Position numbers and translations under genes: made by a program. Source: Sinomonas sp. ASV486 (GTDB lineage Bacteria > Actinomycetota > Actinomycetes > Actinomycetales > Micrococcaceae). From it: 64,000 bases of DNA. Positions 1 through 64,000 of the stretch are shown piece by piece. Position 1 is the stretch's first letter; every line of letters begins with the position of its first letter. The DNA is taken from contig NZ_JAVFJK010000012.1 in assembly GCF_030908215.1 (NCBI RefSeq), positions 71,524 through 135,523 of the forward strand, read 5' to 3'. A model generated the notes under the pieces. It had not been told where the DNA came from. It was given only the letters and a program-made list of their open reading frames with translations, and searched no databases.

Positions 1-465
1 GACCTCATGAAGGACTTCATGGCGCGTGTCAACGAGATGCTCGACCGCGCCTACGGACCCAACAGCGCCTCGACGGCGGCAGAGCTCGTGGACGTGGTCC
101 ACGAGGGCGCGCTCGAGGGGGTCCTCGCGTGGCTCGAGTCCCGCGCCGCGCTGTGGCCGGTGTTCCGTCCGTACCTCGACGTCCTCGACGAGGCCGCCGC
201 CGTCGATGCCGAGGTGCGGGATATGGTCGAGTCCTGGCACGAGGAGGTCATCTCGGACATCGTCCGGGGGATGGATCTGGCTGGCCGCTTCCAGGAGGAG
301 ACCCGCCACATCCGCGGGACGCTGGCCTTCACGCAGCTCGACTACGTCGCGACGCTGTGGACCCGGCGCAAGTACGAGCCGAACCGCGAACATGCGATCG
401 AGGTGCTCGCCGACAGCTGGTACCACCTGCTCTGCGACGAACCCCGGCCGATTCAGGGCCCATAG
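1..465 (+). CDS. TetR/AcrR-type transcriptional regulator, C-terminal part (5' truncated by window edge)
   Basis: The reading frame is open from base 1, so the visible ATG at 7 is probably internal. The visible ~154 residues look like the all-helical ligand-binding/dimerisation domain of a TetR-family repressor: several amphipathic helices, a WHEEV... segment and a C-terminal helix ending in SWYHLLCDE. The N-terminal HTH lies outside the window, so family membership is inferred only from the C-terminal fold pattern. The gene converges on hrpB, with 7 bases between the two stop codons. The target is unknown. Confidence 0.55.
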   Translation, partial: DLMKDFMARVNEMLDRAYGPNSASTAAELVDVVHEGALEGVLAWLESRAALWPVFRPYLDVLDEAAAVDAEVRDMVESWHEEVISDIVRGMDLAGRFQEETRHIRGTLAFTQLDYVATLWTRRKYEPNREHAIEVLADSWYHLLCDEPRPIQGP

Positions 466-472
466 GCCTAGG

Positions 473-3250
473 TCAGCCCTCCATCCGCCGCTTCGTCTTG
501 GCTGTCGCCACCGCGCTCCACGGGTCCTCCGGCCACGGGTGCTTGGGGTAGCGCCCGCGCATCTCGGCGCGCACCTGAGCGTACGGGCCCGACCAAAACG
601 ACGCGAGGTCGCCTGTGATGGCCAGCGGGCGACCAGCCGGGGAGAGCAGGTGGAAGACAACGGGCACCCGCCCGTCCACGAGCCGCGGCGTCTCGGCCCA
701 GCCAAGGCACTCCTGGAGCTTCACGGCGACCACCGGCAGAGGGCCTGAAGCTGCGGGGACCTCGTCGGCCGCCGTCGAGCCCGAACCGTCGGGAACTGCC
801 GGGTACTCGATCCGGACCCGGGATCCGCTGGGCACCTCGAGCCGCTCGGGCGCGAGTTCGTCGAAACGCGCCGCCTCGGGCCAGGGCAGGAGCCGCCGCA
901 GGGGTTGGGAGAGGTTCACGGACCGAACTGACGCGCCGCCAGCCAGCGCGTCGAGCTCGGGGGCGAGCCAGTCCTCGAGCCGGGACAGCAGACCGGTTTC
1001 GGTCACGTCCGGCCACGGGTCGCCCAGCTCGCGGCGCACGAGGGCGAGCCGACGGCGCAGCGCCTCCGCGGCGTCGGACCAGCCGATCATCCCGAGCCCC
1101 TCCGCCGCGAGGGCACGCACGACGGCGCCGTGCCCTTCCTCGCGCGTCGGCCTCACCGGGGTCGACGCGAGGACAATCGCGCCGAGCCGCCGTTCCCGCC
1201 TCGCCGCGACCCTGCCATTCTCGAATCGAGCCTCGACCCTGTCGGTGAGCAGGTGCGCCGCGGCGCGCTCGGCCGCTTCCTGGCTGATCGGAGCGGCCGC
1301 ACGCACGACGGCGCCAGTCCCCGCCGCGTCCCGGCCCGCCGCCCGCGCGGCGTCGGCAACGGCGAGCCATTCGTGCCCCGCGAGCGAGCTGCCAGCAGGC
1401 AAGCCAGCCCGCGTGCCAGAGGCCAAAAGGTACTGCTCGCGACCCGCACCGGAGCCCACGACGCGGCGAGCCACGAAGCTCGGGAACGCCAGCGCGATCA
1501 CCGCCCCCACCCCCGACGAGGAGTCACCTCCCACCGATGCGGAGTCACCACCCACCGATGCGGAGTCACCTTTCGCGGATGCGGGGTCACCTGCGCGAGG
1601 TCTCATCCCACGCCGGGCTACCTGGCTAGAGACCTCCCGGGCGAGGCGCTCGAAGCGCCCCACCTCCTGCGCCCAGGCCCTCGCCTGCGGGTCTCGGCCT
1701 GACCGCAGCGACCCGAGCAGCCGGTCCAGGTCGGCGCCGGGAGGCCGGAGGTCTCGGGCCACCATCGCCACGGCCTCGGCGGCCAGCCTTGGGCCGACGA
1801 GCGCGGCGCCGTCGAGCAGCGCCCGCCCAAGCCGGGGGTCGGCAGGAATGCGCGCAAGGGTCCTGCCCAGTTCGGTCGCATGGCCCAGATGATCGATCGC
1901 ACCGATGGCGGAGAGCACGGCGGTGGCGTCCGCCAGCGCTGCCCGCGGCGGCAGATCCGGCAGCGCGAGCCCCTCCCCGCCCGGCGCGCCCCAGCATGCA
2001 AGCACCAGCGCGGCCTCGGTCAGGTCCGCGGAGGCGATCTCGGGCGTCGAATGGGCGGGAGCGGCGGCGTACGCGCGTTCGTCGTAGCACCGCACCACGC
2101 GTCCGGGTCCTTGGCGTGCCGCGCGTCCGGCGCGCTGCTCGGCCGAGGCCCGCGAGCACGAAACCGTCACCAGGCCCGACATCCCGCGCGACGCATCGCG
2201 CCGAGGCTCCCGAGAGAGCCCCGAGTCGACCACGAGGCGCACGCCCGGGACCGTCAGCGAGGATTCCGTGAGAGCCGTCGAGACGACGATTCGGGGCAGA
2301 TCCCCGGGCGCACGGCCCGACACGGCGCGGTCCTGTTCGGCGGCCGGCGCCTGGCCGTGCAGCTCGATGACCTCGACCCCGGCTCCGCGGACCAGCCCCT
2401 GCAGGCGCTGAGCCACCACATTGACCTCGCGCGCGCCGGGCACGAACACGAGTGCGTCGATATCGCGCCCCGCGGAGAGCGCCGCGGCGTGCTCGGCAAA
2501 TGCCACGTCCGCGACATGGTCGAGGAACGCGCGCGTCACCCCACGCTCATCGAGCCTTGGAGCGGACGACGGCGCCCACCCCACCTCGAGCGGGTACAGC
2601 GCCGACGGCGAGTCGACCACGGGAGCCGGGCCGCCGCCGTCGTGCGTGCCGGGCTCGTCCGCGAGGAGGGCCGCGAACCGCGGGGCGTCGACGGTAGCGG
2701 ACATCGCGACGACCGTGAGATCCCCGCGCAGCTGCCGCACCTCGGCGAGCATCCCGACGAGGAGGTCGGTCTCGAGGCCGCGCTCGTGGACCTCGTCGAG
2801 GACCACGGCGGCGGTGCCCTCGAGCCCGGGATCCGCGAGGAGGCGGCGCAGGAGGATGCCCGGGGTCACGAACTCGACGACCGTCCCGGGACCGGCCTTC
2901 CGCTCGCCGCGGACCGTGTACCCAACGCGGCCGCCCACGGCCGTGCCATCGAGCGCGGCCAGTCGGCGGGCGGCCGCCCGCACGGCGACCCGCCGGGGCT
3001 GCGTGACGACGACACGCGGCGCGGCGACGACACGCGGCGCGGCCGCGCGGTCGTCTGCCCACCTAGCGAAGGCGAGATTCGCCACGAGCGGCGGGACGAG
3101 GGTCGTCTTGCCCGTGCCGGGAGGGGCCTGCACGACGGCGGCCGGCCCGGGCCCCGCCGCCAGCACGCCTTCGAGCGCGGGGAGCGAGCCGGCGAACGTC
3201 AGGCCGCGGCCGATCCGGTCGAGGTCGAAGGGCTGACGCGCGGAGGTCAC
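473..3250 (-). CDS. hrpB: ATP-dependent RNA helicase HrpB (DEAH family)
   Basis: 925 residues with a GTG start (GTG ACC TCC). It has a Walker A (APPGTGKTT, about residue 45), a DEVH Walker B (VVLDEVHERG), motif III SATVDAPRF, motif VI in the helicase C domain (SRASAEQRAGRAARQGPGR), then the helicase-associated and HrpB C-terminal domains ending ..RGRYPKHPWPEDPW. This matches HrpB-type DExH helicases in order and length. The physiological substrate is not well defined for the family. Near residues 550-575 the chain carries a GDSASVG heptapeptide repeat encoded by a 21-bp tandem repeat, which looks like an insertion in a linker (separate entry). It stands alone and converges on the TetR fragment. 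Confidence 0.95.
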   Translation of the reverse strand: MTSARQPFDLDRIGRGLTFAGSLPALEGVLAAGPGPAAVVQAPPGTGKTTLVPPLVANLAFARWADDRAAAPRVVAAPRVVVTQPRRVAVRAAARRLAALDGTAVGGRVGYTVRGERKAGPGTVVEFVTPGILLRRLLADPGLEGTAAVVLDEVHERGLETDLLVGMLAEVRQLRGDLTVVAMSATVDAPRFAALLADEPGTHDGGGPAPVVDSPSALYPLEVGWAPSSAPRLDERGVTRAFLDHVADVAFAEHAAALSAGRDIDALVFVPGAREVNVVAQRLQGLVRGAGVEVIELHGQAPAAEQDRAVSGRAPGDLPRIVVSTALTESSLTVPGVRLVVDSGLSREPRRDASRGMSGLVTVSCSRASAEQRAGRAARQGPGRVVRCYDERAYAAAPAHSTPEIASADLTEAALVLACWGAPGGEGLALPDLPPRAALADATAVLSAIGAIDHLGHATELGRTLARIPADPRLGRALLDGAALVGPRLAAEAVAMVARDLRPPGADLDRLLGSLRSGRDPQARAWAQEVGRFERLAREVSSQVARRGMRPRAGDPASAKGDSASVGGDSASVGGDSSSGVGAVIALAFPSFVARRVVGSGAGREQYLLASGTRAGLPAGSSLAGHEWLAVADAARAAGRDAAGTGAVVRAAAPISQEAAERAAAHLLTDRVEARFENGRVAARRERRLGAIVLASTPVRPTREEGHGAVVRALAAEGLGMIGWSDAAEALRRRLALVRRELGDPWPDVTETGLLSRLEDWLAPELDALAGGASVRSVNLSQPLRRLLPWPEAARFDELAPERLEVPSGSRVRIEYPAVPDGSGSTAADEVPAASGPLPVVAVKLQECLGWAETPRLVDGRVPVVFHLLSPAGRPLAITGDLASFWSGPYAQVRAEMRGRYPKHPWPEDPWSAVATAKTKRRMEG
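1521..1591 (-). repeat. 21-bp tandem repeat inside hrpB
   Basis: Three and a half units with period 21 starting at 1521, 1542, 1563 and 1584. On the coding strand the unit reads GGTGACTCCGCATCGGTGGG plus one base, giving the heptapeptide GDSASVG. The first two units are nearly identical and the outer ones diverge. The period is a multiple of three, so the frame is kept. A sister array with almost the same unit lies at 57834-57938 in an unrelated gene. Confidence 0.9.
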
Positions 3251-3381
3251 CGGTCCATTGTGCCGGGATCCGCAACGGTCGCTACGCGCCTCAGCCCGAC
3301 TTCCCGCCCTGGACCGGCCACGGGGCCCATCCGGCTATGAGCCGAACCGGGCTGGAGCGCACCCTCGGACGGAAACCCCGC

Positions 3382-4011
3382 CTACTCCCGGATGATCCGG
3401 CGCCGCCGCGCCTCGGCGATCGCAGCGGTCCGGTTGTCCACGCCGAGCTTCGCGTAGATGTGCACGAGGTGCGTCTTGACGGTCGCCTCGGAGATGAAGA
3501 GCGTCCTGGCGAGCTGCCGGTTGCTCGCGCCGCCGGCGAGCCGCTCGAGGAGCTCGAGCTCGCGGTCCGAGAGGGCGTCCTCGGCCCGGGTCCGCTCAAT
3601 TCGCGCCTCGACCCCGGGCGCGAGCACTCGGGACCCGGCGGCGGCCGCGAGGACTGCCCTGCGGATGTCCTCGGGCGGTGCGTCCTTAAGCATGTATCCG
3701 GCGGCCCCGGCTGCGAGGGCGGCGCGGATGTCCGCGTCGGTGTCGTAGGTCGTGAGGATGAGGACCGGCGGCGCGGCGTCGAGCGCACGCATCATTCCGG
3801 TGGCCGTGACGCCGTCCATGCCGGCCATCTGGAGATCCATGAGCACCAAGTCGATCGGCTCGCCGAGCGTGCGGGCCTTCTCGAGCTCGGCGAGGGCGGC
3901 CGCGCCGTCGGACGCCTCGGCACCGACCTCGACCTCCTCGAAGTCCGAGAGCATCGCGCGCAGCCCCGCGCGCACCACGGGGTGGTCGTCGACCAGCAGC
4001 ACCCGGATCAT
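3382..4011 (-). CDS. NarL/FixJ-type response regulator
   Basis: 209 residues, starting at the ATG at 4011 (MIRVLLVDDHPVVRAG). The receiver domain shows the acidic pair DD, the phospho-acceptor Asp in LVLMDLQMAGMDG, the Thr/Ser of LILTTYDTD and the Lys of YMLKDAPPED. The C-terminal LuxR-type HTH is at about residues 145-205 (LSDRELELLERLAGGASNRQLA...FISEATVKTHLVHIYAKL). The start overlaps the stop of the upstream sensor kinase by 4 bases (ATGA), so the two are translationally coupled and form a cognate pair. The regulated genes are not evident. Cytoplasmic DNA-binding protein. Confidence 0.93.
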   Translation of the reverse strand: MIRVLLVDDHPVVRAGLRAMLSDFEEVEVGAEASDGAAALAELEKARTLGEPIDLVLMDLQMAGMDGVTATGMMRALDAAPPVLILTTYDTDADIRAALAAGAAGYMLKDAPPEDIRRAVLAAAAGSRVLAPGVEARIERTRAEDALSDRELELLERLAGGASNRQLARTLFISEATVKTHLVHIYAKLGVDNRTAAIAEARRRRIIRE

Positions 4012-5501
4012 GCGTCCACCTCTCCTGTGCCCGCCGCTCCGAAGACTCCTCCGCCAGGCGCCGGAAGCCGCACCGCCACGACCGTTCCCTCGCCCGGCGC
4101 CGATTCGATCGCGAGGGTTCCGCCGATCCCCTCGACGCGCTCGCGCAGCCCGCGCAGCCCGTACCCGGTCCCGTCGGGGCGCGGCGCCTCGGGCAGCGCG
4201 GCCGGGTCGAACCCGGCGCCGTCGTCGAACACGTCGAGCATCACCTCGCCGTCGAGGTAGGCCAGGCTCACGACGGCGGTGCGTGCCGCCGCATGCGCCC
4301 ACACGTTCGCGAGGCTCGCCTGGGCGGCCCGCAGGAGCACCTCCTCCGCTGCGGTGGTGAGCGGGCAAGGCTCTCCGTCGAGGTCGAAGCGGCACTCGAG
4401 CCCGTTGCCGCGGGCGGACGACTCGGCGGCAGTGCGGACGCAGAGCCCGCGCAGCGCGTCCGGGAGCCGGCCCAGGGGGTTGAGCGGAGTCGAACCGTCT
4501 GGCTTGGCGTCGCCTCGGTCCCCGGCCGCAGGCGCGAGCGCCGGCGAGGAGAGCCCCCGGACAAACGCGCGTGCCTCCGTGAGGGAGTCGGCGGCGGTGG
4601 CTTGCACGATCCCGAGCCGCTCGCGCGCGGCGGGTGCATCGCCCTCGTCGAGGGCCTTGGCCACAGCCCGGCCCATGAGCACGATCGAGGAGAACCCCTG
4701 CGCGAGCGTGTCGTGGATCTCTCGCGCGAGCCGCTCCCGCTCGGCGAGGACACCTGCCCGGTGCTGGCTCTCGGCGAGTGCCGCCCGGGTGCGGCGCAGC
4801 TCGTCGGCGGCGGCGCGCTGCGTCTCGGCCTCCGCGTAGAGCGCGCGGTACGCGAACGAGGTCACGACGGCGAACGCAGCGCCGAACAGCGGCCCGAGCA
4901 GTGTCGCGGGGGCGATGGGACCGCCTCCGCCGTGCCGCCAGAGGGCCAGGACCACGAGCTCGGCGGTGACGACCACCGCGATCACGCCCCACCACCGCGC
5001 AAGCAGATGCAGCTGCAGGAAGAAGAGCGCGAACGCAACCCAGGCGAATTCGGCGCTGGACGCCACGAGCACGAGCCACAGCCCGCAGACCACCCCGAGC
5101 CACGGCAGCACGTACCGCGCGGGATCGAAGGTCGCCCCCTGGGCGTGCCGCTTCTCGGCCACGGTCCCCGCGAGGTAGACGGCCGCGAGGAGCGCCGCGA
5201 CGGGAAGCACGACGCCGAGAGGTGCTGGCGCGCGCATGGCACCGTCCGTCGTCGTGCCCGCCAGCGACGGGGAGGGGAGCACGGATCGGACCGTCCCCAC
5301 CAGGAGGAGGGCCGCGAAGCCTACGTGAAGGGCGACGCGCAGCCAGCGCAGGACCTGCTCGGTGCTCGTCGTCGTGGCGTCCACAGCGTTCGCGGCCGTG
5401 TCCCCGAACTCTGGCACGGTGCTGCCTGCGGTGGCGTCAGGCACGGCCCGCCCGCAGTCCGGCACTGACCTTCCGCCGGAGATCGCCCCACATGAGCGCA
5501 T
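4008..5501 (-). CDS. Two-component sensor histidine kinase (HisKA_3/NarX-like)
   Basis: Several hydrophobic N-terminal segments (for example WLRVALHVGFAALLLVG and the region around residues 110-190) form the membrane sensor. A HisKA_3 dimerisation/phosphoacceptor segment follows, with the phospho-His in ERLAREIHDTLAQGFSSI, and then a C-terminal HATPase_c domain (N box around NVWAHAA, G boxes DDGAGFDP and GYGLRGLRERV). Such kinases phosphorylate a NarL-type partner, here encoded immediately downstream with a 4-base overlap. The start is uncertain. The frame opens at 5501, inside the 3' end of the preceding gene. In-frame GTG codons near 5465, 5444 and 5419 are alternatives that shorten or remove this overlap. 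The signal sensed is unknown. Confidence 0.9.
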   Translation of the reverse strand: MRSCGAISGGRSVPDCGRAVPDATAGSTVPEFGDTAANAVDATTTSTEQVLRWLRVALHVGFAALLLVGTVRSVLPSPSLAGTTTDGAMRAPAPLGVVLPVAALLAAVYLAGTVAEKRHAQGATFDPARYVLPWLGVVCGLWLVLVASSAEFAWVAFALFFLQLHLLARWWGVIAVVVTAELVVLALWRHGGGGPIAPATLLGPLFGAAFAVVTSFAYRALYAEAETQRAAADELRRTRAALAESQHRAGVLAERERLAREIHDTLAQGFSSIVLMGRAVAKALDEGDAPAARERLGIVQATAADSLTEARAFVRGLSSPALAPAAGDRGDAKPDGSTPLNPLGRLPDALRGLCVRTAAESSARGNGLECRFDLDGEPCPLTTAAEEVLLRAAQASLANVWAHAAARTAVVSLAYLDGEVMLDVFDDGAGFDPAALPEAPRPDGTGYGLRGLRERVEGIGGTLAIESAPGEGTVVAVRLPAPGGGVFGAAGTGEVDA

Positions 5502-6900
5502 CCGGCGCGCCGTCGAACGCGCCGCCCTGCGGATCGTCCTGCCGGGAGAGGCGGATCGGGTCGCCGGAGGGCTCGTAGATGTCCATGAGCACGCGCACGC
5601 ACAGGTAGCCGACCGCGATCATGTGCAGGAGGATCGCGCCCACGTAGTAGGGCGAATCGATGTTGTTCGTCGACGGACCCCCGCTCGTCGTGGCCCCCAA
5701 GTACATCCACACCGCCCACCAGTGCAGCGCCTCGGCGAGCATCCAGAGGAGGAAGTCCCGCCAGCGCGGCCGCGCGAGGGCCAGGAGCGGGATGAGCCAG
5801 AGGACGTACTGCGGCGAGTAGACCTTGTTGGTGAGGATGAACGCGGCGACGATGAGGAACGTCAGCTGGGCCAACCGCGGCCGCCGCGGCGCGTGCAGGG
5901 CCACGAACGCGATCGCGAGGCACGCGAGGCTGAAGGACACCGTCGCGATGGCGTTGACGGCGGGCGTCTCGAGCGGTGCGCCGTAACGGATGCGTTCCAC
6001 GACGAGGTTCCACGCGAAGTAGATGGACGAGAATCCGGCGGTGCGGTCGCGGGCGAAGTCGAAGAAGTACACCCAGCCACGCGGGTCGAGGAGCATCGCC
6101 GGGAGGTTCGCGGCGAGCCACGTCACCCCTGCGGCCGCGGCCGTGAGCCACAGCGGCCTGTACCGTCCGGTGCGCACTGCGAGCAGCACGATGGCCCCGA
6201 GCACGAGCACCGGGTACAGCTTCGTGGCCGCGCCGAGGCCGATGAGCACGCCCGCCCACACGGGCTGGTTCCGGGCGAACAGGTACATGCCCACCGCGAG
6301 CAGCGCCACCGACCACAGGTCCCAGTTGATGAACCCTGCCAGAATGGCGCCGGGAGCAATGGCGAGCATGGCCGCATCCCACGGGCGCCGCCGGTTGGAG
6401 CGCGCGGTCGCGACCACCGCCACGATCCACATGACCGCGAGGAGCACGGCGTTGACGTCGAAGTACCCCGTGGCGCGCGCCTCGGTGGTCCCCGTCCCGG
6501 GCACGACCAGCGCAGTGAGGCCCGCAATGAGGCTCGTGAGCACTGGGTACTCGAAGGGCGCGCCCTGGCCCAAGAGCGGCAGGATGCCGTCAGCGAAGCC
6601 CCGCTCCTTGAACAGGACGGGCAGGTCCGAGTAGCAGGCCGCATAGAAATGCTGTGGCGTCGTCCAGCCGTTGACGCGGCAGTAGCCCTTGATCACGACG
6701 CCGAGCACGGCAGCCAGGGCGGTGAGGATCACGAGCACGCGCTCGGGCGTCCAGAATCCACTGCGGACTACGCCGGGGGCCGCGTGGTCGCCGAGGGGCC
6801 CTCCGATAGCCTCGGAAAGCGTGTGCAGGAGGGGGTCGTTGCGGGTCGGCGAGATGACCGCCTGCCGTGCATCGGGCTTCTCGTCGGGGCTCGGCTGCAT
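5437..6900 (-). CDS. GT87/DUF2029-like polyprenol-phosphate-mannose-dependent glycosyltransferase (membrane)
   Basis: 487 residues with about ten hydrophobic helices. After a soluble N-terminus of ~50 residues the first membrane helix is VLVILTALAAVLGVVI. The first extracytoplasmic loop contains CYSDLPVLFKERG and the EYPVLTSL motif typical of the GT87/DUF2029 group, which uses polyprenol-phosphate sugars to build cell-envelope glycans in actinobacteria. The precise acceptor cannot be read from sequence. Its 3' end may overlap the N-terminus of the sensor kinase, suggesting cotranscription. Family assignment is from motifs and topology. Confidence 0.8.
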   Translation of the reverse strand: MQPSPDEKPDARQAVISPTRNDPLLHTLSEAIGGPLGDHAAPGVVRSGFWTPERVLVILTALAAVLGVVIKGYCRVNGWTTPQHFYAACYSDLPVLFKERGFADGILPLLGQGAPFEYPVLTSLIAGLTALVVPGTGTTEARATGYFDVNAVLLAVMWIVAVVATARSNRRRPWDAAMLAIAPGAILAGFINWDLWSVALLAVGMYLFARNQPVWAGVLIGLGAATKLYPVLVLGAIVLLAVRTGRYRPLWLTAAAAGVTWLAANLPAMLLDPRGWVYFFDFARDRTAGFSSIYFAWNLVVERIRYGAPLETPAVNAIATVSFSLACLAIAFVALHAPRRPRLAQLTFLIVAAFILTNKVYSPQYVLWLIPLLALARPRWRDFLLWMLAEALHWWAVWMYLGATTSGGPSTNNIDSPYYVGAILLHMIAVGYLCVRVLMDIYEPSGDPIRLSRQDDPQGGAFDGAPDALMWGDLRRKVSAGLRAGRA

Positions 6901-6954
6901 GCGTCGAGCCTACCGCCCGACGTCGCGGGCCCCCTTCAGCTTTCGACGTCCACG

Positions 6955-6993
6955 ATCCGGCAGGCCGCCCCACAGGAGGACGGCCCGCCGGAT
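6955..6993 (-). terminator. Hairpin terminator of the secreted protease gene
   Basis: ATCCGGC-A-GGCCG (6955-6967) pairs with CGGCC-C-GCCGGAT (6981-6993), a 12-bp stem with one mismatch. It lies 26 bases past the protease stop at 7019. It has no long U-tract, as is common in high-GC actinobacteria. Confidence 0.55.
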
Positions 6994-7018
6994 GACCCGG
7001 GCATCGGGAGGCCGGAGG

Positions 7019-7867
7019 TCAGGGAGTGACGCCGAACCCCGCAAGCCAGGTCTGGGAGCTCGGGATGTCCACGCGCTGGTAGCCATCGGTACCCCGGCAG
7101 TTCGCGGTGCGTCCGAAACTCGTCACGCCGACGATCACCCCGTCGAGGAAGACCGGCCCCCCGGAGTCTCCGAAGCAGGTCCCGCCGGTGTCCTGTGGGG
7201 TATTGACGTTGGCGTGGGTCTGGAAGACCTGGGTGTCGAGCTTCTGGAACCGCATGTCCACGGAGCGGCGGATGAGGGGGTAGCTCATGGGTACCGGCTT
7301 CTGCGGTCCGGAGTCCGGCTTGCGCACCTCCGTCCCATAGCCCACAGCCGTCACGACCGTCTGGGCCAGATCACCGGGACGAATCGCATCGAGCGTCCCC
7401 GCCGCGGCGATCGGGTAGGTGGGCCTGTCGGTCACCGGCTCGTCGAGCACGACGACGCCGAGATCGTTCCAGTTCCGCAGATCGGTGAAGCCGGAGTAGT
7501 CCGGATGGGCCTGCGCGGTGCCCGTGATCCTGCCCGTGAGATCAGCCGCCGTGTAGCCCGCACTCGGGTTCGCGGCGACGGGGAGCCCGGACGGCGGCGC
7601 CTCGGCGACCACCGGCCTGAAGTCCACGAGGACCTTGCCCACCGTGTCCGAGGTGCAGTGGGCGGCGGTGAGGAGCACGGTGGGCGAAACGAGCGCCGCC
7701 GAGCAGCGGAAACGCCCGTCGGGTGAGTAGAACGCGATCATCGCGACCCCCGGGTGGGCGTCACCATCGGCGGTGCCGCCGGTGCTCGCCTGGGCGGGGG
7801 CCGCGATGAAGGCCAGACTGCAGACTGTCGTGAGAGCCGCCAGGATGGCGGCCAGTTTCGTGCGCAT
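7019..7867 (-). CDS. Secreted trypsin-like serine protease (S1 family)
   Basis: 282 residues from the ATG at 7867, which is preceded by a strong GGAAGGAG ribosome site; an upstream in-frame ATG at 7918 lacks one. A Sec signal peptide (MRTKLAAILAALTTV..., likely cut after APAQA, about residue 27) directs export. The chymotrypsin-like triad is visible: His in LLTAAHCTS, Asp in NWNDLGVVVLD, Ser in CFGDSGGPVF. Cysteines near His and Ser are placed as in S1 proteases. Extracellular endopeptidase; the substrate is unknown. A small unknown ORF lies just upstream on the same strand. Confidence 0.9.
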   Translation of the reverse strand: MRTKLAAILAALTTVCSLAFIAAPAQASTGGTADGDAHPGVAMIAFYSPDGRFRCSAALVSPTVLLTAAHCTSDTVGKVLVDFRPVVAEAPPSGLPVAANPSAGYTAADLTGRITGTAQAHPDYSGFTDLRNWNDLGVVVLDEPVTDRPTYPIAAAGTLDAIRPGDLAQTVVTAVGYGTEVRKPDSGPQKPVPMSYPLIRRSVDMRFQKLDTQVFQTHANVNTPQDTGGTCFGDSGGPVFLDGVIVGVTSFGRTANCRGTDGYQRVDIPSSQTWLAGFGVTP

Positions 7868-7973
7868 CGATTCTCCTTCCGGTGCACGGGTGCAGTGCAC
7901 GTGAAGGAGATTCTTCACGAATTGTCCTTGTCTGGGAAGAGGCTGCGCATTCTCTGAACAGAGACTGACAGTT

Positions 7974-8228
7974 TCAGAGGATCGGCCGGGACAGTCCGAG
8001 CTCGCGCTCCACGGTGTCCCGGTGCGCGTCGATGCGCACGCTGTCGATGCGGGCTGAGCCGATCGCGGACAGAACGCGACGGATGCGGCGGGCCATGGTG
8101 GTCACCTCCTCGGAGGGTCTCGGACGTGCGGTGCCGGATCCGGCGGACGACGGCGTGTTGGCCGCCTGGGTGTTGGCGGCCGGCTGTGGGTGGGTGTTGG
8201 GCAAATGCAGGGTCTGACGCGAGGACAT
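7974..8228 (-). CDS. Small protein of unknown function (84 aa, with an internal 40-aa start)
   Basis: Not recognised. Two starts in the same frame both have ribosome sites: ATG at 8228 (GGAG 9 bases upstream) gives MSSRQTLHLPNTH... and 84 residues. ATG at 8096, behind an excellent GGAGGTGACC, gives a 40-residue peptide beginning MARRIRRVLSAIGSARID and ending ERELGLSRPIL. The first half is Pro/Ala/Thr-rich and looks disordered. The second half is basic at its N-terminus and predicted helical. It is 106 bases upstream of the protease gene and could share its transcript. No signal peptide is obvious. Confidence 0.5.
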   Translation of the reverse strand: MSSRQTLHLPNTHPQPAANTQAANTPSSAGSGTARPRPSEEVTTMARRIRRVLSAIGSARIDSVRIDAHRDTVERELGLSRPIL

Positions 8229-8791
8229 GGTGATCTCCGTGCGGAGGACAGCGCAGGATGGCGCGGCCGGGGAGTGGACCGATCGACGAGCCGATCGGAG
8301 GACATGCGCCATCAGGGAATGAGCGGCGCGGGATTCGCACACCCGATCAACTCAAAGGCACGCTGAAATAGCCCATGCGAATTGATCGGGGCAAAATGAC
8401 CCAGGAAATACGAGAAATCCATGGGACGTGCCGCCAGCACGAGGAGCAGCATCAAGGCACTGCCTTAGTGGGCGCTGCCTCAGTAGGCGGGGAAGAGGAG
8501 GGCGGCTCAGCAGGCGGGCTTCACAACGCTCTGCGTGCGAGGCCCGTACCCTAGGCGCGAGGCGAACAGGCCACAAGAGTCGGCGGTCAGGCCGCGCAGG
8601 TGATGTGGCGTCGCAGGAGATTCGCTGCCGTGAGGGTCAGGCGCCCGTGGCGCCAAAGACCGGAACGAGGCCGCGTCGACCGCACTCAAAGATATCGGTC
8701 CAACCCTGCTTGAGAACTCCGGTCATCGTCATCGGTCCAGCCTCCTTCGCTGTCGTTCGGTCTTGGTGCTTGAGCCGGCTGATCGGTGATC

Positions 8792-8851
8792 GACTCGATA
8801 ATCGGGTCCATAATAGACTCGGTAATCGGATCCGTAATCGACTCGGCGATC
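8792..8851. repeat. 12-bp imperfect tandem repeat, five units
   Basis: Units of 12 start at 8792, 8804, 8816, 8828 and 8840 and alternate between GACTCGRTAATC and GGRTCCRTAAT(A/C). The strict alternation makes it also a 24-bp repeat. It lies in a non-coding spacer. It is AT-richer than its surroundings. Confidence 0.75.
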
Positions 8852-8911
8852 ACGGCCCGTCAGCTCATAAACAGAAGATAGACCACTCTCTGGATAAACC
8901 GCAAGAGAATG

Positions 8912-8926
8912 CAGAGAAATTCTCTG
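8912..8926. promoter_or_regulatory. 15-bp palindrome CAGAGAA-A-TTCTCTG
   Basis: A perfect 7-bp inverted repeat around a single A, about 80 bases past the end of the histidine phosphatase gene. It could be an operator or simply a short stem. There is no partner gene to assign. Confidence 0.3.
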
Positions 8927-9003
8927 GAGATTCTTGGCGGACGGCCGCGGGAACTCGCTGCTGTGCGCCGATTGAGCTCAGATTAGCCCCGGGAGGACCA
9001 GCC

Positions 9004-9606
9004 CTACAGTCCCCAGGCCTCGATCGCGGGCGTCTTCTTGTCCCACCCGAGCCGGCAGGCCTCGGCTGTCCCGAGGATGAAGTGCCGGCCCGAGGCCGCT
9101 GGCAGGCCGAGCCAGCGTGCGGCGAGGATCCGGCAGAAGTGCCCGTGCGCCACGACGAGGGCGTGCTCGACTCCCGCAGTCCGCACCCGCGCAACGATCC
9201 GGTCTGCCCGCTCCCCGACGTGTTCGAGCGTCTCGCCGTGGGGCACCCCGTCATTCCAGATGAGGTAGTCCGGGTTTTCCTTACGGATGTCGGCAGAGCG
9301 CACCCCCTCGTAGTCGCCGTAGTCCCACTCGACCGCGTTCGGCTCGGGCTGCGCGTCGGGGAAGCCCGCAAGCTCCGCGGTGCGCCGGGCACGCTGCAGG
9401 GGCGAGGTGAGCACGAGACCGAACTCCACGCCGTCGAACGTCTTCCGGGCCGAGCGCGCCTGCTCCTCGCCCTCCGCAGTGAGCGGAAGATCCGTGAGCC
9501 CCGTGTACTGGCCGCTCCTGGACCACTCCGTCTCACCGTGGCGCAGGAGCCACAGCCTCGTGAGCCCGAAGTCCTCCATGCCGGGAAGCCCCATGCCGTC
9601 CATCAC
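9004..9606 (-). CDS. Histidine phosphatase / phosphoglycerate mutase-like family protein
   Basis: 200 residues. The catalytic RHGETEW motif is at about residue 18, with the second His in ALVVAHGHFCRIL, the C-terminal signature of the branch-2 dPGM-like superfamily. Additional conserved pieces are YTGLTDLPLTAEGEEQA and TSPLQRARRTAEL. Members include broad phosphatases and mutases, so the substrate is not predictable. The first codons overlap the stop of the CCA-adding enzyme gene by 4 bases, so the two are coupled; start codons at 9606, 9603 or 9594 are all possible. Confidence 0.88.
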   Translation of the reverse strand: MMDGMGLPGMEDFGLTRLWLLRHGETEWSRSGQYTGLTDLPLTAEGEEQARSARKTFDGVEFGLVLTSPLQRARRTAELAGFPDAQPEPNAVEWDYGDYEGVRSADIRKENPDYLIWNDGVPHGETLEHVGERADRIVARVRTAGVEHALVVAHGHFCRILAARWLGLPAASGRHFILGTAEACRLGWDKKTPAIEAWGL

Positions 9607-11075
9607 GCGTTCTCGCTCTCGTCGGTCCGATCGGTGCCCACGGCAGATTCAGGCTGCGCTGCCCACCATTCAAGCAGCCGTTCCCGCGCCTCGTCCTCGG
9701 ACACGGGCCCATTGTCCATCCGCTCGTTGAGGAGGAACTTGTACGCGCGGCCCACCACGGGGCCCGGGCGAACTCCCAGAATCGCCATGATCTGCTCGCC
9801 GTCGAGGTCCGGGCGGATGGCCGCGAGCTCCTCCTGCGAGGCAAGCTCGGCGATGCGGTGCTCAAGGTCGTCGTAGGCGAACGAGAGCCGGTCGGCCTTG
9901 CGCTGGTTCCGCGTCGTAACGTCCGAGCGCGTGAGCCGGTGCAGCCGTTCCAGGAGCGGACCCGCGTCCGTCACGTAGCGGCGCACTGCCGAGTCCGTCC
10001 ACCCCGCATCGCCGTACCCGTAGAAGCGCATGTGGAGCTCGACAAGGCGGGCGACCGCCTTGATGGTGTCGTTGTCGAAGCGGAGCGCCTTCATGCGCTT
10101 CTTCACGAGCTTCGCCCCGACGGCGTCGTGGTGGCGGAAACTGACCCCGCCGCCAGGTTCGAATCGACGCGTTGCCGGCTTGCCGACGTCGTGCATGAGC
10201 GCGGCGAACCGCAGCACGAAGTCCGGTCCCGGCACCGGGCCCTCCGGACCGGTCTCGAGGCTGGCGGCCTGCTCGAGGACCTGGAGCGAGTGCTGGTAGA
10301 CGTCCTTGTGCCGGTGGTGCTCATCGGCCTCGAGACGCAGCGCCGGGACCTCGGGGAGCACGCGGTCCGCGAGGCCGGTCTCCACGAGCAGGTCGATTCC
10401 GGCGCGCGGAGCCGCTCCCTTGATGAGCTTCACGAGCTCGTCACGGACACGCTCGGCGGAGATGATCTCGATCCGCTCCGCCATGTCCGTCATGGCCGCC
10501 CTGACTTCGGGCGCGACGCCGACGCCCAGCTGAGACGCGAACCTCGCCGCCCGCATCATCCGCAACGGATCGTCGGAAAAGGACAGTTCGGGGGTTCCGG
10601 GCGTGCGGAGGATCCCCGCGTGGAGGTCCGTCAGCCCGCCGAACGGATCGACGAGCTCAAGGGACGGCAGCCGGAGGGCCATCGCATTCATGCTGAAGTC
10701 GCGGCGCTCGAGGTCCGCCACGAGGTCCTTGCCGAACGCGACGGCAGGCTTGCGCGACTCGGGGTCATAGGCGTCGGCTCGGTACGTCGTGATCTCAATC
10801 TGGTGCCGGCCCTTGCGGAGGCCGATCGTGCCGTACTCCCGGCCGATGTCCCAGTGCGCATCCGCCCAGCCTTTGATGACGGCCAGCGTCTGGTCGGGCC
10901 CGGCGGACGTGGTGAAGTCCAGATCCGGCGAGGTGCGCCCGAGGAAGATGTCCCGCACGGGTCCGCCCACGAGGGAGAGCTCGAATCCCGCGTCCACGAA
11001 TCGCTGCCCCACCTCTAGGACCACGGGGTCCACTGCGAACTGGGGGTCCTGCACTGCCGTCTCATCTGTTGCCAT
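9603..11075 (-). CDS. cca: CCA tRNA nucleotidyltransferase
   Basis: 490 residues. The nucleotidyltransferase head has GGPVRDIFLG and the catalytic DxD in PDLDFTTSA (about residues 37-60), then RRDFSMNAMAL, the RNA/SrmB-binding domain and an HD domain with LMHDVGKPATRRF (about residue 293). This is the class II bacterial enzyme, which adds or repairs the 3' CCA of tRNAs; note that both tRNA genes in this window lack an encoded CCA. It sits divergent to the Nudix-murJ block, as is typical in Micrococcales and mycobacteria. Confidence 0.95.
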   Translation of the reverse strand: MATDETAVQDPQFAVDPVVLEVGQRFVDAGFELSLVGGPVRDIFLGRTSPDLDFTTSAGPDQTLAVIKGWADAHWDIGREYGTIGLRKGRHQIEITTYRADAYDPESRKPAVAFGKDLVADLERRDFSMNAMALRLPSLELVDPFGGLTDLHAGILRTPGTPELSFSDDPLRMMRAARFASQLGVGVAPEVRAAMTDMAERIEIISAERVRDELVKLIKGAAPRAGIDLLVETGLADRVLPEVPALRLEADEHHRHKDVYQHSLQVLEQAASLETGPEGPVPGPDFVLRFAALMHDVGKPATRRFEPGGGVSFRHHDAVGAKLVKKRMKALRFDNDTIKAVARLVELHMRFYGYGDAGWTDSAVRRYVTDAGPLLERLHRLTRSDVTTRNQRKADRLSFAYDDLEHRIAELASQEELAAIRPDLDGEQIMAILGVRPGPVVGRAYKFLLNERMDNGPVSEDEARERLLEWWAAQPESAVGTDRTDESENA

Positions 11076-11150
11076 AGTCCTTTAAGCTTGGCAGATCCCG
11101 GCGCGGGCGCCTTCCACGCCCCGATGCAGTCCGGGGTTGGGCTCTTTCGT

Positions 11151-11164
11151 TAGAGTGGACTGCA
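11151..11164 (+). promoter_or_regulatory. -10 element for a leaderless Nudix/murJ transcript
   Basis: TAGAGT at 11151-11156 matches the actinobacterial TANNNT -10 box and ends seven bases before the ATG at 11164. Transcription would therefore start at or next to the start codon. No Shine-Dalgarno sequence precedes the ATG, consistent with leaderless translation. Confidence 0.55.
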
Positions 11165-11718
11165 TGGTCATCCCGTTGCCGAGCGATCCTCAGAGGAGGA
11201 AGAGTGCGCCCCTGCCGTCGGCTGTCGGGCCGCACATCGCCCCGGCCGGCCAGGCCTACCCGTCGTCGCTGCCGACCGTAGAAGAGGTCTCGGCGGGCGG
11301 CGTCGTCGTCGACACTACCGATCCGAACCTGCCCGTCGCGATCATCGCCCGCATCAACCGCGGCGGCCGCCTCGAGTGGTGCCTGCCCAAGGGCCACCCC
11401 GAGGGTCGCGAGTCGAACGAGCTCGCCGCGATCCGCGAAATCGGCGAGGAGACGGGCATCATGGGTAACATCCTCGCCCCGCTCGGCAGCATCGACTACT
11501 GGTTCACTGTCACGGGCCACCGCGTCCACAAGACGGTGCACCACTACCTCCTGCGAGCCGTGGGCGGGAACCTGACCATCGAGAACGATCCGGACCACGA
11601 GGCGGTGGACGTCGCGTGGGTCCCGATCTCGGAGCTCGCGCGGCGCCTGTCCTTCCCGAACGAGCGCCGCATCGCGGATCTGGCCCGCGAGGTGCTGCCC
11701 GAGCACCTCCTCTCGTGA
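11164..11718 (+). CDS. Nudix hydrolase
   Basis: 184 residues from ATG 11164; a TTG at 11137 extends the frame but would lie upstream of the -10 box. The Nudix box is clear: GHPEGRESNELAAIREIGEE..GI at about residues 80-100, with the REIGEE catalytic core. The N-terminal ~40 residues are Pro/Ser-rich. The gene sits between cca and murJ, the same place as mutT4 (Rv3908) in mycobacteria. Probable role: hydrolysis of a nucleoside diphosphate derivative; the exact substrate is unknown. Seven bases separate it from murJ. Confidence 0.88.
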   Translation: MVIPLPSDPQRRKSAPLPSAVGPHIAPAGQAYPSSLPTVEEVSAGGVVVDTTDPNLPVAIIARINRGGRLEWCLPKGHPEGRESNELAAIREIGEETGIMGNILAPLGSIDYWFTVTGHRVHKTVHHYLLRAVGGNLTIENDPDHEAVDVAWVPISELARRLSFPNERRIADLAREVLPEHLLS

Positions 11719-11725
11719 GGTAGCC

Positions 11726-13669
11726 ATGGCAGCGACCAGATCCGCACCTGCGTCTGAGGCCCGCTCGAGCGCGATCATGGCCGTCGGCACCCTGGTCTCG
11801 CGGGCGCTGGGCTTCATCCGCTCGTGGCTGCTCATCCTCGCGCTCGGCCTCGGCTCGACCGTCGCCGATACGTTCGTCAACGCGAACAACCTGCCGAACC
11901 TCATCTTCCTGCTCGTTGCCGGCGGCGTGTTCAACTCCGTGCTCGTGCCGCAGATCATCAAGGCGAGCAAGGCGCGGGACGGCGGCGCGGACTACATCAG
12001 CCGCCTCCTGACACTCGGCGTCCTCGTCATGCTGGTCCTCACGGCCGCCGTGACGCTCGCCGCGCCCTGGGTCATGCAGCTCACGACGTCCGGCTACAGT
12101 CCCCCTCAGCTCGCCATCGCGACGGTCTTCGCCTTCTGGTGCCTCCCGCAGATCTTCTTCTACGGCCTCTACGCGCTCTTGACCCAGGTGCTCAATGCAC
12201 ATGGGGCCTTCGGGCCGGCGATGTGGGCCCCGATCGTGAACAACATCGTCGCGATCGCGGGGTTGGGCATGTTCGTGTGGATCTTCGGAGCGAACCGGAC
12301 CAATCCCCACAGCCTGGACAACTGGACCGGCGGCCACACGTTCATGATCGCCGGGATGTCCACGCTCGGCGTCGTCATCCAGACAGCGCTCCTGATGCTC
12401 CCCGTGCTGCGGCTGAGGCTCGGGCTCTCCCCGCGGTTCGGGTGGCGGGGCGTGGGCCTCGGGGCCGCGGCGCGCCTCGGCGCGTGGACCCTCGCAACCA
12501 CCGCGGTGGGCCAGCTGACGTTCCTCTATGTCATGAAGGTCGCCTCCCAGCCCGGCGCCGAGCGCGAGCGGCTGCAGGAGGCCGGCAACCCGCTGTGGCA
12601 GCAGGTCCCGGGCAATACCGTCCTCGAGATCGCGTCCCAGCTCTATCTCCTGCCGCACTCAATCATTGCGCTCTCGCTCGCGACGGTCCTCTTCAACCGC
12701 ATGACGGAGGCGTCCCAGGCGGGCGACCGTGCTGGCGTCCGCGAAGCGCTCTCGCACGGACTCCGCACTATGGCGGTGGCGACGGTGTTCGCAGCGTTGG
12801 CGCTGTTCGCACTCGCCGCGCCGCTGGGCATGTTCTTCTCGGGCGGCCGCGCATCCGACGGCGTCATGCTCGCCCAGACGTTGAGCATCCTCGCGCTGAG
12901 CACGCCGTTCATGAGCGCCAACTTCATGATGGCGCGCGTCTTCTACGCGAAGGAGGACGCGCGCACCCCGTTCAAGATCCAGCTGTGGCTCGCGATCCTC
13001 AACGTGGTCGGCGCTTTCGTCATCCAGTACCTGCCCGCGCGCTACATCATCTTCGCCATCGCCGGCCTGTACACAGTGGGGAACGTCCTCTCGGTGGTCC
13101 TGAGCAGCCACTACCTTCGCCGCCAGCTCGGCCACCTCGACGGCGCGCACGTGGCGCGCTCGTACATCCGCATGGGCTACGCCGCGACGGGATCCGCAAT
13201 CGTGGGAGCGGTCGCGGTCGGGCTCCTCGGCGGCTACAACCCCAGCGGGTTCATCTGGAGCTCGAACTTCGCCGCGCTGGCCGCCATCGTGATCATTGCC
13301 GTGCCGATGCTCATCGCGTACTTCGTTCTCCTGCGGGTCTTCCACGTCACCGAGGTACGCGATCTCCTCCGTCCGATCCTCGGCCGGGTCGGTGGGCGTC
13401 TCGGCCTCGGTGACGCCGCGCCGTCGCCCGCGCGGTCGACGCACGACGCCGGTGCTGCCGCCGGCTCACCGGGCGAGCCCAGCGAGCCTCCCATCACCGC
13501 CGCGATCACCACGATCTCGAACGACACGGGCATCATCCCGCGCATTTCCGGGCAGTTCGATCCGGTGATGTACCGCGCGCGTCCCACCAGTCCGACACCC
13601 GAGCGGCTCCCTGGACGGCGCTCGTTCCAAGGGCCGCCGGGAGAGAACCCGAATTTTCCCGAGGACTGA
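11726..13669 (+). CDS. murJ: Lipid II flippase MurJ
   Basis: 647 residues with 14 or so hydrophobic helices of the MATE-like MurJ/MviN fold, starting VSRALGFIRSWLLI. The tail after residue ~545 is cytoplasmic, Ala/Ser/Pro-rich and apparently disordered (ends NPNFPED). MurJ flips lipid-linked peptidoglycan precursor across the membrane. In mycobacteria the protein continues into a pseudokinase and an extracellular domain. Here the reading frame stops, and those modules are a separate downstream gene 102 bases away. TGAGGT precedes the ATG. Confidence 0.95.
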   Translation: MAATRSAPASEARSSAIMAVGTLVSRALGFIRSWLLILALGLGSTVADTFVNANNLPNLIFLLVAGGVFNSVLVPQIIKASKARDGGADYISRLLTLGVLVMLVLTAAVTLAAPWVMQLTTSGYSPPQLAIATVFAFWCLPQIFFYGLYALLTQVLNAHGAFGPAMWAPIVNNIVAIAGLGMFVWIFGANRTNPHSLDNWTGGHTFMIAGMSTLGVVIQTALLMLPVLRLRLGLSPRFGWRGVGLGAAARLGAWTLATTAVGQLTFLYVMKVASQPGAERERLQEAGNPLWQQVPGNTVLEIASQLYLLPHSIIALSLATVLFNRMTEASQAGDRAGVREALSHGLRTMAVATVFAALALFALAAPLGMFFSGGRASDGVMLAQTLSILALSTPFMSANFMMARVFYAKEDARTPFKIQLWLAILNVVGAFVIQYLPARYIIFAIAGLYTVGNVLSVVLSSHYLRRQLGHLDGAHVARSYIRMGYAATGSAIVGAVAVGLLGGYNPSGFIWSSNFAALAAIVIIAVPMLIAYFVLLRVFHVTEVRDLLRPILGRVGGRLGLGDAAPSPARSTHDAGAAAGSPGEPSEPPITAAITTISNDTGIIPRISGQFDPVMYRARPTSPTPERLPGRRSFQGPPGENPNFPED

Positions 13670-13771
13670 GCCCGAGCGCTCCCGAAGGCCCGAGACGCCC
13701 TTCCGCTAGGATCACTAGCAGCACAAGGTGCGGCCACCGGTCGTGCCCGCGCCCGCGACCAGGAGGTTTCC

Positions 13772-15490
13772 GTGTCCCAGTCCATCGACGTCGGCACCGT
13801 GCTCGGGGGACGGTACAAAGTCACGTCTTCGATCGTGACATCCCGTGAGGGTGATCTGGTCCTTGACGGCGTGGACCAGGTCCTGAACAGGCCAGTCAGC
13901 ATTCTCGTGGCCGGCGCCTCCAACTCGGACCAGCTGGCGCAGAGCGCACGCGAGGTCGCTATGGGCGAGCGTCACGGTGCCGTCCAGGTCCTCGACCTCG
14001 GCATCAGCCACGGAGCCACGTACCTCATCACGAACCACACATCTCCCGCCGATCTGCTCGACCTGATCGTTGCGCAGGAGACTCCGTATGTGGAGCCGTT
14101 CTTCACCGACACTCTCGGCAGCGAGATCTTCGGCGAATCGCGCTCACACGAGCCGGAGACGTACGACGGGACGGTCAGTCCCGGCAGGCCAGACAACTAC
14201 ATCCGCTATAACGAGCGCGGGGAGCCCATGCCCCATGGGCCGGGGGCCGGGGGCGCCGCGCCCCGCGGCGCGGCAGGTGCCGCGGCCGCCGCGGCTGCTG
14301 CAGCGGCAGCGGCACGCCAGAATCGCGCGCCAGGCACATACCCACCCGCGCCTTCCCGTCCCACGCAGCCTGGCCAACAGGGCGGGCCCCAGACGGCTGA
14401 CTACCCTGCGGCGCCCGTCGGTCCGGCATCCTATAGCGGTGGCCCCGCCGCATCGATTCCGCCCCCACCAGCAGCGCCCCCGCAGTCCACACCGTCGGGA
14501 ACCCAGCCCCAGCGCTCAGACGAACCATCTCCTCGAGGTCGGGAGGAACTGACCTCCGGTGGAGCTTCGGCCGGATACGGAGCCGCCGGAGGAGCAGCGG
14601 CTGCTGCCGCAGGTGCCGCACGTCCCGGCACTCCGCGAGTCACCCCTTGGCAGGCTCCGCAGAATGCGGGGGGCACCGAGCCCACGCCTACGGCTGCCTC
14701 ACCGGTTCAGGGCCACGCTCCCGCCGAACCACGTCAGCACTGGCCTTCCCAGCGCCCCGCCGCCGTGATGCCCGAGGCGGCCAGACCGTCGTCGTCCGCC
14801 CCATACGAAGACTACGAGGACGATGAGAGGACCAAGCCGCGTTCCATGCCGTGGCTCGTGGGGGGCATCCTTGCTGTCGTTCTCATCGCGGCGCTGATTT
14901 TCGCCTTCACGACCCTCGGCAACCTGTTCCAGCCCCAGGCGGCGAGCACCGCGAGTTCCACACCGCACGCGTCACAGGGCCAGAGCGGAAGCTCCGCCGC
15001 GAGTTCGTCATCGTCAGGGACCGCCCCCGCCCCGACGGCCGCACCAGCCATCGATTCGGTGACTCGGATCAATCCCGACGAACTGAGTTTTGCCAACGAC
15101 TTCGACAGCAAGCTCCCTCTGACGTTTGACGGAAACCCGGCAACCTACTGGTCCGATATGGAGTTCGCCCGTGAGGACTGGGGCGGTTTCACCAAGAGCG
15201 TCGCCCTCGCCGTGAAGCTCAAGGATCAGGCCCAAGTCAAGCAGGTTACGCTGCTGCAGTCCGGTGGTTCGGGCGGTAACTTCAGCATCTACACGAATGA
15301 TCAGCCGAGCCTGACGGGTGCCACGCTCGCCGGGACGAGCTCTTTCACCGGGCCGCAGGTGGTTGTCCCCGTCACCGGAACTCCGACGGCAAAGTACGTC
15401 ATCATTCAGATCAACTCGCTCCCGCGGCTGTCAGCCCCGAAGACCCAGTACCCGTTCGGTCTGCGTCTCGCCGAGATCAAGGTGGACTAG
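13772..15490 (+). CDS. MurJ-associated pseudokinase with one TM helix and a discoidin-like extracellular domain
   Basis: 572 residues from a GTG behind AGGAGG. Residues 1-110 resemble the N-lobe of a Ser/Thr kinase (LGGRYKVTSSIVTSREGDLVL..) but show no VAIK lysine, HRD or DFG motif, so it is a degenerate kinase. A long Ala/Pro/Gly-rich linker follows. A single TM segment (WLVGGILAVVLIAALIF, about residue 370) leads to an outside domain resembling F5/8-type or galactose-binding folds (TFDGNPATYWSDMEFA, then FGLRLAEIKVD at the end). This mirrors the C-terminal half of mycobacterial MviN (Rv3910), whose phosphorylated pseudokinase recruits FhaA to control cell-wall synthesis. Inference: the same regulator expressed as a separate polypeptide. 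Confidence 0.8.
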   Translation: MSQSIDVGTVLGGRYKVTSSIVTSREGDLVLDGVDQVLNRPVSILVAGASNSDQLAQSAREVAMGERHGAVQVLDLGISHGATYLITNHTSPADLLDLIVAQETPYVEPFFTDTLGSEIFGESRSHEPETYDGTVSPGRPDNYIRYNERGEPMPHGPGAGGAAPRGAAGAAAAAAAAAAAARQNRAPGTYPPAPSRPTQPGQQGGPQTADYPAAPVGPASYSGGPAASIPPPPAAPPQSTPSGTQPQRSDEPSPRGREELTSGGASAGYGAAGGAAAAAAGAARPGTPRVTPWQAPQNAGGTEPTPTAASPVQGHAPAEPRQHWPSQRPAAVMPEAARPSSSAPYEDYEDDERTKPRSMPWLVGGILAVVLIAALIFAFTTLGNLFQPQAASTASSTPHASQGQSGSSAASSSSSGTAPAPTAAPAIDSVTRINPDELSFANDFDSKLPLTFDGNPATYWSDMEFAREDWGGFTKSVALAVKLKDQAQVKQVTLLQSGGSGGNFSIYTNDQPSLTGATLAGTSSFTGPQVVVPVTGTPTAKYVIIQINSLPRLSAPKTQYPFGLRLAEIKVD

Positions 15491-15512
15491 CGGCGGCGCG
15501 TCGCTGCATTGC

Positions 15513-15544
15513 GAGGGGGGCTCCGGTCTGACCGGGGCCCCCTC
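15513..15544 (+). terminator. Terminator after the pseudokinase gene
   Basis: GAGGGGG.CTCCGG pairs with CCGGGGCCCCCTC across a TCTGA loop, 22 bases past the stop codon. It is a very GC-rich 13-bp stem with one bulge and no U-run. Confidence 0.65.
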
Positions 15545-15625
15545 CCATGTGTGAAGGGTCTATCTGTGAAGGGTTCTCGACGCCTCGCGCCTCCCCTTGG
15601 GTACGCTTGTACCGGAGAGCTCCAT

Positions 15626-15652
15626 GGAATATCGATACTTATCGATGTGTTG
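15626..15652 (+). promoter_or_regulatory. Sigma-R-type promoter for trxB-trxA
   Basis: GGAAT (15626-15630), an 18-base spacer, then GTTG (15649-15652). This is exactly the consensus of SigR/SigH thiol-stress promoters in actinobacteria (GGAAT-N18-GTT), for which trxBA is the classic target in Streptomyces. It leaves a leader of about 45 bases, with AAGAGG before the GTG start. A housekeeping-like TATAGT at about 15670 could be a second promoter. Confidence 0.75.
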
Positions 15653-15703
15653 TGGCTGCTGACACCGTTATAGTTCGATCGCCCAAAGAAGAGGTATACA
15701 CCT

Positions 15704-16678
15704 GTGAGCACTGCTGAGACTGCCGCAGACGTGCGCGACGTCATCGTCGTCGGTTCCGGTCCCGCGGGGTACACCGCCGGCATTTACACAGCACGCGCCA
15801 ACCTTAATCCGTTGATTATCGCGGGGTCGGTCACTGCCGGCGGTGAGCTCATGAACACCACCGAGGTCGAGAACTACCCGGGATTCCCATCAGGAGTTCA
15901 GGGGCCGGAGCTCATGGACATGTTCGAGCAGCAGGCGTCCAAGTTCGGGGCGCAGATCGAATTCGAGGACGTCGAGTCCGTGGAGCTTGACGGCGAGATC
16001 AAGTCGGTCACCCTCGCGAGCGGTGAGACCTATAAAGCCCGAGCGATCATTCTTGCCACGGGCTCGGCCTACCGGGAACTCGGTCTCCCCAACGAGAAGC
16101 GCCTGTCCGGCCACGGCGTCAGCTGGTGTGCCACCTGTGATGGTTTCTTCTTCAAGGACCAGGACATCGCCGTTATCGGCGGCGGCGACTCCGCAATGGA
16201 GGAGGCCCTGTTCCTAACGCGGTTCGCCCGCTCCGTGACGGTCGTCCACCGCCGTGACAGCCTCCGCGCCTCCAAGATCATGGCCGATCGCGCCCTCTCC
16301 CACGAGAAGATCAAGTTTGCCTGGAACTCCGAGGTCGCCGACGTCGTCGGTGGTGAGAAGGTCACTGGTCTTCGTCTCCGCAACCTCCTCGACGGCACCG
16401 AAACCGAGCTCGCCGTGACGGGTATCTTCGTGGCCATCGGCAACGATCCGCGCACGAGCCTGGTCAAGGGTGTTCTCGAACTCACCGCCGAGGGCACCAT
16501 CGCCGTTGAAGGACGCTCCTCGAAGACCAGTCTTCCCGGCGTCTTCGCGGCTGGCGACGTTGTTGACCCCACCTACCGCCAGGCCATCACCGCAGCCGGT
16601 TCCGGGTGCGTGGCGGCGCTCGACGTCGAACACTATCTGGCCGACGTCGAATCCCGTTCCCTCGCAGCCCAGGCCTAG
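15704..16678 (+). CDS. trxB: Thioredoxin reductase
   Basis: 324 residues with a GTG start. FAD-binding [10 protein letters not shown] at residues 18-27, redox-active CATCDG at about 144-149, the NADPH-binding motif [10 protein letters not shown], and the C-terminal FAD motif [15 protein letters not shown]. It reduces thioredoxin with NADPH in the cytoplasm. It is followed after 27 bases by trxA, forming one operon behind a sigma-R-type promoter. Confidence 0.97.
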
Positions 16679-16705
16679 TTCCTTCCAACAGATCGGATCA
16701 TCCAG

Positions 16706-17035
16706 ATGAGCAACGCCAAGAACGTCACTGACGCCGAGTTCACCGACGAGGTCCTCATGTCCGAGAAGCCTGTCATCGTGGACTTCTGGGCCGAATGGTG
16801 CGGCCCTTGCCGCAAGGTTGGCCCCATCCTCGACGACATCTCCGTCGAGTACGCCGACCGTGTCGATGTGGTCAAGGTCGATGTGGACAACAATCCAAAT
16901 ATCGCGGCTGAGTATGGCATCACCTCCATTCCTGCTGTGTACCTGTTCGAGAAGGGTAGGGTCACCGGAACGGTGATCGGCGCCCGCCCGAAGCAGTACT
17001 TCGAGAAGGAGTGGAGCGAGGTTCTCGTCAAGTAG
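16706..17035 (+). CDS. trxA: Thioredoxin
   Basis: 109 residues with the active site WAEWCGPCRK (Cys at about 33 and 36) and the cis-Pro of ITSIPAVYLF. General thiol-disulfide reductant, cotranscribed with its reductase. A hairpin terminator follows at 17058. It is the last intact gene before the 6.3 kb ORF-free region. Confidence 0.97.
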   Translation: MSNAKNVTDAEFTDEVLMSEKPVIVDFWAEWCGPCRKVGPILDDISVEYADRVDVVKVDVDNNPNIAAEYGITSIPAVYLFEKGRVTGTVIGARPKQYFEKEWSEVLVK

Positions 17036-17057
17036 ACACTTGGGCGAGTCCCCCCGC

Positions 17058-17087
17058 GGGGAGGTGCGGCGCATGCCGTGCCTCCCC
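17058..17087 (+). terminator. Terminator of trxBA
   Basis: GGGGAGGTGCGGC (17058-17070) pairs with GCCGTGCCTCCCC (17075-17087) over a GCAT loop. All 13 positions pair if two wobble pairs are allowed, and TTCTTCTT follows. It lies 23 bases past the trxA stop. Confidence 0.8.
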
Positions 17088-17157
17088 TTCTTCTTGGCCA
17101 CGGCTCTTCGTGACCGCGGCGCTGCTTTCGGTCGCGCCCGGCCCCGAGCGCCAGCCC

Positions 17158-17171
17158 GTTTCACGTGAAAC
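17158..17171. other. parS site 1
   Basis: GTTTCACGTGAAAC, the conserved core of the bacterial parS palindrome bound by ParB. Flanks C..C. It lies 71 bases past the trxBA terminator. Confidence 0.93.
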
Positions 17172-17680
17172 CGGCCACCATGGGTGAGTTCCCCTGGGAT
17201 CGCTATACCCTCGCCAGCCAGCCTTTTGGCTTCGCTGACCCCCGGCACACATGTCCTATCAGTTGAACCGCACGGCACCTTCAAGTCTCGATCCACAACG
17301 CGGATCGGGTGGTTAGACGGATGGTTAGCGCACAGGTTGCAGGAATGCGGCGGACAGATAATTCGGGCACGTGGTGCGCCAATTCCTCCAGGAGCATCCA
17401 GCTCCGCGCCGCTAAGGTGGCACGGCGGATGACTTGAAGGGGCTTCAGTGCTCATGGGTTTCCTATACGCCAGCGGACTGGTCGCGCAGCACCAAGTTTC
17501 GGGCGCCTCCAGCTGAACTCAAGCCCGCTAGCTTGGTGCAGTGACACCGAAGCGGAGCATGGAGATGACTCGACAAGTCGACTCCGCCGTCTCGATCCAG
17601 CCCCTGAATCGCCCCCTCGACCTAGCTGTTCCCTGATTTGGAGGGATGATCTCCACCCCTACTATCGACCAGGGCCTCTT

Positions 17681-17694
17681 GTTTCACGTGAAAC
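17681..17694. other. parS site 2
   Basis: GTTTCACGTGAAAC with T..A flanks, so the full 16-bp palindrome is perfect. 523 bases from site 1. Confidence 0.93.
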
Positions 17695-18664
17695 AGCGCT
17701 GTCGGTCCCTCATCAGGCTCGGAAGCTGCGCATTCGGCTTTCTGAACACCGGCCGTACACGAGATCCAGCTGACCAACCCGACATCTCATACGTGGGCCG
17801 CTTTCACGGCCGATGACCCGTTGAATCAACTCAAGAGGGTGTATCGGCCGGCGGAGGCAGTAGTCTTCCGCAGTGACTCAACGCTCAGGAAAGAGTGAAG
17901 CCAACGACTTTCACTACCACTCCCTCATCTCGCCTTTGGGCCATTGCCAATCTTCTGTCTCGCATCCGAGCGCGACCAGCGGGACGTTCACATACCCGTG
18001 ACTGTCGATCCTGACTAGATTCTCGAACCAGTCCGAGCCCAGACGATAGCGGTCTGCTGAGCACCAAGCTGTTCATCATGACTATCAGGGCGCAATCAAC
18101 GTCCTAGCATTGCCCGATCCGGCTCCTCGAGCAGGTATTGGCTCGACAACTCTTTGGTCGATAGTGCCACTGCGCGACACATCCCTGTCGCGCAACCGAC
18201 CATCGTCACACGCTCTCCAGGACTGCGCACGCCCAAGTTTCGGCTCCTCCGGGCAAGCGGGCGCCCCGCAATGCCGCGACCATGCCCGACCGCGACGCTC
18301 CCATCGTTCCCACCAGCACTCAAGTCGGGATCGCGCCGAGGTAGTCAGGCCCATCAGCGTTCGTGCGCCCAGTAATAGACACACCACTGCTGACGCGCGG
18401 AAGAGCCTTGTGATGATACTCGGACCGTCAAGGTGCATGTAATGGTGTCGCGATCGCCTCGGCGTCATGGCTTCCCGTAGTCATCGGGAAGCCTTCGATA
18501 ATCAAGCCACGGGTCCACGAACCACCCATGACGCGTGTGCGTTGATCGTCGCGGTGAGACCTACGAGCGTCGGTAACGAGTCGGACGCCAGGCGCCGACA
18601 ATCTATCCCAAGTGTCCCGGCGCGCGTGTCCTGCGGATCACCGGTGTCCCCTGAACGGTCGGAG

Positions 18665-19445
18665 TCAGAGGATGGTTACAGTGACCATGAGTTCCACACG
18701 GTAATAGGCGACGCTTTTGGCGTAGCGGATGGCGAGGTCGGAGCTGCTCAAGGCGGTTAAGGCAGTCGTCGACAACATTTGGTACGGCAGTCCTCGTGGG
18801 GTCGAATGCTAACGGTCGCCCGCCCGACGTCCCTTGCCCTTTGTCACGCGGCAGGGCCCTCCGGTCGGCTCGCTCGCGCCGATGGAGCGAACTCTGCGCC
18901 TGCGCGGCGCTACCGAAATCGAGGGGTGAGAGTAGATTGTGTCGGCCAGAACGGCTTCAGACCTGCCGTGCGGTCTGCCGGGGCCCAGCCAGGGCCAACG
19001 CGCCCGGCCGCTACCCGTCTCGAGCAGGGGCTCGGCTGAGGGCGGTCCGCGTCCTGAGCCGAGCGTCGGATCACTCATCGGGAGCCCCCTCCCGTCGACC
19101 GCGGGGTGGATCCTATAGCTCAGTTCGTGCGGAGAGTTTCGGTGCCGTCACTATCCGTTGCGATTGGCTCGACCGCGGGCGTGCTGGTGAACCCGAACGA
19201 CGGTGGAGTCGATGCTGAAGACCCATTCGGCTTCCCCAACGGCGTCGCCCTTTGACGGCGGGATCAGCCATTCTCCGATGGTCCGTCCCGAGAACACTTC
19301 CGCAGTCGCTCGCGCGCGGTCTCCCACGGGCCGTCGGAAAGCTCCCGTCATGGGACCCCGGTGCACAGCATGAATTGGTATCGCTCTTGTCAGGTGCCGG
19401 TGATCGCACCAAGGTCCGAGACGGGAGGCGCCGGTTCGCTTCCGC
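18665..19445 (-). pseudogene. Decayed IS5-family transposase
   Basis: Reading leftward and allowing frameshifts, the pieces of an IS5-type DDE transposase appear in the correct order. They are: RYQFMLCTGVP then a stop (TGA at 19348-19350 where Trp is usual) then GPWETARERLRKCSRDG (about 19332-19282); VFSIDSTVVRVHQHA (19235-19181) with the first catalytic Asp; YRIHPAVDGRGLPMS (about 19125-19070); GPGRPHGRSEAVLADTIYSHP; GGRPLAFDPT..NVVDDCLNRLEQL (from 18825); and LAIRYAKSVAYYRVEL (18737-18689), ending at a stop near 18665. At least three frame changes and a nonsense codon make it non-functional. Flanking inverted repeats were not identified. It sits between parS sites 2 and 3. Confidence 0.82.
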
Positions 19446-19708
19446 CCCGCGCCCTGTCACTGAACCCGCCTCTGCCAACCACCCGCCGGACCCAACACTG
19501 CCCCCAGCACCAGCCCCCATTCACAGGAAACCTTTGCCAGCCGGCGTCGAGAGCGGCGTTGATGTTCTGGCGGAAGACGTTGGCAGGGTCCCACCCGCAC
19601 TTGTGCGCCGACAGCTGAGCCACTGCGCATCTCTCCAGCCCGCAGGCCACAGCCACCGTTCTGGCCTCACCTCACCGATCTCACTGGCGCCCCCTCTTCA
19701 ACCAAATG

Positions 19709-19722
19709 GTTTCACGTGAAAC
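19709..19722. other. parS site 3
   Basis: GTTTCACGTGAAAC, flanks G..A. 2.0 kb from site 2, with the transposase relic in between. Confidence 0.93.
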
Positions 19723-20188
19723 ATGAGCGCCCCGCTACCCGCTACCCAGAGGGCCACTCATGGTTTGACATGCCTTCTATCGACTTCACTCCTTCCACAG
19801 CGAGAATCCATGGCGCACCGGCTCGATAGCCGCTTGATGGGTTATGGTGCTCGACCATCCGACGCATCATTCAACCCGCGTACCAATCGAAGGCGGAGTC
19901 AATCGTCGGGCACACCATCAGCGCAGTCGGGGTCGGGCAGACCCCGTGACGACAGACCATGCCTCGAGCATCCGTTCCTTGGGACAGCCGAGAGGCCTCC
20001 CACACAGCCGAACCCATACTCGCGCATATTTGATCTTTCACGTTGGTTAGGTATTCGTCCATCGCTCGCACTCCAGGGAGTGTCGTCACTCGTAGCCGGA
20101 TATAGGTGGGCAGGAGGGCCTCTCATCTCTAGCCGGAAAGGTGATGCGGTGGTGCCCACTCCCCGCGCAGCCCAGTCGCGCTCCAGGG

Positions 20189-20278
20189 CTATCCACACTC
20201 TTATCCACAGGTTCCATCCAGGGGCTTGCACATCGGAGTGACGGGATGACCGAAGACGAACGGGGACCCTGTGGATAG
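20189..20278. other. DnaA-box group in the centromere region, convergent boxes
   Basis: CTATCCACA (20189-20197) and a perfect TTATCCACA (20201-20209) face TGTGGATAG (20270-20278) on the other strand, 60 bases apart. The head-to-head arrangement is the same as in the cassettes at 46.3, 47.5 and 50.1 kb. The group is about 9.4 kb from dnaA. Confidence 0.6.
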
Positions 20279-20606
20279 CGATTCGGATCACGCTGCCAAT
20301 AGGTTCTGCTTTGGTGATGGTCCGCAAGGATGATGACAGGGAGCGGGGAGCACCAATGTGTCTGGTTCGCGTGGTGAGGCTACTTGCCAGGGATGCTGGT
20401 TGTCAGCGCACTTCGGTAGATATCGACGCTAGAACACCATATTGCAGACGACCCGCGACTCGAAGACTTCGGGTAGTGCGCCATGGCAGCAGAGCACGAT
20501 GTCAACGCTCCCGGAGGCTACCCTCCGGTCATGGCTAACCTATGGATCGGTCTGCGATGTAGAGCGTGCGACCCCCGCACATTATCGACAGGACTTATCA
20601 ACACGG

Positions 20607-20660
20607 TTATCCACAGGGACCCCTCCGCGGCTGCAACGCCAGGGTTCGAAGTTGTCCACA
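20607..20660. other. DnaA boxes, second group
   Basis: TTATCCACA (20607-20615) and TTGTCCACA (20652-20660) in the same orientation. Both match the DnaA box consensus of high-GC actinobacteria exactly. Confidence 0.6.
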
Positions 20661-21013
20661 GGTAGCCGAAGGATATCGGCCCCAACTTTTGAGCTCCGAC
20701 CGCTGGTCCATGTCGGTTCATTTGGAACCAAGTCTCAGATTCGTCTTCCGGAGTCTCGAACAACTCGGCGACGCCAAGTTCAGGTTCCACCGTGCGTTCA
20801 GTCTCCTGGCTCGTCAGTCCTCCCGTCGGCCGTCGCCATCTGAGACTGAAGAGCGGTCATCGGGCGGCGGGTCCGAATCCAAGGTAGACGCGGAACTGCG
20901 TCATGCGAGAAGGCGCGCTCTCAAGCGTTGACTGCGGCAAACCCATGCCGGGGCGAAGACGAGACAACGCTCGAGGAGGTGCGGAGGTGGCGTCAGCCAG
21001 ATGGTCCATGGAT

Positions 21014-21027
21014 GTTTCACGTGAAAC
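21014..21027. other. parS site 4
   Basis: GTTTCACGTGAAAC with T..A flanks (perfect 16-mer). Confidence 0.93.
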
Positions 21028-22885
21028 AACCGCCCTAACCACTGCAGACACCTTGGCCCCCGTGCGTATATCCCTCTGCCCCAACGATCGCAGCCCGCTG
21101 GTCATCGGTGCCAGATGGATACGAGCAAAGAGAAGAAGCAATCCCAGCATCCGCTGCAACACGGCATCACGGCTCCGATCGGGGGCAAATCCGGTGATCC
21201 CATTCCAGCCGACCCATGGGAGCGCGCGCTCACGGCCATCAATGCCCGCCCTTCACTTCCATCCGGTTCCTGGAATGCCACTGAGCCACATGCAGTGTGG
21301 GAGATTCGGATCACCAACCAAGAGACTCACACGACCTCAACCATGTCCGGTCTGAGACGACCCCCGCTCAATGTGCCTCTAGGCCCGCCAGTCCCCTCTG
21401 CCTGCACCAAGGTCAGGTGTCAGTCGCGCTCCCTCGTCTTGCGCGTACTCCCCGTGCGAGCCAACCCGAACATCTTGGCGGCTCCCGGGACGCGGACGTA
21501 ACTGAGCCAAGACGCGCAGCTAGCTGAGCCACCACGTTCTCCTCCAGATGCATCGCGGGAGTTCCGAGGTGCCGCCCGACAAGGAAAGGCTTCAGTTGAG
21601 ATGGCTGGCAACAGGCCCGCTCAAAGTCGTCATCGGGTCGAACTCATAGCGATCCCCCCGTTGCCCCGCGCGAGGGAGTGCCGCAGACCCCCACACCGGA
21701 GAGCCAGATCGTCGAGTTCGATGGGCGCTCCACATTCCGTCGGGTCGGTGCTCGCCGCGGCGTCATCGCCATTGAATCCGGTCCGCTACTCGCACCTGCC
21801 CACAGCTTGGTCGAATCTAGACCGATCACTGAGTAAGCCGCGAAAGACCGGCGAGGCTCTGCGTGCACCTCACACCCCGCGTCTCCCGCCGGCATGCGCC
21901 AGCCAGCCCAAGCAACCCGGCGAGGACTGATGGTCAAGCCGGCAAAGACTCTGGATTCGCGCTCGTTAGTCCCCTAAGTCCTCTGTCCAGCTATACCGAA
22001 CCCCAACTACAGCGACGATCATCTGCAAGCTGCCGCCATGCGGCACCGAGGGAACGTCCGCAGCCATGAGCCGGTGTCCGGTTAGCCGGCAGACGGCTAT
22101 CACACACCTCCGTCGCGTAGTCAGTTGGAAATCGCGGCTGCTCACTACCGCGAAGGAGACCCATTCCGTGGAGTCGGCATTGAAGAACCTCGAAATCTGC
22201 CTCCAAGACGAGCTGGTTGTTCGTGTGAATCGCTGGGCGCGGCTAGGTCGCGGTGTGCTCAGACAGATAGTGCACTGAGACGGGCTGCAAGCTAGCGCAG
22301 CGGCGCACTCATCTTCTGCTGTTCAAAGAACAACTGCCTTCAGCGAAGGATGGCCGGCCAGGTCTCGGACGACGACAGGAACATGCGCCGCTCCGCATTC
22401 CGGAAGATCATTGGAGCATCGCCATCGACCGTCTCCTCTACGCATCGAGGCCCCAAGGATCACCCAGATTTGATGAGCCACACTCACCGTAGCCATTCAC
22501 ATCGCTCGGGCTGAAACTCCTCGTGCCACCCACACCGGAACCGTCCGTCTCGTCCTGACCCGGATGTTCTGCCACAAACGGTCCACAGCACCACATGATT
22601 CAAGACATACCTTGGCGACACCGGTTCGTCGAAGGCCCGCGCCGCGACCCAGCAGCTCGTGTCTACCGATCTCGATTGGTATATGTGGACTAGAAAGCCC
22701 CGTCGTAACCGAGTCACACATCAGGCTCAGCGGACGTAGCTTCCCCGACGACTGTGTACCTAGCGGACAAGCCGATCGCCGCCCACGCATAAGCGATCGA
22801 AGGTTAGTTGAGAGACGAAATCGGGCTCTGAACTCGGCGCTCCACTTCGCTCACACTCCCTCGGTCCAGTCCGGTTCGTCCTGGT

Positions 22886-22899
22886 GTTTCACGTGAAAC
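22886..22899. other. parS site 5
   Basis: GTTTCACGTGAAAC with T..A flanks (perfect 16-mer). Confidence 0.93.
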
Positions 22900-22931
22900 A
22901 GATGATTCCGCCGAATCCTCTCTCTTACTCC

Positions 22932-22969
22932 CCAGACCGCGATCCAGACCGCGATTACTCCAGATTGCG
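22932..22969. repeat. Short 12-bp direct repeat in the centromere region
   Basis: CCAGACCGCGAT occurs twice in tandem, and a third degenerate copy (CCAGATTGCGAT) follows after a few bases. It is non-coding and lies just beyond parS site 5. Confidence 0.5.
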
Positions 22970-23298
22970 ATCCGTCGTCCGCGACAGCACCAACGTCGGC
23001 CCGCGTCATCGGCCGAACAGACTACCGAGCATGACGCCTCCCAAGTTGAGCACGGACTGACGATCCCACCGAACTGAGTCGGGAAGCCAGCTTCCCCAAA
23101 GGCCTCGCCCGGAGAACGGCAAATGACCCTCGCCCCCTCGTCGGCCGGACAATGGGGCATACGCACTCAACACTCACGGATCCACGGCGTAGTAACAGAG
23201 AGCGAACGAGAGAAATCACCCGCGGACTAAGAAACCGACGAAGCCACCGACGAGGGCGCTTCTGAACTGTCCACCAATGTCCAGCAAGACAGCAAAGC

Positions 23299-23328
23299 GG
23301 GGGTCCGTTTCACGTGAAACGGACCCCC
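23299..23328. terminator. 30-bp perfect palindrome downstream of parB, containing parS
   Basis: A 15-bp perfect inverted repeat centred on 23313/23314: GGGGGTCC + GTTTCACGTGAAAC + GGACCCCC. It lies 46 bases past the parB stop on the parB coding side, where a terminator would sit. Only parS site 6 has this GC-rich extension, so the element probably serves both as terminator and as parS. Confidence 0.65.
23307..23320. other. parS site 6 (inside the parB terminator palindrome)
   Basis: GTTTCACGTGAAAC with C..G flanks. Nearest of the six to parB, 421 bases from site 5. Confidence 0.93.
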
Positions 23329-23374
23329 ACTTGCGAGCATTGAGAACTACGAGACTTCGTCGTGCGAAGGAATG

Positions 23375-24550
23375 CTATTCCTCTTCGGGGCTGATAAGCG
23401 TCATGATCCGGTTGAGATCCTCAACCGAAGCGAACTCGATGCTGACCTTGCCCTTCCTCGCGCCAAGAGTGATCTTCACATTGGTGTCGAGTCGATCCGA
23501 AAGAGAGGAGGCCAGGAAGTCGAGTCGTTCGTGCCGCGCGTTGTTGCGCGTCGAAGCTCGTCGAGCCTCCTGCGGCTCCTGATAGAGCGCCACGGCTTCC
23601 TCGGTTGCTCGAACCGAAAGTCCCTCTGACACAATCTTCTGTGCCATGCGCTCAATCGAAACATCGTCTGGAAGCGACAACAAGGCGCGGGCGTGGCCCG
23701 CCGAGAGGACCCCCGCCGCAACCCGACGCTGAACCAACGGAGGAAGCCGAAGCAGGCGAATCGTATTGGACACTTGAGGCCGCGACCTGCCGATCCGGTC
23801 CGCAAGCTCCTCATGGGTGGTCCCAAAGTCCTCGAGAAGCTGCTGGTACGCAGCGGCTTCTTCGAGCGGATTCAGCTGACTCCGGTGAAGGTTCTCAAGA
23901 AGGGCATCACGCAGCAGAGCATCATCGCCCGTGTCGCGGATAATGGCCGGAATGGCCTCCAGCCCGGCTTCCTTCGCGGCACGCCATCGCCGCTCACCCA
24001 TGACCAGCTCGAATGATTCACTACCCGATTCGGTTGATTTCCGAACCACGATGGGCTGGAGGATCCCGATCTCGCGAACCGAGTGGACCAGCTCGGCCAT
24101 TTCCTCCTCATTGAAGACAGAACGAGGCTGCTTGCGATTCGGATGGATCTTCTCGACGGGGAGTTCGGCAAACTGAGCACCCGGAACCTCAACCAGGTCG
24201 AGATCATCGGTGTCCCGCTGCTTCGCCTTGGAGCGAGTGGACCTCACAGGCGGCCGCTTGCCTCCATCAACCGACGGCTCGTCAGCCTCAGGAGATGCCG
24301 TGACGGGAGTCTGTGCACCGTGGGACTCCTCCCCCTGCCCCGTCACAACCGGCTTCTCAGCTGGCACCCCCTCAGCCGAAGACTGGTCAGTCCTGGTCGT
24401 CTCCTCGGACTCGTCCTCGGTCCGCCGCCCCGAATCCGGGAAGAAGAGGTCCACAGGGCGCGCAGGCGCCGTCGAGCCACTGGCCGCCGGAGGTGCACTG
24501 GGAATGAGGGCTCCCAGGCCCCGGCCCAGTCCTCGGCGCTTCTCGCTCAT
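23375..24550 (-). CDS. parB: Chromosome-partitioning protein ParB (CTP-dependent clamp)
   Basis: 391 residues from ATG 24550, chosen because GGGAGG precedes it; the upstream in-frame ATG at 24568 lacks a site. It begins MSEKRRGLGRGLGALIPS, the usual ParA-stimulating N-terminus. An acidic linker of ~100 residues follows, then the ParB/Srx domain with the CTP-binding GERRWRA box (about residue 185), the NLHRSQLNPLEEAAAYQQLLED segment, a HTH (GRSRPQVSNTIRLLRLP) and a C-terminal dimerisation domain. It loads at parS and slides to form the partition complex; six parS sites lie immediately downstream. The operon partner parA is 75 bases upstream. Confidence 0.96.
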   Translation of the reverse strand: MSEKRRGLGRGLGALIPSAPPAASGSTAPARPVDLFFPDSGRRTEDESEETTRTDQSSAEGVPAEKPVVTGQGEESHGAQTPVTASPEADEPSVDGGKRPPVRSTRSKAKQRDTDDLDLVEVPGAQFAELPVEKIHPNRKQPRSVFNEEEMAELVHSVREIGILQPIVVRKSTESGSESFELVMGERRWRAAKEAGLEAIPAIIRDTGDDALLRDALLENLHRSQLNPLEEAAAYQQLLEDFGTTHEELADRIGRSRPQVSNTIRLLRLPPLVQRRVAAGVLSAGHARALLSLPDDVSIERMAQKIVSEGLSVRATEEAVALYQEPQEARRASTRNNARHERLDFLASSLSDRLDTNVKITLGARKGKVSIEFASVEDLNRIMTLISPEEE

Positions 24551-24625
24551 GCGGTTATCCTCCCTCACGCCCGGTAGCCGGGCACCTGACTGTTCGAGTC
24601 GTCTGCAACGGCATGCGCCGTCGTC

Positions 24626-25705
24626 CTAGCCCTCAGCGATCTCCGCGGCTGCCTCGAGATACGAGAGCGCCCCCGTCGAGGTCGGGTCGTAGGTCATCAC
24701 GGTCTGCTGGTAGCTCGGCGCCTCGGAGATCCGCACGGACCGCGGAACCACGGCCTCGAGCACCTGCTCGGGGAAATGCTCGCGCACCTCGGCTGCCACC
24801 TGGGCGGCAAGGTTCGTCCGACCGTCGTACATCGTCAGGAGGATCGTCGACACTCGAAGATCGGCATTGAGGTGCTTCTGGATCATCTCGATGTTCTTCA
24901 GCAGCTGGCTCAGTCCCTCGAGCGCGTAGTACTCGCATTGGATCGGGATCAGCACTTCGCTCGCAGCGCAGAAGGCGTTGACTGTCAGGAGGCCGAGGCT
25001 CGGCGGGCAGTCGATCAAGATGTAGTCGAGCCGCGGAAGACCCTCTTCAGCGCGGGTCACGGCGTAGTTCTCGATCGCCCGGCGGAGCCGCTGCTCACGA
25101 GCCACGAGCGAAACCAGCTCGATCTCAGCGCCGGCCAGATGGATGGTCGCGGGGGCGCAGACGAGATTCTCGACCTCGGGGCACTGGGCGATGACGTCAG
25201 CGAGGGGTTCGTCGTTGATGAGGACGTCGTAGATGCTCTCGACCTCGGCATGATGCTCGATCCCGAGCGCCGTCGACGCATTGCCCTGAGGATCGATGTC
25301 AATCACGAGCACCTGGAGGCCCGCAGAGGCCAGAGCAGCGGCGATGTTCACCGTTGTGGTCGTCTTTCCGACCCCGCCCTTCTGGTTGGACACGGTGAAC
25401 ACCCGAGTTGAGTCGGGCCTGCGGAACCTGCGCCCCTGAAGCCGCTCGCGGCGTCGTGCCTCATTTGCCAGCTGGGAGGCGATAGGGCTGCCCTCGTCAA
25501 GGGTCTTCAGGAGGGACTGGTCATCGCGCGGTAGGCTTCCCGGCATCCCGTCGGCTCCCTCCCGAGCCGGATGCGGAGCAGTATCCATGTCGCCGTCCGC
25601 CATGGCGCGCGCAGATCCGAGCGTCAGGAAAGGAGGGATCCGCTGGGCCGACGTATCGCCACTGCTCACTGTCAACTCACTCTCGATTCGCGTCAATTGC
25701 CTCAC
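24626..25705 (-). CDS. parA: Chromosome-partitioning ATPase ParA
   Basis: Up to 359 residues. The deviant Walker A KGGVGKTTTTVNIA (about residue 111), Walker A' DIDPQGNASTALG and Walker B ILIDCPPSLGLLT identify a chromosomal ParA/Soj. The start is uncertain: GTG 25705 (a TAGTCT -10-like box lies 3 bases upstream), GTG 25669 and ATG 25603 are all in frame, and the first ~75 residues are low-complexity. It dimerises with ATP on the nucleoid and moves the ParB-parS complex. It is the second-to-last gene of the leftward operon from rpmH. Confidence 0.95.
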   Translation of the reverse strand: MRQLTRIESELTVSSGDTSAQRIPPFLTLGSARAMADGDMDTAPHPAREGADGMPGSLPRDDQSLLKTLDEGSPIASQLANEARRRERLQGRRFRRPDSTRVFTVSNQKGGVGKTTTTVNIAAALASAGLQVLVIDIDPQGNASTALGIEHHAEVESIYDVLINDEPLADVIAQCPEVENLVCAPATIHLAGAEIELVSLVAREQRLRRAIENYAVTRAEEGLPRLDYILIDCPPSLGLLTVNAFCAASEVLIPIQCEYYALEGLSQLLKNIEMIQKHLNADLRVSTILLTMYDGRTNLAAQVAAEVREHFPEQVLEAVVPRSVRISEAPSYQQTVMTYDPTSTGALSYLEAAAEIAEG

Positions 25706-25742
25706 ACCAGACTAGCGTCTGCGCACGCACTACCGAGGGAGA

Positions 25743-26420
25743 TCAGGATCCCCCGACGACGATCCGCACCACGGTGGTAGGCTCCTCGAGCAGCCCTTCC
25801 CCCACTGTGTGAACCTCGGCCGAGTGCCCCTTGAACTTGCGGATGGCCTTGGCAGCCTTCTCCACTTCCTCCGCGGCGCTGCGGCCCTTGATGGCCACGA
25901 GCGTCCCCGATCCACCAAGCAGCGGAAGCGTCAAGGGAATGAGCGTCGCCAAGGCGGACACAGCCCGGGCAGTAACAAAATCGACGTCGACCGTCCCGGC
26001 CACCTGCTCGGCGCGCCCCCGGACCACCGAGACATTGGTCAGGCCGAGATCCGCGACCACTTCCTCAAGCCAGACCACTCGCCGCTCGAGGGGCTCCACG
26101 AGCGTGAGCCGGAGATCCGGCCGAGCGATCGCCAGGCAGAGGCCGGGCAGACCCGCGCCGCTCCCGACATCAGCAAGCGTTGCGCCCTCGGGGAATTCAG
26201 ACTCGATGACGGCGCAGTTCAGGACGTGCCGGCTCCAGAGCCGCGGCACCTCCCTGGGCCCGATCAGCCCTCGCTCGAGGCCGGAGGTTGCCAGGTGGCC
26301 CACATACCGCCTTGCGAGATCGAGGCGGTCGCCGAAGAGGCGTTCAGCGGCAATCTGTTCGGGCTGCGTCAGTCCTGGTGCCGTCCCCACGGCCTGGCTG
26401 GGCGACGACTCCTCGACCAT
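25743..26420 (-). CDS. rsmG: 16S rRNA (guanine-527-N7)-methyltransferase RsmG (GidB)
   Basis: 225 residues. Class I SAM methyltransferase fold with motif I LADVGSGAGLPGLCLAI (about residues 81-97), then LVEPLERRVVWLEEV and the FVTARAVSALATL segment typical of RsmG. It modifies G527 of 16S rRNA. The gene follows jag with a 3-base gap and precedes parA, the conserved order in actinobacteria. Confidence 0.95.
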   Translation of the reverse strand: MVEESSPSQAVGTAPGLTQPEQIAAERLFGDRLDLARRYVGHLATSGLERGLIGPREVPRLWSRHVLNCAVIESEFPEGATLADVGSGAGLPGLCLAIARPDLRLTLVEPLERRVVWLEEVVADLGLTNVSVVRGRAEQVAGTVDVDFVTARAVSALATLIPLTLPLLGGSGTLVAIKGRSAAEEVEKAAKAIRKFKGHSAEVHTVGEGLLEEPTTVVRIVVGGS

Positions 26421-26423
26421 GGC

Positions 26424-27071
26424 TCAGTCCGCCGAGACGACGATGTGACGGGCAGCGCCCTCACCCTCAGACTCGCTGCCGAATCCGAGCTCGGCAACCG
26501 AGTCGTGTACGATCTTCCGCTCATACGAGCTCATGGGCTCCAGATGAACGGACCTCTCGCCCGCCTTGACTCGTTCGACCGCCTTCTCGGCGATCTCCTG
26601 AAGACGCACGGACCGTTCGCCACGGTAGCCGCTGATATCCAGGACGAGTCGGGATCGATTGCCCGTGGCGGCCAGAACGGAGAGTCGGGTGAGCTCCTGA
26701 AGAGCCTCGAGGACTTCACCGTCGTTGCCCACGAGGATGTCCAAGCCCTCGGCCTCATCATCGCCGACCACCGATAGGTAGGAGCGGCCGTTGCGGACCT
26801 CGATATCGATGTCGCCGTCGATATCCGCGATATCAAGCAGTTCCTCGAGGTAGTCGGCGGCGACGTCGCCCTCCTCCTCGAGCCGGCTCAGCGGCGTCTC
26901 CTCGGCCGCGTCGTCGGCGTCCTCGCCGTCCGAGACCGTCTCGGCGGCGGCGTCGTCGCCGTTCGCGATGTGATCGGCAACTGCGCCCTCAGCGTTCGAG
27001 GCGTTCTCATCCGGGTGCTCGACGGCGTCCTCGCCACTGGGCAGATTGACGGCAGTGCTCTCGGAGGTCAT
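26424..27071 (-). CDS. jag: Jag/KhpB-like R3H-KH RNA-binding protein
   Basis: 215 residues from ATG 27071, which overlaps the yidC stop (ATGA), indicating translational coupling. The first ~75 residues are very acidic (Asp/Glu/Ala repeats). A KH domain (VEVRNGRSYLSVVGDDEAEGL..GNDGEVLEALQ) and an R3H domain (RLQEIAEKAVERVKAGERSVHLEPMSSYERKIVHDSV) follow. It binds RNA; in Gram-positives it works with KhpA and influences cell shape. The N-terminal Jag domain of Firmicutes is replaced here by the acidic tail, as is usual in actinobacteria. Confidence 0.9.
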   Translation of the reverse strand: MTSESTAVNLPSGEDAVEHPDENASNAEGAVADHIANGDDAAAETVSDGEDADDAAEETPLSRLEEEGDVAADYLEELLDIADIDGDIDIEVRNGRSYLSVVGDDEAEGLDILVGNDGEVLEALQELTRLSVLAATGNRSRLVLDISGYRGERSVRLQEIAEKAVERVKAGERSVHLEPMSSYERKIVHDSVAELGFGSESEGEGAARHIVVSAD

Positions 27072-28033
27072 GACTTCTTCTTCCTGTTCTTCCGCACCGG
27101 CTGCTGACGCTGGGCCTTCGGCTCGGGCGGGGGCGGCATGTCCTCGGGCTTCATGGCCTTGCCGGTGGTCACGTCGATCGGCGCTAGGCCCCTGGCAATG
27201 CGGCGCTCGTTGAGGGCTTTCGCGGCTGGCGAGCCGGGGGAAGGCATACGGCGGATCACGTAGAACTGCTGGCCCATGGTCCACAGGTTGGAGATGGTCC
27301 AGTAGATGAGCACGCCGATGGGGAAGTTGATGCCGCCGATGCCGAAGACGAGCGGCAGGATGTACAGCAGGATCTTCTGCTGGCGCATGAACGGGCTGGC
27401 CATGGCCGCCTCGGACATGTTCTTCGCCATGATCTGCTTCTGCGTGATGAACTGCGACGCGGTCATTGCAATGATCATGAGGATCGACAGCACGGCAACC
27501 ACCACCGCGTCGCCGCCGCCGCCGTGGAGGAGCGAGGCCGAGAGCGGGGCGCCGAAGATGCTCGAGTTGTGGAACTGATCCACCTGGTCATGGTTCAACG
27601 CACCGATGCCGGTGTTGTTCGACTGGGCGTTGCTGATCCCGGAGAGCACACGGAAGAGGCCGAAGAAGAACGGCATCTGGATCAGCATGGGCAGACACGC
27701 GGAGAACGGGTTGGTCCCGTGCTGCTTGTACAGAGCCATCTGCTCCTGTGCCATGGCCTGGCGGGAGAGCTGGTCCGTCTTGCCCTTGTACTTCGCCTGA
27801 AGCTTCTGCAGATCCGGCTGGAGCAGTTGCATGCCGCGCTGCGCCTTGATCTGCCGCACGAAGACGGGAATGAGCGCGCCGCGGATCACGAGGACGAGGC
27901 CGATGATCGAGAACGTCCAGGTCCAGCCGCTCGCGGCGGGAAGGCCGATGAAGGAGAGGGCGTCGTGGAAGGCCACCATGACGAAGGAGACCAGCCACTC
28001 GAAGGGCAGAAGTATTGTCCCTAGAGGGTCCAT
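27068..28033 (-). CDS. yidC: Membrane protein insertase YidC
   Basis: 321 residues of the short Gram-positive YidC/Oxa1 type. TM1 is near residue 8; the core contains WTWTFSIIGLVLVIRGALIPVFVRQIKAQRGM with the hydrophilic-groove Arg, then SACLPMLIQMPFFFGLFRVL and the last helices with YWTISNLWTMGQQFYVIRR. The C-terminus is basic and Pro-rich. It inserts and folds membrane proteins with or beside SecYEG. It is translationally coupled to jag. Confidence 0.95.
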   Translation of the reverse strand: MDPLGTILLPFEWLVSFVMVAFHDALSFIGLPAASGWTWTFSIIGLVLVIRGALIPVFVRQIKAQRGMQLLQPDLQKLQAKYKGKTDQLSRQAMAQEQMALYKQHGTNPFSACLPMLIQMPFFFGLFRVLSGISNAQSNNTGIGALNHDQVDQFHNSSIFGAPLSASLLHGGGGDAVVVAVLSILMIIAMTASQFITQKQIMAKNMSEAAMASPFMRQQKILLYILPLVFGIGGINFPIGVLIYWTISNLWTMGQQFYVIRRMPSPGSPAAKALNERRIARGLAPIDVTTGKAMKPEDMPPPPEPKAQRQQPVRKNRKKKS

Positions 28034-28053
28034 GCGTTTTCCCTGTTTCCTTG

Positions 28054-28473
28054 TTATTTTCTCGTGTCGTCAGGCTGCGGGCCGTCTTGACCCGCATCAT
28101 CAGTCCAGAAGCGATCGGGGTGGTTCAGCACCACGATCCTCGGGATGTGGTCCTCCGGCCAGTGCCGATGCCCTTCCGGAACAGGATCGATTCCTCCTGA
28201 GTTCCAGGGATGGCATCGGACCAGCCGGTGCACTGCCAGATACGATCCTCGCACAGCCCCGTGCACTGTGACGGCCTCGAGCGCGTAAGCGGAGCAGGAC
28301 GGGAAGAACCGGCACACCTGCCCGTACAGGGGGGACACAGCGAGCCGGTACGCCTTGAGGAGAAGGATGAGGATCTGCTGCGGCAGCGTCCACACGAAGC
28401 GCACGACGACGGTGGCCCACCTCGCCGCGGTTGTTCGGCGCGGCGACCCGCTCACCTCAGCCATCGCTGCCAT
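28054..28473 (-). CDS. yidD: Membrane insertion factor YidD
   Basis: 139 residues from ATG 28473 (GGAGAGG upstream); ATG 28464 is a near alternative. It contains the family core [18 protein letters not shown] and [23 protein letters not shown]...[16 protein letters not shown], with the conserved Cys cluster. The DUF37/YidD family assists YidC insertion. It overlaps rnpA by 17 bases and lies 20 bases before yidC. Confidence 0.93.
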
Positions 28474-28906
28474 CCGTGGTCCTCTCCCGGTCGGTCGGCT
28501 CCACGCTGCTCCCGCGCGCGCTCTTCTTGTCGCTCTCGCCAGAGCCCCTGTCTGGGGCGCTGTTTCGCTCAAGACGGCGCAGGACTATGCCCAACGCCGA
28601 CTCGTAGTCCTCACTGAGTTCGGACCAGCTCGCCCCTGACGACGCGGGAAGCGCACGCACAACGACGTCGAGTCCCACAGGCCGGAGACGGACGGTGATG
28701 GCCGCGGCCTCCCTCAGCCTCCGTTTAACGAGGTTGCGGGCGACTGCGTTCCCCACTGCCTTGGACACGATGAATCCGAAGCGCGAGGGCTGTCCCTCTG
28801 AACGGACCGCATACAGCACGACGTTCCGGCGCCCTTGGCGGACGCCGGAACGAACGGTATGCGTGAAGTCGGCGCCGGAACGCAGGCGGTGGGTCGCAGC
28901 GAGCAT
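28457..28906 (-). CDS. rnpA: Ribonuclease P protein component
   Basis: 149 residues. The basic RNR motif region [17 protein letters not shown] (about residues 50-66) is the RNA-binding signature. The N-terminus [21 protein letters not shown] is typical. The C-terminal ~30 residues are an extra charged tail. It forms RNase P with the RNA subunit and matures tRNA 5' ends. It follows rpmH after 49 bases. Confidence 0.95.
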
Positions 28907-28955
28907 CAGTTCAGCATCAGCGCGGGCCTGCGGTCGGAGCCGTCCCGGTCAGTAC

Positions 28956-29093
28956 TCAGGCCGAGAGCTCAGTGCGGCCCTTGGACCGGCGGGCCGCCAG
29001 GATGGCACGGCCTGCACGGGTGCGCATACGAAGGCGGAAACCATGCTTCTTGGCACGGCGGCGGTTGTTCGGCTGAAAAGTCCGCTTGCTCAC
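28956..29093 (-). CDS. rpmH: Ribosomal protein bL34
   Basis: 45 residues, GTG start at 29093. The complete L34 sequence is recognisable: [20 protein letters not shown], then [18 protein letters not shown]. Highly basic. It is the first gene of the leftward rpmH-rnpA-yidD-yidC-jag-rsmG-parA-parB unit, divergent from dnaA. Confidence 0.97.
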
Positions 29094-29688
29094 TTCTCTC
29101 ACTCCAGTAGATTGAGCGCGTCTGCCGGACGGGTCGAAGTGCAGGCGGACGCTATGTTCTTGGGGATCTGCCATCCCGCCGCGCCTCATGCCGGCCGCCA
29201 TAGCGTTCGGTCCCCAAATCAGGGAGCTTCGCGTGGCGTCCGAGGGCATGCGACAGGACCAGTAGGCAGACACAATGGACTTAACGACGTTAGGTCACGA
29301 GGGCACGCAGCGTCAATTCGACGGCGCAGCGGAGCGCACCCCACCGTGGGCGCGACCGCGGTCTCGGGATGTCCCCAGCCTGTGTCCAACTCCACTCACA
29401 GGCCTGTGGACAGCGGCTCTGCAAGGGAGGCCGTGCGAACTTCACCAGTGTAATTCATTGGGGCCCAGACCCCAGCTATCTTCCGGGTTGTCGGATCCTC
29501 TAGGCTGTCTCAGTGCCTTCCTCCACGCCTGTGGGTATCCCTGTGGATGAAAACTGGCGGTTCAGAGGATGAAGGCGCACCGGAGGACCGCAGCCTCCCT
29601 GCCCGGACTCGGATTTCCTCGAGTCACAAACGCGTCATAGATGCCAGGCAGCCGGCGTGGTCGAGGAAGCAGTCAGGTAGAGGAGCAC
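29094..29688. promoter_or_regulatory. rpmH-dnaA divergent spacer (595 bp)
   Basis: No gene is seen. It must contain the rpmH and dnaA promoters. DnaA-box-like sequences TGTGGACAG (29405-29413) and TGTGGATGA (29542-29550) are present, as expected for dnaA autoregulation. A TAGGCT (about 29501) is a possible -10 for dnaA. AGAGGAG lies just before the dnaA ATG. Confidence 0.6.
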
Positions 29689-31113
29689 ATGGGACCACAG
29701 GAAGCCGACGAAGCCAACACTCTCGGCAGTTCGTGGCGCCGCGTGGTACGTCTCCTCGATGAGGACGACCGCGTCTCGCCGCGGCAACGGGGGTTCGTCT
29801 CGCTTGCGCAGGCCCAGGGCCTCATCGGTTCAACGCTCCTCGTCGCTGTCCCCAATGAGCTCACCCGCGAGGTGCTCCAGGGCCAGATCAAGTCGGCCCT
29901 CGACGACGCGCTGCGCTCGGTGTTCTCAGAGGACGTCCGGTGCGCGATCGACGTCGACACCGATCTCGTTCCCATCCGCGAAGAGACGTTCGAGCCGGTC
30001 AAGCGCCCGGAGATCCGCGAAGGACTGCGCGAAGACCTCCGCCCGGCGCCAACGCCGCCCACCACTTCTCAGGAAGTCAGCCGACTCAACCCCAAGTACG
30101 TCTTCGACACCTTCGTGATCGGCGCCTCCAACCGGTTCGCGCACGCAGCCGCCGTCGCCGTCGCCGAAGCCCCCGCCAAGGCGTACAACCCGCTGTTCAT
30201 CTACGGCGACTCGGGCCTCGGGAAGACCCACCTCCTGCACGCGATCGGCCACTACGCCCGCCGGCTCTACAACGGGATCCGGGTGCGGTACGTGAACTCG
30301 GAAGAGTTCACCAACGACTTCATCAACTCGATCCGCGACGACGAGGGAACGAGCTTCAAGACCACGTACCGCAATGTGGACCTCCTCCTGATCGACGACA
30401 TCCAGTTCCTGGCCGGCCGCACGGGAACCATGGAGGAGTTCTTCCACACGTTCAACGCCCTGCACAACAGCAACAAGCAGGTCGTCATCACTTCGGACCA
30501 GCCGCCCAAGGCGCTCCACGGCTTCGAGGACCGCATGAAGTCCCGCTTCGAGTGGGGGCTCCTGACGGACATCCAGCCGCCGGACCTCGAGACCCGCATC
30601 GCGATCCTGCGCAAGAAGGCCAACAGCGACGGCCTCTCCGCGCCGGACGCCGCGCTCGAGTACATCGCCTCGCGGATCTCGGCGAACATCCGCGAGCTCG
30701 AGGGCGCGCTGATCCGCGTGACGGCATTCGCAAGCCTCAACAAGCAGCCGGTCGACGTCGCGCTGGCCGAGATGGTCCTGAAGGACCTCATCACGGACGA
30801 CTCAGCGCTCGAGATCACGGCCGACCAGATCCTCGCCGAGACTGCGGCCTACTTCAAGCTCACGATCGAGGAACTCAACAGCAAGTCCCGGACGCGCACG
30901 CTCGTCACGGCCCGCCAGATCGCCATGTACCTGTGCCGCGAGCTCACGGACATGTCCCTGCCGAAGATCGGACAGGTCCTGGGCGGCCGCGACCACACCA
31001 CCGTGATCCACGCCGACCGCAAGATCCGTGAGCTCATGGCCGAGCGTCGGGCGATCTACAACCAGGTGACGGAGCTGACCAACAAGATCAAGCAGGCCCA
31101 GCGCGGCGTCTGA
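29689..31113 (+). CDS. dnaA: Chromosomal replication initiator DnaA
   Basis: 474 residues from ATG 29689, preceded by GAGGAG; the in-frame ATG at 29641 would add 16 residues but has no site. Domain I is at the N-terminus (SSWRRVVRLLDEDD...). The AAA+ domain has Walker A YGDSGLGKTHLLHA, Walker B LLIDDIQFLAG and the box VII arginine region. The C-terminal domain IV carries the signature GGRDHTTVIHADRKI. It binds DnaA boxes in oriC directly downstream and opens the origin. Confidence 0.98.
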   Translation: MGPQEADEANTLGSSWRRVVRLLDEDDRVSPRQRGFVSLAQAQGLIGSTLLVAVPNELTREVLQGQIKSALDDALRSVFSEDVRCAIDVDTDLVPIREETFEPVKRPEIREGLREDLRPAPTPPTTSQEVSRLNPKYVFDTFVIGASNRFAHAAAVAVAEAPAKAYNPLFIYGDSGLGKTHLLHAIGHYARRLYNGIRVRYVNSEEFTNDFINSIRDDEGTSFKTTYRNVDLLLIDDIQFLAGRTGTMEEFFHTFNALHNSNKQVVITSDQPPKALHGFEDRMKSRFEWGLLTDIQPPDLETRIAILRKKANSDGLSAPDAALEYIASRISANIRELEGALIRVTAFASLNKQPVDVALAEMVLKDLITDDSALEITADQILAETAAYFKLTIEELNSKSRTRTLVTARQIAMYLCRELTDMSLPKIGQVLGGRDHTTVIHADRKIRELMAERRAIYNQVTELTNKIKQAQRGV

Positions 31114-31500
31114 GCGCTCCTCACCTCGCCCGCGCGTGCCTTATTAACAGGACCCTGTGGACAACCCTGTGGACGGTTAAGTGCACATCCCCGCCTGATG
31201 GGGTTAAAACCCCCATCAGGCCTGTGGAGACACGTAACTACACGAATCCGGCGATCCACAGGCCACCCCCACTCTGATGGCACACCATCAACACCGGATG
31301 AACACCCGACTCCCGCGCGAATCCGCGGCCAGAGACCGTTATCCACAGTTTCCACAGCAGTTATTAACACCATAAATACCAAGAATCTGAAGATCGTCAG
31401 ATAACAGTTACCCGCCAGCCCTCCGAACCCCCTTCGAACGACCCCGTCGGAGCCCCCTCCCCCGAGCCGATCAGCTTGAACCGGCGAGTACGGTTGGCGC
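31114..31500. other. oriC: oriC (dnaA-dnaN spacer)
   Basis: 387 bases between dnaA and the dnaN promoter. DnaA boxes and near-boxes: TGTGGACAA (31156-31164), TGTGGACGG (31169-31177), TGTGGAGAC (31222-31230), CGATCCACA (31252-31260), TTATCCACA (31339-31347) and TTTCCACAG (31350-31358). AT-rich stretches that could unwind are TTATTAAC at 31141 and the run from 31370 to 31415 (TTATTAAC...ATAAATACC). A perfect stem-loop lies at 31194-31220. Gene context and box density make this the origin of replication. Confidence 0.9.
31194..31220. other. 10-bp stem-loop inside oriC
   Basis: CCTGATGGGG (31194-31203) and CCCCATCAGG (31211-31220) form a perfect stem with loop TTAAAAC. It lies between DnaA-box pairs. 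It may terminate dnaA transcription (80 bases past the stop) or be a structural element of the origin. Confidence 0.6.
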
Positions 31501-31545
31501 TAAGCTGTGGTCAACTGCGACAGCGATGAAAGGCGGAACGCTTCC

Positions 31546-32670
31546 GTGAAGTTCCGAGTCGAACGGGATGTCCTCACTGAGGCCGTGAGCTGGGCGGCCC
31601 GCTCGCTTTCTCCGCGTCCCCCCGTACCTGTCCTGGCCGGTCTGCTGCTCAAGGCACATGACGGCGTCGTGACCCTCAGCAGCTTCGACTACGAGACCTC
31701 GGCACGCTTGGAGATCCCAGCCGAGATCCGCGAGGAAGGCACAATCCTCGTCTCAGGCCGGCTCCTTGCGGACATCTGCCGCAGCCTGCCAGCGGCACCA
31801 GTCGACGTCGAGACCGACGGAACCAAGGTCACACTCACGTGCCGCCGCAGCTCGTTCCACCTCTCGACGATGCCCGAGGCCGAGTACCCGCCCCTCCCAA
31901 GCCTCCCCGCGATCCTGGGAACCGTCCCCGGTGACTCCTTCGCCAAGGGCGTGGCTCAGGTCACCATCGCCGCGAGCAGGGACGACACGCTGCCCATCCT
32001 CACGGGCGTTCGCATGGAGATCGAGAACGAGCTCATCACGCTCCTCGCCACCGACCGCTACCGCCTCGCCATGCGCGAGATCCACTGGCAGCCGACCACC
32101 CCCGGCACCTCAACAGCCGCTCTCGTCAAGGCCAAGACGCTCAGCGAAGTTGCCAAGACGCTCGGTGGCGCCGGCGATCTGAGTCTCGCCCTCGCCGATG
32201 ACGACTCACGGCTCGTCGGCTTCGAAAGCGGCGGACGCACCACGACCTCGCTCCTCGTCGACGGCGACTACCCCAAGATCCGGTCGTTGTTCCCCGAGTC
32301 CACACCGATCCACGCCGTCGTCTCCACCCAAGAACTCGTCGAGGCCGTACGACGCGTCTCACTCGTCGCTGAACGGAACACCCCCGTGCGCCTCTCGTTC
32401 ACCGAAGGCCTGGTGACCCTCGACGCAGGCACGGGGGAAGACGCCCAGGCCTCCGAAGAGCTCGAAGCCCAGCTCACGGGCGAACCCATCGTTGTGGCAT
32501 TCAACCCGCACTACCTCATCGAGGGCCTAGCTGTCATCGAGACTCCGTTTGTGCGGTTCTCGTTCACGAGCGCACCGAAGCCCGCGATGATCACTGCCCA
32601 GCGGGCACTCGACGGTGATGACGAGGGTGACTACCGCTACCTCGTGATGCCGGTGCGACTGCCCAACTGA
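31546..32670 (+). CDS. dnaN: DNA polymerase III beta sliding clamp
   Basis: 374 residues from GTG 31546 (AAGGCGG upstream), the start that gives the standard VKFRVERDVLTEAVSWAARSL. Three clamp repeats are present, ending with the conserved YLVMPVRLPN C-terminus. The ring-shaped processivity factor of the replisome. A possible promoter is TTGAAC (31476) with TAAGCT (31501). It is the first gene of the rightward block dnaN-gnd-recF-dciA. Confidence 0.97.
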   Translation: MKFRVERDVLTEAVSWAARSLSPRPPVPVLAGLLLKAHDGVVTLSSFDYETSARLEIPAEIREEGTILVSGRLLADICRSLPAAPVDVETDGTKVTLTCRRSSFHLSTMPEAEYPPLPSLPAILGTVPGDSFAKGVAQVTIAASRDDTLPILTGVRMEIENELITLLATDRYRLAMREIHWQPTTPGTSTAALVKAKTLSEVAKTLGGAGDLSLALADDDSRLVGFESGGRTTTSLLVDGDYPKIRSLFPESTPIHAVVSTQELVEAVRRVSLVAERNTPVRLSFTEGLVTLDAGTGEDAQASEELEAQLTGEPIVVAFNPHYLIEGLAVIETPFVRFSFTSAPKPAMITAQRALDGDDEGDYRYLVMPVRLPN

Positions 32671-32726
32671 CACGCCGGACGACGCCCACCGCTGCCCGAT
32701 CTACCTCGACGAAGGGACACCGCATC

Positions 32727-33611
32727 ATGCACATTGGACTCATCGGTCTCGGCAAGATGGGCTTCAACATGCGCGAAAGGCTCCGTCGGGCGGGCATCGA
32801 GGTCACCGGCTACGACCGGAACCAGGACCTCGCCGACGTTGCCAGCACCGATGAACTCATCGCCGCGGTGCCCGCCCCACGCATCATCTGGATCATGGTC
32901 CCGGCAGGCGAGATCACCGACAAGGTAGTTGCCGAGCTGTCCGAGAAGCTGTCCGAGGGCGACCTTGTGATCGACGGCGGCAACTCCCGGTTCACCGAGG
33001 ACCAACGCCACGCTGCACTGCTGGAGGACAAGGGTCTGCGCTTCGCCGACTGCGGCGTCTCGGGTGGCGTATGGGGCCTGGAAAATGGGTACGGCCTCAT
33101 GGCGGGCGGCGACGCGGCAGACATCGAGCGTGCCATGCCGGTCTTCGACGCTCTGCGGCCCGAAGGCGACAGGGCTGACAGCTTCGTCCACGTGGGCGAG
33201 GTGGGTGCGGGCCACTACGCCAAGATGGTCCACAACGGCATCGAGTACGGGCTCATGCAGTCCTACGCCGAGGGCTACCAGCTCCTTGCCGCCAAGGACA
33301 TCATCACCGACCTTCCCGGCACCTTCCGCGCCTGGCAGAAGGGCACCGTCGTGCGGTCATGGCTCCTCGACCTCCTCATCAAAGCACTCGACGAGGATCC
33401 GGGCCTGGAGACGATCGACGACTATGTGGAGGACTCCGGTGAGGGCCGCTGGACCGTCGAGGAGGCCATTGCCAACGCGGTGCCCGCGCCGGCGATCACC
33501 GCAGCGCTCTTCGCACGGTTCGAGTCGCGCGAGGATTCCTCCCCGGCCATGAAGATGGTCTCGGCGCTGCGTCACCAGTTCGGCGGGCACGCGACGCGCC
33601 CCGCCAAGTAG
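32727..33611 (+). CDS. gnd: 6-phosphogluconate dehydrogenase, decarboxylating (short NAD-type)
   Basis: 294 residues, much shorter than the ~470-residue NADP enzymes, so it belongs to the short GndA-like class. Dinucleotide-binding GLGKMGFNM at the N-terminus. Substrate and catalytic pieces are GGVWGLENGYGLMAGG, HVGEVGAGHYAKMVHNGIEYG (with the catalytic Lys) and the C-terminal helical domain. It converts 6-phosphogluconate to ribulose-5-phosphate with CO2 release. The position between dnaN and recF is conserved in Micrococcales and mycobacteria. Confidence 0.95.
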   Translation: MHIGLIGLGKMGFNMRERLRRAGIEVTGYDRNQDLADVASTDELIAAVPAPRIIWIMVPAGEITDKVVAELSEKLSEGDLVIDGGNSRFTEDQRHAALLEDKGLRFADCGVSGGVWGLENGYGLMAGGDAADIERAMPVFDALRPEGDRADSFVHVGEVGAGHYAKMVHNGIEYGLMQSYAEGYQLLAAKDIITDLPGTFRAWQKGTVVRSWLLDLLIKALDEDPGLETIDDYVEDSGEGRWTVEEAIANAVPAPAITAALFARFESREDSSPAMKMVSALRHQFGGHATRPAK

Positions 33612-33630
33612 GCAGGGGCGCCGGCGACCG

Positions 33631-34935
33631 GTGTACGTTGAACGCCTTTCCCTGACCGACTTCCGCTCCTATGCCCAGCTCGACCTCGAGCTGTCCGCGG
33701 GCGTGACCGTCCTCGTCGGGCAGAACGGGGTGGGCAAGACGAATCTGGTCGAAGCCCTCGGGCTGCTCTCGACCCTCGGCTCGCACCGGGTCAGCTCGGA
33801 CGCGCCCCTCGTGCGCTTCGGTGCCGAGCGCGCACTCGTCCGTGCGGGCTTCGTGCGGGGCTCGCAGCGCTCAACCCTCGAGCTCGAGATCCTCCCCGGC
33901 AAGGCGAACCGTGGCCGCGTCAACCGCGGCAGCACGGTCCGGGCGCGGGACCTCCTGGGCATCGCGCGGACCGTCCTGTTCGCGCCGGAGGACCTCGGTC
34001 TCCTCAAGGGCGACCCGTCGGCGCGGCGGCGGTTCCTCGATGACCTGCTCACTGTGCTCCTCCCCCATCTGGCCGGGACCAAGGCCGACTACGACCGCGT
34101 CCTCAAGCAGCGCAACGCGCTGCTCAAGAGTGCCAGGTCCGCGCGGTTCTCCCGCCGCGGTTCCGCCATGGATCCCATGGACTCTGCGGGCGGGGCGAGC
34201 GTCGCGTCGACCCTTGATGTGTGGGACAGCCATCTGGCGCGGGCCGGGGCACGTCTGCTCGCCGCTCGGGTGAAGCTCGTCGAGCGGCTGGTCCCGCACA
34301 TCGATGCCGCCTACGCGCAGCTCACCGACGGTTCCAAGGTGGCTCGCGCCGTCTACCGCTCGAGCCTCGAAGGGGCGGTTCCCGACGAGGAGGAGACGCA
34401 CGACGGCGACCACGCGCCGTCGTCCGTCGCGTCACCTCGGGTGGGAGCCCAGGCCGCGGACGGCGCTGAGGGCGGCGGACTCTCGGGACTCGGCGTCGAC
34501 GAGATCGCCGACCGGTTCCTTGGAGCGCTTGCCCAGGCACGTCCGCGCGAGCTGGAACGCGGGCTGACGCTCGTGGGCCCGCACCGTGACGACCTCGAAC
34601 TCCTGCTCGGCGACGCCCCGGCGAAGGGGTTTGCCTCCCACGGCGAGACATGGTCGTTCGCGCTCGCGCTGCGACTGGCCTCCTACTACGTCATGCTGGA
34701 CGACTCGACCGTTCCCGGAGACGAGCCGATCCTCATCCTGGACGATGTGTTCGCCGAACTCGACGCAGCCCGTCGTGCACGGCTCGCCGGGATCGTGGCG
34801 AAGGCCGAGCAGGTCCTCGTGACCGCAGCGGTCGACGCGGACATTCCGGCTGAGCTGGGCGGCCGTCGGATTCAGGTGGTTCCGGGGGCCATCGTGGATG
34901 CGGACGTGGTCGCCAGAGGCGACGGCGATGTCTGA
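33631..34935 (+). CDS. recF: DNA replication and repair protein RecF
   Basis: 434 residues, GTG start. SMC-like ATPase: Walker A VGQNGVGKTNLVEAL (about residue 30), RRRFLDDLL segment, Walker B ILILDDVFAELDAARR near the C-terminus. It loads RecA at gapped DNA. Two segments appear to be low-complexity insertions relative to the family (around residues 170-190 and 255-285, Ser/Ala/Gly/Asp-rich), making it somewhat longer than the usual ~370-400 residues. The last codons overlap the start of dciA by 8 bases. Confidence 0.96.
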   Translation: MYVERLSLTDFRSYAQLDLELSAGVTVLVGQNGVGKTNLVEALGLLSTLGSHRVSSDAPLVRFGAERALVRAGFVRGSQRSTLELEILPGKANRGRVNRGSTVRARDLLGIARTVLFAPEDLGLLKGDPSARRRFLDDLLTVLLPHLAGTKADYDRVLKQRNALLKSARSARFSRRGSAMDPMDSAGGASVASTLDVWDSHLARAGARLLAARVKLVERLVPHIDAAYAQLTDGSKVARAVYRSSLEGAVPDEEETHDGDHAPSSVASPRVGAQAADGAEGGGLSGLGVDEIADRFLGALAQARPRELERGLTLVGPHRDDLELLLGDAPAKGFASHGETWSFALALRLASYYVMLDDSTVPGDEPILILDDVFAELDAARRARLAGIVAKAEQVLVTAAVDADIPAELGGRRIQVVPGAIVDADVVARGDGDV

Positions 34936-35482
34936 CTCCGGGCCCCGGGAAGGCGCCGAGCCCTCGGCCGAGCGGCTCGACGCCGCGCGCGCTGCGCTGA
35001 ACCGCGTCCGGCAGGCCGCCGAGGCGCGCGGCGAGGTCCGCATGCGCGCGACGGGACCGCTCGTGCGCGATCCGAACGCACCCCGGGCCAGGAATGCGAG
35101 GGGCCGGGGCGCCGCGGGGTACAGCGGGCGCGATCCGCAGGGGCTCGGCGCCGTCGTGAACCGCATGGTGGCTGAGCGCGGCTGGAACTCCCCTGTTGCG
35201 GTGGGATCGGTCATGTCCCGGTGGCGCGAGCTCGTGGGACCGGAGATTTCCGCGCACTGCACGCCCGAGAGCTTCGAAGGCACGGATCTGCGCGTCCGGT
35301 GTGATTCGACCGCGTGGGCGACTCAGCTGCGGCTCCTCGGACCGTCGCTCCTGGACCGGTTCAGGCGCGAGCTCGGGGACGGGATCGTGACCCGCATCCA
35401 GGTAGTCGGCCCCACAGCCCCCAGCTGGCGCAAGGGCCCGCGCACCGTGCGCGGGCGCGGGCCCCGGGACACCTACGGCTGA
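34928..35482 (+). CDS. dciA: DciA/DUF721-type helicase-loading protein
   Basis: 184 residues from ATG 34928, overlapping the recF stop. The N-terminal third is charged and apparently disordered. The C-terminal DUF721 domain shows LGAVVNRMVAERGW..., VGSVMSRWRELVGPEISAHC and STAWATQLRLLGPSLLDR. DUF721 proteins replace DnaC as loaders of the replicative helicase DnaB in most bacteria. Its place between recF and gyrB matches Rv0004 of M. tuberculosis. Confidence 0.9.
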   Translation: MSDSGPREGAEPSAERLDAARAALNRVRQAAEARGEVRMRATGPLVRDPNAPRARNARGRGAAGYSGRDPQGLGAVVNRMVAERGWNSPVAVGSVMSRWRELVGPEISAHCTPESFEGTDLRVRCDSTAWATQLRLLGPSLLDRFRRELGDGIVTRIQVVGPTAPSWRKGPRTVRGRGPRDTYG

Positions 35483-35628
35483 TCCGGTGGACGGCGCGTG
35501 AGGCGCTCAGAAAGCCGGGAGGCACACTCCCCCTTTGTGGGGCCTCGATGGGGCGCGCCACGGCGCCTTTGCAGGCCTCCCAGCGGGCATTCACCGTGGC
35601 GCTGTCCGTCCGGGCACGAATGAACCGG

Positions 35629-35634
35629 TAGAAT
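35629..35634 (+). promoter_or_regulatory. Probable -10 box for gyrB
   Basis: TAGAAT, 55 bases upstream of the gyrB GTG. It fits TANNNT; no good -35 hexamer is seen at 17 bases. The 200-base spacer before it also contains self-complementary arms GGGAGGC/GCCTCCC around 35517-35581 that may terminate dciA transcription. Confidence 0.45.
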
Positions 35635-35688
35635 CGACATGTTAAGCCCGCCGAACCGAGTCGAACTGAAGAGGGGTCGAAAACGCCT

Positions 35689-37800
35689 GTGGCTGACGAG
35701 AGTCCAGTGGACCCAAACACGCATCAGCAGCACGACGCGCCGGAGGGAGTGGCGCCCTCCCCTGCACCAGATTCCTCGGGGTCCCGCTCGGGATCGAAGG
35801 ACTACGGCGCCAGCAGCATCACGGTTCTCGAGGGACTCGAGGCCGTCCGCAAGCGTCCGGGCATGTACATCGGCTCGACCGGCCCCCGCGGCCTCCACCA
35901 CCTTGTCTACGAGGTCGTTGACAACTCGGTCGACGAGGCACTGGCAGGGTACTGCGACCACATCCAGGTGACCCTCCAGGACGACGGCGGCGTGCGAGTC
36001 GAGGACAACGGCCGCGGCATCCCCGTGGATGTCCATCCCACGGAGGGCAAGCCCACGGTCGAGGTCGTCATGACGATCCTCCACGCGGGCGGCAAGTTCG
36101 GTGGCGGCGGGTACACCGTCTCCGGTGGTCTGCACGGCGTCGGCATCTCCGTGGTCAACGCCCTCTCGACCCGCGTCGACACAGAGGTGCGCCGTCAAGG
36201 CCACGTGTGGCGCATGTCGTTCCGCGACGGCGGGCACCCAGTCGGGGGCCTCATCGAGGGCGAGGCAACGGACGAGACCGGGACGATCCAGACGTTCTAC
36301 CCGGACCCGTCGATCTTCGACGCCACCGTGTTCGACTTCGAGACGCTGCGCGCCCGCTTCCAGCAGATGGCCTTCCTCAACAGGGGCCTGCGGATCACGC
36401 TCACGGATGAGCGCCGCGGCGACGAGGAGGAGAGCGAGCTCGCGGGCGAGGAGGAGCTCACCTCCGGCACACCCGCGGAGGCTGCCGCGCGCAAGCACCG
36501 GGTCGTCGACTACAAGTACGACGACGGGCTCCTGGACTACGTCAAGAACCTGAACTCGTCGAAGAAGATCGAGGTCATCCACGAGGAGGTCATCGCGTTC
36601 GAGAGCACGGACCACGAGCGCAAGATGGCCCTCGAGGTGGCGATGCAGTGGACCACGGCGTACGCCGAGTCCGTGCACACGTACGCGAACACGATCAACA
36701 CGCATGAGGGCGGGACCCACGAGGAGGGCTTCCGTGCCGCGATGACCTCCCTCATGAACCGGTATGCGCGCGAGAAGGGCATCCTCAAGGACAAGGATGA
36801 CAACCTGACCGGCGACGACGTCCGCGAAGGCCTCACCGCCGTCATCAGCATCAAGCTCGCCGAGCCGCAGTTCGAGGGCCAGACGAAGACCAAGCTCGGC
36901 AACTCCGAGGCCAAGGGATTCGTCCAGCGAGTCGTGACCGACCAGCTCGGCGACTGGCTCGAGCGCAACCCGGGCCCGGCCAAGGACGTGATCCGCAAGG
37001 CCCTCCAGGCCTCGCAGGCCCGTATGGCCGCGCGCAAGGCCCGCGACAACGCGCGCCGCAAGAGCCCGCTCGAATCCTTCGGCATGCCGGGCAAGCTCTC
37101 GGACTGCTCGAGCAAGGATCCGTCGCGCTGCGAGGTCTACATCGTGGAGGGCGACTCGGCCGGCGGCTCCGCCAAGCGCGGGCGGGATCCCGAGACGCAG
37201 GCCATCCTGCCCTTGCGCGGCAAGATCCTCAACGTCGAGCGTGCGCGTCTGGACAAGGCGCTCGGGAACGCCGAGGTCCAGTCCATGATCACCGCCTTCG
37301 GCTCGGGGATCGGCGAGGACTTCGATGTCTCCAAGCTGCGCTACCACAAGATCGTCCTCATGGCCGATGCCGATGTGGACGGCCAGCACATCACGACCCT
37401 TCTCCTGACGCTCCTGTTCAGGTACATGCGCCCGCTCATCGAGAACGGCTACGTGTTCCTGGCCCAGCCGCCGCTCTACCGCATCAAATGGTCCAACCAC
37501 GCGCACGACTACGTGTTCAGCGACCGCGAGCGTGACGAGGCCGTCCGGACGGGGGTCGCCAACGGCCAGCGCCTGCCCAAGGAGAACGGCATCCAGCGCT
37601 ACAAGGGCCTTGGCGAAATGGACTACACCGAGCTCTGGGACACGACGATGGACCCAGACCGGCGCACGCTCCTGCAGGTGACGATGGAGGACGCCGCGGC
37701 CGCGGACCAGACATTCTCCGTGCTGATGGGCGACGACGTCGAGTCCCGCCGCCACTTCATCCAGCAGAACGCCAAGGACGTCCGGTTCCTGGACATCTGA
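35689..37800 (+). CDS. gyrB: DNA gyrase subunit B
   Basis: 703 residues, GTG start. GHKL ATPase domain with [26 protein letters not shown] and [15 protein letters not shown]; transducer domain; Toprim domain with [17 protein letters not shown] and the metal-binding DADVDGQH; C-terminal [11 protein letters not shown] 33-residue hydrophilic insert lies near residue 245 ([15 protein letters not shown]). It forms A2B2 gyrase with GyrA, encoded 45 bases downstream, and introduces negative supercoils. Confidence 0.98.
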
Positions 37801-37845
37801 TCTCGGGCACCAGAAGCAAGTAGACCGGACAAGAGGAGAGAAGCT

Positions 37846-40524
37846 GTGAGCGACGAGACTCCCGAGAACCCCACCGGACTTCCCGGGGACCCGACTTTCG
37901 ATGCCGAACTCGGGCCGGAAGGCCCGGCCGACGGGGGCGCCGACCGCATCGAGCAGGTCGACCTGCAGACCGAGATGCAGCGGTCCTACCTCGACTATGC
38001 GATGGCCGTCATCGTGGGCCGCGCGCTGCCCGATGTGCGCGACGGCCTCAAGCCAGTGCACCGCCGCGTCCTCTACGCGATGTACGACGGCGGGTACCGC
38101 CCCGATCGCGCGTTCAACAAGTGCGCCCGCGTCGTCGGCGACGTCATGGGCACGTACCACCCCCATGGCGACATGGCGATCTACGACGCCCTCGTCCGAC
38201 TGATCCAGGACTGGGTCATGCGGTATCCGCTCGCCCTGGGCCAGGGCAACTTCGGCTCCCCCGGCAACGACGGCGCGGCCGCCCCCCGGTACACCGAGAC
38301 CAAGATGGCCCAGCTGGCCATGGAGATGGTCCGGGACATCGACGAGGAGACCGTCGACTTCCAGGACAACTATGACGGCAAGAACCAGGAGCCCACGGTC
38401 CTGCCGGCCCGGTTCCCGAACCTGCTCGTCAACGGCTCCTCGGGCATCGCAGTCGGCATGGCCACGAACATCCCGCCGCACAACCTGCGCGAGGTGGCCG
38501 AAGGCGTCCAGTGGTACCTCGAGAACCCCGAGGCCACCCGTGAGGAGCTCCTCGAGGCCCTCCTGACCCGCATCAAGGGCCCGGACTTCCCCACTGGCGC
38601 GACCATCCTGGGCCGCCGGGGCATCGAGGACGCCTACCGGACGGGCCGCGGCTCGATCACGATGCGCGCCGTCGTGAATGTCGAGGAGCTCCAAGGCCGC
38701 ACGTGCCTCGTGGTCACCGAGCTGCCGTACATGGCCAACCCGGACAACCTCGCCATGAAGATCGCCGAGCTGGTCAAGGACGGGAAGATCGGCGGGATCG
38801 CGGACCTGCGCGACGAGACGTCCGGCCGCACCGGCCAGCGCCTCGTGATCGTACTCAAGCGCGACGCCGTGGCGAAGGTTGTGCTGAACAACCTGTACAA
38901 GCACACGCAGCTGCAGGACAACTTCGCCGCGAACATGCTCGCGATTGTCGACGGCGTGCCGCGCACCCTCTCGCTCGACGCGTTCGTCCGGCACTGGGTG
39001 ACCCACCAGGTCGACGTCATCGTCCGCCGCACGCAGTACCGGCTGCGCAAGGCCGAGGAGCGCATGCACATCCTGCGCGCGCTGCTCAAGGCTCTGGACA
39101 TGCTCGACGAGGTCATCGCGCTCATCCGCCGCTCCCCCACGGTCGAGGAAGCACGCTCGGGACTCAAGTCGCTCCTGGAGATCGACGACCTTCAGGCGCA
39201 GGCCATCCTCGACATGCAGCTGCGCAGGCTCGCAGCCCTCGAACGGCAGAAGATCGTCGACGAGCACAACGAGCTCGAGGCCCTCATCACGGAGTACCGG
39301 TCGATCCTCGCCGACCCGGCGCGGCAGCGGCAGATCATCTCCGAGGAGCTCGCCGGAATCGTCGACAAGTACGGCGACGACCGCCGAACACGGGTCGTCG
39401 CGGGCTTCGACGGGGACATGAGCATGGAGGACCTCATCCCCGAAGAGGAGATGGTCGTCACCATCACGCGCGGCGGGTACGTCAAGCGCACGCGTAGCGA
39501 CCAGTACCGCCAGCAGCAGCGCGGGGGCAAGGGCGTGCGCGGGGCACAGCTGCGCGGCGACGACGTCGTCGAGCACTTCTTCGTCACGACGACGCACCAC
39601 TGGCTCCTGTTCTTCACGAACCTCGGGCGCGTGTACCGGGCCAAGGCCTACGAGCTCGCCGAAGGCGGCCGTGACGCCAAGGGCCAGCACGTGGCGAACC
39701 TGCTCGCGTTCCAGCCGGACGAGCGGATCGCCCAGGTCCTCGCGCTGCGCGACTACCAGCAGGCCCTGTACCTCGTGCTCGCAACGAAGGGCGGCCTCGT
39801 CAAGAAGACCCGCCTCGAGGACTACGACACGAACCGCTCTGCCGGCGTCATCGCCATCAACCTTCGCGAGGACGACGAGCTCGTGTCGGCGCAGCTCGTG
39901 CACGAGACCGACGATCTCATGCTCGTCTCCCGCCATGGCCAGTCGCTGCGATTCACGGCGGACGACGACGCCCTGCGGCCCATGGGCCGGGCCACGAGCG
40001 GTGTGACCGGCATGAAGTTCCGTGACGACGACGAGCTGCTCGCCGCTGACGTCGTGACGGACGACTCGTTCGTGTTCATCGTGACCGAGGGCGGCTACGC
40101 CAAGCGCACCTCGGCGGACGAGTACCGGGTCCAGGGCCGCGGAGGCCTCGGCATCAAGGTCGGCAAGTACCAGGAGGAGCGCGGACACCTCGTCGGCGCC
40201 CTGCTCGTCCAGGAGGAGGACGAGGCGCTCGTGGTCATGGAGGGCGGCAAGGTGGTCCGTTCCTCAGTGACGGGAGTGCCTGCCAAGGGCCGCGACACGA
40301 TGGGCGTGATCTTCGCCAAGCCTGACAAGGGCGACCGCATCATCGCCGTCGCGAAGAACACCGAGCGGACCCTCTCCGAGGCCGACGAAGCCGACGAGGC
40401 TTCTGAGGGCTCTCCCGAAGGCACCGCCGAGCGCGCAACCACAGGGGACGGGGAGGCATCAACCGAGGCTCATGCCGTAACGTTGGCGTCAGACTCAGAC
40501 CAGACTCCGGGAGGTAACGAGTGA
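37846..40524 (+). CDS. gyrA: DNA gyrase subunit A
   Basis: 892 residues, GTG start. Winged-helix/tower domain with the catalytic Tyr in [12 protein letters not shown]. The C-terminal beta-pinwheel contains the GyrA box QRGGKGVRG (needed for supercoiling), and an acidic tail follows. In the quinolone-resistance region the sequence is [10 protein letters not shown]. The residue equivalent to E. coli Ser83 (Mtb Ala90) is Met110 (ATG at 38173), while the Asp87-equivalent (Asp114) is kept. The stop overlaps the start of the DUF3566 gene (GTGA). Confidence 0.98.
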
Positions 40525-41114
40525 GCACGCCCGAGAATACGCCGTCGTCCGGCGGCTATCCGCAGGCCGCGCAGCCGTCGCGCCCGCCGCAGCGCCCCAC
40601 CGTGCCGCCCCAGTCCGCCGGGGGCTACGGCGCCCCGCGCCCTGCCGAGCGTCCACTGACCGGGCCTGCGGCCCAGCGCGTTGGCGGCCAGCGGCCTGGG
40701 CAGCGTCCCGGCCAGCCCGGCCTCGTGCGCCCCGCACCGAAGGCGAAGCAGCGCCGCGCCCGCCTCATCGTGAGCAAGGTCGACACCTGGTCCGTGCTCA
40801 AGATGTCCTTCCTCCTCTCAGTTGCCCTCGGCATCGTGACGGTAGTGGCCTCGATCGTTCTGTGGATGGTCCTGGACGTCACGGGCATCTTCGACAAGAT
40901 CAACGGCCTGCTCGGTGAGATCGGCGGTTCCGAGAGCGGCGGCGCCCTCGATCTGAAGAAGATCGCCTCGCTCGGCCAGGTCGCCTCGTTCGCAACGATC
41001 ATCGCCGTCGTGAACGTCGTCCTCCTCACCGCCCTGTCGATGCTCACGGCGGTCCTCTACAACATCTCGGCGACGCTCGTGGGCGGCATCGGGTTGACCC
41101 TCACCGACGACTGA
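40521..41114 (+). CDS. DUF3566 membrane protein
   Basis: 197 residues, GTG start overlapping the gyrA stop by 4 bases. The first ~70 residues are Pro/Gln/Arg-rich and cytoplasmic. The DUF3566 domain follows: [22 protein letters not shown]1 ([18 protein letters not shown]), a loop, and TM2 ([21 protein letters not shown]). It corresponds in place and domain to Rv0007, downstream of gyrA in M. tuberculosis. Function unproven; the position suggests an envelope or division role. Confidence 0.9.
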
Positions 41115-41121
41115 CCCGATT

Positions 41122-41150
41122 TTGTCCGCGGGCAAGCGGTACGGTAGAGT
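41122..41150 (+). promoter_or_regulatory. Promoter of tRNA-Ile (and tRNA-Ala)
   Basis: TTGTCC (41122-41127), a 17-base spacer, TAGAGT (41145-41150). A textbook housekeeping promoter, 43 bases before the tRNA. Confidence 0.75.
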
Positions 41151-41192
41151 CTTATCTCGGCCCGAGGGCAATAATGCACTCGGGTTGGATGG

Positions 41193-41266
41193 GGGCGTAT
41201 AGCTCAGGCGGTTAGAGCGCTTCGCTGATAACGAAGAGGTCCCAGGTTCAAGTCCTGGTACGCCCA
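41193..41266 (+). tRNA. tRNA-Ile (GAT)
   Basis: 74 bases. Acceptor GGGCGTA pairs with TACGCCC, anticodon stem CTTCG/CGAAG with loop CTGATAA (anticodon GAT at 41227-41229), T-arm CCAGG TTCAAGT CCTGG. The discriminator is A and the 3' CCA is not encoded. Confidence 0.97.
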
Positions 41267-41300
41267 CGGAACCTTGTTTCCGATCCATGTGGAGGTGCCC

Positions 41301-41420
41301 GTGAAGAGATTGATTGCCATCGCAGTCGCCGCTCTGGCGGGTGCCTTCGTGTATCGGAAGGCCAAGGAGTCCGAGGCGCAGAAGAAAGTCTGGAGCGGCT
41401 CGACCGACAAGGTAGAGTAG
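41301..41420 (+). CDS. DLW-39 family small protein
   Basis: 39 residues, GTG start behind GGAGGTG. Sequence MKRLIAIAVAALAGAFVYRK is one short hydrophobic helix, then a charged tail ending WSGSTDKVE. Length, position between tRNA-Ile and tRNA-Ala, and the pattern match the actinobacterial DLW-39 family (named for 39 residues). A likely single-pass membrane microprotein of unknown function. Confidence 0.85.
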   Translation: MKRLIAIAVAALAGAFVYRKAKESEAQKKVWSGSTDKVE

Positions 41421-41439
41421 CCCGGAGCCCAAGGGCAAC

Positions 41440-41512
41440 GGGGGCATGGCGCAATTGGTAGCGCACCTGCTTTGCAAGCAGGGGGTTAGGGGTTCGAGTC
41501 CCCTTGCCTCCA
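41440..41512 (+). tRNA. tRNA-Ala (TGC)
   Basis: 73 bases. Acceptor GGGGGCA pairs with TGCCTCC (one G-T), anticodon stem CCTGC/GCAGG with loop TTTGCAA (anticodon TGC at 41473-41475), T-arm AGGGG TTCGAGT CCCCT. CCA is not fully encoded. Same order, Ile then Ala, as ileT-alaT after gyrA in mycobacteria. Confidence 0.97.
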
Positions 41513-41522
41513 CCGGAAGGGA

Positions 41523-41557
41523 GAAGGTCCCGGCACCGAATCGGTGCCGGGACCTTC
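41523..41557 (+). terminator. Terminator after tRNA-Ala
   Basis: GAAGGTCCCGGCACC (41523-41537) and GGTGCCGGGACCTTC (41543-41557) form a perfect 15-bp stem with loop GAATC, followed by TGCATT. Confidence 0.9.
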
Positions 41558-41586
41558 TGCATTGGGCGCCCGGCTAGAGTGGGCTG

Positions 41587-42504
41587 GTGGTTCCCCTCCT
41601 CGTTGTGCTCGGCGTCCTCGGCGTGTCCGCGTCCGGGCCGCTCATCGCCGGCACGCTCGCCAGCACATCGGTCACTGCGTTGGCCATCGCGTTCTGGCGC
41701 AACGCCATTGCCTCCGTCGTCATGGCTGCGCCCGTCGCTGTGCGAAGCCCGCAGCAGTTCCGCCGGCTCGGCCGGCGAGAGTACGCGTGGTCCGCGGTCG
41801 CCGGGACGGCCCTCGCGTTCCACTTCGTGTGCTTCATCCTCTCCCTCACGCTGACTTCCGTCGCGGCGTCGACCGCGCTTGTGTGCCTCCAGTCGGGCTG
41901 GATCGCGGTCTTCTCCCTCATCCGGGGCAGGAAGCTTCCGACGCCCGTGGTCGTGGGACTGGGCATGTCCTTCGCGGGCGTCATCGCGATCACCGGACTT
42001 GATCTCGGGACCTCGCCTGGGGCGCTCCAAGGCGATCTGCTCGCAGTGGCCGGCGGGATCCTCGCGGCTCTCTATACCATGGCTGGCGGAAAGGCCCGCG
42101 AGACGATGGGCACGGCAACCTACACCGCCCTCTGCTATGCCGTGTGTGCGGTGCTCGTCGCGGCTATGGCGCTAGCGAGCGGACAGCGGCTCACGGGCTT
42201 CGAGCCGGCTGGCTGGGCCGGGATCCTCGCGATCACCGTAGCCGCGCAGCTCGTGGGCCACACGGCGTTCAACCACCTCGTAGCGACGCTGAGCCCGCTC
42301 GTCGTGTCGATGTTCATCCTGCTCGAGATCCCCGGCGCGGCCATCCTCGCTGCAGTCTTCCTGCATGAGATGCTCCCCGTGGGGATCTACGCCGGGCTGG
42401 GACTCATCCTGGCTGGGCTCGCCGTCGTCGTGATCGGGCAGCGCCGTGCTCGACCGGCACGGGGCATCGAGCTGCCGACCGAGCCGGAACTCGGGGCCGA
42501 CTGA
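41587..42504 (+). CDS. EamA/DMT-family transporter
   Basis: 305 residues, GTG start, ten hydrophobic helices in two EamA repeats (for example SVTALAIAFWRNAIASVVM and the second repeat ending LEIPGAAILAAVFLHEMLP). Drug/metabolite exporters of this type move amino acids, nucleotides or drugs; the substrate is not deducible. Convergent with the GT2 gene, 48 bases between stops. Confidence 0.88.
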   Translation: MVPLLVVLGVLGVSASGPLIAGTLASTSVTALAIAFWRNAIASVVMAAPVAVRSPQQFRRLGRREYAWSAVAGTALAFHFVCFILSLTLTSVAASTALVCLQSGWIAVFSLIRGRKLPTPVVVGLGMSFAGVIAITGLDLGTSPGALQGDLLAVAGGILAALYTMAGGKARETMGTATYTALCYAVCAVLVAAMALASGQRLTGFEPAGWAGILAITVAAQLVGHTAFNHLVATLSPLVVSMFILLEIPGAAILAAVFLHEMLPVGIYAGLGLILAGLAVVVIGQRRARPARGIELPTEPELGAD

Positions 42505-42552
42505 CGGGGTTTCGACTGCGCGGCCGCCGACTGGGCTGGTCCGCGGGGTTGG

Positions 42553-43431
42553 CTAGACGCCGCCTCGCTTGGCGAGCGGCTGGTTCGCCGCGTGGATGGC
42601 GCGCAGGAGCTTCGCGGGGTAGTACACGGAGAAGATCACGGCCATCGGTGCGCGAAGTGCGATCTTCTTGATGTTGTGCGCCTTGTACGTGCGGTCGAAC
42701 CGCTGCACGTAGTACCGGTAGTCCTTGGGCGAATCCTCGAGGCGTCGCGCGGACATCCCTGAGACCATCTCGGGCCAGTACTGGATCCTGAGTCCTCGTT
42801 CGGCCAGGTGCAGGGACAGGTCGATGTCCTCGTGCATCTCGTCCTTCTCATCCCGGCACGTCGAGCCGCGGATGGTTTCCCAGGCTGTGCGGCGCAGCGC
42901 CATGTTGGAGCCGAAGAGAAAGTGGTACTCGTGCCGTGAGAGCCGCAGGAGCAGCTGGCGGACCTTGTCGTCTGCCTTGAGACCGAAGCGCCGCATGGGC
43001 ATGTCGTAGTAGATGACGGGCCCTGTCGCGGCCTGCACGGTGGGGTCCGCAAAGGCGCGCTGGACCTCCTCGACCCAGTCGGGTTCGAGCAGGGAATCGG
43101 CGTCGATTCGCCCGATGACGTCCCCCGTGGCGTAGTCGAGCCCGAAGTTGCGGGTAGGAATGAGTCCCTGTTCGGCGTCCTGGGTCAGCAGGATGATGCG
43201 GGACTCGGGATATTCCTCCTGCAGTTGGCGGACGATCTGCGCCGTGGTGTCCTTGGACCTGTTGTCCACCACGATGATCTCGTGGGCCGGGGCAGACTGG
43301 TAGATGGCCGCCGTGACGCACTGGCGGATGACGCTCTCCTCGTTGTACGCCGGGATGACGATGGACACGCTCAGCTGTGCTTCGGCCGGCGACTCAGTCA
43401 CGTCGAGGAGTGCGGTTTCGGAGTCCATCAC
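42553..43431 (-). CDS. Family 2 glycosyltransferase
   Basis: 292 residues. GT-A fold: VSIVIPAYNEESVI at residues 22-35, DNRSKD, the GRIDADSLLEPDWV DxD-type motif (about residue 112) and a downstream EDIDLSLHLAERGLR (catalytic ED). The C-terminal ~60 residues have a weakly hydrophobic helix (ALRAPMAVIFSVYYPAKLL). It transfers a nucleotide-sugar residue to an unknown envelope acceptor. Monocistronic. Confidence 0.9.
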   Translation of the reverse strand: MMDSETALLDVTESPAEAQLSVSIVIPAYNEESVIRQCVTAAIYQSAPAHEIIVVDNRSKDTTAQIVRQLQEEYPESRIILLTQDAEQGLIPTRNFGLDYATGDVIGRIDADSLLEPDWVEEVQRAFADPTVQAATGPVIYYDMPMRRFGLKADDKVRQLLLRLSRHEYHFLFGSNMALRRTAWETIRGSTCRDEKDEMHEDIDLSLHLAERGLRIQYWPEMVSGMSARRLEDSPKDYRYYVQRFDRTYKAHNIKKIALRAPMAVIFSVYYPAKLLRAIHAANQPLAKRGGV

Positions 43432-43522
43432 GAGCCAAATCTAGCAAAGGCGGGCCGTGCCGCCCCTGTGCATGACCAGACGGGTCCTTGCGCGCGGCCG
43501 GACGGGCGACGTAGGGCACGAA

Positions 43523-43561
43523 AGCGGGCGCGAACCCACGAGCCGTGGTTCCGCGCCCGCT
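43523..43561 (-). terminator. Terminator of the Ala-rich membrane protein gene
   Basis: AGCGGGCGCGAACC (43523-43536) pairs with GGTT.CGCGCCCGCT (43547-43561), a 14-bp stem with one bulged base, 41 bases past the stop at 43602. Confidence 0.75.
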
Positions 43562-43601
43562 GAAGGACGTGCGGGGTCTTCCTTCGCCCCGTGCTGGGCG
43601 G

Positions 43602-44642
43602 TCAGGCGCCCGGGGCGTCCTTGGCTTCATCCTGGCCGCCATTCGACGCGGCGTGGATGTTCTTCATCGCCTGCGAGGCATCCGGGCCGGCCACGTGCTT
43701 GCCTTCCGCCGCGGTTGCGTCCTCCGTCTCGGCCTCGGTCCGGGGGGCGGTGGCATCCACAGGAGTGGCGACCTGGACGGCGTCGGGAGTGATCGCAGCC
43801 TCAGTGAGGGGCTCGTCCGCCACCGGTGCCGGCTTCTCGGCCATGACAACCGGCTCGGTGCTCGGCGCAGTGCTTGCCGGTACGGGTGCGGGGGTCGCGG
43901 CCTGGCTTGCCGCGGCCGTGGATGGCGCGGCGCTGCTAGGCGCGGGCGGTACGGGCGAAGGGGTCTTCCATGGGTCCTCGACCGGCTTGGCGGCCTTCCA
44001 CGCCGCGACACCGGCAGCCACCGCCGCCGCTACCACGCCGAAGACGAGGAGTCCGCGGCGCTTCTTCTTCGGCGCGGGCGAGGAGATCTCATCCGCGGCC
44101 CGTCGCATTGCCTGCTGTGCGGCAGAGACGGCATCCTTTGCGGCCGCATCAGCCTGGCGCACGACGCCGGAGTCGGCGATCCTCTGCGCGACAGCGTCAA
44201 CGTGGGCGGGGGCGCTCGAGAGCGAGCGATTGACGGACTCTGCCGCCTGCGCGATGCCCTCGGAGATCTTCGGCAGGTACGTGTCCGCCGCATCCTTGAT
44301 GGCGGGTGCAGCCTTGTCGACGGCGTGGTGAAGCCTCGGCGCGGCGGTATCGACCGCATCTGTGATCCGCGGAGCGAGCTGCGACAAGCCGTCCTGGATC
44401 TTCGGGGTCACGGTGGCCACTCCTTCGGCCAGATTGTGCGCAGCGGACTTGAGTCCCTCTTGGATGCGCGGTGAGGCAGTGTCAAGGCCCTGCTGGATCC
44501 TCGGTACGGCCCAGTGCACCGCCGCATCGACGCGTGGCTGCGCCCAGTCCCGGGCGTTCTCGACGCCCGAGGCAACATTGTGCTGGACGTCCCGGGCGAG
44601 GGACTCGGTTGCGTTCAGGCTCTTCTCGACTGGTTTCTTCAC
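43602..44642 (-). CDS. Ala-rich single-pass membrane protein with amphipathic repeats, function unknown
   Basis: 346 residues from a GTG behind GGAGGTCACC. Residues 1-180 are a string of amphipathic helices with recurring APRIQ.GLDTA / TPKIQDGLSQLAPRI / APAIKDAADTYLPKI pieces, spaced by about 11 or 22 residues, resembling apolipoprotein/LEA-type helices. A KKKRR stop-transfer precedes one TM segment (GLLVFGVVAAAVAAGVAAW, about residue 195). The last ~135 residues are Pro/Ala/Thr/Glu-rich and probably disordered. Proteins of this layout occur in Arthrobacter relatives but I know no function. Divergent from the cyclophilin gene. Confidence 0.7.
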   Translation of the reverse strand: MKKPVEKSLNATESLARDVQHNVASGVENARDWAQPRVDAAVHWAVPRIQQGLDTASPRIQEGLKSAAHNLAEGVATVTPKIQDGLSQLAPRITDAVDTAAPRLHHAVDKAAPAIKDAADTYLPKISEGIAQAAESVNRSLSSAPAHVDAVAQRIADSGVVRQADAAAKDAVSAAQQAMRRAADEISSPAPKKKRRGLLVFGVVAAAVAAGVAAWKAAKPVEDPWKTPSPVPPAPSSAAPSTAAASQAATPAPVPASTAPSTEPVVMAEKPAPVADEPLTEAAITPDAVQVATPVDATAPRTEAETEDATAAEGKHVAGPDASQAMKNIHAASNGGQDEAKDAPGA

Positions 44643-44674
44643 GGTGACCTCCGGGAATCTGCTGGACTAACGCC

Positions 44675-44702
44675 AGCCTACGTGGCAGGCGATGCGTAGG
44701 CT
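44675..44702. promoter_or_regulatory. Inverted repeat with two divergent -10-like boxes
   Basis: AGCCTACG (44675-44682) and CGTAGGCT (44695-44702) are perfect 8-bp arms 12 bases apart. Each arm contains TAGGCT reading outward, toward the genes starting at 44642 (leftward) and 44807 (rightward). It could be a bidirectional promoter or an operator. Confidence 0.4.
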
Positions 44703-44806
44703 ACGGTCACACGAGCGCAGAGGCCGATGGGTTCCCCGATTTCACCGAGCGCGGAACGACGGCGGCACCGGGCGGAGGCCTGTCGTGCCATGGAAGAATG
44801 GCCGCC

Positions 44807-45352
44807 ATGAGCGCAATCGCAACTGCCAAGGCAACCATCCACACGAACCACGGTGACATCGTGGTCAACCTCTTCGGCAACCACGCGCCGAAGACGGTCA
44901 AGAACTTCGTGGGCCTCGCGACCGGCGAGCAGTCCTGGACGCACCCGGAGACGGGCGAGGACAAGACCGGCACTCCCCTCTACAACGGCACCATCTTCCA
45001 CCGCATCATCCGCGACTTCATGATCCAGGGCGGCGACCCCCTCGGCAAGGGAATCGGCGGCCCGGGCTACAAGTTCGACGACGAGATCCACCCCGAGCTC
45101 ACGTTCAAGGACCCGTACAAGCTCGCGATGGCCAACGCCGGAATCCAGGGCGGCAAGGGCACCAACGGCTCGCAGTTCTTCATCACCACGACCGACACGA
45201 GCTGGTTGCACGGCAAGCACACGATCTTCGGCGAGGTCGCCGATGACGCATCGAAGAAGGTCGTCGACGAGATCGAGGCCGTCCGCACGGGGATGCAGGA
45301 CCGTCCGGTCGAGGACGTCGTCATCTCCTCGATCGACGTCGAGCAGCTCTGA
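44807..45352 (+). CDS. ppiA: Cyclophilin-type peptidyl-prolyl cis-trans isomerase
   Basis: 181 residues from ATG 44807; ATG 44798 would add three residues. Cyclophilin core: GDIVVNLFGNHAPKTVKNFV, FHRIIRDFMIQGGDP, NGSQFFITTTDTSWLHGKHTIFGEV. The active-site Arg, Phe and Gln residues are present. No signal peptide, so cytoplasmic, like Rv0009 of M. tuberculosis at the same relative position. It speeds proline isomerisation during folding. Confidence 0.96.
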   Translation: MSAIATAKATIHTNHGDIVVNLFGNHAPKTVKNFVGLATGEQSWTHPETGEDKTGTPLYNGTIFHRIIRDFMIQGGDPLGKGIGGPGYKFDDEIHPELTFKDPYKLAMANAGIQGGKGTNGSQFFITTTDTSWLHGKHTIFGEVADDASKKVVDEIEAVRTGMQDRPVEDVVISSIDVEQL

Positions 45353-45362
45353 CTCGCCTGAC

Positions 45363-46250
45363 GTGACCCAAGGAAGCCCGGCGGCCGGCCCCGAGGCCGT
45401 CCCCGTCTGCCCGCGCCACCCGGACCGAGTCTCCTATGTGACGTGCCAGCGCTGCGGTCGGCCTGCGTGCCCCGAGTGCCAGCGGCCGGCCGCCGTCGGC
45501 TTCCACTGCGTGGACTGCGTCCGCGAACTCTCCGCAGCCCGCCAGGGCCATCAGGGCAAGACGGTCTACGGTGCCACGGCGCGTCCCGGCGGGCGGCCGG
45601 TCGTGACCCTCGCCATCATCGCCGTGTGCGCGGTCGTCTACGCGCTGCAGTGGCTCGTGCCGGACGACGCCGTGACGGACGCCTTCTTCTATCGGAATTC
45701 CGCGGCTCTCACTGCCGAGGAGCCCTGGCGCATGCTGACGAGCGCCTTCCTGCACTCGCAAGGGTTCTTTCTGCACATCGTGCTGAATATGTACACGCTG
45801 TGGCTTTTCGGCCAGGCGCTCGAGCCCGTCCTGGGCCGGATCCGCTTCCTCGCCGTGTACCTCCTCTCCGCGGTCGGTGGGTCCGTCGGCTTCCTGCTGC
45901 TGGCGCCCGGGCAAGCGGATGTGATCGGGGCCTCGGGTGCTGTCTTCGGACTCTTCGGCGGGCTGTTCGTCGTCATGCGGCAGAGGGGCGGCGACGTACG
46001 CCAGCTCCTCATCCTCATCGGGATCAACGCTGTGCTCGGCTTCGTGATCCCGGGCATCGCGTGGCAGGCCCACCTCGGCGGACTCCTCACCGGAGCCGCG
46101 GCGACCGCGGTGGTCGCCTATGCGCCCCGCGGCCGGTCCCGCACCGCCGTGCAGATCGGCGGGTTCGTGGTGATCGCCGTGCTGCTTGCCGCGGTTACGT
46201 TCGTGAAGGTCTCCTCCGCCGTGGTTTCCGCTGGCGGCTACGGAATCTGA
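45363..46250 (+). CDS. Rhomboid-family intramembrane serine protease with N-terminal zinc-binding module
   Basis: 295 residues, GTG start 10 bases past ppiA. The first ~50 residues carry a B-box-like set of Cys/His: CPRHPDRVSYVTCQRCGRP, ACPECQRP and FHCVDC. The rhomboid domain of six or seven TM helices shows the LHIVLNMYTLWLFG segment, the catalytic GASGAVFGLFGG Ser and the His of WQAHLGGLLTG. It should cleave membrane proteins; substrates are unknown. The zinc module may bind a partner or regulate it. Confidence 0.92.
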   Translation: MTQGSPAAGPEAVPVCPRHPDRVSYVTCQRCGRPACPECQRPAAVGFHCVDCVRELSAARQGHQGKTVYGATARPGGRPVVTLAIIAVCAVVYALQWLVPDDAVTDAFFYRNSAALTAEEPWRMLTSAFLHSQGFFLHIVLNMYTLWLFGQALEPVLGRIRFLAVYLLSAVGGSVGFLLLAPGQADVIGASGAVFGLFGGLFVVMRQRGGDVRQLLILIGINAVLGFVIPGIAWQAHLGGLLTGAAATAVVAYAPRGRSRTAVQIGGFVVIAVLLAAVTFVKVSSAVVSAGGYGI

Positions 46251-46265
46251 ACGCCGGACCCCTCT

Positions 46266-46403
46266 CCACAGCGTTATCCACAGTGTGTACAACTTACAGT
46301 CCTGTAGTTACTCGGCCGTAGACCCCTTGTTCACGGCCCACGGGGTCGGGCCGTTCGATTGAGCTCGGCACCCGTAGGCCCCGCATCCCCAGTCTGTGGA
46401 TAA
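46266..46403. repeat. DnaA-box cassette A
   Basis: CCACAGCG then TTATCCACA (46274-46282), GTGTG, and AACTTACAG TC CTGTAGTT (46291-46308); 86 bases later the opposite-strand box TGTGGATAACTCTGG begins (46395). Cassettes B and C have the same order. It fills the spacer between convergent genes. It also contains two mutually exclusive hairpins: GACCCC/GGGGTC and CGGCCC/GGGCCG at 46321-46353. Confidence 0.75.
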
Positions 46404-46442
46404 CTCTGGCCAGCGCCTGTGGATGCTGTGGACGGCCGTGGC

Positions 46443-46931
46443 TCAGGCGCCGTCGTGCGCGAGGAGCTCGTCGAGCCGCTCGTAGCCCTCATTCATGCCA
46501 TCGGTCATCCCTGCCTGGAGCATGGCATCGCGGTCCTCGACCGCCTGGAAGGTCGAGTGGACCGTGAGGCGGCACCGCCCGTCGGGCAGGTCCTCGAGGA
46601 CCGCTGTGTCGAGGGAGACGTGTCCGGGGGCTCCCTCGAACTCGAAGGTCTGGACCATCCGGGTCGGAGACGTCAGCTCGTGGAACGAGCCGTGGAACGC
46701 ATACTGGTTTCCTTCCGTATCCGATTGGGAGAACCGGTACGAGCCGCCCGTGCGGGCATCGAAATGGTCGATTGAGGTCGCGTACTTCCTCGGACCGATC
46801 CATTGGGCAAAGATCTCCGCGTCGGTGTGGGCGCGGTACACGCGTTCAGCGGATGCGTCGAACGTGCGGACGACGTCCACGAACGGGAGCCCGGGCTCGG
46901 CGGTGACTGTCGAGGTCTTGGTGGCGGTCAT
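46443..46931 (-). CDS. SRPBCC/AHSA1-domain protein
   Basis: 162 residues of the Bet v1-like SRPBCC fold: VVRTFDASAERVYRAHTDAEIFAQWIGPR at the N-terminus, GGSYRF, FHGSFHELTSPTRMVQTFEFEG and a C-terminal helix ending GYERLDELLA. AHSA1-type proteins often pair with an ArsR regulator, as here; the ATG overlaps the stop of the upstream arsR-like gene. Ligand unknown. Cytoplasmic. Confidence 0.9.
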   Translation of the reverse strand: MTATKTSTVTAEPGLPFVDVVRTFDASAERVYRAHTDAEIFAQWIGPRKYATSIDHFDARTGGSYRFSQSDTEGNQYAFHGSFHELTSPTRMVQTFEFEGAPGHVSLDTAVLEDLPDGRCRLTVHSTFQAVEDRDAMLQAGMTDGMNEGYERLDELLAHDGA

Positions 46932-47311
46932 GGCTGGATTCCTTCCTCAGTGTCCTGGGCTGCGACGCCCCGGTGGGACAGAAGCGCATCGAGGCGCTGG
47001 TACTTCTCTTCGGTCCGGATCCGGTAGTCGTCGATCCAGGCGGCCAGGGGGCCGAAGGCGGTGGGTTCAAGGTGGCAAGGGCGGCGCTGGGCGTCGCGGC
47101 TGCGAGTGATGAGGCCAGCGTCCTCGAGCACCTTGAGGTGCCTGGACACTGCCTGGACGGTCACGGCGAAGGGCGCCGCGAGTTCATTGACGGTGGCGTC
47201 GCCGTGTGCCAAGCGTGCCACCAGCTTCCTCCGAAGCGGATCGGACAGGGCGGCGAAGGCACGGTTGAGCCGGTCCTCATCCGCGGTCGTCTCAACTGCC
47301 GTGGCTTCCAT
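46928..47311 (-). CDS. ArsR-family transcriptional regulator
   Basis: 127 residues from ATG 47311 behind GGAGGGACGAC. Winged HTH: RLNRAFAALSDPLRRKLVARLAHGDATVNELAAPFAVTVQAVSRHLKVLEDAGLITRSRD. No metal-binding Cys pair, as in the ArsR branch that partners SRPBCC proteins. It overlaps the SRPBCC gene by 4 bases. A five-unit 16-bp repeat begins 29 bases upstream and is the likely operator. Confidence 0.92.
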   Translation of the reverse strand: MEATAVETTADEDRLNRAFAALSDPLRRKLVARLAHGDATVNELAAPFAVTVQAVSRHLKVLEDAGLITRSRDAQRRPCHLEPTAFGPLAAWIDDYRIRTEEKYQRLDALLSHRGVAAQDTEEGIQP

Positions 47312-47339
47312 GTCGTCCCTCCTGTGATCGATACATCTG

Positions 47340-47411
47340 GTATTCAACATATCGATTGTTCAATGTATTCGTTGTTCAATCTAGCTGTTGTTCAACGTAT
47401 CCGTTGAATAC
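47340..47411. promoter_or_regulatory. 16-bp operator array upstream of arsR
   Basis: TTGTTCAA occurs at 47356, 47372 and 47388, exactly 16 bases apart, with half-matches in phase at 47340 (GTATTCAA) and 47404 (TTGAATAC). The spacers between are A/T-rich (TGTATTCG, TCTAGCTG). The array covers the region where the arsR-SRPBCC promoter should be, consistent with cooperative autoregulation. Confidence 0.7.
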
Positions 47412-47453
47412 GATCAATTTACGCCGCGTCGATCTGCGGGTCAAGTGATCTTC

Positions 47454-47580
47454 TCCACAGCGGTTATCCACAGTGTGAGTAACTTACAGCCGTGTAGTTC
47501 AGCTGGCGTTTACCCGCTAGCGCCCGCCGTGTTCATCTGAGGAGCGGTTTTGACCGCAACTTGTCCCCACGTGTGGATAA
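47454..47580. repeat. DnaA-box cassette B
   Basis: CCACAGCGG then TTATCCACA (47464-47472), GTGTGAG, TAACTTACAG CC GTGTAGTT (47480-47499); later TGTGGATAACTCTGG on the other strand starts at 47572. The first 40 bases match cassette A at nearly every position. It lies in the divergent spacer between the arsR-like gene and the deacetylase. Confidence 0.75.
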
Positions 47581-47699
47581 CTCTGGGCATAAAGCCTGTT
47601 GGAAAGTGGACAAGCGTGCAGAGGCCAGCCGGCTGGGTCGCCTAACATGGGAAGCGGAATACGTCCAGTCACACGGGTGCGAAGACCCAGAGGAGAGCT

Positions 47700-48503
47700 A
47701 TGGAGCCGACGCAGTTGACCCGCCGCGCTGCCCTTGCCGGCCTGGCTGCTGCGGTCAGCACCGCGGCCGCGGCCTGCAGCGCCCCGGAAGACGCCCAGGC
47801 CAACCTTGCAGCGCCGGGCGCGTCCGCGACTCTCACTCCATCCTCGACCCCCACGCCGTCCGCCACTCCGACGCCCGCCAAGCCGGCGTTCACCTCCGAC
47901 TTCGCCATCCCACCCGTCCAGGGCGGTCTTGCCCCAGTGATCACGCGGGTGGTTACGAAGCAGCCCGTCGTCTTCCTCACGATCGACGACGGCATCGTCA
48001 AGCACCCCGAGTCCCTCGCGCTGCTCAAGCAGTACGACTACCCGGCCACACTGTTCCTCACGAAGTCGGCGATGGGCGAGAACCCTGGGTTCTTCACGGG
48101 CTTCCAGAAGGCCGGCGACCGCATCCAGGACCATACGATCAGCCACGACACGACGATGAGCACCAAGGGCTACGCCTACCAGCTCGGCGAGATCACGGGG
48201 ATGAGGGACTACATCTCCACAACCTACGGGGCGGCACCCACCCTGTTCCGGCCGCCGGGCGGCGCCTACTCGCCCACGATGCGCAAGGCCGTGGCCGACG
48301 CGGGGCTCAAGGCCATCATCGACTGGGAGGCCAAGGCCAACGCCGGCTCGATGCAGTACCAAGTCGGCAATGGGCTGCGCCCCGGCGACATCGTGCTCAT
48401 GCACTTCCGTGAGGAGTTCGCCGCGGACCTCGCGGCGTTCCGCGCTGCGCACCAAGCGGCCGGCCTCACGGTCGTCCGGCTCGAGGACTTCATCGGCGCC
48501 TGA
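47700..48503 (+). CDS. Polysaccharide deacetylase (NodB domain) lipoprotein
   Basis: 267 residues, ATG behind GAGGAG. The N-terminus has a twin-arginine-like TRRAALAGLAAAVS and a lipobox-like AAAAC (Cys about residue 26), then a Ser/Thr/Pro linker. NodB homology: FLTIDDG (metal-binding Asp pair), HTISHDT (metal His residues), FRPPGGAYSP and a C-terminal DIVLMHF. It probably removes acetyl groups from a cell-wall polysaccharide outside the membrane. Preceded by cassette B. Confidence 0.9.
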   Translation: MEPTQLTRRAALAGLAAAVSTAAAACSAPEDAQANLAAPGASATLTPSSTPTPSATPTPAKPAFTSDFAIPPVQGGLAPVITRVVTKQPVVFLTIDDGIVKHPESLALLKQYDYPATLFLTKSAMGENPGFFTGFQKAGDRIQDHTISHDTTMSTKGYAYQLGEITGMRDYISTTYGAAPTLFRPPGGAYSPTMRKAVADAGLKAIIDWEAKANAGSMQYQVGNGLRPGDIVLMHFREEFAADLAAFRAAHQAAGLTVVRLEDFIGA

Positions 48504-48555
48504 GGCTCCCCGAAACGGCGCGGTACCGGCGTAGGCTCTGGCGAGGAGGTATGCC

Positions 48556-50001
48556 ATGAGCAATCTGGAGACCGATCCCCGCGAGACCCTCTGTGCCGAC
48601 CGGCCCGGGGGCTCCGGGGTCGAGATCATCGAGCCCCGTGAGGTTCCCCTCGGCGGCCCGCGGGCCATGACAGTCCACCGCACGCTCCCCTCGAGGGAGC
48701 GTTCGCTCGTGGGTGCGTGGTGCTTCCTCGACCACTACGGGCCCGACGACGTCTCGTCGAGCGCCGGCATGCGCGTCCCACCGCATCCCCACACGGGCCT
48801 GCAGACGATCAGCTGGTTGTTCACGGGCGAGATCGAGCACCGCGACAGCGCCGGGCACCACGCCCTGGTCCGCCCGGGCGAACTGAATCTCATGACCGCC
48901 GGGCGTGGCATCAACCATTCCGAGTATTCGACCCACGGCACCACCATCCTGCACGGGGTCCAGCTGTGGACAGCGCTCCCCGACCCCTTCCGCGCGGTTC
49001 CTCCGGGATTCGAGCGGTACGCCCCGCCCGCCGTCGAACTCGAGGATGAGACGGGTGCCCGCGCCGGGGAGCTGCGTGTGTTCCTCGGATCCCTTCACGG
49101 GGCGGCCTCCCCGGTGCGGACCTATACCGCGCTGCTGGGCGCCGAAGCGGTGCTCGAACCCGGTGCCGCCGTCGAGGTCCGGATCGCAACGGAGTTCGAG
49201 CACGCGATCCTGCCCGACGGCGGAAGCCTCGAGCTCGACGGCGGGGTTGACGGGGAGACAGTCCCCCAAGCCCACCTCGCATACCTCGCGGCTGGCCGGG
49301 ATCGCGTGCGACTGGCGAATCCGGGCAGCGCTCCCCTGCGCGTGATGATTCTGGGCGGTCCCCCGTTCGCGGAAGAGATCACCATGTGGTGGAACTTTGT
49401 GGGACGCTCCCATGAGGAGATCGTCGCGTTCCGGGAGACGTGGAACAGCGAGATTTCAGGCGGCCAGACGCACGACGACGCCCCGTTCGGCCCCGTCGTC
49501 GAGCTCACCGAGGGCGAGGCGGCCCTTCCTGCGCCGCCGTTGCCGAATGTTCGGCTCCGCCCGCGGCCCCGGGCGCGGGATGCGGTAACGACCGGCGCAC
49601 CAGCCCACAACGCACAGCACAGCACCGCACCGCGCAACACCCAGAACACCGCAGACGAGAGGGAGGTACCCATGAGCGTCCAGGAATCCGAGCAGCAGGC
49701 AGGACAGACACAGTATGTGCAGGCGGAGCAGCGGCACCGATACGAGGTGCACGTCGGCGGGGCGACTGCCGGCTTCACCCAGTACCGGGTGCTGTCCGAC
49801 GGCGCCGTGCTTGCCTTCGACCACACTGAGGTGGCCGACGGCTATTCCGGCATGGGGCTCGCGAGCAAGCTCGTGACCTTCGCACTCGATGATGTTCGGG
49901 CCAAGGGGCAGCGGATCCGTCCGTACTGTCCCTACGTACGGGCGTTCATCAAACGGCACCGTGAGTACGCGGATCTTGTCGAGGATGGCTTCACCGAGTG
50001 A
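48556..50001 (+). CDS. Pirin family protein fused in frame to a GNAT acetyltransferase
   Basis: 481 residues in one frame. Residues 1-335 are a pirin: cupin metal-binding PPHPHTGLQTISWLFTGEIEHRD, MTAGRGINHSEYS and the C-terminal pirin domain with FVGRSHEEIVAFRETW. Residues ~336-372 are an Ala/Thr/Asn linker. Residues 373-481 are a short YjdJ-type GNAT domain (ADGYSGMGLASKLV..., CPYVRAFIKRHREYADLV). An ATG at 49672, preceded by GAGGGAGG, could start the GNAT part independently, as a 109-residue protein. So the locus encodes a fusion, two proteins, or both. Pirins are nuclear-factor-like or quercetinase-like enzymes; role here unknown. Confidence 0.85.
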   Translation: MSNLETDPRETLCADRPGGSGVEIIEPREVPLGGPRAMTVHRTLPSRERSLVGAWCFLDHYGPDDVSSSAGMRVPPHPHTGLQTISWLFTGEIEHRDSAGHHALVRPGELNLMTAGRGINHSEYSTHGTTILHGVQLWTALPDPFRAVPPGFERYAPPAVELEDETGARAGELRVFLGSLHGAASPVRTYTALLGAEAVLEPGAAVEVRIATEFEHAILPDGGSLELDGGVDGETVPQAHLAYLAAGRDRVRLANPGSAPLRVMILGGPPFAEEITMWWNFVGRSHEEIVAFRETWNSEISGGQTHDDAPFGPVVELTEGEAALPAPPLPNVRLRPRPRARDAVTTGAPAHNAQHSTAPRNTQNTADEREVPMSVQESEQQAGQTQYVQAEQRHRYEVHVGGATAGFTQYRVLSDGAVLAFDHTEVADGYSGMGLASKLVTFALDDVRAKGQRIRPYCPYVRAFIKRHREYADLVEDGFTE

Positions 50002-50034
50002 ACCGCCGGTGATCGAGGTGGTCGAGGCGGGTTT

Positions 50035-50127
50035 TCCACACCCTTGTCCACCCCGTGGATAACTTACAGTCGTGTTGTTCCTTGTGACTGACCGGTATCC
50101 ACGGACTTTCCCACAGGCTGTGGATAA
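50035..50127. repeat. DnaA-box cassette C
   Basis: TCCACACCC TTGTCCACC (50044-50052), then GTGGATAACTTACAG TC GTGTTGTT (50055-50078); TGTGGATAACT follows at 50119. It is more diverged than A and B but keeps the AACTTACAG.C.TGT core and the final outward box. It lies in the spacer before the double-GNAT gene. Confidence 0.65.
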
Positions 50128-50231
50128 CTTGTCGCCGGAAGTTCACAGCCGGTGGACATCGTCAGGGACGCAGCGCCGGCCCCGGGGTGTTAGCGTGGGC
50201 CGACCAGTCCCCCTGCCTGTGCGAGGAGCGC

Positions 50232-51185
50232 ATGAGCGTCGTCTGGAAGCCCATCGAGGCCGCCCACGCCCCCGCATGGGCTGAACTGAGCAATCTCCTG
50301 GCCCGTGCCGACGACACCGATGAGTTCTACAATCCTGAAGACCTCGTCGAGGAGCTCGAGGAACCGGGCGTCGATCCGGTGGCGGATACGCTCGGAGCGT
50401 GGGACGGCGACACCATGGTTGCCTATGGCCAGCTGCGCGTGACCGAGGCGATCCTCGACCGTGAGGCGAATGCGTCGCTCTCCGGCGGGGTTCATCCCGC
50501 GTGGCGAGGACGCGGTCTGGGACGGGCCGTCATGGACTGGCTCGAGCCGCGCGCGGATGTCCTCGCGGCGCAGCGCTTCCCCGGCGCTCCGGTGGTCTGG
50601 TACGTGTGGTGCGGCAAACCCGGTTCTTCGGCAGGGCGGCTCGCGGCCGCCCGCGGATACCGCCCGGGGCGGTACTTCCGGGACATGAGGCTCGCGCTCA
50701 CGACGTGGGAACCAGTCGACTCGGCCGCGGACCCGGTCTGTGCCCACCTTGCTCCAGCGCACCACGAGGCGACCCGCCGCGCCCACAACGAGGCGTTCGC
50801 CGACCACTGGCGGTCTTCCGAGCGCGACCCCGCCCGGTGGGCAGATCAGCTCTCCTCTCGCAGCTTCCGCGCGGACCTCTCGCGCGTGGCGGTGAACCCG
50901 GATCCCGGCCTCGATCCGGATGACGCCGTCGACGCGTACGTCCTGTGCCACGAGTTCGTGAGCGGGGAGCTCTACGTGACCCTCGTGGGAACCCGGAGGC
51001 GAGCCCGTGGACAGGGCCTCGCGAGTGCCCTCCTGCAGGATTCGCTCGCCGCCGCCAAGGCGCAGGGATACCGGCTCGCGGATCTCGGCGTGGACTCCGA
51101 GAGCCCTACGGGAGCGGTGGGACTCTACGAGCGTGTGGGCTTCATGCCGATCCGCACCACGGTGGTCTACGAGCGCCGCCGCTGA
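50232..51185 (+). CDS. Tandem GNAT N-acetyltransferase
   Basis: 317 residues from ATG 50232 (AGGAG close upstream). Two GNAT modules: the first with acetyl-CoA loop VHPAWRGRGLGRAVMDWLEP (about residue 90), the second with LVGTRRRARGQGLASALLQDSLAAA (about residue 255) and the end SPTGAVGLYERVGFMPIRTT. Two-module GNATs of this kind include mycothiol synthase (MshD). The similarity in layout is noted, but identity as MshD is not established. Confidence 0.85.
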   Translation: MSVVWKPIEAAHAPAWAELSNLLARADDTDEFYNPEDLVEELEEPGVDPVADTLGAWDGDTMVAYGQLRVTEAILDREANASLSGGVHPAWRGRGLGRAVMDWLEPRADVLAAQRFPGAPVVWYVWCGKPGSSAGRLAAARGYRPGRYFRDMRLALTTWEPVDSAADPVCAHLAPAHHEATRRAHNEAFADHWRSSERDPARWADQLSSRSFRADLSRVAVNPDPGLDPDDAVDAYVLCHEFVSGELYVTLVGTRRRARGQGLASALLQDSLAAAKAQGYRLADLGVDSESPTGAVGLYERVGFMPIRTTVVYERRR

Positions 51186-51230
51186 CCCCGCCCCCTCCAT
51201 TCCCTCACTGTCTCGGGTACAGGCGGCGGC

Positions 51231-51244
51231 TACTATGGCGCCCA
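51231..51244 (+). promoter_or_regulatory. -10 element for a leaderless SDR transcript
   Basis: TACTAT (51231-51236) fits TANNNT and ends seven bases before the ATG at 51244. No ribosome site is present, so leaderless initiation is likely. Confidence 0.5.
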
Positions 51245-52053
51245 TGGAGCGCGAAACCGGCAGCACCGTCTCCCCTCGTCCCCGGGCTCCTGAAGCGGAG
51301 GAACGTCCGCTCGCGCTGATCACGGGAGTCGGGCGCACGGTCGGGATCGGGGCGGGCATCGCGCGGGAGCTTGCCCGGCAGGGCTGGGACCTCGCACTCT
51401 CCTATTGGCGCCCGTACGACGCGCGGATGCCGTGGGGAGTCCAGACGCACGACGCCGAGCGGCTGGCCCAGGAGCTCCGCGACGTTGGCGCGTCGGTCAC
51501 CGCGGTCGAGGCCGATCTTTCTGACCCCGCCGTCCCTGCGCGGCTCCTGGCCCAGATCCGGGCCGAGCGCCCGGTCAGGGCGCTCGTGCTGAGCCACGCG
51601 GAATCCGTGGATTCATCGCTCATGGACACGAGCCTCGACTCCTTCGACCGGCACTTCGCAGTCAACGCGAGGGCCTCGTGGCTCCTGATCCGGGCCTTCG
51701 CGGAGCAGTTCCCGGACGAGTGGCACGGACTGGGACGAATTGTGGCCCTGACCTCCGACCACACCGTCAGAAATATGCCGTACGGGGCAAGCAAGGGTGC
51801 TCTGGATCGCATCGTGTTGGCCGCGGCCCGCGAACTCGCAGACGAAGGCATCGCGGCGAATGTGATCAACCCGGGTCCCGTGGACACGGGCTGGATGGAC
51901 GACGAGACGAGGGAGTCCCTCACGGCCCGCCAGCCGTGGGGCCGGCTTGGGACGCCGCGGGATGTGGCAGGTGTGGTGGCCTTCCTCCTCAGCGCACCCG
52001 GTGGCTGGATCAACGGCCAGCTCATCAAGGCCGATGGAGGATTCTCGGCCTGA
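51244..52053 (+). CDS. Short-chain dehydrogenase/reductase
   Basis: 269 residues from ATG 51244 (leaderless; ATG 51235 overlaps the -10 box). Rossmann motif ALITGVGRTVGIGAGIAREL is an enoyl-reductase-like variant of TGxxxGIG. Active site: Ser in LTSDHTVRNM, Tyr-Lys as YGASKGALDRI, and the C-terminal NPGPVDTGWM...GGWINGQLIKADGGFSA. NAD(P)-dependent oxidoreductase of unknown substrate. Confidence 0.9.
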   Translation: MERETGSTVSPRPRAPEAEERPLALITGVGRTVGIGAGIARELARQGWDLALSYWRPYDARMPWGVQTHDAERLAQELRDVGASVTAVEADLSDPAVPARLLAQIRAERPVRALVLSHAESVDSSLMDTSLDSFDRHFAVNARASWLLIRAFAEQFPDEWHGLGRIVALTSDHTVRNMPYGASKGALDRIVLAAARELADEGIAANVINPGPVDTGWMDDETRESLTARQPWGRLGTPRDVAGVVAFLLSAPGGWINGQLIKADGGFSA

Positions 52054-52125
52054 AACATGCAACTCAGGGAATTAGAGATATTCGATGGATCGCATCTTGG
52101 GAGGAAGTGGGTCCCTCCGCTCCGA

Positions 52126-53667
52126 TCAGTGGGACGAAGCGATCTCGGGGTTGACCGGAGCCAGCAGGTCCGGTGCCCCACGGCCATGCTCGTCCGGTGT
52201 CCCACTGTCGTCGGGCGTCCGGTTGCGGAGGAACGCCGCGAGGACGATTGCGGCGACGCCGGCCGCCGCGGCCACGAGGAACGCAGCGCGGAATCCAGCC
52301 ATGGCAGCCTCCGGGGCTGGCATGCTCGCCGCAGCGCCGCGCGCGGTCCCCGCCATGACGGCGACGAGCAGCGCCGTCCCGGCAGCACCGGCAACCTGCT
52401 GGAGGGTGTTCAGGATTGCCGAGCCGTGGCTGTAGAGGCGCGGTGGGAGCGGGTTGAGGCCGGACGTGAAGGTGGGGGTGAACAAGAGGGAGAGCCCCAT
52501 CGAGAGCACCACGTGGAGGCCCATCGCGAACCACACGGAGGTGTCCGGGCGGAGGAAGGCGAGGGCCACGAGCACGGCCGTGATGAGCGAGGTGCCTGTG
52601 ACCGTGAGCGGCACGGGGCCCACCCGGTCGAACCACTTCCCCACCGTTGGCGCAAGCAGGCCCATCACGAGGCCTCCGGGCAGCAGGAGGAGCCCGGTAC
52701 CCAGGGTGTCGAGCCCGCGCAGCTCCTGCAGGTACAGCGGGAGCAGGATCACCACGCCGAACAGCGCCATCATGCCCACCATGAGCAGGGCCGTGGCGAT
52801 CGTGTACATCGGATACGTGAACGCGCGCAGGTCAAGCAACGGCGAGCCCGAGCGCTGGAGCGCGAGCTGCCGCAGGACGAAGAGCACGAGTGCGACGCCG
52901 CCCACCGCAAGAGGAACCACCGGGCCCAGGCCGCCGGTGCCGTCTCCGCCGATCTGGCTGAGCCCGTAGACCACCCCGCCGAACGCCGGAACCGAGAGCA
53001 GGGCCGAGAGGACGTCCAGAACCGGCCGCTCGCCGTCGGACGTCGCGGGAAGCTTCGCCGCGCCGAACAGCAGCGCGGCGACGGCGATCGGCAGGACTGC
53101 GAGGAACATGAAGCGCCACGAGAAGTACTGGAGGATGAGGCCGGAGATGGTCGGACCGAGGGCCGGGGCCACTGAGATCACGATGCTCACCGTGCCCATG
53201 ACCTGGCCTCGGCGCGGGATCGGGATGAGGTTCAGCACGCTCGTCATGAGCAGCGGCATCATGATGGCTGTTCCGGAGGCCTGGACCACGCGTGCGAGGA
53301 GCAGGATCCCGAAGCCCGGTGAAACGGCCGCGAGCAGCGTGCCGGCACTGAACAGGCCCATCGCGAGGATGTACACGGTGCGGAGGCTGAGGCGCTGCAG
53401 CAGGAATCCGGTGGTCGGGATGACCACGGACATCGTGAGCATGAACGCCGTGGCGAGCCACTGGACGGTCGGCGCGTCCACATGCAGCTCGCCCATGAGC
53501 CGCTGAAGGGCCACGTTCATGATCGTCTCGTTCAAGATCACCACGAACGCCGCAACGACCAGGACGGTGACGACGAGTCTGGTCTCGGGCGTGATCTGGT
53601 GCTGCTCGCGCGCGCTTCGGGGGTGTCCGGCGGCCGACGGCGAGGGGTGCTCGGGTGCGGAGGGCAA
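52126..53667 (-). CDS. MFS drug-efflux transporter, DHA2 (EmrB/QacA-like)
   Basis: 513 residues if started at TTG 53667, which has AGGAG five bases upstream; the frame extends to ATG 53763 without a site. Fourteen hydrophobic helices. TM1 motif VVAAFVVILNETIMNVAL and motif C-like GPTISGLIL place it in the 14-helix DHA2 group of proton-driven multidrug exporters. Convergent with the SDR gene. Confidence 0.9.
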   Translation of the reverse strand: MPSAPEHPSPSAAGHPRSAREQHQITPETRLVVTVLVVAAFVVILNETIMNVALQRLMGELHVDAPTVQWLATAFMLTMSVVIPTTGFLLQRLSLRTVYILAMGLFSAGTLLAAVSPGFGILLLARVVQASGTAIMMPLLMTSVLNLIPIPRRGQVMGTVSIVISVAPALGPTISGLILQYFSWRFMFLAVLPIAVAALLFGAAKLPATSDGERPVLDVLSALLSVPAFGGVVYGLSQIGGDGTGGLGPVVPLAVGGVALVLFVLRQLALQRSGSPLLDLRAFTYPMYTIATALLMVGMMALFGVVILLPLYLQELRGLDTLGTGLLLLPGGLVMGLLAPTVGKWFDRVGPVPLTVTGTSLITAVLVALAFLRPDTSVWFAMGLHVVLSMGLSLLFTPTFTSGLNPLPPRLYSHGSAILNTLQQVAGAAGTALLVAVMAGTARGAAASMPAPEAAMAGFRAAFLVAAAAGVAAIVLAAFLRNRTPDDSGTPDEHGRGAPDLLAPVNPEIASSH

Positions 53668-53809
53668 AGGGACTCCTGGGACGGATTGGTCTGGGAAGCG
53701 TCTGTGGGGTCCAACCGTGTCCGGGGCGCGGTGATTCCCGATGGGCGGGACGCAGGCCTCCATTGTCCCAGACGTGGGGGAGCAACACCCTGCGGATTGA
53801 CCCGGGGCG

Positions 53810-55399
53810 TCAGGCCCCGCGGATGTTCCTCGCGCGGTAGCCCGTGAAGGCGACGGCGAGGAGGGCCGCGGTGATGGCGACGATCCACCACACGGGTGCC
53901 CAGTCGGCGTCGGCCGCCGTCACGCGGGGGATGACGTGGAACGGGCTGGTGCCGAGCAGCCAGTCCGGCGCCTTGAGCAGGGGGCCGAAGAGCGTCAGGA
54001 TGAGCCAGTACACGACGAGCAGCCACGCGATCCAACGGAACGTCGGAATCAACCCGACCAGGGCAAGCCCTACGGCCGCCGCGAGCCACAGTGGGGGAAC
54101 CGTCGCGAGAGACTGCCGCACAACGTCCGCGACGTCGATCTGGGCGCCCGTCGAGGCAGCGGTGGCCGCGAGGACGACGCCGCCGACCGCCACCGTGACG
54201 GCCGGCGCCACGAGCGCCACGGCCGCCGCAGGGGCGAAGTAGCCCTGCCGCGAGACAGCGGCCGAGAGAAGCCACTCCGCGTGGCCCTCGTCCTCCTCGG
54301 CAGCGAACCGTGCGGCGATCTGGATCCCGAACGCTGCGCCGGTCATCGACAGCATGAGCAGGAGCATCGCGACGAACGTGAGGGTGAGGTCCGCCTCCGT
54401 TGTGGCGCGCGCGGCCAGGAGCTGACGGATGAACGCGTTGCCCTCATAGAAGTCGCGCATGGTGCCGGTGACGAGCCCGAAGACGAAGCCGAGGAATGCG
54501 AAGGTCGCCAACCACGTGAGCGTCGGTGCGCGGTTGAGCGCGGCCGTGTGCCCCCAGATCCCGGCGCCCCACCGAGGCGGCCCGGGCCGCTGGCCCACCA
54601 GGCCGCCGCCGAAGTCCCGCCGACGCGAGAGCCACCCTCCGGCCGCCGCCGTCACGAGGCCGGCCAGGACGAGCAAGCCCCAGGGGAGTACATTGCGCTC
54701 CGAGGCCGGCCGGACGAGCTCCGCCCAGCCCATGGGGCTGGTCCACAGCATCCACTCCCCGCCCGAGAGCGTGTCCGCCACGCCCCGGAGCACGTAGCTC
54801 ACCACGAGGACGCCGGCCGCGAGGGTGTTGGCCGTGCGCGCGTACGCCCCGATCTGCGAGGTCACAGCCGCCACCCCTGCGAACGCGATCCCCATGCCCC
54901 CGATGAGGCCGCCGAGCGCGAGCGCCTCGTCTGCCCGCGCGCCCGACGCCGTCAGGGTGCCGCCGATCGCGAGGGCCACCGCCGCCGAGGCGAGCCACGC
55001 GAGCAGGACGGCGGAGGCGAGCCGCGCGTGCGGACCCACTACCCCCGAATCGATGAGCTCGGCCTCCCCCGAGTCCTCCGCGGCGCGCGCGTGCCGCGTC
55101 ACAGCGAACACTGCCATGAGCGCGGCAAAGAACATGCCGAAGACCTGGATGCGCCACGTCGTGAAGCCAAAGGCGTTGTCCAGATGGTGTGCGGGCCCGA
55201 TGAGGAGCATGAATGCGGGGTTGGCGCTCAGGCTGAGTTCGAGGGCCTTGGCCTCCTGCGGGGTCTCGAACACGGTCGAGTAGCTGTTGTAGACCGCGAA
55301 GGGGAAGAACGCGATGATGAGGACCCACGGCGCGAGCTTGAACCTGTCGATGCGCAGTGCGAGGAGCAGCAGGCGCCATGTCCCCGCGAACGCCGTCAT
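53810..55399 (-). CDS. ABC-2 type exporter permease
   Basis: 529 residues with about twelve TM helices in two halves, starting TWRLLLLALRIDRFKLAPWVLI. The two-half architecture matches the large permease partners of actinobacterial ABC-2 exporters (polyketide or antibiotic efflux type). The ATG overlaps the stop of the ATPase gene by 4 bases, so the two form one exporter. Substrate unknown. Confidence 0.88.
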   Translation of the reverse strand: MTAFAGTWRLLLLALRIDRFKLAPWVLIIAFFPFAVYNSYSTVFETPQEAKALELSLSANPAFMLLIGPAHHLDNAFGFTTWRIQVFGMFFAALMAVFAVTRHARAAEDSGEAELIDSGVVGPHARLASAVLLAWLASAAVALAIGGTLTASGARADEALALGGLIGGMGIAFAGVAAVTSQIGAYARTANTLAAGVLVVSYVLRGVADTLSGGEWMLWTSPMGWAELVRPASERNVLPWGLLVLAGLVTAAAGGWLSRRRDFGGGLVGQRPGPPRWGAGIWGHTAALNRAPTLTWLATFAFLGFVFGLVTGTMRDFYEGNAFIRQLLAARATTEADLTLTFVAMLLLMLSMTGAAFGIQIAARFAAEEDEGHAEWLLSAAVSRQGYFAPAAAVALVAPAVTVAVGGVVLAATAASTGAQIDVADVVRQSLATVPPLWLAAAVGLALVGLIPTFRWIAWLLVVYWLILTLFGPLLKAPDWLLGTSPFHVIPRVTAADADWAPVWWIVAITAALLAVAFTGYRARNIRGA

Positions 55400-56385
55400 G
55401 GTGCCTCCTCCGGCGAGTCCCCGCGGTGGCGACCGTGCCCGCGGGGGTGCGGGGCGGCGTCGTGCGTCTGATCCCCTCTCTCGGAGGCGGCCGACGGCGG
55501 GAGCCTCTCGCCGTAGTGCTGGAGGAACAGGTCCTCGAGGCTCGGCGGCGTGACAGTGAGCGCACGGACGCCGTGCGCGGCGAGGGCGTTCATGGCGGGG
55601 CCGAGCCCGTCGGCGTCGACGCTGAAGCGGACCCGATGGTCCTCGACGCGCAGGTCAGCGACGCCCGGGAGAGAGCTGAGCTCCGCCCCTCCATCCTCGA
55701 GCGTCGCGGCCACATTGGTGCGGGCGTGGAAGCGCATCTGCTCGAGTGTCCCGGTCTCGACGACCCTGCCCTGGCGGATGATGCTGATGCGGTCTGAGAG
55801 GGCCTCGACTTCCGACAGGATGTGGCTCGAGAGCAGCACACTGCGACCGGCCGCCTTCTCGCCCCGGATCTCCTCGCGGAACAGCGCCTCCATGAGCGGA
55901 TCGAGGCCCGCGGTTGGCTCATCGAGGATGAGGAGCTCGGCGCGCGAGGCCAGCGCCGCTACGATGGCGACCTTCTGCCGGTTGCCCTTCGAGTAGGTGC
56001 GCCCACGCTTGGTCGGGTCGAGTTCGAACGTGTCGATGAGCTGAGCCCGGCGCGCCTCGTCGAGGCCGCCGCGGAGCCGGCCGAGGAGATCGATGGCCTG
56101 GCCGCCGGTCAGGCTCGGCCACAGGCTCACATCACCGGGCACGTACGCGACGCGGCGGTGGAGCTCGACGACGTCGCGCCACGGATTGCCGCCAAGCAGC
56201 TCGACATGGCCTGCCTCGGCCCGAAGGAGGCCCAGCAGGACGCGCAGCGTTGTGGACTTGCCGGCGCCGTTCGGTCCCAGGAATCCGAGGACCTCGCCCT
56301 CGCGGACCTCCAGATCGAGGCCGTCGAGGGCACGTACGGATCCGAAGGTCTTCACGAGGCCAGTGATGCTCACCGGGGTGCTCAT
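55396..56385 (-). CDS. ABC transporter ATP-binding protein
   Basis: 329 residues. Walker A FLGPNGAGKSTTLRVLLGLL, Q-loop region, signature YSKGNRQKVAIVAAL (LSGGQ-like variant), Walker B LLILDEPTAGLDPLME, H-loop SSHILSEVEAL. The C-terminal ~100 residues form the regulatory extension of DrrA-like ATPases. Coupled to the permease downstream. Confidence 0.95.
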   Translation of the reverse strand: MSTPVSITGLVKTFGSVRALDGLDLEVREGEVLGFLGPNGAGKSTTLRVLLGLLRAEAGHVELLGGNPWRDVVELHRRVAYVPGDVSLWPSLTGGQAIDLLGRLRGGLDEARRAQLIDTFELDPTKRGRTYSKGNRQKVAIVAALASRAELLILDEPTAGLDPLMEALFREEIRGEKAAGRSVLLSSHILSEVEALSDRISIIRQGRVVETGTLEQMRFHARTNVAATLEDGGAELSSLPGVADLRVEDHRVRFSVDADGLGPAMNALAAHGVRALTVTPPSLEDLFLQHYGERLPPSAASERGDQTHDAAPHPRGHGRHRGDSPEEAP

Positions 56386-56475
56386 GGTGTGATCGTAGGC
56401 CGCGCCGCCGACACGCGGGAGGGACTGGCGACCTGTGTGCGGGAGGGAGCACGCGGCGTCGTGCGGCTAGGCGCG

Positions 56476-56919
56476 TCAGGCGAGGTCGTACACGACGATC
56501 GTGGTGCCCGGCTCGAGACGCCCTCCCGTTGAGCGGTACGCAGCGAGGGCGGCCTCGTTGTCGTGCTCGGTTCCGGTCCACATGCCGTAGCAGCCGCCCT
56601 CACGGGCGATCTCCGCGAGGGCGCCGACGAGGTGGGAGGCAACCCCGCGGCGTCGCCAGTCCTCGGCAACTGCGAGCTCGTACAGGAACATCTCAGTGCC
56701 CTTGTCCGGGTGGGTCATCTCGACGCCGCTGACGAAGCCGACCGCTCGGCCGTCCGGGCCCTCTGCAAGCAGCAGGTGGTGGCCGGGCTTGGCGAGGAAG
56801 TCGCGCGCCCCGGCTTCCGTGATCGGGCCGTCGAACAGTCCGGACGCGGCCGTGAGGCGGTACGCGTCGCCCCGCGTGAGGCGGCGGATTGTGATGTTCG
56901 GCGCGCTGTTCGCGTCCAC
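56476..56919 (-). CDS. GNAT N-acetyltransferase, AAC(3)-I-like
   Basis: 147 residues, GTG start. One GNAT domain with EMFLYELAVAEDWRRRGVASHLVGAL (acetyl-CoA loop) and the end EAALAAYRSTGGRLEPGTTIVVYDL. The short N-terminus with LFDGPITEAGARDFLAKPGHHLLLA resembles the AAC(3)-I aminoglycoside acetyltransferase branch. Many environmental members do not confer resistance, so this is only a similarity. Confidence 0.75.
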   Translation of the reverse strand: MDANSAPNITIRRLTRGDAYRLTAASGLFDGPITEAGARDFLAKPGHHLLLAEGPDGRAVGFVSGVEMTHPDKGTEMFLYELAVAEDWRRRGVASHLVGALAEIAREGGCYGMWTGTEHDNEAALAAYRSTGGRLEPGTTIVVYDLA

Positions 56920-57105
56920 AGCGCCGAGCCTACGCCGCTCCCGGCGCGAGATGAACGGGAGGCGAACCGAACATCAACTGCGGCTTGCTAGACTCGAACA
57001 GCTGAGCCCTCCCCGGCTCGCCAACCCACATGATCATCCGGAACGGACGCCGTTGCTGAGCGCCCGGAACCGGCGTGCGCCCGAAAAGAGGAGACCTCAA
57101 CCCTC

Positions 57106-58527
57106 ATGACAGCCTTGGCCGAGCCCGACTACTACGACGACTCCGACTACCGCTCCGAGCTCGATGCAAAGTATGAGGAGGGCTTCGGGCAGAGTTCTCA
57201 GTTCGACGACGAGGACGACGACGGCCTCGACGACCTCTTCTCCGGGCTCTTCGACGACGATGAGGACGACGACGACTTCGCGCCCGTCAAGCCGAAGTCC
57301 GCGCCGAAGAGGGCCGCGGCCAAGGCGACAGCGAGCTCGGTCACGACGGCCCCGCGCACCGTCCCGGATACCAAGATGATCACGACCTCTGTTTCGCGTG
57401 CGCCCGAGCCGGTGATCGTGGTCGAGGTTCATGTCGCGGACGCTGCGCCCGTTGAGGTTTCAGTGCTCGAGGCGCCCGCGGTGGATGTGCCCCGTGAGGA
57501 CGTACCCCGGGTGCAATCCCCAGCGGTGGAGGACCTAGGCGTCGAGACCCTCCCGGGTGATGATTCGCCGGTGGATGCCGTCCGCGGTGAGGCTGAGCGG
57601 GCGTGTGCCGCTGCCGACGACGCCGCGGCCGCGGCGAAGCGGGCCGTCACCGATGCCGTCGCGAAGGCGGCTGCGGCCAAGGCTGCGGCTGCCGAGGCAT
57701 CCGCCGCGGAGCAGGCGGCCCAGGACGCGCTGGCCGCCTCCGCCGCTGCCGCGGAGATTGCGGAGCGGGCCGCCGCCGAACTCGAGCTTGCGCTGTCGAT
57801 TCAGTCTGCTGCGGTCGCAGAGGCGACGCAGGACATGACCTCGGCGTCGCAGGAGGTGACTTCGGCGTCGGTGGGGGTGACTTCGGCGTCGGTAGGGGTG
57901 ACCTCGGCGTCAGTGGGGGTGACTTCGGCGAGTGTGGAGCCCGAGTTCGCGGCGCACATCGCTCCCGTCAACCAGCACGTCGAGTTCCTGCGCAAGCTGC
58001 GCCCCGGCTTCGAGGTCCCGTACGTGGACCCGATCCACTCCGTGGACGAGTGCCGGATCGTGAGCCTCTTCTCCAACACGGGTGAGGCTGATCCGCGCGG
58101 CTATGTGTGGGCGGGCGACGACGCCGCGGCCACCCGGCTCCTCGGTCTCCAGTACCAGCTCGGCCTGCGGCCCGAGTGGATCATGCCGTGGAACGCCTAC
58201 CCGTGGTTCACCCCGGGTGAGGTCAATGGCAAGCTCACCCCGGAGCAGCTGCACGCGGGCCTCAAGCCGCTCCTGGCGTTCCTCAAGACGGTGCCGCGCG
58301 CCTCGGCCATCGTCGCGCACGGCACGGAGGCGAACCGCCTCGCACAGATGCTGCTCAAGACGGACAACCCGCTCATCTGGCGCCGCGGCCTCAAGGTCTA
58401 CAAGGCCCGCTCGCTGCACGGACGCGCGTTCGCGGGCTCGAAGGAGCGCCAGACCGAGTGGCTCATCGACATGGGCCGTGCCTACGCCGACGCGATGGCG
58501 CGCGCAGGCCTCAAGTCCGGCAGGTAG
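57106..58527 (+). CDS. UDG-superfamily-like protein with long acidic/Ala-rich N-terminus
   Basis: 473 residues. The first ~65 are extremely Asp/Glu-rich, 65-245 are Val/Pro then Ala-rich (AEAERACAAADDAAAAAKRA-type helices), and 245-285 consist of VTSASVG heptapeptide repeats encoded by a 21-bp minisatellite. The C-terminal ~190 residues form the folded part: RIVSLFSNTGEADPRGYVWAGDD, MPWNAYPWF, IVAHGTEANRLAQMLL and SLHGRAFAG. This resembles the uracil-DNA glycosylase superfamily (the NAYPW and SLHG segments in the expected places). Catalytic activity is unproven. Confidence 0.6.
   Translation: MTALAEPDYYDDSDYRSELDAKYEEGFGQSSQFDDEDDDGLDDLFSGLFDDDEDDDDFAPVKPKSAPKRAAAKATASSVTTAPRTVPDTKMITTSVSRAPEPVIVVEVHVADAAPVEVSVLEAPAVDVPREDVPRVQSPAVEDLGVETLPGDDSPVDAVRGEAERACAAADDAAAAAKRAVTDAVAKAAAAKAAAAEASAAEQAAQDALAASAAAAEIAERAAAELELALSIQSAAVAEATQDMTSASQEVTSASVGVTSASVGVTSASVGVTSASVEPEFAAHIAPVNQHVEFLRKLRPGFEVPYVDPIHSVDECRIVSLFSNTGEADPRGYVWAGDDAAATRLLGLQYQLGLRPEWIMPWNAYPWFTPGEVNGKLTPEQLHAGLKPLLAFLKTVPRASAIVAHGTEANRLAQMLLKTDNPLIWRRGLKVYKARSLHGRAFAGSKERQTEWLIDMGRAYADAMARAGLKSGR
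57834..57938 (+). repeat. 21-bp tandem repeat in the UDG-like gene
   Basis: One degenerate unit at 57834, then four at 57855, 57876, 57897 and 57918. Consensus GGTGACTTCGGCGTCGGTGGG (21 bases), read as VTSASVG. It keeps the frame. It shares GGTGACT and the in-frame S-A-S-V-G half with the hrpB repeat at 1521-1591. Confidence 0.9.
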
Positions 58528-58552
58528 CCGGCGGAGCACCCCAAAAGAAAGG

Positions 58553-58590
58553 AAGCGCACGACGCCGGTCCTCGCCGGCGTCGTGCGCTT
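58553..58590. terminator. Bidirectional terminator
   Basis: AAGCGCACGACGCCGG (58553-58568) and CCGGCGTCGTGCGCTT (58575-58590) form a perfect 16-bp stem with a 6-base loop. It lies between the convergent UDG-like gene and the small basic protein gene. Confidence 0.9.
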
Positions 58591-58606
58591 CAGTTGCTCT
58601 TCGATA

Positions 58607-58753
58607 CTACTTGCTGCGCGGCTTGCGCAGGTGCGCCACGGGATCGGCGTCGAGCGTGATGGCCCTCCTGGCCTTCTTCGCCGCGCGCTGCTCCTTGAGC
58701 GACTTTGAAGGCTTTTTGTGGGCTTCAGGCTGGTGAGGCTGCTTGTCAGGCAT
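58607..58753 (-). CDS. Small basic protein of unknown function (48 aa)
   Basis: 48 residues from ATG 58753 behind AAAGGAG. Sequence MPDKQPHQPEAHKKPSKSLK then EQRAAKKARRAIT..., a lysine-rich helix followed by DPVAHLRKPRSK. Short proteins with this K-S-L-K-E-x-R-A-x-K-K pattern are common in actinobacteria, without a known role. Nucleic-acid binding is a guess from charge only. Confidence 0.7.
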   Translation of the reverse strand: MPDKQPHQPEAHKKPSKSLKEQRAAKKARRAITLDADPVAHLRKPRSK

Positions 58754-58817
58754 GTCAGAACTCCTTTGGTCATCCCCCCGATTCACACGACAATACGCCG
58801 GTAAGATGCTTGGCACC

Positions 58818-59219
58818 ATGCCCCCTCCGAATGCACCTGCCCCGTCATCATCAGCCGTCAGGATCGACTCCTGGCTCTGGGCCGTGCGAGCGTTCAAGAC
58901 CCGCTCTGCCGCGACCGCCGCGTGCCGTGCGGGGCATGTGCGGCTCAACGGGAACCCGGTCAAGGCGTCACAGACGGTGGTCCCCGGCGACACCGTCGGC
59001 GTGCGCCAGCCCGGGTTCGAGCGCCTCCTTGAGGTGCACGTGCTGATCGTCAAGCGCGTCGGCGCCGAGGCCGCGTCGCGGTGCTACACCGACCACACGC
59101 CCGAGCGGCCGCCCGCGCCGTTCCTGGGCCTCCCGCAGCGGGATCGCGGGGCCGGTCGGCCCACCAAGAAGGACCGGCGGGAGATGGAGAGGCTGCGGGG
59201 GGAGACCCACGGCGACTGA
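58818..59219 (+). CDS. S4-domain RNA-binding protein (Hsp15-like)
   Basis: 133 residues from ATG 58818; ATG 58806 lies inside a TAAGAT -10-like box (58801-58806), so the transcript probably has a very short leader. The S4 domain is VRIDSWLWAVRAFKTRSAATAACRAGHVRLNGNPVKASQTVVPGDTV, followed by a basic tail (RPTKKDRREMERLRG). Hsp15-type proteins bind stalled 50S-nascent chain complexes. No partner nearby. Confidence 0.9.
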   Translation: MPPPNAPAPSSSAVRIDSWLWAVRAFKTRSAATAACRAGHVRLNGNPVKASQTVVPGDTVGVRQPGFERLLEVHVLIVKRVGAEAASRCYTDHTPERPPAPFLGLPQRDRGAGRPTKKDRREMERLRGETHGD

Positions 59220-59283
59220 GGGTGAACCCCGCAGAGCGCCGAATGCTCCGAAAGAACCGAGGCACGGCAACAAGGAGGATGCG

Positions 59284-60276
59284 ATGGTGCGCGCAGCCCA
59301 GACGATGCAGGCGGCGTTTGTACGTGAGCTCGGCGGTGCGGAGAAGATCGAGGTTGGGCGGCTGCCCGTTCCGGACGCGGGGCCGACGGACTTGCTCGTG
59401 CGGATGGAGGCCAGCGCCGTCAACCACGTGGACCTGTTCGTGCGGTCCGGCGCGTACCAGACCAAGACGCCGTTCCCCTTCGTGATCGGCCGGGACCTCG
59501 TGGGCACCGTCGAGGCAACAGGCCCGGGCGTGGTCGGCTTCTCCCCGGGGGACCGCGTCTGGACCAACAGTCTGGGCCACGCAGGGCGGCAGGGTGCGTT
59601 CTCCGAGTACGCGGTGGTCGGCGCCGACCGGCTCTACACTTTGCCCGACGGCGTGGACCCCTCCGACGCGGCGCCCGTGCTGCATGCCACGGCAACCGCA
59701 CACATCGGCCTCGTGCGGGAGGCAGCGCTGCAGCCCGGCGAGACGGTGTTCATCGCCGGGGGCGGCGGCGCGGTCGGGAGCGCGACCATCCAGCTCGCGA
59801 GGGCCATGGGTGCCCACGTGGTCACCTCGGCGTCAGCGGACGACGGCGAGTGGTGCCGGTCGCTCGGGGCGGACGTCACGCTGGACTACCGGGACCCGGA
59901 CCTCGCCGTGAAGATCGGCCATGCCGCACCTGCCGGCGTTGATGTCTGGTGGGACAACAGCGGGCACCACGACTTCGAGGTGACGCTGCCTCTCCTTCGC
60001 CAGGGCGCGCGCGTGATCATGATGGCAGGCATGGCTGCAGCCCCGATTCTGCCCGTGGGTGCCCTGTACACCCGGGACGCCAAGCTCTGCGGATTCGCCA
60101 TCAGCAACGCCTCGGTCTCGGACCTGGCCGGTGCGGCGAGGGTTATCAACAGCCTTCTGGCTGAAGGCGGCCTCGTGTCCCGGGTCGGGGCAACGTTCCG
60201 CCTCGCCGATGCGGCCAAAGCCCACGAGGCGTTGGAATCCGGAGACGTCCGTGGCCGGGTGCTGGTGGTCCCGTGA
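59284..60276 (+). CDS. NADPH:quinone reductase / zinc-independent alcohol dehydrogenase-like protein
   Basis: 330 residues, ATG behind AAGGAGG. MDR fold: N-terminal GroES-like domain (SAVNHVDLFVRSGAY, PFVIGRDLVGTVEATGPGV), nucleotide-binding VFIAGGGGAVGSATIQLARAMGAHVVTSA, and the C-terminal GRVLVVP. It lacks the zinc-ligand cysteines of true alcohol dehydrogenases. It likely reduces quinones or enones with NADPH. Confidence 0.9.
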   Translation: MVRAAQTMQAAFVRELGGAEKIEVGRLPVPDAGPTDLLVRMEASAVNHVDLFVRSGAYQTKTPFPFVIGRDLVGTVEATGPGVVGFSPGDRVWTNSLGHAGRQGAFSEYAVVGADRLYTLPDGVDPSDAAPVLHATATAHIGLVREAALQPGETVFIAGGGGAVGSATIQLARAMGAHVVTSASADDGEWCRSLGADVTLDYRDPDLAVKIGHAAPAGVDVWWDNSGHHDFEVTLPLLRQGARVIMMAGMAAAPILPVGALYTRDAKLCGFAISNASVSDLAGAARVINSLLAEGGLVSRVGATFRLADAAKAHEALESGDVRGRVLVVP

Positions 60277-60294
60277 ACTGAGCCTGGTCAAGGC

Positions 60295-60323
60295 CGGGTG
60301 GGGAGCACTAGGGTCCCCACCCG
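60295..60323 (+). terminator. Terminator of the quinone reductase gene
   Basis: CGGGTGGGGA (60295-60304) and TCCCCACCCG (60314-60323), a perfect 10-bp stem with a 9-base loop, 19 bases past the stop. Confidence 0.85.
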
Positions 60324-60422
60324 TCCGCCCGAAAGCTGCAGGCCGAGGCCCTCAGTCGATGGCCCGTCCTTGCCCTCGGGGCTGAAGGCCGTGGTCACCG
60401 CAGCGACCGCCAGGATGCCCGC

Positions 60423-60548
60423 CCAGAAGGGTCCATGACGTTCCTCGAGGACGGCCAGACCGTGACGATGGCGGCGACCGCGCCGGGGCCTGGCGGGACC
60501 ACCGTCTCGTTCGGCGAGGTCTCCGGCAGGGTCGAGCCGGCGCGGTAG
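60423..60548 (+). pseudogene. 3' remnant of a fumarylacetoacetase-like gene
   Basis: In one frame ending at TAG (60546-60548) the peptide reads GSMTFLEDGQTVTMAATAPG followed by GGTTVSFGEVSGRVEPAR. This is the characteristic C-terminus of fumarylacetoacetase (FAH: FLEDGD.V...APG..G..I.FGEV.GRV.PAR). Upstream the frame loses similarity at once, so only about 40 codons remain. No start or promoter. Probably left by a deletion that removed the rest of a tyrosine/homogentisate gene. Confidence 0.6.
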
Positions 60549-60651
60549 GCGCGTCCGGACACCTTCCGCAGGGCAGAAATCAGTGCCGAACCGTGAGCGT
60601 CGCCCATAGCCTCGAAGCGGAGCCAAGAACTTCAATGGCGAGGAGGCCATG

Positions 60652-61809
60652 ATGAGCGCGTTCCCAGAGACGACCCGTGAGACATCGCACGAGTCAGTCA
60701 AGAACGTGATGGTCGCGTCCGAGCTGACCCCTGGGGAGGCGGCGGAGCTGGCGGCGATGTACGCGACGATGTCGCGGGAGAACATGGTTCCGCTGTGGAC
60801 GCAGATCGACGAGCTGATGCCGATGGTCCCGTCTCCGGCGGCGGTGCCACACGTGTGGCGGTGGGACACGATCCTTCCGCTGGCCGCCCGCGCCGGGGAT
60901 CTGGTGCCGGTGGGCCGGGGCGGGGAGCGTCGCGCGATCGCCCTGGCGAACCCGGGCCTGGGTGGGCTTCCCTATGCGACCCCGACCCTGTGGGCCGCGG
61001 TCCAGTACCTCGGCGGCCACGAGGTTGCCCCCGAGCACCGGCATTCGCAGAACGCGTTCCGGTTCGTGGTGGAGGGCGAGGGCGTGTGGACCGTGGTGAA
61101 CGGCGACCCGGTGCGCATGTCCCGCGGTGACTTCCTGCCGCAGCCGGGGTGGAACTTCCACGGCCACCACAACGACACCGATGCGCCGATGGCGTGGATC
61201 GACGGGTTGGACATCCCGTTCGTGCGCGGCATGGACGCGGGCTTCTTCGAGTTCGGCACCGAGCGGGTGACCGATGAGGCCACCCCGGACATCTCGCGCT
61301 CGGAGCGGCTCTGGTGCCACCCGGGCCTGCGGCCGCTCTCGCGGCTCGAGAACACCCCGGCGACCCCGATCGGGGCCTACCGGTGGGAGTACACCGACCG
61401 GGCCCTGACCGAGCAGCTCGCGCTCGAGGACGAGGGCTACCCGGCCACGGTGGGCCAGGGCCACGCCGCAGTCCGCTACGCCAACCCGACCACGGGCGGG
61501 GACGTCATCCCCACGATCCGCGCCGAGTTCCACCGGCTCCGCCCCGGCGTCGCGACACGCACGACCCGCGAGGTCGGCTCGAGCGTGTACCAGGTCTTCG
61601 AGGGCCAGGGCGCGTTCGTGCTCAACGGCGAGCGGACCACCGTGACGAAGGGCGACATGATCGTGGTCCCCTCGTGGGCCGCGTGGTCCATCGAGGCCGA
61701 GACCCAGTTCGACCTGTTCACGTTCGGCGACCAGCCGATCTTCGAGCGCCTGCACCTGAACCGCACCTTCATCGAAGGCCAGACGACCACGAAGGACCAG
61801 CACCAGTGA
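60652..61809 (+). CDS. Gentisate 1,2-dioxygenase
   Basis: 385 residues from ATG 60652 (AGGAGG five bases upstream; ATG 60649 is too close). Two cupin halves. The N-terminal half carries the Fe(II) ligands in APEHRHSQNAFRFVVEGEG and WNFHGHHNDTDAPMAWIDGLD; the C-terminal half has GSSVYQVFEGQGAFVLNGE. It opens the gentisate ring to maleylpyruvate using O2. First gene of a three-gene operon with the hydrolase (GTGA overlap) and the isomerase. Confidence 0.95.
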   Translation: MSAFPETTRETSHESVKNVMVASELTPGEAAELAAMYATMSRENMVPLWTQIDELMPMVPSPAAVPHVWRWDTILPLAARAGDLVPVGRGGERRAIALANPGLGGLPYATPTLWAAVQYLGGHEVAPEHRHSQNAFRFVVEGEGVWTVVNGDPVRMSRGDFLPQPGWNFHGHHNDTDAPMAWIDGLDIPFVRGMDAGFFEFGTERVTDEATPDISRSERLWCHPGLRPLSRLENTPATPIGAYRWEYTDRALTEQLALEDEGYPATVGQGHAAVRYANPTTGGDVIPTIRAEFHRLRPGVATRTTREVGSSVYQVFEGQGAFVLNGERTTVTKGDMIVVPSWAAWSIEAETQFDLFTFGDQPIFERLHLNRTFIEGQTTTKDQHQ

Positions 61810-62702
61810 AGGTCACAACCCTCCGCCTGCCCTCCGGGGCAACCGCTGCCGCCCGCCAGGACGGGGACGCATTCGTCGAAGTGACCGGGTACGCGGACCT
61901 GGGTGCGCTCCTGGCCGCGCCCGGCTGGAAGGACATCGCGGCGGCGGCCGACGGCGCGCGGCACCCCGTGCAGGGCGCCGACCTCGCCGCCGTGGTCCCC
62001 GCCCCGTCCAAGGTGGTGTGCGTGGGCCTGAACTACGCCTCGCACATCAAGGAGATGGGCCGGGGCCTTCCCGCGCACCCGACACTGTTCGCGAAGTTCG
62101 CCGAAACCCTCACCGGCCCCTACGACGACATCGAGCTGCCCGCCGCGGACCCCGCGATCGACTGGGAGGCCGAGCTCGTCGTTGTGATCGGCAAGCGGGC
62201 CCGCCGCGTGCCCGAGGCCGAAGCGGCCGGGTACATCGCCGGGTACACCGCGGCGAACGACATCTCGATGCGCACGTACCAGTTCCGCACCAAGGAGTGG
62301 CTCCAGGGCAAGATGTGGGAGGCCTCCACCCCGGTCGGGCCCGTCATGGTCACCCCGGAGGAGCTCGGCGCGGACGCGGCGATCACGACCGAGGTCGACG
62401 GGGCCAGGATGCAGACCGGGTCCATCGGGGACCTCGTGTTCACGCCGGAATACCTCGTCTCCTACATCTCCGAGATGATCACCCTCAACCCGGGGGACCT
62501 CATCCTGACCGGCACCACCGGCGGTGTGGGCCGCGCCCGCACCCCCGAGGTGTACCTCACCGACGGGCAGACGGTCACCGTGGCGATCGAGGGCATCGGG
62601 CAGCTCCGCAACGTCGCCCGCGCCCAGGCCGCGGGTCCGGCCGTGCCCGGGGTGCTGCCAGCCGGCGTCGATCTCGCGGCGGCCTCCTCCGGAAACGCCT
62701 GA
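61806..62702 (+). CDS. Fumarylpyruvate hydrolase (FAH family)
   Basis: 298 residues, GTG start overlapping the dioxygenase stop. FAH-fold: VVCVGLNYASHIKEMG, LFAKFAETLTGPYDDIELP, IDWEAELVVVIGKRAR (metal ligands Glu/Asp), GYTAANDISMRTYQFRTKEWLQGKMW and ILTGTTGGVGRARTPEVYL. It splits fumarylpyruvate to fumarate and pyruvate, the last step of the gentisate pathway. The C-terminal ~25 residues are an extra Ala-rich tail. Confidence 0.93.
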   Translation: MKVTTLRLPSGATAAARQDGDAFVEVTGYADLGALLAAPGWKDIAAAADGARHPVQGADLAAVVPAPSKVVCVGLNYASHIKEMGRGLPAHPTLFAKFAETLTGPYDDIELPAADPAIDWEAELVVVIGKRARRVPEAEAAGYIAGYTAANDISMRTYQFRTKEWLQGKMWEASTPVGPVMVTPEELGADAAITTEVDGARMQTGSIGDLVFTPEYLVSYISEMITLNPGDLILTGTTGGVGRARTPEVYLTDGQTVTVAIEGIGQLRNVARAQAAGPAVPGVLPAGVDLAAASSGNA

Positions 62703-62703
62703 G

Positions 62704-63468
62704 ATGGTTGCCCGCCACGACCTCGTGACAGACGCCGAGACCCGCGCCGGGCTGCTCACGGTCCGGCGCGGCACGGCGTTCTTCGCCCGCAAGCTCAACG
62801 AGCTCGCCTACACCGACACGGACGAGCCGTCCCTGCTGCCGGGCTGGTCCCGCCGCCACGTCATCGCGCACGTGGGCTACAACGCCCGCGCCGTCGCCCG
62901 TCTCGTCGAGTGGGCCGCCACCGGGATCGAGACCCCGATGTACCCCTCGCCCGAGGCGCGGAACGAGGAGATCGAGTTCGGAGCGACTCTGCCCCCCACA
63001 GCGCTGCTCAACCTGTACGACCACTCCGCGATCCACCTCTCGGTCGAGTGGCGCGACCTCCCCGACGCCCGGTGGGGCGAGGAGGTCCGCACCGCCCAGG
63101 GCCGGACAGTGCCCGTGTCCGAGACCGTGTGGATGCGCACCCGCGAGGTATGGCTGCACGCGGTCGACCTGGACAACGGCGCCCGCTTCGCGGACATCCC
63201 CACTGGGGTGCTCCGCCGCCTGATCGGGGACATCTGGGGAGCGTGGGAGAAGCGCGCCGAGACCGCCGGGCTCGCCGTGCGCGTCCTCGGCGCCGAGGAC
63301 GGGCTCACCCTCGGCGACCCCGACGCGCCAGGGACCGTCGTGACCGGGCCGCTCGCCGCCGTCGCCCGCTGGGCCGCCGGCCGCGGCACCGAACCAGGCC
63401 AGCCGCTCACCGCGACGCGCGACGGCGCACTGCTCGCAGAGGTCCCCATGCCTCCTCGCTGGATCTGA
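62704..63468 (+). CDS. Mycothiol-dependent maleylpyruvate isomerase
   Basis: 254 residues, ATG one base past the hydrolase stop codon. DinB/MDMPI fold: N-terminal helices with LLPGWSRRHVIAHVGYNARAVARLVEWA (metal-binding His), HSAIHLSVEWRDLPDARW, RTREVWLHAVDLDNGARF, and a C-terminal SCP2-like MDMPI domain (VTGPLAAVARWAAGRG). Actinobacteria use mycothiol instead of glutathione to isomerise maleylpyruvate to fumarylpyruvate, so this gene completes the pathway. Confidence 0.93.
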   Translation: MVARHDLVTDAETRAGLLTVRRGTAFFARKLNELAYTDTDEPSLLPGWSRRHVIAHVGYNARAVARLVEWAATGIETPMYPSPEARNEEIEFGATLPPTALLNLYDHSAIHLSVEWRDLPDARWGEEVRTAQGRTVPVSETVWMRTREVWLHAVDLDNGARFADIPTGVLRRLIGDIWGAWEKRAETAGLAVRVLGAEDGLTLGDPDAPGTVVTGPLAAVARWAAGRGTEPGQPLTATRDGALLAEVPMPPRWI

Positions 63469-63606
63469 GCATCCGCGCTAGCGTTCACGGTGAGGCGCTC
63501 GTTCGAGGCTGAGCCTCCCTCCGCGCAGCCGCGGGCCGGCCACACGTGCGCCATGGGCGTGCTGCCTGGCGCACAGGCCTCACGGTTGCCATGGGAGGAT
63601 CGGGGG

Positions 63607-64000
63607 ATGACCTTGACTCCCCGCACGATTGCCGGAACGAACGTGGGCCCCGTCGGCTTCGGCTGGATGAACCTCAACCAGGCCTACGGCCCGCTTCCGT
63701 CCCGCGAGGACGCCGCCAAGCTCCTGCTCCACGCCTTGGACGAGGGCGTCACCCATTTCGACACCGCCACCATCTACGGCGCCACGGCCAACGAGATACT
63801 CCTCGGGGAGACGCTCGCGTCCCGCCGCGGGGAGTTCTTCCTCGCCTCCAAAGGCGGCATGTCCTCAGCAGAGGGGCGCCGCGTGATCGACGGCCGGCCC
63901 GAAACCCTCCGTGCGCACGTCGACGCCTCGCTGCGCCGGCTGCGGACGGACCGGATTGACCTGTACTACCTGCACCGGTGGGACCGGACCGTCCCCATCG
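63607..64000 (+). CDS. Aldo/keto reductase (3' truncated by window edge)
   Basis: 131 residues visible from ATG 63607. TIM-barrel AKR start: MTLTPRTIAGTNVGPVGFGW, then the catalytic Asp and Tyr in THFDTATIYGATANE, the Lys in FFLASKGGMSS, and the His in IDLYYLHRWDRT. Canonical AKR tetrad order. It uses NADPH to reduce an aldehyde or ketone. It begins 138 bases past the isomerase and may not belong to the gentisate operon. Confidence 0.9.
   Translation, partial: MTLTPRTIAGTNVGPVGFGWMNLNQAYGPLPSREDAAKLLLHALDEGVTHFDTATIYGATANEILLGETLASRRGEFFLASKGGMSSAEGRRVIDGRPETLRAHVDASLRRLRTDRIDLYYLHRWDRTVPI

Follow-up and report, generated by a model that had tools for sequence, protein, structure and literature searches.

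Paired DnaA-box arrays inside a parS-rich trxA-parB gap without detectable genes in Sinomonas and related species

The coupling of segregation to replication initiation in bacteria is understood in a few models only. In Caulobacter crescentus, DnaA is reported to bind parS (Mera et al. 2014, as cited in PMC6399470 and PMC6667618), and on chromosome II of V. cholerae the centromere is described as bound by RctB (PMC6399470). According to PMC7083940, C. glutamicum has ten parS sites, nine of them intergenic, in one cluster near oriC; this cluster, at a distance of 73 kb from oriC, stretches over 35 kb with genes interspersed, and one site suffices for normal folding. The parS consensus is given as TGTTNCACGTGAAACA (PMC7022226).

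In the 64,000-nucleotide stretch of the soil bacterium Sinomonas sp. ASV486 analyzed here (hereafter the window), a gap of 6339 bp separates the stop of trxA (17035) from the stop codon of parB (23375), and both genes converge on it (Table 1). The original prediction described this gap as gene-free DNA kept for segregation, with six identical parS 14-mers. All six are exact, and the statement that the window holds no others was borne out even with up to three mismatches allowed; at this threshold, the shuffled window gave a mean of 0.84 parS-like sites (maximum 5). The full-genome search that had been proposed, run on all 19 contigs of the assembly (4.28 Mb), found no exact copy outside the gap, and one copy with a single mismatch on contig 14. 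An assembly artefact, raised as a possible refutation, is unlikely because another genome from this species has the same six parS, all in one 4.29-Mb contig. As at chromosomal ParABS centromeres, the parS consensus sites are clustered near parAB and dnaA, and a cognate ParB with N-terminal, HTH and dimerisation domains adjoins the gap together with ParA. The ParB, ParA and DnaA proteins of the window are all ordinary by Pfam. The lower GC content noted for the gap holds against the window (61.5% vs 67.6%) but not against the flanking trx/par genes, which are similar to the gap.

Table 1. Features of the gap and its surroundings (window coordinates).
Feature	Position	Strand	Remarks
Putative centromere region without detectable genes	17036..23374		between convergent trxA and parB
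Terminator-like hairpin	17058..17087	+	after trxA, pointing into the gap
parS 1	17158..17171		exact 14-mer
parS 2	17681..17694		exact 14-mer
parS 3	19709..19722		exact 14-mer
DnaA-box array 1	20189..20209	+	two boxes 12 bp apart, second exact TTATCCACA
Single DnaA box	20270..20278	-	1 mismatch; box scan
DnaA-box array 2	20582..20615	+	three boxes, 12-13 bp steps, last exact
Exact DnaA box TTGTCCACA	20652..20660	+	adjoins array 2
parS 4	21014..21027		exact 14-mer
parS 5	22886..22899		exact 14-mer
parS 6	23307..23320	- (hairpin)	core of long hairpin 23295..23332, directly after parB; possible parB terminator
parB	23375..24568	-	Pfam: ParB_N, HTH_ParB, ParB_C
parA	24626..25705	-	Pfam
dnaA	29641..31113	+	Pfam
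dnaA-dnaN intergenic region with DnaA boxes, presumed oriC	31114..31545		box scan; dnaN assigned by its position and its 374-codon frame

In line with the original prediction of no intact gene, the searches gave no gene signal in the gap. Among 60 listed gap ORFs of at least 50 codons, the 42 scanned against Pfam (E 0.01) gave no match, and Rfam (E 1) gave none anywhere in the gap. No gap ORF of at least 60 codons was similar to an ORF of another species' gap (pairs between the window and L091, which is the same species, were left out), and open frames were no longer than those of shuffled DNA. A period-3 signal was absent (median 1.2 vs 12.2 in the remaining window), at a level also seen in about 9% of the segments outside the gap. 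Blastn searches gave no match of the gap to plasmids and none of the array region to phages, and the five tandem repeats detected were low-scoring and not notable. The promoter scan found 0 sites in the gap and says little on transcription, since shuffled sequences yielded 1.4. Terminator-like sites were at chance level (4 vs 3.6 in shuffled DNA). Among the four stretches that were folded, those with the hairpins of trxA (z -3.6) and parB (z -5.9) are conspicuous. The hairpin around parS 6 has no T run behind it, and the terminator scan gave no call there.

Comparison of the interval across the Sinomonas/Arthrobacter group, another check that had been proposed, showed that the long multi-parS gap recurs. 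All 15 genomes of the genus carry four to seven exact parS, located in the trxA-parB gap except for one site in parA (6/15). In 34 species of the group, the gap measures 3.1-9.2 kb and holds 4-11 parS; this set, chosen after the DnaA boxes had been seen, leaves out the window's species (L091), and 8 of 95 loci had no trxA in the stretch taken and were left out of the gap measurement. In Psychromicrobium, which belongs to the sister group, the gaps measure only 69-102 bp. In a tree of the trx/par proteins, the 35 array carriers form one side of a branch with a support of 87, obtained by a quick search without bootstrap.

Spacer DNA hardly aligns among the 34 gaps, and the window's gap, arrays included, had no blastn match (E 1e-5) in any other species. 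Among the 10-base words listed, all whose sharing among the 34 gaps exceeds the shuffled level are parS or DnaA-box words, parS being the commonest shared element; among the 8-base words listed, two GC-rich ones, unrelated to parS or DnaA boxes, occur in 24 of the 34 gaps (shuffled maximum 23). The parS spacing, originally called irregular, proved more even than random when assessed over the 34 gaps (0/1000). Identity between the gaps of sister species slightly exceeded that to a shuffled partner in all nine pairs, by 0.01-0.03. In two of these pairs, L010/L015 and, for five of six sites, L088/L094, parS positions nearly match, with spacer identity within 0.02 of the shuffled partner. The number or position of parS differs in the remaining pairs, and the exact parS places are therefore not fixed.

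A second element, overlooked in the original prediction, lies in the middle of the window's gap, where two DnaA-box arrays span 20189-20660. Across species, where the arrays were recognised by box pattern, the boxes mostly follow each other in 12-13 bp steps and the two arrays lie about 400 bp apart. Phased pairs of boxes are present in 34/34 gaps, always on the strand reading toward parB (83/83 pairs), and the arrays sit at 0.37-0.64 of gap length in every one. Shuffled gaps contained no phased pair in five rounds. The first DnaA-box table skipped gaps below 1 kb; the later phased-pair scan covered 52 further gaps, each 50 bp or longer, and found a phased pair in one of them. DnaA boxes inside a parS region are a feature of initiator-binding centromeres of the Caulobacter type, and a DnaA-box cluster outside the presumed oriC is a feature of DnaA titration clusters of the datA/DBC type.

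Dedicated segregation DNA is the best supported reading of the gap because parS is its commonest shared element, because it adjoins parAB near dnaA, and because long gaps with many parS at even distances are found in 34 species, between which the spacers hardly align. As a segregation-only reading it is incomplete, because the gap holds a second conserved element, the phased pair of DnaA-box arrays. We consider it fairly probable that the gap is a dedicated ParABS centromere with a built-in DnaA platform coupling segregation to the initiation state. From the observed sites, their layout and spacing, the strand of the arrays and the absence of gene signals, we infer ParB and DnaA binding, ParB sliding and this coupling. 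ParB-CTP clamps would load at the six spaced parS sites and slide across DNA without detectable genes, giving a partition complex moved by ParA and able to load SMC. The two same-strand arrays would bind DnaA as short filaments and thereby tie the centromere to the cell's initiation state; origin segregation could in this way be released or timed, or free DnaA could be controlled. Since C. glutamicum needs only one parS for normal folding, both the many parS and the gene-free runway could be dispensable.

The DnaA boxes may also titrate DnaA without a role in segregation. The centromere would then be real and the arrays a mere titration or timing cluster, placed there because the gap is gene-free, a reading that we regard as rather unlikely. 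It would fit with further intergenic DnaA-box clusters in the vicinity of the origin (46.3, 47.5 and 50.0 kb), one of which, at +17.8 kb from dnaA, has its equivalent at +17.76 kb in G014 by an array scan stricter than the phased-pair scan of the 34 and 52 gaps; but paired one-strand arrays held to mid-gap in all 34 species are a tighter arrangement than titration alone seems to need. Some bipartite origins have paired DnaA-box arrays. The spacing of the two arrays and the slightly higher AT content between them (median 0.43 vs 0.39 in the flanks) could suggest that the arrays are the working origin or make up half of a bipartite origin, with dnaA-dnaN secondary (anchors for the skew, AT and array-distance measurements were set by hand from the first box table). 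This is improbable, as DnaA boxes (up to one mismatch) precede dnaA in each of the 31 array-group loci with an identified dnaA and follow it in 30, the sequence of the exception (L081) ending 98 bp past dnaA. GC skew is negative to the left (33/34) and right (31/34) of the arrays, and the two sides do not differ in a paired comparison; over 400 kb of G014, the sole complete genome examined, skew reaches its shallow minimum about 12 kb to the right of where dnaA starts, outside the gap. No skew flip occurs at the arrays in the 34 gaps; the arrays are therefore probably not the main origin, and an origin inside the gap was rejected on skew.

The gap could instead be neutral debris of lost genes, such as a cwlM-like amidase, with parS kept merely for its proximity to parB. 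An amidase does lie at the same place in a relative (L022), with similar frames in L024 and L026, as does an aminotransferase in Cellulomonas (L050), with similar frames in others. Tblastn (E 0.01) nevertheless gave no match in 46 gaps, by which a relic of the amidase, the aminotransferase or a ligase was rejected, and long gaps with evenly spaced parS have been kept in 34 species despite hardly aligning spacers, which makes this explanation very improbable. Least credible is that the gap encodes undetected RNA or small proteins. Short, fast-evolving genes are conceivable, but the searches above gave no Rfam match, by which a hidden RNA was rejected, no conserved ORF and no period-3 signal, and the words shared among gaps, of those listed, are parS and DnaA boxes.

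Beyond the coupled centromere that we favor for this gap, it is possible, and we propose it tentatively, that one lineage of Actinobacteria evolved, independently of Caulobacter and Vibrio, a gene-free regional centromere with even parS and, at its centre, a directional platform for DnaA filaments, in which initiation would directly license segregation. With parS and DnaA boxes as the detectably conserved words in 34 species, the gap isolates two inputs, and it could be cut, moved or shortened without touching genes. Its even parS spacing lets one ask if parS distance or gene-free length matters for ParB sliding and SMC loading. A layout conserved despite near-total spacer change hints at a link between chromosome copying and sorting.

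DnaA-box clusters outside oriC occur in Bacillus and Streptomyces and at datA of E. coli, and resemble the present arrays in lying away from oriC; we know of none inside a parS centromere. In C. glutamicum, as here, parS are clustered near oriC and mostly intergenic (PMC7083940), but they are spread over 35 kb among genes, and the parts of that paper used here mention no DnaA array. The described rctA/parS2 locus of V. cholerae chromosome II likewise combines initiator binding (here predicted) and parS in one locus by the origin, whereas its initiator is RctB and its replicon a second chromosome. In Caulobacter crescentus, going by the sources cited above, DnaA boxes also lie in a centromere region adjoining a separate origin; the Sinomonas group differs in belonging to the Actinobacteria and in its predicted sites, with two one-strand phased arrays and 4-11 parS in 3-9 kb of DNA without detectable genes.

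The parS sequence GTTTCACGTGAAAC, the loading site of ParB, is present in the window as six exact copies lying exactly where the original prediction had placed them, and no further site was detected in the 64 kb with up to three mismatches. A search of the 4.28-Mb assembly showed that these six are its only exact copies, with one single-mismatch copy on contig 14. All 15 genus genomes carry four to seven exact parS sites, none outside one stretch of 3.3-7.5 kb; parA holds one site in 6 of these 15 genomes, and every remaining site is in the trxA-parB gap.

The comparison took in 95 loci, 80 of them named parB loci and 14 from genus genomes, the last being the window itself; trxA and parB were both present in 87, which were measured. 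The long parS-bearing gap recurs in relatives, with lengths of 3.1-6.8 kb in the Sinomonas group (15 loci: the window, L001 and 13 others, excluding L091, which is from the window's species) and 4.3-9.2 kb in Arthrobacter, Pseudarthrobacter and Paenarthrobacter (19 loci). In the Glutamicibacter group the gaps are long and bear parS but lack the DnaA-box arrays described below, and some other Micrococcaceae (Psychromicrobium, Kocuria polaris, Rothia mucilaginosa) have short gaps of 69-343 bp. The gap contains an aminotransferase gene in a Cellulomonas locus (L050) and an amidase with peptidoglycan-binding domains, which we take to be cwlM-like, in A. koreensis (L022); neither was matched in any of 46 gaps searched from Sinomonas, Arthrobacter and related loci.

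Coordinates of features (window positions unless a locus is named)
Feature	Position	Remark
trxA-parB gap	trxA stop 17035 to parB stop codon 23375	6339 bp; contains all six parS
parS sites	17158, 17681, 19709, 21014, 22886, 23307	exact
Terminator-like hairpin	17058-17087	directly after trxA
Long hairpin after parB	23295-23332	last parS is its core; without T run
DnaA boxes in gap	20189, 20201, 20582, 20595, 20607, 20652	one more on other strand at 20270
Presumed oriC	31114-31545	dnaA-dnaN
Other DnaA-box clusters	46262-46403, 47451-47613, 50032-50127	right of origin, between or near gene ends
L010 parS	171, 583, 1313, 2129, 3003, 3862	
L015 parS	183, 634, 1403, 2263, 3198, 4085	
L085 transposase genes or pieces	6012-7685	trxA edge of gap
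L002 integrase-core (rve) gene	13452-14654	between the two DnaA arrays
L022 amidase	14984-16177	

The absence of an intact gene from this stretch, also predicted, was supported by several analyses. No Pfam match (E 0.01) was obtained for the 42 gap open reading frames scanned of 60 listed with at least 50 codons, and no Rfam match (E 1) in the window's gap. None of its open frames of at least 60 codons was similar (E 1e-6) to one in other species' gaps, a test that does recover the genes kept by outgroups in theirs. The period-3 signal was absent (median 1.2 in 16 segments vs 12.2 in 161 segments elsewhere, about 9% of the latter being as low as the gap's highest value). At 175 codons, its longest open frame fell short of the shuffled mean of 261. 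Flanking trxA and parB converge toward the gap, and the hairpin after parB is possibly the parB terminator. A scan for sigma-70-type promoters gave no site in the gap, which is weak evidence on transcription since shuffles give 1.4. Around last parS sites within 150 bp of parB, at least five extra paired bases were found in 21 of 31 loci; at least four occurred at 10 of 248 other parS sites. The count is 16 at the parB-proximal site of one Psychromicrobium locus and of two Rothia loci.

Between species, blastn matches of the gaps were mostly stretches of 37-92 bp on DnaA arrays or parS, plus transposase genes (longest 40 of 83 matches), and the window's gap matched its own species only. The two genomes of that species differ by 2.1% in the gap, with 17 indels, vs 0.7-1.1% in neighbouring genes; despite this faster change, all six parS are exact in both. 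Identity with indels counted is 94.7% over the left 4 kb of the gap; over its right 2.4 kb it rises to 99.6%, a step that is possibly a recombination border. Across 34 array-carrying gaps, one per species, all listed 10-base words conserved above the shuffled level were parS or DnaA boxes and their edges; among 8-base words, two GC-rich ones were also just above it.

Spacing of the parS sites had been described as irregular, which was not borne out: across the 34 gaps the coefficient of variation of their distances averaged 0.53 vs 0.77 expected, and 0 of 1,000 random sets were as even, a result that holds for each group separately. Spacer identity in nine sister pairs was 0.53-0.56, close to the 0.51-0.53 of shuffled partners, so that these spacers are near saturation. 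All six parS positions correspond in the pair L010/L015 and five of six in L088/L094; they match loosely in L083/L084, and other sister pairs differ in number or position. One reading of the correspondence is a constraint on distance, another slow indel turnover.

DnaA boxes in the 34 gaps form two arrays, mostly with 12-13 bp steps, at 0.37-0.64 of gap length and separated by a median of 400 bp (1.9 kb in L002, which carries an insert there). Mobile-element genes or remains lie inside three of these gaps (L002, L021, L085), at the trxA edge in L021 as in L085. Scanning for boxes with at most one mismatch revealed pairs 11-13 or 24-26 bp apart in 34/34 gaps, all 83 on the strand reading toward parB. 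Five shuffled sets gave no phased pair, and among 52 other gaps only L023 had one, on the opposite strand. In a quickly built tree from trx and par proteins, a branch with support of 87 separates the 35 array carriers from the other loci.

Could the gap itself be the origin? GC skew is negative left of the arrays in 33/34 gaps and right in 31/34, with no paired difference, as expected for DNA to one side of an origin. In G014, the sole complete genome examined, skew over 400 kb has a shallow minimum some 12 kb to the right of where dnaA starts, and the gap lies 6.2-11.5 kb to the left of that start. dnaA was located in 31 array-group loci; all of them have boxes upstream of it and 30 have them downstream, the exception's sequence being cut off there. 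From the skew and these flanking boxes, the arrays are therefore most likely off-origin DnaA sites, with oriC at dnaA-dnaN. Of the other box clusters, the one 17.8 kb right of dnaA has a G014 counterpart at +17.76 kb. The assembly contains 55 exact boxes, so the three in the window's gap are far above average density. The main rival explanation for the arrays is DnaA titration; we favor a role in segregation, in which ParB would use the gap as its runway and the arrays may time origin segregation by reporting or exploiting the state of DnaA.

ParB is described as loading at parS as a CTP clamp that slides and recruits SMC (PMC12511625). Soj/ParA reportedly modulates DnaA in B. subtilis (PMC7022226); in Caulobacter, DnaA is reported to bind the parS region, and low DnaA can trigger segregation without replication (PMC6399470). 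A search of a collection of open-access papers, judged by titles and abstract openings, yielded no prior description of the region. Its parts are those of an ordinary ParABS centromere; what is unusual is the recurrent gene-less region, the evenly spaced parS and the central putative DnaA arrays.
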